Below, piece after piece: positions 1 to 20,081 of a DNA stretch of 20,081 nucleotides. The stretch lies in IMG/VR virus record IMGVR_UViG_3300031563_000006, positions 1-20,081 of that record. The stretch is one strand, 5' to 3'. This stretch comes from a virus. The notes beneath the pieces are model-generated. The model did not search any database, had not been told where the DNA came from, and saw nothing but the letters and a program-made list of their open reading frames with translations. The translations under genes and the position numbers were made by a program. Positions within the stretch are counted from its first letter, which is position 1; each line of letters begins with the position of its first letter.

Positions 1-223
1 GATCAAAAAAATCTTCACCGGAAACAATATGCAATTCTTTAATTTCAATTCTTTTTCCGCATATATCCACAATACCTTTATTTATTATCAATTGCCCTTC
101 GTCGTTAACTTCTAATTGAAATCCGGCTATATATCCAGGAGGCAAAGAAGGAGTACTGTCTTCTTCTTTGCGATTTAATAATGCATTTTTTGCAGCATCA
201 ATATCTTTTGTTGTTCTTGCCAT
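1..223 (-). CDS. Partial virion protein, N-terminal 74 codons only
   Basis: An ATG at 223 opens a frame that runs without a stop to the left edge, so only the first 74 residues are present. The start overlaps the stop of the 1259-aa gene by one base (TAATG), a junction used repeatedly in this cluster. The N-terminus is polar and helical (MARTTKDIDAAKNALLNRKE). It is followed by a Pro-rich turn and a beta-type stretch containing INKGIVDICGKRIEIKE, a strand-turn-strand pattern that resembles the start of phage fibre or baseplate-type proteins. That role is inferred from position after the ejection-type genes and from this pattern; no catalytic motif is seen. The family is not recognised. Being a real gene is fairly secure from frame, junction and direction. 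Confidence 0.72.
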   Translation of the reverse strand, partial: MARTTKDIDAAKNALLNRKEEDSTPSLPPGYIAGFQLEVNDEGQLIINKGIVDICGKRIEIKELHIVSGEDFFD

Positions 224-3200
224 TAATATAACCCCAGTTTTCTCATTCGTCTTCTTTCTTTAAGTAAATATTCATTTGTTCTTTTTTCATATCCGGGCTG
301 TTTCTTCCGTTCTTTTCTTCTTTCTGCTTCCGCATCCTCAAGAATCTTTTTATACCGGTAAAGCCTTTCTTCTTCAAGATCAAGTTCCCGTTCCTTAATA
401 CCAAACATAAAACTTATAACCCGCAAAAACTTATCAACACCCTGATATTTATTCTCGTACCCGGTAAATTTAGCTGCTGCATCTTCAAGTTGTGGAATCA
501 CAGTAGTTATTGTATCCCAAGACTGATCTAAACGTTCCAAGAGAATAAAATTATTTTCAAGTATTTTCTGAATCTTGGCATCAATAACCAATCTTCCCTG
601 CTGGTCTCTCCTGGCCTCAAGTCCATCTTTATATCCAACAGCTTTAATGAGAGAATCCATAAATCCAAGCATCTGAGGATTTGCAGCAAACAATCTCATC
701 ACCCGGGGAGCAACAGATTGAGAATCTAAATCCTTCTTTCGGAAAAAATCATATCCTTTTTCACTTCCCATCACTTCCGCAAATGTTTTTAAAACAGGAT
801 TTGCTGACGAAAGAAACTCTTCTGTCATTTCCTGAGGTGTCCACTTTGGAATAGGTATTCCCGCGTCATTAACTTCAAATCTAAACGGAAGTTTATTTAT
901 ATCAGCATATGGCATATTAGACCACCACGTTTTTACCTTTCCTCCTTCTGTTACTTCCGTTGGAATATATCCGGCTTCTCTCATATATTCCGGCAGATCC
1001 TTGATATCAGTTCCTTCTGCCTGTATTCCTCTCATAGCCTTTGCCACAACAGAATACATCTGTTTATTTTCAATCATTTGAGTAGCCTGTAATGCCACAT
1101 TTTTACGTAACCAAGTATAGAATGGAATAATATTTTTCATAACCTTTTGTTCAAATTCAGTCAAGTCTGTATAATCAAAAAAGAACTTCTTTGTGTCAAC
1201 CACAGCCTTTTCTATCATAGCATCTGTAGCTATCCCATCCGTACTTGACTTTGCCATCTTCTCAAGTTCAATAATAAAAGATTCAAACTTACTGGTAGAT
1301 TCTACAATAGCCCCGAGTTCCCTGGATTTTTCAAATAAAATATTTTCATTTGAAAATAAATTAAGTTTCTTGGATATCCCTTTGGGCTCAGTAAATTGTT
1401 TCACCATATCCTTTGGATCAAAAGCATATGTGGCTTTTGTAATAAGCCCGTGTTTCCTTGCTATTTCAGCCCATTCTGCATAAGTTTTCCCGGCCGTTCC
1501 ACTCATATGCAATCTTTTTTTAATAAAATCATCTCCAAATTTAAATTTTTTGACAAAATTTTCTCCATAGAGACCATAAGTTGTCCCTATTAAAGAATCT
1601 ATATTTCTTTTCGGATTAAAAGAAGACATCCCTTCTTTCATAAAAAGCGTGAATCTATTCGAGAAATGGTTCCTGAAATGAAATCCAGGGGATAACGTTG
1701 CCATTCCTTTCCACCAGGCAGTAAAAGCTCCTGCTTTCTGCAAAAACCAATTTAATCCTTCATCACTCCCGGTTACACTTACTACCCGGTCAATTATATC
1801 TGCAACATCTTTGTCAAAATATTTACCCTGTAAAGCAGGATGATTTACCTGTCTTAATCCGAGTTCCGGTATTTCCATCCCTTTTGTTTTGAGAAAACTG
1901 AATAAATCAAGATTTCTATTAACATCAGTGGGGTTAAAATCACCAAAAAAATCTGTTCCGCTTATAGCTGCCCCGATATGAGATCCGCCAAATGATACTC
2001 CATATTCTTTGAATTTTCTGATAAGGTCTGCATGAGTCATTACCTGGTTATGAGCAATTGCTCTATGCATTAACATCTCTCTGATATCCATATTAGTTGT
2101 AGACCAGTTAAGTTGTTTTACCATATATTGTGCTGTTTCATCATCAACGCTTAATAAAAGTTTTAATTTTTCTACTTCTCCAGCAATACTTTCAGACATA
2201 GAAAGTGCTCTTGTTTGTGTATGTCCCGGGGCAAAGGATCCACGAACAGTCATTTTACCTTTTGGCAAAGCTTTATTTTGTGTCACTTTAGGAAGATAGT
2301 AGTTAAGATATCCAACATCCTCGGGATAAAGACCTTCTTTAGCAAGACTCATTTCTTTCTGGAAAAAATCATCAGTATATTTTTTATATCCACCTATAAA
2401 TTCTTTTATTTTATCAATATTTTTTTCATCTATTCCATATTTTTCAAGAATAGCCGGTTTATTTAATATCATTCCGATATCTTCCGGATTAATATCTTCC
2501 GCAAGAGTAAGTACATCAGTAGATTTTTTCATAATATCATCATCAAACCCATCTACAAAATTACGAATATTATCCAATAATAATTGAGAATTTACTTCTC
2601 CTGCCTGAATTACTTCTAATTCTTTCGTTCTCAACATTTTCTGATATGGATTCTTAAACCCGAACATTCTTCTGAGTTGCCCCACGGGTCCTGTATTCAT
2701 GATATTCCAGATTGCATTTGAAAATGACCCACCAACCTTTGTTTTTTTCATAGCTTCCATAAATGAGTCAAAACTTCTGGAAACTATATTTTTTTGTCTT
2801 ACTCCTTTAAAAAATTCTCCACCGAAAAACTTCATGGTTCTCTCGCCCATACCAGCAAATTCTTGTAAAAACTCAGGAGATTGTGTTTGTGCAAGTTCTT
2901 TAGAATATTGTCCAAGATTGCTGAATTTTTTAGCAATAGTTTCCGGCATATCAGTAATTGCTTTTAATCCACCACCCTTCCCTGTTTTAAGCAATTCTTT
3001 ATATACCTTTTTCAAATCCTCCGGACCTGCTTTCTTAACAACATTCATAAGTTCATCAAGATGGGATAGGCTTATTTCTCCGGTTCCTTTCAAAGCTTTA
3101 ATTGCCTCTTTAGCCTGTCTTTTTCCGCTTTTTGCTAATGCCTTTGCGGTATCATCAATATATCTTGCCTGATCTGCCAAAAGATTTTTTGAAAATGTTT

Positions 3201-4002
3201 TCTGAACAACATCAGGAGTAAGACTTAATCCTTCTTTATAAGCTTTTTTAGTAACCTGATTTAAAAATCTTGCAATATCTTTTTTTGCTGCATGTTTACT
3301 AAGATATTCCGTTGCTTCCGTGAGGGCTTTCTTTGACCCCGCTTTACCTTTGTTAAGTAATTTTACAAAAACATCTGAATCAAAAGCCTTCGAAGCAAAC
3401 TTCTTTATCGTCTCAAGAGATCCGAGTTGTTTTACTGTCTGTACAACTGCTTTTTCTGCATACTTCTGCGCTGCTGCTTCTGCTGCTTTTGAAGATCCAA
3501 ACGAAATATAAGTTGTAGGATCAAGAAAAACATCACCAAGAAACCCGATAACATCCTGCAAAGAAGTAGGACCAATAATAGGTATTTTTGCCTCTGCCCT
3601 CATCCAATCCGGCGTATCCTTGAACCATCCCTCGTAAGCATCCCGGTCTTCCTCTCCTTTATCTGTTCCGCCAAAAAATGTTTTCTTCCATGAGCCTTTT
3701 CTTTTACCGGTTATTCCTTCCCATGCACCCCTTAAAATATCAACATTTTCCCCGGATATAGCCCTTCCAACATCTTCTCCTATATTTGCAGTAAGATATT
3801 GTCCCCGGGATAATAAATCAAATATAAGTTCTAATGGTTGTAACCAGTTTATTTCCCGTTCTTGTTGGGCTTTTTCCTGCTGTACATATGGAAGCAATTC
3901 TCTCTGAGAAGGTGTAAGAACATTATCTCTGTTGAGATAAGGATTCCGCCTACTCTGTAAATAGGGATTTATTATCTTATTAGCAAGAAATGGATTTGCC
4001 AT
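223..4002 (-). CDS. Large (1259 aa) putative internal virion / DNA-ejection protein
   Basis: The protein is long, mostly helical and Lys-rich. It has a short NPYL repeat at the N-terminus (residues about 12-24), long amphipathic helices through residues 150-400, and no visible signal peptide, lysozyme, transglycosylase or protease signature. Two stretches recall large polyvalent proteins of podoviruses: a TLSPGFHFRNHFSNRF segment near residue 770, and a DYTDLTEFEQ ... IIPFYTWLRKN segment near 945-970. The second resembles the C-terminal 'large polyvalent protein associated' type domains (LPD38-like from memory, not checked). The end is very basic and charged. It is the last complete gene of the structural cluster, directly after two other ejection-type genes, so an internal core protein released with the DNA is the best reading. 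It starts 10 bases after the upstream stop, with only a weak SD (GGAAAATAA). Confidence 0.8.
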   Translation of the reverse strand: MANPFLANKIINPYLQSRRNPYLNRDNVLTPSQRELLPYVQQEKAQQEREINWLQPLELIFDLLSRGQYLTANIGEDVGRAISGENVDILRGAWEGITGKRKGSWKKTFFGGTDKGEEDRDAYEGWFKDTPDWMRAEAKIPIIGPTSLQDVIGFLGDVFLDPTTYISFGSSKAAEAAAQKYAEKAVVQTVKQLGSLETIKKFASKAFDSDVFVKLLNKGKAGSKKALTEATEYLSKHAAKKDIARFLNQVTKKAYKEGLSLTPDVVQKTFSKNLLADQARYIDDTAKALAKSGKRQAKEAIKALKGTGEISLSHLDELMNVVKKAGPEDLKKVYKELLKTGKGGGLKAITDMPETIAKKFSNLGQYSKELAQTQSPEFLQEFAGMGERTMKFFGGEFFKGVRQKNIVSRSFDSFMEAMKKTKVGGSFSNAIWNIMNTGPVGQLRRMFGFKNPYQKMLRTKELEVIQAGEVNSQLLLDNIRNFVDGFDDDIMKKSTDVLTLAEDINPEDIGMILNKPAILEKYGIDEKNIDKIKEFIGGYKKYTDDFFQKEMSLAKEGLYPEDVGYLNYYLPKVTQNKALPKGKMTVRGSFAPGHTQTRALSMSESIAGEVEKLKLLLSVDDETAQYMVKQLNWSTTNMDIREMLMHRAIAHNQVMTHADLIRKFKEYGVSFGGSHIGAAISGTDFFGDFNPTDVNRNLDLFSFLKTKGMEIPELGLRQVNHPALQGKYFDKDVADIIDRVVSVTGSDEGLNWFLQKAGAFTAWWKGMATLSPGFHFRNHFSNRFTLFMKEGMSSFNPKRNIDSLIGTTYGLYGENFVKKFKFGDDFIKKRLHMSGTAGKTYAEWAEIARKHGLITKATYAFDPKDMVKQFTEPKGISKKLNLFSNENILFEKSRELGAIVESTSKFESFIIELEKMAKSSTDGIATDAMIEKAVVDTKKFFFDYTDLTEFEQKVMKNIIPFYTWLRKNVALQATQMIENKQMYSVVAKAMRGIQAEGTDIKDLPEYMREAGYIPTEVTEGGKVKTWWSNMPYADINKLPFRFEVNDAGIPIPKWTPQEMTEEFLSSANPVLKTFAEVMGSEKGYDFFRKKDLDSQSVAPRVMRLFAANPQMLGFMDSLIKAVGYKDGLEARRDQQGRLVIDAKIQKILENNFILLERLDQSWDTITTVIPQLEDAAAKFTGYENKYQGVDKFLRVISFMFGIKERELDLEEERLYRYKKILEDAEAERRKERKKQPGYEKRTNEYLLKERRRMRKLGLY

Positions 4003-4012
4003 TTATTTTCCA

Positions 4013-5269
4013 TTACTTAATATATTTTTGATATTGTTCTGGAACATAATCATTTGTAGTTGTTTGAGATGTTCCAGGTACCGGACCAGTTCCGTACCTA
4101 TAAGCTTCCGAAGCCTCAAATTTAGGCATCATAATTGCAGTTATTTGTTGTTTGATATATGTTAATGCATTAATTGTTGTTTCACTTTCAAAATCTCCTG
4201 CTTGCTTTATCGTTTTATAACTTTTTATTAAAGACTCCAATAAAGGAATATCTTCTTGATACTTTTCTGGATTCTTATTGACTTTATTTAACATTTGAAC
4301 TATATCTCCAGAAAGAACCTCTGCATCTCCTTTTAATCCGCCGGTACCTGCACCTGGCACATACCTGCTCATTTTAGGTGTTACAATACCAGAGGGTATT
4401 GAAAGTTTTTTCAGTTTCTTCTTTTCTACTATTGGCTCTTCAACTGGCTTTGTAACTTCTTCAAAACCATAAACACTTTCAACATATTTCCTTATTCTGT
4501 CTTTCGCTGCTGCTCCTTTAAAAAGAGCTGCAAATTGTGGTTCATCTTTTATTTGATTATACATAGCATTAATAACCTGATCTTTAGTAGGCTGAGTTCC
4601 TTTCCATATCGGATTCCCGAATTCATCAAGTTTCTGATTTTCTGCTTTATAAAACTGATAAGCATCTCTCATTATTGCGTTTATTCCCTGATCTTGATCT
4701 TTATCAGTATATCCCCATCCTCCCCATCCTTCCGGGGCATATCCTTTCTCAAATTCAAGCCTAATTCTTCTCTGTTGTTCAGGATTTAAATCATCATATT
4801 TAACTTTATCTTCCGCTTCAAGAGTCCTTTTGTAATTTTCCCAGGCACGTTCTCTTTGATCCGTTTCCGTTTCCATCAACTTCTGTTGAAATGAAAGCTC
4901 ATATCCTGCTCCCGGCAAAGCGACATCAGCCTGTGTATTTACACCTTCACCAGTACCTCCTTCACCACCCAAAGCTTTTCCGAGTTTAGAGTCTTTGAAC
5001 AATCCACCAAAAGGCTGTTCACCACTAACTTGTTTTTTCCATTCAGTAAAAGGTATTTTTATTTCTCCTTTCGCAAAGAGCTTATTATACTCCTCTAAAT
5101 ATTTTTGATTTTTTTCATGATTCCACTGCCCCATCTGCAATCCGGTCTGTTGTAGCATTTTCATTCTATCAGTAAGTGTGTCCGCACCTCTTTTTCTTGC
5201 CTGAGAGGCAGCATCCATAGCCTGTATACTGGTTTGAAACCTATTTAAATTACCTTCCTGCCATGCCAT
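4013..5269 (-). CDS. Putative internal virion / ejection protein, 418 aa
   Basis: The family is not recognised with certainty. The N-terminal 110 residues are polar and Gln-rich with heptad-like helix (MAWQEGNLNRFQTSIQAMD...), followed by a Gly-rich linker (GGEGGTGEG, near residue 105) and a helical middle (RERAWENYKRTLEAEDK). A short EEPIVEKKKLKK stretch separates this from a C-terminal helical part ending in a Thr/Gln/Tyr-rich tail. There is no membrane segment and no enzyme motif. It starts inside the end of the preceding gene, with a 20-base overlap and a clear AAGGAG site five bases before the ATG. The place between a membrane-segment protein and the 1259-aa protein matches the trio of ejection proteins in podoviruses. 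Role is inferred from order and composition. Confidence 0.8.
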   Translation of the reverse strand: MAWQEGNLNRFQTSIQAMDAASQARKRGADTLTDRMKMLQQTGLQMGQWNHEKNQKYLEEYNKLFAKGEIKIPFTEWKKQVSGEQPFGGLFKDSKLGKALGGEGGTGEGVNTQADVALPGAGYELSFQQKLMETETDQRERAWENYKRTLEAEDKVKYDDLNPEQQRRIRLEFEKGYAPEGWGGWGYTDKDQDQGINAIMRDAYQFYKAENQKLDEFGNPIWKGTQPTKDQVINAMYNQIKDEPQFAALFKGAAAKDRIRKYVESVYGFEEVTKPVEEPIVEKKKLKKLSIPSGIVTPKMSRYVPGAGTGGLKGDAEVLSGDIVQMLNKVNKNPEKYQEDIPLLESLIKSYKTIKQAGDFESETTINALTYIKQQITAIMMPKFEASEAYRYGTGPVPGTSQTTTNDYVPEQYQKYIK

Positions 5270-6839
5270 ATTTTCTCCTTCCCAGGAATCCGCAAATCAC
5301 GATTCCTGCTTTCATAAGTAATCTACCAATAAAACTTCCCTTTTTATAATACCCCATTTGATAAGCCATTTCTTTATGCCATGGCTTAACAACAATATTT
5401 ACAATACATGTAAATAACTTAGACTTTTTCATGAGATTTACTATTGGGGTTGCAAATTGAATATAACCATTATAAATCTTAGGATATTTTATCATAAATT
5501 CTTTACCAAACTCCATATCTATATTTTTCATTTCTTCCGTCATATATCCCTGGTTGCAAAGTTCTGTACAAATAACTGTACCTCCTCCAACAGCAAATAA
5601 AATAAAACCACCAATACTCAATACGTTTCCCCAAAATTGTGATTTTTGTTCTGCTGCAAGAGCTGCTTGTTCTTGTTCAATTGCTGCTGCCTGTAAATCA
5701 GCATAATATGGAGCCATATACATTTCATAATAGTCTGAGGCTTGGTTAAGAAGCGATTCACTCACTCCTATATCTGCCATAATTGAATTATACATAACTT
5801 GTGCATGAGCAGAATATGCAGCTATTTCCGTCTGATTTTGTTCAGATAAAGCAGTTATCTGCTGAGCATATGATTGCAGAGCAAGAACCCTGTTCTGTGT
5901 CATTGTCTCTTGATATTGCTGTGTTGAAATCAATCCTGATTGTAGAAGTTGTGTCATTCGTGTATTCAAAGCTTCATATTCTGTTTGTTTACGAAGATAA
6001 TCAGTATTTAATTTATCAAGTTCTCTTTGATTTCTGAAATCAGCCATGTTTCTTGATATCTGATCCGCTGCCTGAAATGTTTCGACACTCCTTCCTGAGT
6101 GAGACAACGATTCAAGAAGCATTTTATTTTCTTCTCCCATTTTCTGTAATTGGGTTCCAGTGCTTCTATCCCAGGCCTGTAATTCCCCTGCCGTAAGTCC
6201 GGTTTGTCCTGTTATTCCCAAATTAAGCTGATCTATCATTCCTCCAATCATAGTGGAAAACTCCCCCGGATCTAACCCTATCATTCTTTCAAATTGAGCT
6301 AATCCGGCATCATAGTCTGCCTGTAACTGTGCCTCTGATTGAAGCTGATTTGTTAAGTCCTGAATACTTTGCCATTCAGGAGTCTGAGTTATATCTATTA
6401 TATTTGGTCCCTGTAGGTTTGCAAGATCATGAAGTTTTGTCGCTTGGCTCATTAAATCTCGCACAGTAACCCAATTGCCTTCTGCGTCTGTATATCCCAT
6501 CTGAAAAGGCAACCCAATCCATGAAGAATCCAACCCGAGAGCTGCTACATCTTCCTCTGTAATATATTTAATATCATATTTTCTTTCAGGTGGTTTTTCA
6601 ATTACCGATCCAATATCCTTTTTTTCAAATTCAGGATTTATTAGACCTTTATATTCTGTTTCCCCTTTCGTTTGCGGAGTAGTAGTTTGAGTAGTGTCTG
6701 GAGTAGTAGATTTCACCTGATTTTGATCTATTAAAGTGGGAATTACCACTTGTTGTGTTGATAGCTTTTTAGGTGTTGTCTTTAAATTATCTAATGAGGT
6801 TAATTTATTTGAAGTTGTTCCAAACAGATTTGTTGCCAT
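5250..6839 (-). CDS. Putative ejection-type virion protein with one membrane segment, 529 aa
   Basis: Domain order: a Thr/Gln/Pro-rich flexible N-terminus (residues 1-80), a long Gln-rich alpha-helical region (about 150-400) likely to form coiled coil, a single hydrophobic segment (about 402-424, WGNVLSIGGFILFAVGGG), then a compact C-terminal module of about 105 residues. That module begins at CTELCNQGYMTEEM and contains MKKSKLFTC and KPWHKEMAYQMGY. I recall this C-terminal module (CTEL-x-n-Q/R-G ... WxxEMAYxMG) from the ends of many podovirus structural proteins; its function is unknown. The single membrane segment suits a protein that inserts in the host envelope during DNA ejection. Start: ATG in TAATG, one-base overlap with the tail hub, with AAGGAG six bases upstream. 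Function is inferred. Confidence 0.82.
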   Translation of the reverse strand: MATNLFGTTSNKLTSLDNLKTTPKKLSTQQVVIPTLIDQNQVKSTTPDTTQTTTPQTKGETEYKGLINPEFEKKDIGSVIEKPPERKYDIKYITEEDVAALGLDSSWIGLPFQMGYTDAEGNWVTVRDLMSQATKLHDLANLQGPNIIDITQTPEWQSIQDLTNQLQSEAQLQADYDAGLAQFERMIGLDPGEFSTMIGGMIDQLNLGITGQTGLTAGELQAWDRSTGTQLQKMGEENKMLLESLSHSGRSVETFQAADQISRNMADFRNQRELDKLNTDYLRKQTEYEALNTRMTQLLQSGLISTQQYQETMTQNRVLALQSYAQQITALSEQNQTEIAAYSAHAQVMYNSIMADIGVSESLLNQASDYYEMYMAPYYADLQAAAIEQEQAALAAEQKSQFWGNVLSIGGFILFAVGGGTVICTELCNQGYMTEEMKNIDMEFGKEFMIKYPKIYNGYIQFATPIVNLMKKSKLFTCIVNIVVKPWHKEMAYQMGYYKKGSFIGRLLMKAGIVICGFLGRRKYGMAGR

Positions 6840-8761
6840 TAAAATCTCCTTTCCGTCGTTGTAAATGCATAACCAATTAATCCGGCTGCCGTAACAGCGT
6901 TATGATTTAATTTTATACTCATATTTTTTCCATCGATTATATAAGGCATTGAAATGTCTTCTGAATAATATCCAGTGCCTGTTGTTACTGTTAGAGTTAT
7001 ATTTACCGAAACTGTTCCATCTTCTGCTTGTAAAGTAAGAGTATGTGTTGCTCCGGTAGATGCACTTACCTGTTTTATTTTAGGCTTTAACCTCCCAAAA
7101 TATAGAAATTTACCAAACCCGGAGGTATAATACTTAGTTTCTATTGTCATATTTATTGCTGTCGCAGCGGTGATATTATCATAAGCGCCATAATCACATC
7201 GTGCTATATACGGACTGTTCTGATCCACAATAGCTTGTAATATTCCGTTATCCCCCTCCCCGGAATTATAAATAAACTGGTTTACTTTATACGATGTAAA
7301 TTTATACCAGGAAACCCTTCCTTCTCCCATAGTTCCCTGCCGGTAGGTATCCGGATCACATGTAAGAACAATACTATTTGCCGGAAAGCCGACCCAATAT
7401 TCATTCTGATATGAAATCCCGCATGAATTAGTAAGTGTATATGTATCGATATTTGTTTGTATGTGCTTGCTTACACACACCGCAATATTCCCGTCCCAGG
7501 TATAAATGCCATCAATTCCTACAAAAAACAATACATTCCCAACTACAGCCCCGGATCTTAAAGATATAGCACCTACTTCCGTTAAAGGTCTTGATCTTAC
7601 CGGAGATAACAAATCGGTAGTATTAAACGTATAAATAGTATCTTCTTTTAATACCACAAGGGTATCATAAAAAGATACCATCTGCATTATTTTTGCCCCG
7701 CCTTCTACAAAATATTCTGCCTGTCCTTCTCTCCATCCAATTACCTGGTTAGGGGGAGACATATTGACTATATTCCTTTCGGCAAGAAACATTTGCCCGT
7801 TATGACTGCACACGGCATGAGGACGGGCATTTTCCATTATCTGTGTTAAATATTGCGTATGTTGAATCACGAGATAATCGCAAGAAAATTGTGCCGTCGG
7901 AGCAGTAGTAAACCTTATTCTCAATACAAACCTGTTCTCAAGACCATCCGTAGTCGAATCCTCTGCATATCGCTCCCATAATAAAGTGCCGTCACTATCT
8001 AAAGGAATATCAAATTCAAGCGTTTTGTCCCCTGCTGCATCTGTCCAGGTGGGAGAGGTTGTTGGCGTTATCGCAGTCCATGTTGATCCATTCCAATACG
8101 CATATTCAGCGACAGGAGCACCGGCAGCCTGATTTGCTTCTTTAAATACTACACAATTAAATGTAAAATCACAACTAATATAACACCCGTCATTATTATC
8201 ATTATCTGCTGTTGTTAATTCAAAATCATCTGTCCCGGAATCCTGTGCATCTGTTGTGTCATCCGCATAGGTCCCAGCTCCCGCATCATACTGACCAGCC
8301 CACCAATTTATTTCACTCCTCGTTCGAGTATCTAATGTTTCAAGATTTTCTATTACAAGATCGGTATCCCAATATATAACGGCTGGCTTATCTGTTCCGT
8401 TTACAGCAACAACATATCCGAGTAATTCCGCGAATTGGACATCTGTTTCTGTCGTCCAGGTAAAAGAATTATCTATTTCTGTAAAAGTTGTTGTTGTCCC
8501 TGCATAGAATCGAACATTCGTATCATCATCTACTGCGATAATAGTATACCAGGTTGAATTTATATAAGCCCTGATTGCTCCCTTTAATCCTATCATAGTA
8601 GACAAATCAGTGGCGTCATACAAAGCAATCCCGTTTCTTTTTACAAGACCATCTCTCCACTGACAATTTTCTGCCGTTAAGAGTTCGTTATCTTTTAACA
8701 GTTCCGAAGGGACATCTGTAAAATATCCTCCCCTGAAATCATTCAGACTAACTGTCTTCAT
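6839..8761 (-). CDS. Tail hub / stabilisation protein, P22 gp10-like, 640 aa
   Basis: The N-terminus (MKTVSLNDFRGGYFTDVPSE, then ENCQWRDGLVKRNG) is the typical opening of phage stabilisation/tail-hub proteins of the P22 gp10 type, where 'GG...L...A.N..W..G...K..G' leads into a beta-propeller. Propeller-like blades follow (AELLGYVVAVNGTDKPAVIYWD, then HNGQMFLAERN, YDTLVVLKEDTIYTF, VVGNVLFFVGIDGIYTWDG). Residues about 145-300 interrupt the propeller with a Thr/Asp-rich beta-sandwich (YWNGSTWTAITP ... LLWERYAED ... ENRFVLRIRFTT), a pattern common as an inserted domain in phage tail proteins. In P22 this protein closes the tail tube under the gp4 ring, and the adaptor gene lies immediately upstream with a 14-base overlap. 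SD GGAGG lies before the ATG. Assignment rests on fold pattern and order. Confidence 0.85.
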   Translation of the reverse strand: MKTVSLNDFRGGYFTDVPSELLKDNELLTAENCQWRDGLVKRNGIALYDATDLSTMIGLKGAIRAYINSTWYTIIAVDDDTNVRFYAGTTTTFTEIDNSFTWTTETDVQFAELLGYVVAVNGTDKPAVIYWDTDLVIENLETLDTRTRSEINWWAGQYDAGAGTYADDTTDAQDSGTDDFELTTADNDNNDGCYISCDFTFNCVVFKEANQAAGAPVAEYAYWNGSTWTAITPTTSPTWTDAAGDKTLEFDIPLDSDGTLLWERYAEDSTTDGLENRFVLRIRFTTAPTAQFSCDYLVIQHTQYLTQIMENARPHAVCSHNGQMFLAERNIVNMSPPNQVIGWREGQAEYFVEGGAKIMQMVSFYDTLVVLKEDTIYTFNTTDLLSPVRSRPLTEVGAISLRSGAVVGNVLFFVGIDGIYTWDGNIAVCVSKHIQTNIDTYTLTNSCGISYQNEYWVGFPANSIVLTCDPDTYRQGTMGEGRVSWYKFTSYKVNQFIYNSGEGDNGILQAIVDQNSPYIARCDYGAYDNITAATAINMTIETKYYTSGFGKFLYFGRLKPKIKQVSASTGATHTLTLQAEDGTVSVNITLTVTTGTGYYSEDISMPYIIDGKNMSIKLNHNAVTAAGLIGYAFTTTERRF

Positions 8762-10055
8762 TTGGATTCACCTCCGGAACAACAACAGGATATTGCTGTG
8801 GTTCTATTTTAGGATTCATATTTGCCTGAGTTACAATATGTTTTTGTATCTCTCTTAAATAATATGCATAATTCCGGTTTGCAACACTATCTTCAAAGTT
8901 GCCAAGAGCCATTAAATAAGCAACATAAAAAGCAATCGCATTACACCATTCATCATCTATTCCAAGATTATTTCCCGCTTCTCCGGCTACTGCCGTATCA
9001 AAAGCAGTCCAGTCGGTTAATGTAACAAACAAATCTGTCCCGGTAGTTCCTGCTGCAAGAGCTATCGATGAATTACTTGTACAATCATCAGAAGTACACC
9101 GCAAATCGCCATCTTCTATACTCCAGGTACATACGCCTGAACATTCCGTATTCATAAGCGCTATTACTGATGCAAAGCTGACACTTGTACCTGTCGTTAT
9201 ATCATATTCCACCTGTACACCTTCTGCCGTAACTTTAAAATAATATTGAGTTGTCGCTGCGAGTCCGGTTGCAGTAGCCAGCGTAAGCCCGGATAAACCA
9301 CATTCCTGATACCCTGATATCTCGGTAAAATCAGATGGAATATATTTATACCATAAATGCAACATTTTTTGTGAATTAGGAACAGGATATAATCGCATTC
9401 TTTTTTCTCTTATTGCATACATACTCGGTGTTCCAGAAGTTCCGGGAGAAGTAAATAAAGGCCAGGGAGCAAGAATTAAAGGTTCTCCGTCCCATTCGGG
9501 AGAAGGAATTACCTGTAAAAAGTCATCCGGAAGGGTTATCTCAAGATTACATTCTGTCGGTATCTCCCCGGTAATTTCCGTATCCGTAGTCGTCCCTGCT
9601 TCAAATCCTAATAAATCAAGAGCATCGGCATATGTTATCCCGGAAGGGGTTTCAAGAGTAATCGACGTACAGTCTATACCATCAATAGTAAACTTCCAGG
9701 CTGTTGTACTCCATGTCACAGTCAAGGTTGTAGGTCCCACTGCGCGTATAGCTGTCTGTAAAGCTGTAGCAACTTGTGTTCCTGTTTGATCGAGGGCAGA
9801 GGTGGCACATATAGCCACGTCTGTAGCTGCCAAAGCATTTGTTCCTCCGGTAACTGTAATCCCTATCGCAAAATGTGTCTGTATATCAAACCGCGGAGAT
9901 AAAGACAAATAAGTCTCTTTTGTTAGCCCATGAACATCTTTAGCAAATGATTTCTGAGCATCGTTTACATGTTTTACCGCTGCCCTGTCACTTAGCCCGG
10001 ATGTACTGGTTCGCGATAACTGCCTTGCTTTTGTAATACAATCTTCCAGTGTCAT
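8748..10055 (-). CDS. Head-tail adaptor (P22 gp4-like tail accessory factor) with two inserted beta domains, 435 aa
   Basis: The helical N-terminus (MTLEDCITKARQLS ... VKHVNDAQKSFAKDVHGLTK, residues 1-50), the central ITLPDDFLQVIPSPEWDG and AIREKRMRLYPVPNSQKM ... LWYKYIPSDF segment (about 172-243) and the C-terminal helices (DEWCNAIAFYVAYLMAL, 368-410) together form the usual core of phage adaptor/tail accessory proteins that bind below the portal. Two foreign-looking beta domains break this core: residues about 62-160 (ITVTGGTNALAATDVAI...) and about 252-358. The second has the familiar phage repeat pattern 'YYFKVT..G ... LRCTSDD ... SSIALAAGTTGTDLF'. The core without inserts would be about 230 residues. 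The ATG touches the preceding stop (TAATG-like, one-base overlap) and its SD (GAAGAAAG) is weak, so it is likely coupled to the upstream gene. Its stop is TAG. Confidence 0.85.
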   Translation of the reverse strand: MTLEDCITKARQLSRTSTSGLSDRAAVKHVNDAQKSFAKDVHGLTKETYLSLSPRFDIQTHFAIGITVTGGTNALAATDVAICATSALDQTGTQVATALQTAIRAVGPTTLTVTWSTTAWKFTIDGIDCTSITLETPSGITYADALDLLGFEAGTTTDTEITGEIPTECNLEITLPDDFLQVIPSPEWDGEPLILAPWPLFTSPGTSGTPSMYAIREKRMRLYPVPNSQKMLHLWYKYIPSDFTEISGYQECGLSGLTLATATGLAATTQYYFKVTAEGVQVEYDITTGTSVSFASVIALMNTECSGVCTWSIEDGDLRCTSDDCTSNSSIALAAGTTGTDLFVTLTDWTAFDTAVAGEAGNNLGIDDEWCNAIAFYVAYLMALGNFEDSVANRNYAYYLREIQKHIVTQANMNPKIEPQQYPVVVPEVNPNEDS

Positions 10056-10204
10056 TATTTATTCTTTCTTCGTTTTTTATTTGCCTCTATTGCCCTGTGT
10101 TGTGCCATGGCTTCTTCTTTGGTGTCAAAAGAAGCTATAACTTTTCCTTTATTCTTTCCATGACAATGAACTGTCACGTATTTATTTCCCCGTTTCTTTA
10201 CCAT
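10055..10204 (-). CDS. Small basic phage protein, 49 aa
   Basis: The ATG at 10204 is chosen because AGGAGG lies four bases upstream (10209-10214) and overlaps the TAG stop of the previous gene. The longer frame opening at 10258 would begin inside that gene without an SD and would add an unrelated CYLC stretch. The product reads MVKKRGNKYVTVHCHG ... KGKVIASFDTKEEAMAQHRAIEANKK and ends in a Lys/Arg tail. The pattern 'KYxVxxxxGKVIASFDTKEEAxAQxRAI' is a common small protein near phage head-tail genes: two or three strands plus a helix that reads like a miniature processivity or cross-linking module. Its role is unknown. The next gene starts on its stop codon. Confidence 0.75.
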   Translation of the reverse strand: MVKKRGNKYVTVHCHGKNKGKVIASFDTKEEAMAQHRAIEANKKRRKNK

Positions 10205-10212
10205 AAAACCTC

Positions 10213-10566
10213 CTAACTCATTACTTTTCTTCCAATTACGGTTGCATAAGTAACACAAGATGCAATAAATTTCCCTGTAGGTTCTGTAACTACAAGGGTT
10301 ATTGCTGCATCCAATTCACTTACCCAACCGTACGGACCAAAATCTATTTTCCAGATCATCCAGTTATCATCACTTGCATAAAACGTCGGGATGAACACTG
10401 TTGTACCATCAGTCATAGATATAAGAACAGGAGCACCAATAGTAAAATGTGATATATTTACTTTATCGATATGATATCTGCATCCTGTTCCTGCTGCTGC
10501 ATATATATCTGTTGTTCCTTCATCATAAACATGTTCTGTTTTCTGCTGATGATAACCTATCATCAT
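10213..10566 (-). CDS. Tandem paralog B: small virion-type beta protein, 117 aa
   Basis: The family is not recognised. The protein is clearly homologous to its upstream neighbour: both share AAAG-x-x-RYHID(R/K)V-x-IS near residues 25-40, a (K/C)IDFGPYGWVSEL block near 75-90, and VIGR(R/K)V at the C-terminus. Predicted content is mostly beta strand (PVLISMTDGTTVFIPTFYA, ITLVVTE), with no membrane segment or signal peptide. Two ATGs in a row (10566 and 10563) are possible starts. Both overlap the TGA of the paralog, and GAAGG sits immediately upstream, better spaced for the second. The position between the head proteins and the adaptor suggests a decoration or head-completion role, which is inference only. 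Confidence 0.78.
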   Translation of the reverse strand: MMIGYHQQKTEHVYDEGTTDIYAAAGTGCRYHIDKVNISHFTIGAPVLISMTDGTTVFIPTFYASDDNWMIWKIDFGPYGWVSELDAAITLVVTEPTGKFIASCVTYATVIGRKVMS

Positions 10567-10898
10567 CCTTCAACACGCCTCCCTATTACCGTGCAAGCAC
10601 ATCCAACGGCAGCAACTTCAACCACAATAGAAATTGTTGCATTTAATTCACTTACCCAACCATACGGACCAAAATCTATACAAAATAAAGATCCGTTATC
10701 ATCTTTCGCAAGAAAAGATGGAACAAAAACAGTAGCCCCATCCGAGACAGAGACAAGACCTGTATCTTGATGAGTATTTATACTGATAAGCACCCTGTCT
10801 ATATGATATCTGTTTGCTGCCCCTGCTGCTGCGAGAACAGTATTTGATCCCTCTCCGGTTTGCGCTGCCGTTCCTTGTACATGTATTCCTGCTAACAT
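10563..10898 (-). CDS. Tandem paralog A: small virion-type beta protein, 111 aa
   Basis: The family is not recognised. This is the upstream member of a tandem duplicated pair; see the shared blocks RYHIDRVLIS, IDFGPYGWVSEL and VIGRRV. The N-terminus differs from the partner (MLAGIHVQGTAAQTGEGSNTVLAAAG), as does the loop NTHQDTGLVSVSDGATVFVPSFLAK. The fold looks all-beta with one small Ala-rich turn. The start at 10898 has a strong AAGGAGG five bases upstream. The TGA stop overlaps the ATG of the partner, so the two are expected to be made together, perhaps as a hetero-oligomer. A virion decoration or tail-completion role is inferred from the neighbourhood alone. Confidence 0.8.
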   Translation of the reverse strand: MLAGIHVQGTAAQTGEGSNTVLAAAGAANRYHIDRVLISINTHQDTGLVSVSDGATVFVPSFLAKDDNGSLFCIDFGPYGWVSELNATISIVVEVAAVGCACTVIGRRVEG

Positions 10899-10931
10899 TT
10901 TAACCTCCTTATAATGCTGCTAATGCAGTTC

Positions 10932-11120
10932 TTAACTGATTGAATTATGCTGCTCTGCCGATGTTGCATCAGCGCAACTGCAATACATATTTCCTTTTTC
11001 AAAATTTATAACTATATAGGTGTCTCCTTCTTTATATTCCACTCCCTGAATACCTTCTAAGTTTAAAAGATATTTTTTGTCGTTTCCATCTATATGTCCA
11101 TCCAACTGATGAAAAGCCAT
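10932..11120 (-). CDS. Small protein, 62 aa, C-terminus possibly frameshifted
   Basis: The product (MAFHQLDGHIDGNDKKYLL ... CSCADATSAEQHNSIS) is not recognised. It begins with a polar turn, then two or three predicted strands (LEGIQGVEYKEGDTYIVINFEK) and a CSCADATSAEQ helix start. The start at 11120 has AAGGAGG five bases upstream. The end is odd: just past the QHNS codons, another frame reads FNQLRTALAAL and then stops exactly inside the next gene's SD (TAAGGAGG, ending at 10909), the junction style used elsewhere in this cluster. A lost base near 10945 would explain this, giving a protein of about 71 residues ending in a helix. Either the gene is naturally truncated or the base was lost in sequencing or assembly. 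Confidence 0.68.
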   Translation of the reverse strand: MAFHQLDGHIDGNDKKYLLNLEGIQGVEYKEGDTYIVINFEKGNMYCSCADATSAEQHNSIS

Positions 11121-11168
11121 AGAAACCTCCTTATAAAGAGGGGAAGAGTTATCCCTCCCCCTTCTATT

Positions 11169-11306
11169 TTATTCTTTAGCTTTCGGCTTATTCTTTAGCT
11201 TTCGCTTAGCTTTAGCTTTCGGCTTAGCTTTAGCTTTCGGCTTAGCTTTAGCTAATTGTTCGTCCATTATTCTTTTCTCTTCTTCCCATGAAATTTTATG
11301 TTTCAT
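11169..11306 (-). CDS. 45-aa Lys/Ala/Pro repeat protein, histone-tail-like
   Basis: The ATG at 11306 is preceded by AAGGAG with a six-base spacer, and that site overlaps the TAA of the beta-helix gene, so it is a normally placed cistron. The product is MKHKISWEEEKRIMDEQL followed by an almost uninterrupted basic repeat: AKAKPK, AKAKPK, AKAKRK, LKNKPK, AKE. The first 18 residues form a charged helix; the remaining 27 carry about 14 Lys/Arg, like the C-terminal tails of histone H1 or of bacterial HU/H1-like proteins. Such tails bind nucleic acid or polyanions by charge. Here it sits between head and head-completion genes, so a virion DNA-binding or condensing role is possible but unproven; a capsid linker is an alternative. 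It is short and made of repeats, so a low-complexity artefact is not excluded, but the SD argues for expression. Confidence 0.7.
   Translation of the reverse strand: MKHKISWEEEKRIMDEQLAKAKPKAKAKPKAKAKRKLKNKPKAKE
11172..11246. repeat. Short tandem repeats encoding AKAKPK
   Basis: On the plus strand an 18-bp unit (TTTAGCTTTCGGCTTAGC) occurs twice perfectly at 11211-11228 and 11229-11246. A 17-bp copy lacking one G lies at 11194-11210. The downstream part is a second repeat of 19 bp (11172-11190) and 18 bp (11191-11208). The missing base and the extra base of the 19-bp duplication cancel, so the coding frame ends in the same KPKAKE as it would have without either event. Confidence 0.85.
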
Positions 11307-11316
11307 ATATTACTCC

Positions 11317-12273
11317 TTAATCATCATCAAAAGGATCTGTTACCGTACCATTAGTAGATACCCAATTATGAAGAATACCATGTCCTGCATGTTCAATTGC
11401 TGTAGCTCCTGTTTCAATAACAATGGCATTCTCTTTCACAATAACATTCCCTGTTGAGTCAACATCAATTCCTTTGCCTGTTGCTCCTGCTCCTTCGACG
11501 TCAATATTATTACGGGCAATTAAACTATTATAAGCAGTAGCATTACCATGGACAAAAATTCCCTTACCTCCGGCAGTCGCAACGCGAATAAGATTATCTT
11601 CAATACGACTATTTATCATATATTTATCCGCCCCACCAGGAATATATATTCCTCCTGTTTCTACATTCCATATTGTGTTTCCAATAATTCTCGAACTTTC
11701 CATATTATCCATCTGTATTCCATAGGTATTGTTAGATCCGTCACCTTCGAGCATACAATTGATGATATAATTATTATCTCCCGCTGCATTATAAACTATC
11801 GGGTAAGCACCAGCTCCTTTAATGAATAAATTATATAACACATTACCTGATCCGCTCCATACTATTGTGGATGGAGTTGCATCATGACCTCTGTCATAAT
11901 TTATAGTTACTCCCCAATCTCCGCCGGGAGTACCAAGCCCAATAAGCCACATATTATATCCAGATAAAGAAATATAAGTTGTAAGATTGTAATGTCCGGG
12001 TAGAATATAAATAAAAGTTAATTGACTTTTATCATCATAATCTATATCTCCGGCTCCACCACCACGGGCATCTGTAATTGCTGCCTGAATTGAAGCATAT
12101 GGTCTGCCCCAATCCCCTGTTCCGGTAGTATCTGATCCGTTTGTAGCATCAACGAAAATACTTCGTTGTCCAATATAAGGAGCTTGTAGTTCTAAAAGTT
12201 TTGTGCCTAATTTTGCCCTTGATAACATAGGACATCCCATGTCAAGCAAATTGGCGTTAGCTTTCGTTATCAT
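11317..12273 (-). CDS. Right-handed beta-helix (pectin-lyase-like) virion protein, 318 aa
   Basis: After a 36-residue N-terminal helix/anchor (MITKANANLLDMGCPMLSRAK...), residues 37-65 read RSIFVDATNGSDTTGTGDW and RPYASIQAAI, the hallmark opening of pectate-lyase-like solenoids ('FVDxxNGSDxxxG..W..pyaSIQaAI'). The rest consists of short strands with N/D/G turns, as in beta-helix coils (YNLFIKGAG, NNYIINCMLEGDG, SSRIIGNTIWN, NSRIEDNLIRV, NSLIARNNIDVEG, NVIVKENAIVIE). The tail is acidic (DPFDDD). I see no catalytic Asp cluster or intramolecular chaperone domain that would make an enzyme or autoprocessed tailspike certain. The SD is AAGGAGG, overlapping the previous stop. Position right after the capsid and decoration genes, away from the tail, suggests a head-surface fibre or decoration; a tailspike is the alternative. 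Confidence 0.83.
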   Translation of the reverse strand: MITKANANLLDMGCPMLSRAKLGTKLLELQAPYIGQRSIFVDATNGSDTTGTGDWGRPYASIQAAITDARGGGAGDIDYDDKSQLTFIYILPGHYNLTTYISLSGYNMWLIGLGTPGGDWGVTINYDRGHDATPSTIVWSGSGNVLYNLFIKGAGAYPIVYNAAGDNNYIINCMLEGDGSNNTYGIQMDNMESSRIIGNTIWNVETGGIYIPGGADKYMINSRIEDNLIRVATAGGKGIFVHGNATAYNSLIARNNIDVEGAGATGKGIDVDSTGNVIVKENAIVIETGATAIEHAGHGILHNWVSTNGTVTDPFDDD

Positions 12274-12283
12274 ATTGCCCTCC

Positions 12284-12727
12284 TTAAATTGTAATAATAC
12301 GTTCTGGTACTAATACTACATTCTGAGTCGTTGAGGTTGTACTTTCTGTCGTACAAACCGCAAACTCTCCTGCTGCTCCTGTATAATCAGCCCCTATATC
12401 TGCAATAGCGCCTGTATTAACTGTCAACCCATGTCCTACTGATACAGACAACGATGCAGTAACCATAGATGCTACATATCCTCCAACCTGTATCCAGTCT
12501 TCATCTCCAGAACTCATGGCATATGGCGGAACAACAACATAGATATAATATCCTGATGTCGGCAAATCACCGGTAATCCATCCATATTCATTCACCACAA
12601 GGGCATAAGGAGTCAAAGCGGTAAGATCATCATGACACTGAGCTTTCACCCACACGGTACCATCTTCATCATATCTGAACTGAAAAGGAACATAAAGTTG
12701 ATTTCCTGCTCTGTTAAATAAACTCAT
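12284..12727 (-). CDS. Beta-rich protein after the capsid gene, candidate head decoration, 147 aa
   Basis: The start at 12727 is preferred over the upstream ATG at 12754. It has AAGGAGG at 12733-12739, and that site carries the TAA of the capsid gene, whereas the longer frame would begin within the capsid gene. The product starts MSLFNRAGNQLYVPFQFRYDEDG and continues with VWVKAQCHDDLTALTPYALV ... PTSGYYIYVVVPPYAMSSGDEDWIQVGG, then a Ser/Thr/Val-rich second half (VSVGHGLTVNTGAIADIG) and QNVVLVPERIITI. The Gly-rich 'hGLTVntGAIaDIGaDY' stretch resembles surface-exposed loops of phage decoration or DUF2190-like proteins. Family assignment is not certain. Position directly behind the major capsid gene supports a capsid-stabilising or decoration role. 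Confidence 0.75.
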   Translation of the reverse strand: MSLFNRAGNQLYVPFQFRYDEDGTVWVKAQCHDDLTALTPYALVVNEYGWITGDLPTSGYYIYVVVPPYAMSSGDEDWIQVGGYVASMVTASLSVSVGHGLTVNTGAIADIGADYTGAAGEFAVCTTESTTSTTQNVVLVPERIITI

Positions 12728-12737
12728 AACCACCTCC

Positions 12738-13685
12738 TTAAAGCGTCGAATCAAGAGCCGTGTATTTGAAATTACAACGTCTCATTTTACATTTAATGTT
12801 TCCAACCCAGGAAATCTCTTTCGCAAGGTGATGCGGGAATCCCGCCTGGAACATTTCCTTCCACGGAGTTGCCTTAAAATTGGCAGATGGATGATAGACC
12901 ACAGAGAACACTTTCATGTCAAGTCCGTACCAGGTATTAGCCGTACAATAAGCATCTCCTATTACCGGGGCACCATGGAAACTGATAGTATCTTCAAATC
13001 CGAGACTTGCCATTTCATCCGACGTATATCTTTGTTTCGGTTCAAGTTTGGATTCAAATTTGTCCCTTAAAAGTTTTGTGGTAAGATGAAAATTGGGTCT
13101 GTTTTTCCCATAAGTTGCCTGTCCTATCATTCCGGCAAGAGTGGTCGGACCTCCATATATAATAAGTTCTGTTGTGGTTGAATCTTCTATAGCAGCCCAT
13201 GCGGAAGCGTCGCTTACCGCCACTCCTGCATAAGTATCTTCGCTATCAACTATTGTTGCAAGAGAAGAAAATCCACTGCCATTCGGATTAGTCGTATACA
13301 AATCTGTTGCAAAACGATGATCCAAATCCTGTTTAAGCTCTTCCGTTTTATCCGCGATTAAATCGACAATTGCTGCTTTACCAGAATTCTTGATTTTTTC
13401 ATCCCAACCCATCATTGTATTCCCTGAATAATATTTCCATTCAAGAAAACACTGGGTTCTGGTTGCTTTTCTCTCAAAGATGATTCTATCAGTAGAACTT
13501 ACTGCATCGGCACTTCCGAGCTGATCATATCTGATAGGCCATGTTATCTTAGTACCACCCGGGACAACCTGTTTCATCTTTTTAGCCTTCTGATAAAAAG
13601 CACTATTGTCATAACACTGTTGTTTCAACACCTTATCGAAATGTTTATCCGATACCGTGTTGACTTCCGTGACTGTAAAAGCCAT
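12738..13685 (-). CDS. Major capsid protein, HK97-fold type, 315 aa
   Basis: Length and place (scaffold upstream, decoration-type gene downstream) match a short HK97-fold capsid protein. The N-terminus MAFTVTEVNTVSDKHFDKVLKQ leads to a region that reads as E-loop and spine helix (TKITWPIRYDQLGSADAVSS ... ERKATRTQCFLEWKYYSG, then a long helix AAIVDLIADKTEELKQDLDH). A-domain-like strands follow (HLTTKLLRDKFESKLEPKQRY, GFEDTISFHGAPVIGDAYC) and a final VFSVVYHPSANFKATPWKEM ... IKCKMRRCNFKYTAL. The phrase 'F.GaPvI.D..C..NtwYgLD' is typical of this capsid group. There is no N-terminal protease-cleaved delta domain of HK97 size, consistent with a separate scaffold. SD AGGAGG lies six bases before the ATG. 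Confidence 0.92.
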   Translation of the reverse strand: MAFTVTEVNTVSDKHFDKVLKQQCYDNSAFYQKAKKMKQVVPGGTKITWPIRYDQLGSADAVSSTDRIIFERKATRTQCFLEWKYYSGNTMMGWDEKIKNSGKAAIVDLIADKTEELKQDLDHRFATDLYTTNPNGSGFSSLATIVDSEDTYAGVAVSDASAWAAIEDSTTTELIIYGGPTTLAGMIGQATYGKNRPNFHLTTKLLRDKFESKLEPKQRYTSDEMASLGFEDTISFHGAPVIGDAYCTANTWYGLDMKVFSVVYHPSANFKATPWKEMFQAGFPHHLAKEISWVGNIKCKMRRCNFKYTALDSTL

Positions 13686-13699
13686 ATGTTACCTCCTGT

Positions 13700-14533
13700 T
13701 TAAGTTAAACCGAACTCCTTATAAGCATTTAGTTTAGCTTCTTCCAACGTAGAAGCGTTTTGTGACGAAGGAGTTCCTTTCGCTCCGCTGGAGGTTATCA
13801 GTCCTGCCTGTTTCTTCTTGGCCTGATCTTCGAGAATTTTTTGTTCCAACTCTGGAATTGACTTTCTTCCTATCTCTGAAAAGTAAAGCACTTCCATCAG
13901 GGTTGTTAAATCCCCCTGTTGGAGAGCTTCATATGCTTTATTTACAACATCGACATTAAAATCTTTATATTTTCCGGCAAGATTTTTTTCAGCAGCTTCA
14001 CGTTGTTGTCTTAATTGTTCCTGCCGTTCCCTGGCTTTCATAGCCTCGAGTTCTTTTCCGTATTTCTGTTGAAATAAAGTCTCCATTTTTCTTTCCAGAT
14101 CATCATCCGTAAGTTCTCCGAGCTGTTCTTTAAGCTTTTGTTCAACATGAGGATTCTTTTTAAGAAAATCATCATATTTTTTAAGCTGTTCAGATCTTGA
14201 ATTCCATTCATCTCTCTGTGAATGGAATTGTTTCCGGTCATTCTCAAACTGTTCTCTCAACAACTCCTGCTGCCTTCTTTGTTCAGCCACTTCCTGAGTT
14301 TTCCTTGTATAATCACTATGTCTGAGAAAATGTTCTCTCATAAAATTCCCGACATCATCAGGGGAAGAAAACTTGTGAACTTCTTCTCCGTCCGGAGTCT
14401 CAAATTCATAAAAATACTCCTCAGGGGGTTCATCTCCTTGTCCTGACGGTTCTTCTGGTATTACACCTTGTCCTCCACCATCTGCAAACCACTGCAAATG
14501 CATACCATCAAAGGGGGTTTTAAAATCAAACAT
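13700..14533 (-). CDS. Scaffolding protein, 277 aa
   Basis: A long acidic/basic coiled coil spans about residues 80-200 (RRQQELLREQFENDRKQFHS ... EQRRQ / KEQLGELTDDDLERKMETLF), with a flexible Gly/Pro/Glu-rich N-terminus and a Ser/Thr/Ala-rich C-terminal tail ending in AYKEFGLT. The N-terminal motif MHLQWFADGGG (residues 11-21) matches the 'LQLFAEGG' motif common at the start of scaffold proteins in phages of Gram-positive hosts. Scaffolds direct capsid assembly and leave or are cleaved before maturation. The gene lies immediately upstream of the major capsid gene, as usual. AAGGAGGTAAT precedes the ATG and overlaps the last codons (AGG AGG, Arg-Arg) and TAA of the upstream gene. No protease domain is seen, so it is a pure scaffold. 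Confidence 0.9.
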   Translation of the reverse strand: MFDFKTPFDGMHLQWFADGGGQGVIPEEPSGQGDEPPEEYFYEFETPDGEEVHKFSSPDDVGNFMREHFLRHSDYTRKTQEVAEQRRQQELLREQFENDRKQFHSQRDEWNSRSEQLKKYDDFLKKNPHVEQKLKEQLGELTDDDLERKMETLFQQKYGKELEAMKARERQEQLRQQREAAEKNLAGKYKDFNVDVVNKAYEALQQGDLTTLMEVLYFSEIGRKSIPELEQKILEDQAKKKQAGLITSSGAKGTPSSQNASTLEEAKLNAYKEFGLT

Positions 14534-14534
14534 A

Positions 14535-14870
14535 TTACCTCCTTAACAGCCCTTCCAACCCCTGTCCCTGTGCAGGGGGGGGTGTAGGTGGCGGATTCCC
14601 ACCGAGGTCTCCTGGCGGAGGACCTCCCGGCGGTGGAGCACCGCCACCTTGAGCTATATTTTTCATTTTATTCAACGGGTTTGCATTTTCTACCTGTTTC
14701 TTTGCAAACTCCGTTAATTGCGCTACCGGTCCGTCTACATCAATTCCGAGCTTCTCCATGGCCTGACGAACAGTCATATTCTGTGAAAACTGACCCGACT
14801 GTTTCATAGCAGCCATGTCCGCCGGATTAAATATAGATTTATTTTGTTCCATAGGTTCTGGTAATGGCAT
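14535..14870 (-). CDS. Pro/Gly-rich hypothetical protein between portal and scaffold, 111 aa
   Basis: The family is not recognised. The N-terminal two-thirds is polar and helical (MPLPEPMEQNKSIFNPADMAA; RQAMEKLGIDVDGPVAQL; FAKKQVENANPL). Residues about 75-105 form a Gly/Pro tract (GGGAPPPGGPPPGD ... PPPTPPPAQG), then EGLLRR. The last two Arg codons are the next gene's SD. The ATG overlaps the portal TAA by one base, and AGGAGG lies in the portal tail. Portal-scaffold interval genes of this kind often encode small head-assembly factors or prohead protease-associated peptides, but no catalytic residues are visible here. Function is unknown. Confidence 0.78.
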   Translation of the reverse strand: MPLPEPMEQNKSIFNPADMAAMKQSGQFSQNMTVRQAMEKLGIDVDGPVAQLTEFAKKQVENANPLNKMKNIAQGGGAPPPGGPPPGDLGGNPPPTPPPAQGQGLEGLLRR

Positions 14871-16651
14871 TATTTACCTCCTTGCTGTTGCTGCACCATT
14901 TGTTGCTGTACAGCTTTTAATCTTTTTAAAACCTTATCTTTATGTGGAAATTGAAGCACTTCAAGAAGTGTTTCAAGATCAATCGCCGAATTAGGAGTCA
15001 ATTGTATTTCAGCCAACTGTAGACAAAGATTCGCAAGTGACTGTTTGTCTAATGGCAAAGTACTATTTGTCTCGATTATAATATCAAACTTCGCGTATAC
15101 GGAATTCTCGTCAGTAAGATATTCGACCAAAGCTCCATAATCTTTCTGAGCCTGTTCATAATTTTTATTATCCTGATCTATTTCTGTCTGATCTTTTTGT
15201 CCCATACCTTGTTCCGGGGGCTGCGGTTCATTCATCTTCAACGCAAACTCTTTATTATTGCTTACATTAAACCATTCGTGTCCTTCCTCCGTCGTTCTTC
15301 CAAACGTTCTTGTCTCGGTATAATATTCCTGCATTATTTCGATAACAAGCTGATATACTCTTTTAATCGTCCATTCAAGATTCCTTACTCTTTGCCTTGT
15401 TCTGGTATAAGACGTCTCAAGCAAAGCACTTATTTCATGAGCAGATTGTCTCTGCTTCTTTGCGCTCATGCCCTTTGAAGTCTCTGTTACACCCGACACC
15501 TCCTCTACCGCAGCAGGAATACTCTGAAAAAACTGCAATCCCAGGGGATTAAACACCGCTATCTGTGCCTGTTTGGGATCATCAGACCCCTGTAGTTTGG
15601 TGTAGACATTACCACCGCCCGCAAGTTCTTTTTTAAAGAGCTCAGGATCAATTCCACTCGCCGCATCCACTATCCAGTTTGGGTCTGCATACATTTTTAC
15701 ATGCTTTGCTATTTTTTTCGCAATCAAATTATATTCGAGATTAAGTGTTTCAAGCTGGTCAACTTCTCCCATTCCCATATGCCTAAACGGGACCTTGTAG
15801 TCGTAGAGAGGAACATAGGGAGCCTTTTTGTGATTATATTCATACGGTTTTACCTCAAGAGGCTCATCCATATTATCAGCAAATGTAATTATCCAGGATC
15901 CAGAACTGCTTTTTTCTTTTACCTTTTTCTTTTTTATTTCTTTGGTCTCCGGATCTGCCATTGTTTTAAGATAAGTCATGGCAGTATCATCTTTTATCCA
16001 GATATGATAAATCATGGCAAACTGATCTGTAAGCTCATAATCTTCCGCTTCATCAATATTAAGCTTATTATCATCATCCTGATAATTTTCAGGTTTTACT
16101 TCTTTCCCTTTTTCCGGGAATGTTCTGCGAATCCAATCCAAAGGCTTGAGCATTTTTTCCCCACACCAGGGAGCATCCCATGGATCTGTATACCCGGGAC
16201 ACATTACAAATTCCCGCGGGTCCACTAATGAGATAGTCACTTCCCCTTTTCCATCTTCCCTATCCGGATCAAAAAACACTTTAAAATATCCTATCTTCAT
16301 AATCAAAGAACATAGACATATATCAAAAAGTTTCATATCCATTTCTTCTATATCCCACAGGCAGTCCCCAGCATCCTTATAAACTTCAAGATACTTCTGG
16401 AAAAAAGGTTTTCTTGCCCGCAATCCCCATATCGGTTTATTGTCAGTAAGAATCGGGCCAATTGTCATTATCGTAGAGAATATCAGATTTATAAATATTC
16501 CGGATTCCCATTGGCTTTTCTTCTCCATATCAGCCCAAAATTGCCCAGTAAAATATTTTAAATATCGGTTCATTCTTTTTCTGTTATTTTTATTTTTATC
16601 CGAATCAAAGGCTTTATTAACTATTGTTCTTAATTTCTTAATCTCAATCAC
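14870..16651 (-). CDS. Portal protein, 593 aa
   Basis: Length, position after the terminase and sequence character fit a podovirus portal. The N-terminus reads NRYLKYFTGQFWADMEKKS ... SGIFINLIFSTIMTIGPILTDNKP. Wing/clip-type segments follow (VTISLVDPREFVMCPG-x-TDPWDAPW, where 'V-DP-x-(E)-F-x-x-x-P' is a common portal motif), then FRHMGMGEVDQLETLNLEYN and a stem/crown-like helix (RQSAHEISALLETSYTRTRQ ... LVIEIMQEYYTET). The tail ends in Gln-rich KRLKAVQQQMVQQQQGGK. The portal is the dodecameric DNA channel at one capsid vertex and binds terminase and adaptor. The start is GTG at 16651, overlapping the zinc-ribbon stop by eight bases; AAAGGA lies ten bases upstream. GTG use and the overlap suggest translational coupling. 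Confidence 0.92.
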   Translation of the reverse strand: MIEIKKLRTIVNKAFDSDKNKNNRKRMNRYLKYFTGQFWADMEKKSQWESGIFINLIFSTIMTIGPILTDNKPIWGLRARKPFFQKYLEVYKDAGDCLWDIEEMDMKLFDICLCSLIMKIGYFKVFFDPDREDGKGEVTISLVDPREFVMCPGYTDPWDAPWCGEKMLKPLDWIRRTFPEKGKEVKPENYQDDDNKLNIDEAEDYELTDQFAMIYHIWIKDDTAMTYLKTMADPETKEIKKKKVKEKSSSGSWIITFADNMDEPLEVKPYEYNHKKAPYVPLYDYKVPFRHMGMGEVDQLETLNLEYNLIAKKIAKHVKMYADPNWIVDAASGIDPELFKKELAGGGNVYTKLQGSDDPKQAQIAVFNPLGLQFFQSIPAAVEEVSGVTETSKGMSAKKQRQSAHEISALLETSYTRTRQRVRNLEWTIKRVYQLVIEIMQEYYTETRTFGRTTEEGHEWFNVSNNKEFALKMNEPQPPEQGMGQKDQTEIDQDNKNYEQAQKDYGALVEYLTDENSVYAKFDIIIETNSTLPLDKQSLANLCLQLAEIQLTPNSAIDLETLLEVLQFPHKDKVLKRLKAVQQQMVQQQQGGK

Positions 16652-16889
16652 GAAAACTTAATCCTTTCTCTCGCATAAACCTTGCTCTCTCTTTCTTGGA
16701 AGTAACATACTCTCCAAGCCCGGCATCCCATCCTGCTTTAAAAGTAAAATTAAAAGGTGTGGGAGAGAACAATCTCCGCATGGAATTACCGCATTTGGGA
16801 CAATCAGCCTTTTTATCAGAACTGATTTTAAAATAAAGATCATTTACCTTCTCTCCGCAGTTATCACATACAAAATCTATAAAAGGCAT
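16644..16889 (-). CDS. FmdB-family zinc-ribbon protein, 81 aa
   Basis: Begins MPFIDFVCDNCG and ends with FMREKGLSFRD. Two CxxC knuckles (C8/C11 and C30/C33) form a zinc ribbon, and the 'MPxYDYxCxxCG ... CPxCG' pattern is the FmdB/CxxC regulatory family signature. Phage members are often coded between large terminase and portal, as here; their exact role is unknown (zinc binding, possibly regulation or packaging). The start at 16889 is preferred because it makes the TAATG junction with terL that several neighbours share and removes the eight residues absent in family members. The alternative ATG at 16913 has a nearby AAAGGA but sits inside terL. Confidence 0.85.
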   Translation of the reverse strand: MPFIDFVCDNCGEKVNDLYFKISSDKKADCPKCGNSMRRLFSPTPFNFTFKAGWDAGLGEYVTSKKERARFMREKGLSFRD

Positions 16890-18523
16890 TAGGCTATAAA
16901 CTCCTTTCTCCATGAATATCCTTTTTCCTGTTCTTTAAAAAGTCGGTCAAACATTTCCCCATAAGTTTCAGGACCAAAATTTTTCGGTTTAAAATATCTG
17001 AAAGAAAACCCATCAATCAACTGAAACAACATACTTGCTGCATCTACAAGATTATCTTTTTCTTTTCCCTTACCGGTAAAATGTTCCATCTCTGCAAGAA
17101 GTTCCCGGCAATATTCGGAAATAAAAACCGTTCTGGCACGAATAAACGCCCCGAGAGTATGATTAACCCGCGCACCCTTACTCATTTTATTAGACACTTG
17201 GATAGGTTCAATATATAACGGAACTTCAATTTGATTCTGAATCTGATAGGCATCCTTCCGCTGTTCAATTATATATTGCAGTGCGGTCTGTAACCCGAAC
17301 TCAATTCCGACTTTCTCAGGTTTATACTGCACGCATTTTTTAATCAATATATCCGCAATCTCATTCCCCTTTTTTTTCATCCCTATGGCTTCCACTATCC
17401 ATATCTGTTTAAGATGATTAACCGCAGCAATAATCATTCCTGTTTCATCTGAATAACTTTTTATCGTTGCTGCCGGATCAAGTGTGATATAATATTTATA
17501 TCCTTTCTCATCTTTAGGAATAGGAGGTATAAAAGTCGGTTGTGGTGGAGGAAATATCTGATCTTCTTTCGGAATAGGATTAAGCATATACTGACAGGAA
17601 AAAATATAACTTGAATTACGAAGTCGAATCTGTCCCAAATCTTTCTTTGTATACCAGCTTGAATAAATAACTTTTCCATTTTCTATAGCCGGCCTCCGGA
17701 CAATTCTTTTTTTATCAAAATGCTTATTCTTTATCATCAACGAATATAAATCGTTATAATGATAATGAGTCCCGACAACTTTTATTATTCCTGAATTCTC
17801 AACCACCGACTGAATATAAGCCCACCAGTCTTCACTCTTTTTCATTTGTTCCGGGGTAGTTACCGTCGAAGGATCTATAATGTCATCAAGATAAGCTATG
17901 TCAACATGATGTCCGGTAATAGTACCACCGGTACCTCTTACTGTAATCTGTGGTCCTTGTAATATAAGATTTTTATCCGGTCTTAAAATAGTTAAGGTGT
18001 CTCGGTCATCTTTTTCCCATTTATCTCTCGGAGGTAATATATCCGGAAAAAGTCTTCTCAGCATGGGATTCATAAGAGTATTTTTAATATCTTTTAACTG
18101 ATCTCTTCCAAGTCCCGCGGACACACTAAATAATCCTATTCTTACATAAGAATTATTTAATATCTGTCTAACAAGATCCAATTTTAACCATGTCGATTTT
18201 AAATGATCACGCGGAACCAAACATAACAGGTCATCATCTATTTGAAGGAAATTAGCAAGCCATCGATGAAATTTTATATCAATTCTCTTCATCCCGTTTT
18301 TACGACGTTTAAATGTCTTATTTTTTTTCGGAGTCTTCCAGTCTAAAATATGATAACCAAGAAAAAATAAATCAGTCTGTGCCTTATATCTTAAATAATA
18401 CCATGTAGCCTTGTCCTGTATGGTCTCTTCCAAAACTTTCTTCCCGGAATAAAACTCTTTAGCAAGTTCAACACATTCAGAAAACTTATGTTTTTCATGT
18501 ATAGTGTTTATTAAGCCGTACAT
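16889..18523 (-). CDS. terL: Terminase large subunit, ATPase and nuclease, 544 aa
   Basis: This is the DNA-packaging motor. The N-terminal ATPase has a deviant Walker A, PRDHLKST (104-111), where most relatives read PR-G-H-G-K-S. Walker B is VDIAYLDDIID (207-217), and a coupling motif VVGTHYHYND is at 249-258. The C-terminal RNase-H-type nuclease has candidate metal ligands D349 (ITLDPAAT), D359 (YSDETG), E408 (VGIEFG) and D494 (NLVDAASML). Length is normal for the family. AGGAG lies seven bases before the ATG; the gene ends in TAATG, coupled to the zinc-ribbon gene. The start follows a leader with a tandem 10-bp repeat. Whether packaging is headful or site-specific cannot be told from the window. 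Confidence 0.95.
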   Translation of the reverse strand: MYGLINTIHEKHKFSECVELAKEFYSGKKVLEETIQDKATWYYLRYKAQTDLFFLGYHILDWKTPKKNKTFKRRKNGMKRIDIKFHRWLANFLQIDDDLLCLVPRDHLKSTWLKLDLVRQILNNSYVRIGLFSVSAGLGRDQLKDIKNTLMNPMLRRLFPDILPPRDKWEKDDRDTLTILRPDKNLILQGPQITVRGTGGTITGHHVDIAYLDDIIDPSTVTTPEQMKKSEDWWAYIQSVVENSGIIKVVGTHYHYNDLYSLMIKNKHFDKKRIVRRPAIENGKVIYSSWYTKKDLGQIRLRNSSYIFSCQYMLNPIPKEDQIFPPPQPTFIPPIPKDEKGYKYYITLDPAATIKSYSDETGMIIAAVNHLKQIWIVEAIGMKKKGNEIADILIKKCVQYKPEKVGIEFGLQTALQYIIEQRKDAYQIQNQIEVPLYIEPIQVSNKMSKGARVNHTLGAFIRARTVFISEYCRELLAEMEHFTGKGKEKDNLVDAASMLFQLIDGFSFRYFKPKNFGPETYGEMFDRLFKEQEKGYSWRKEFIA

Positions 18524-18534
18524 TTATTTTCTCC

Positions 18535-18554
18535 TGACATATCATGACATATCA
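18535..18554. repeat. Tandem 10-bp repeat before terL
   Basis: TGACATATCA occurs twice in direct tandem, immediately upstream of and touching the terL SD (plus-strand CTCCT at 18531-18535). Each unit has TGA/TCA dyad ends, and the period is one helical turn. Possible operator or RNA-leader element; function unknown. Confidence 0.6.
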
Positions 18555-18633
18555 TGAGGGGATCAGGACAGAAGAGAAGAGAATAGAAGAGAAAAGAATA
18601 AATAAGAATACATTTTTTTTATAAATATTTATT
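18555..18633 (-). other. Pyrimidine-rich leader upstream of terL
   Basis: This non-coding stretch between the 99-aa gene and terL reads on the minus strand as repeated TTCTC/TTCTT blocks, so the plus strand is a near-continuous purine tract (about 18566-18610). It starts with the 12-bp palindrome ATAAATATTTAT (18621-18632) and an A/T run. A 16-codon frame, ATG at 18613 to TGA at 18563, would give MYSYLFFSLLFSSLLS, but it has no SD. There is no strong hairpin followed by a T-run on the minus strand, so I do not call a terminator. Confidence 0.45.
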
Positions 18634-18933
18634 CTATGCATATTTTCTTCTTTGTTCTCTCCTGTACTTTATCAAAGGTTTATTCAGTTTATAAATAGCT
18701 CTCCACCTACCTTCATGAATCGTTTCTAATACAATCACAAGAAGAAATATCCGGACTATTCTTGTTTTCTTCTCGCAAAATAATTCCTTTTTTCTTTTCC
18801 TGTAATGACTTTTTAAAACCACATATCCCCAGGGTGTCTGTTTCCCATGTACTATCTGTCTTAAAAACTGAAACCCATATCGCCTGAACCTTAACTTGAA
18901 AGATTTAAATTTCATTATCTTTTTACTTTTCAT
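18634..18933 (-). CDS. Highly basic small protein, 99 aa
   Basis: The family is not recognised. The protein is very rich in Lys/Arg (MKSKKIMKFKSFKLRFRRYGF ... SHYRKRKKELFCEKKTR), with a short hydrophobic stretch IVRIFLLVIVLETIH (about residues 59-73) and a Trp/Arg tail (EGRWRAIYKLNKPLIKYRRE). The charge suggests nucleic-acid or membrane-surface binding; the hydrophobic stretch is short for a transmembrane helix. The start has GGGGAGG four to six bases upstream and overlaps the stop of the previous gene (ATGA), so the two are coupled. It ends with TAG, followed by the terL leader. Confidence 0.7.
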   Translation of the reverse strand: MKSKKIMKFKSFKLRFRRYGFQFLRQIVHGKQTPWGYVVLKSHYRKRKKELFCEKKTRIVRIFLLVIVLETIHEGRWRAIYKLNKPLIKYRREQRRKYA

Positions 18934-19172
18934 AGTTCCTCCCCGATTACTTCACATATATCCTCAGCTATTTTCCGGCATTCGTCTATATGCTCTTTGT
19001 CTTCCCCATGGTCAAGCTCATAATAATTAGTATTCATTTGTCTCGCTATCTCTTCTACATAACTTACCGGGATAACTAAATCCCCGGGATAGTCTCCAGA
19101 CCCACATCCGGATAATAGCTTTTTCATCCACCGACTCCATATCGAATGGACTAACGCTTCCATCTTTTCCAT
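18930..19172 (-). CDS. Small conserved phage protein, 80 aa, unknown function
   Basis: The start at 19172 is chosen because a perfect AGGAGGT lies at 19179-19185 with a six-base spacer. The upstream ATG at 19199 lies in the palindrome, almost at the predicted transcription start, and has no SD. The product MEKMEALVHSIWSRWMKKLL ... DLVIPVSYVEEIARQMNTNY-YELDHGEDKEHIDECRKIAE matches a pattern I know from many phage genomes: 'VHxIWSxWMkxL ... hVIPxxxVxxxxRQMNTxYxELxxxEKxxDRxxAxxI'. Its function is unknown. It is the first gene after the predicted promoter, so it is probably the leading cistron of a transcript running into terL. Confidence 0.78.
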   Translation of the reverse strand: MEKMEALVHSIWSRWMKKLLSGCGSGDYPGDLVIPVSYVEEIARQMNTNYYELDHGEDKEHIDECRKIAEDICEVIGEEL

Positions 19173-19178
19173 CGTCTT

Positions 19179-19185
19179 ACCTCCT
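19179..19185 (-). promoter_or_regulatory. Ribosome-binding site deciding the 19172 start
   Basis: AGGAGGT on the minus strand, six bases before the ATG at 19172. It shortens the 80-aa gene relative to the longest frame by nine residues. Confidence 0.8.
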
Positions 19186-19195
19186 GTATCTTTTA

Positions 19196-19213
19196 TCATA
19201 CAATACTGTATGA
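19196..19213. promoter_or_regulatory. 18-bp palindrome at the transcription start, operator candidate
   Basis: TCATACA-ATAC-TGTATGA on the plus strand, with two perfect 7-bp arms around a 4-bp centre. It covers the expected transcription start (about 19208) of the promoter at 19215-19243. Size and place fit a dimeric repressor site; the regulator is unknown. Confidence 0.6.
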
Positions 19214-19214
19214 A

Positions 19215-19243
19215 ATAGTATACTACCTTATGTAATTTGTCAA
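19215..19243 (-). promoter_or_regulatory. Sigma70-type promoter
   Basis: On the minus strand, TTGACA (19238-19243) is followed by a 17-base spacer and TACTAT (19215-19220): a perfect -35, optimal spacing and a five-of-six -10. A second palindrome, TAGTATACTA (19216-19225), covers the -10 and part of the spacer. It faces the 80-aa gene, the basic gene, terL and the rest of the structural operon. It is the only promoter of this quality that I noticed. Confidence 0.75.
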
Positions 19244-19333
19244 CCCCTTTTGTAAAATTACTTCGGGATCTTTCAGGGGTAACTCTCTACACGCGCAACC
19301 CCCCTTAGCCCCACCCCTGTTCCGGTTTCCACT
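19226..19333. other. Intergenic region upstream of the promoter
   Basis: Apart from the -35 box it contains a G-rich minus-strand tract (19299-19317, three runs of four to six G) and no convincing gene or terminator hairpin. Confidence 0.5.
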
Positions 19334-19537
19334 CTACTCCGTAGCTATAAGCTTATTTTTACTTAAACGAAATCTTGCAACATAACTATAAAACTGTATC
19401 ATTATATATCTATTCACTAATCTATACATATTATCTTTGCTTAATTTATCATCTCCCACCCCTTTGAAATATGCCTCAGATTTAACGTGAAGGGGGCTAC
19501 AATCAATCTTATTACCCTTATTAGTATCTATACTCAT
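19334..19537 (-). CDS. Small hypothetical protein after terS, 67 aa
   Basis: The family is not recognised. The product starts MSIDTNKGNKIDCSPLHVKS and has a helical second half (DNMYRLVNRYIMIQFYSYV), then a basic tail (ARFRLSKNKLIATE). The ATG at 19537 overlaps the terS TGA (ATGA), with GAGG seven bases upstream inside terS, so it is made together with the small terminase. It ends in TAG before the promoter region. Role unknown; a packaging accessory is only a guess from position. Confidence 0.65.
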   Translation of the reverse strand: MSIDTNKGNKIDCSPLHVKSEAYFKGVGDDKLSKDNMYRLVNRYIMIQFYSYVARFRLSKNKLIATE

Positions 19538-20052
19538 TTTATTACCTCAGCGTCTTTAAACAGCTTTTTTCGCATATCTTTAAACTCGTCCTTTGCCAAG
19601 TCTGCAACCGCGTCAGCCTGTGCATAAGTTCCGTCCATCTTATTTGCTATATCGATTACTTTCCCAATTTCCGTAGCACTTGGCTCTATTTCATGCTCAT
19701 ACTCCCGGGTTTTCTTTCCGTCCTTGTCTCTCTCTACTGTGGTAGACTTCCGGAGACGCCTTCCCTTGGCGATGTCGGCGAGTAGGGCGATACGGTCCTG
19801 TACCCCAAACTGATTTTTCTCCATAATCTCCTGAATAGCACTCTGTATCTTGGGGCTTCTCACCAGAATAGAAGCAGCGGAAGCAGCGCCGTTTACTGAA
19901 TGACTATTATAATTCTTCATATAAGACTTAGTACCGTTATTATATGTAGGGGAGTTTATATCTGTATAATCTGCCACAAATTGCATCTGTTTAGGAGTTA
20001 AAACGTATTTTTTCTTTTTTCTTATTCTTGTTTTTCTTTTTTTTTTATTCAT
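19534..20052 (-). CDS. terS: Terminase small subunit, 172 aa or longer
   Basis: After a strongly basic start (NKKKRKTRIRKKKK), LTPKQMQFVADYTD and KSYMKNYNSHSVNGAASAASILVRSPKIQSAI form the helix-turn-helix DNA-binding part of small terminases ('LtpkQ..Fv..Y....n.t.A...aG.s...A...as.ll..pkv...I'). The middle has VQDRIALLADIAKGR and a charged loop (RDKDGKKTREYEHE), then a C-terminal oligomerisation-type helix (ATEIGKVIDIANKMDGTY). It would recognise the phage DNA and load TerL. The start is uncertain: the ATG at 20052 has AGGA directly abutting it. The frame stays open to a TTG at 20076 and beyond the window edge, so the true start may lie further upstream. Separation from terL by three small genes and a promoter is unusual. 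Confidence 0.85.
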   Translation of the reverse strand: MNKKKRKTRIRKKKKYVLTPKQMQFVADYTDINSPTYNNGTKSYMKNYNSHSVNGAASAASILVRSPKIQSAIQEIMEKNQFGVQDRIALLADIAKGRRLRKSTTVERDKDGKKTREYEHEIEPSATEIGKVIDIANKMDGTYAQADAVADLAKDEFKDMRKKLFKDAEVIK

Positions 20053-20081
20053 TCCTTTTCCCGTCGTAATAAACAAACCAC

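Follow-up and report, generated by a model that had tools for sequence, protein, structure and literature searches.

The window is the entire 20,081-base record of a tailed virus for which metagenome sequence is the only source. Its large genes lie on the minus strand and follow the order of a late module. The order begins with the small and large terminase subunits, which have two or three small genes between them, followed by a zinc-ribbon protein, a P22-like portal and a 111-aa protein. Next are a scaffold-like protein, the major head protein and a protein of 147 aa, and after these a beta-helix protein and the 45-codon frame studied here. Behind the frame lie the gene for a 62-aa protein, a pair of similar genes, one for a basic protein of 49 aa, and what are probably neck and tail genes. 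Matches behind the names scaffold-like, neck and tail are weak or lacking. The terminase, the P22-like portal and the major head protein match PHROGs or Pfam, which bears out the phage head cluster recognised in the original prediction. The upstream neighbour of the frame codes for a right-handed beta-helix protein of 318 aa (11317-12273, minus strand) with a net charge of about -15, and the downstream neighbour for a 62-aa orphan protein with a pI of 4.6 (10932-11120, minus strand). Between the frame and the 62-aa gene lies a G+C-rich hairpin (11133-11167, minus strand; z -2.17 for the region 11110-11180), a possible attenuator or processing site. No known RNA element in the window was matched in Rfam.

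The frame occupies 11169-11306 on the minus strand, from an ATG at 11306-11304 to a TAA at 11171-11169, and codes for a lysine-rich protein of 45 aa that begins with MKHKISWEEEKRIMDEQL and continues into an AKAKPK-type tail. The Shine-Dalgarno motif AAGGAG (11318-11313) starts within the TAA of the upstream gene (11319-11317) and leaves a spacer of 6 nt to the ATG. These coordinates agree with the original prediction, which gave no strand and described a 45-codon frame with a proper Shine-Dalgarno overlapping the preceding stop. The duplex of this motif with the anti-Shine-Dalgarno has an energy of -8.7 kcal/mol, a value equalled or bettered at none of 197 opposite-strand ATGs and at 6.2% of 530 same-strand ATGs, the true starts being among the latter. 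Both direct neighbours have stronger motifs (-12.6 kcal/mol upstream and -13.4 kcal/mol downstream).

The tail is coded by an 18-bp tandem array (GCTAAAGCTAAGCCGAAA; 11174-11253, minus strand). Tandem Repeats Finder (TRF) reported an 18-bp unit in 4.4 copies with 93% matches and a score of 137, the top of 20 rows in the window. The units measure 18, 18, 17, 19 and 12 nt, and units 1 and 2 are identical in DNA. The array has one -1 and one +1 indel, which cancel, and the frame is shifted only briefly and there still codes for basic residues (RKLKNK). The fourth and the last unit both end with GAATAA, which suggests that slippage duplicated the end of a gene and that the shift kept the frame open. 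This reading comes from a single sequence, in which a sequencing error is possible. Residues 19-45 hold 14 K/R out of 27 and carry a net charge of about +12.8, as expected from the AKAKPK-type repeats and the roughly half Lys/Arg content that had been noted for the tail. Two of the three forward frames are open through the array whether or not it codes, so that an open tail does not speak for coding and the weight lies chiefly on the 18 N-terminal codons and the Shine-Dalgarno.

Without the frame, the late module would have a gap of 196 nt, while its 15 other gaps (from 223 to 18523) are at most 33 nt. In 5000 dinucleotide shuffles of this gap, none contained an ATG-initiated frame of 45 codons or more together with an equal Shine-Dalgarno. 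When the repeat was kept and the 64-nt leader alone was shuffled, 3 of 5000 had an equal frame and Shine-Dalgarno, and 97 of 5000 had an equal frame if the Shine-Dalgarno was disregarded. The in-frame codon log-odds per codon were 0.172 for the 19 N-terminal codons and 0.213 for the tail, against -0.99/-0.32 and -1.16/-1.76, respectively, out of frame. As the reference we used pieces of the same virus's genes (n=297), which had a median of 0.243 and a 5th percentile of 0.021 in frame, and 95th percentiles of -0.02 and -0.06 out of frame. On this scale, with few codons and a table built from one virus only, the frame falls within the range of the virus's own genes and the other two frames lie well below. 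Overall, the start, the ribosome-binding site and the codon use resemble those of the neighbours, although the Shine-Dalgarno is weaker than in the direct ones. The Shine-Dalgarno, the gap size, the shuffles and the codon scores agree that the frame is more than chance, and in our judgement it is likely to be translated. Lysine-rich short frames also occur in other phages, for example one of 45 aa within the portal gene of MW202489.1, and these are unlikely to be genes.

Homologue searches were empty or nearly so. Against PHROGs the 45-aa protein gave nothing at E <=0.1 and two families of unknown function at E <=10 (E 3.5 and 9.6). Pfam gave no match at E <=10, PDB gave none, and the only NCBIfam match was TonB (E 2.8), far under the family cut-off. 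With tblastn at E <=10 no match was found in 50,697 phage records, a weak negative given that the low-complexity filter masks much of the tail. Without that filter, tblastn against the window and 14 loci recovered the frame itself only, and a further search of eight related records, whose empty result shows little, found no such protein either. The N-terminal 18 residues had been proposed as the part to search with, and the back-translated N-terminus had 0 matches in the IMG/VR collection. A second copy of the gene, for a comparison of synonymous changes, was found in none of the related records. Literature searches listed no phage protein with AKAKPK repeats; the string AKAKPK occurred in two of the papers covered, which judged by their titles are unrelated. 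The small unannotated phage genes of Fremin et al., likewise short genes predicted in phage genomes, are reportedly families with several members, whereas the 45-aa gene is single copy. Judged by these searches, the protein is an orphan, seen in one record only among the collections covered. Because none of them returned a homologue, conservation backs neither coding nor function.

Related records were found by searches with the capsid protein, the portal and the tail gene. Two near-identical short contigs (L003 and L002/L004) end before the 45-aa gene. Four more distant records span the place, two of them with 64% portal identity (L005 and L006) and two with 42% identity in the tail gene (L009 and L010), and in all four the place lacks the frame and any comparable basic repeat protein. 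In L009 and L010 the capsid gene is followed by genes for 150, 115 and 109 aa and then by the neck genes. In L005 and L006 the homologue of the 147-aa protein is longer, at 363 and 351 aa, respectively, and behind it come a gene for 122 or 104 aa and one for 117 aa. These two records share 95.0% and 95.3% identity over the 4.4 and 4.2 kb flanking the place, but blastn found no match across about 1.14 kb of L005 (~12363-13505) and about 1.08 kb of L006 (~12330-13406). The unmatched part consists mostly of the post-capsid gene beyond its N-terminal part, plus the small gene after it. Because the flanks are about 95% identical and the DNA between them is unmatched, the place of the frame is, as read from these alignments, a gene exchange site. 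This swap site between otherwise 95% identical viruses is a firmer lead than the 45-aa protein.

Relatives of the beta-helix protein (54% and 42%) were found at 3094-3930 of L013 and 55-909 of L014, on contigs with other structural genes. The beta-helix gene is probably an exchanged cassette gene, and a moving structural cassette would fit the exchange site. The two relatives share the ending GTVTDPFDDD. The 45-aa frame was not seen behind either of them, with L013 ending 81 nt past the gene. The original prediction had held that relatives with the same gene order and no such frame would refute it. All four spanning records do lack the frame, but through gene exchange. Since the place is a swap site, the absence points to an accessory gene and not to a false frame, and it weighs more on the proposed function than on the reality of the frame. 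The frame is thus probably a lineage-specific gene, real but ordinary.

The whole protein has a pI of 10.3 and a net charge of about +11.6, of which the first 18 residues account for about -1.4. A single-sequence structure model predicted one helix at residues 7-21 (codons 11244-11288, minus strand) and an unstructured tail, with a mean pLDDT of 74.9 and a pTM of 0.33. This fits the helix ahead of a basic tail that had been described from the sequence. The high-charge tandem Lys/Ala/Pro repeat, with its 14 of 27 K/R, is a trait of H1/AlgP-like tails, and no homology to these families was detected in Pfam, NCBIfam or PDB. Histone H1 has a winged-helix domain, for which 45 aa are too short, so that the likeness to H1, with no PDB or Pfam match, is one of composition only. 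The nearest described architecture is that of AlgP (AlgR3) of Pseudomonas aeruginosa, shared by PhaF, in which a helical N-terminus precedes a disordered tail built of tandem repeats with Lys, Pro and Ala, as in the 45-aa protein; through AlgP the comparison extends to the C-terminal tail of eukaryotic linker histone H1, likewise a Lys/Ala/Pro-rich disordered polycation (PMC9239181). As described there, KPAA-repeat peptides bind DNA in vitro, which makes the AlgP C-terminus an analogue, and the AlgP repeat number varies through DNA rearrangement (PMC9239181). On the other hand, AlgP has 352 aa with a repeat region of 154 aa and the unit KPAA, compared with 45 aa, about 27 repeat residues and the unit AKAKPK here. 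AlgP is also cellular and the 45-aa protein viral, and the likeness is by composition and layout, the family searches having given no match. We therefore say that the protein resembles H1 and AlgP in composition and layout, and do not call it a homologue.

With AlgP as the nearest architecture found, polyanion binding is the favoured activity. Judging from composition, the 45-aa protein most likely binds DNA or other polyanions as AlgP-type tails do. The original prediction had further proposed a DNA-neutralising protein of the virion or of its assembly, and this part is not supported. Against neutralisation of the packaged genome stand the absence of the gene from all four related records that span the place and the use of a packaging motor by tailed phages; in a charge analysis, motor-packaging tailed phages cluster apart from viruses that pack their genome with basic domains (PMC7096446). 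What stands of the earlier reading is the small gene, the predicted helix and the H1/AlgP-like basic tail.

We favour, with a probability of about 0.45, the reading that the frame is a translated, lineage-specific accessory gene carried in the swap site within the late (head and neck) operon. In this reading the short charged helix predicted at residues 7-21 would dock on a partner, the disordered (AKAKPK)n tail of about +13 would bind polyanions (DNA, RNA or polyphosphate) electrostatically, and the tail length would alter through slippage of the 18-bp repeat. Translation, binding, docking and slippage are all things that we infer for the product. A bolder version, in which a miniature AlgP/H1-like protein with a slippage-tuned tail sits in an exchangeable capsid-side cassette, is packaged or made late, and binds the viral or host nucleoid or polyphosphate, seems to us improbable.

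Three other explanations compete with the accessory gene. The most serious of them, still rather unlikely, is that the frame is translated and has no selected function, being a young frame that arose at a recombination junction through expansion of the 18-bp repeat downstream of a leftover Shine-Dalgarno. Its presence in one record and absence from all four related spanning records would agree with this, as would the location at the swap site and the identity of units 1 and 2 in DNA, which suggests recent expansion. Nevertheless, the non-repeat codon scores and the cancelling indels suggest some constraint, and in a compact late operon an idle 196 nt would be the largest gap. The same codon scores, together with the Shine-Dalgarno and the shuffles, weigh against there being no protein gene at all. 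In that case the stretch would be a spacer that is not translated and holds a frame by chance, or else a short leader whose translation serves only to couple to or regulate the 62-aa gene via the hairpin at 11133-11167. The hairpin does lie between the stop and the next Shine-Dalgarno, and the 45-aa protein is without a homologue, but the 62-aa gene has its own strong Shine-Dalgarno (-13.4 kcal/mol), and we regard such a spacer or leader as unlikely.

Less probable again is a role for the protein as a small chaperone or partner that charge holds to the beta-helix protein encoded upstream. The gene lies directly downstream of the gene for that acidic protein, and in L005 and L006 the 122- or 104-aa gene likewise lies behind the variable part of the upstream gene. 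Those small genes, however, code for neutral to acidic proteins unrelated to the 45-aa one. Moreover, in L014 the 3.1 kb past the beta-helix relative begins with a 93-aa gene and holds no such small gene; L013 is also without it, but 81 nt past the stop say little. Should the 45-aa peptide bind nucleic acid or polyphosphate, nature would have supplied a very small model of a lysine/proline/alanine tail. The gene is of interest mainly as an example: homology searches and low-complexity filters easily miss short basic proteins that repeats encode in the late operons of viruses, but local evidence such as the Shine-Dalgarno, the gap size and codon use can back them.

Alignments of the capsid protein and the tail gene against an 84,980-genome collection gave no relative in two scans. 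The capsid protein had eight phage matches, of which four were examined; the best was Methanosarcina virus MetMV, whose 24% identity is too low for a host to be named from it. Directly behind the capsid gene of MetMV lies a gene of 45 aa, and as its sequence is unlike the protein here we took it as a coincidence. A structure model of the 147-aa protein beside the capsid gene had a mean pLDDT of 38.4 and was set aside.

The window also codes for a second tiny basic protein (10055-10204, minus strand; 49 aa from its ATG, pI 10.5). As a 67-aa frame it matches phrog_3684, a family of unknown function, with E 2.8e-7, and tblastn found no copy in L005, L006, L009 or L010. The zinc-ribbon protein between terminase and portal (16644-16889, minus strand) is of the FmdB type (TIGR02605, E 1.1e-11), and similar Cys-rich frames stand at its place in the same four records. 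The two similar genes at 10213-10566 and 10563-10898 are adjacent, code for 117 and 111 aa and cross-match in DNA within the pair; a counterpart pair of 110 and 126 aa is present in L005 and L006.
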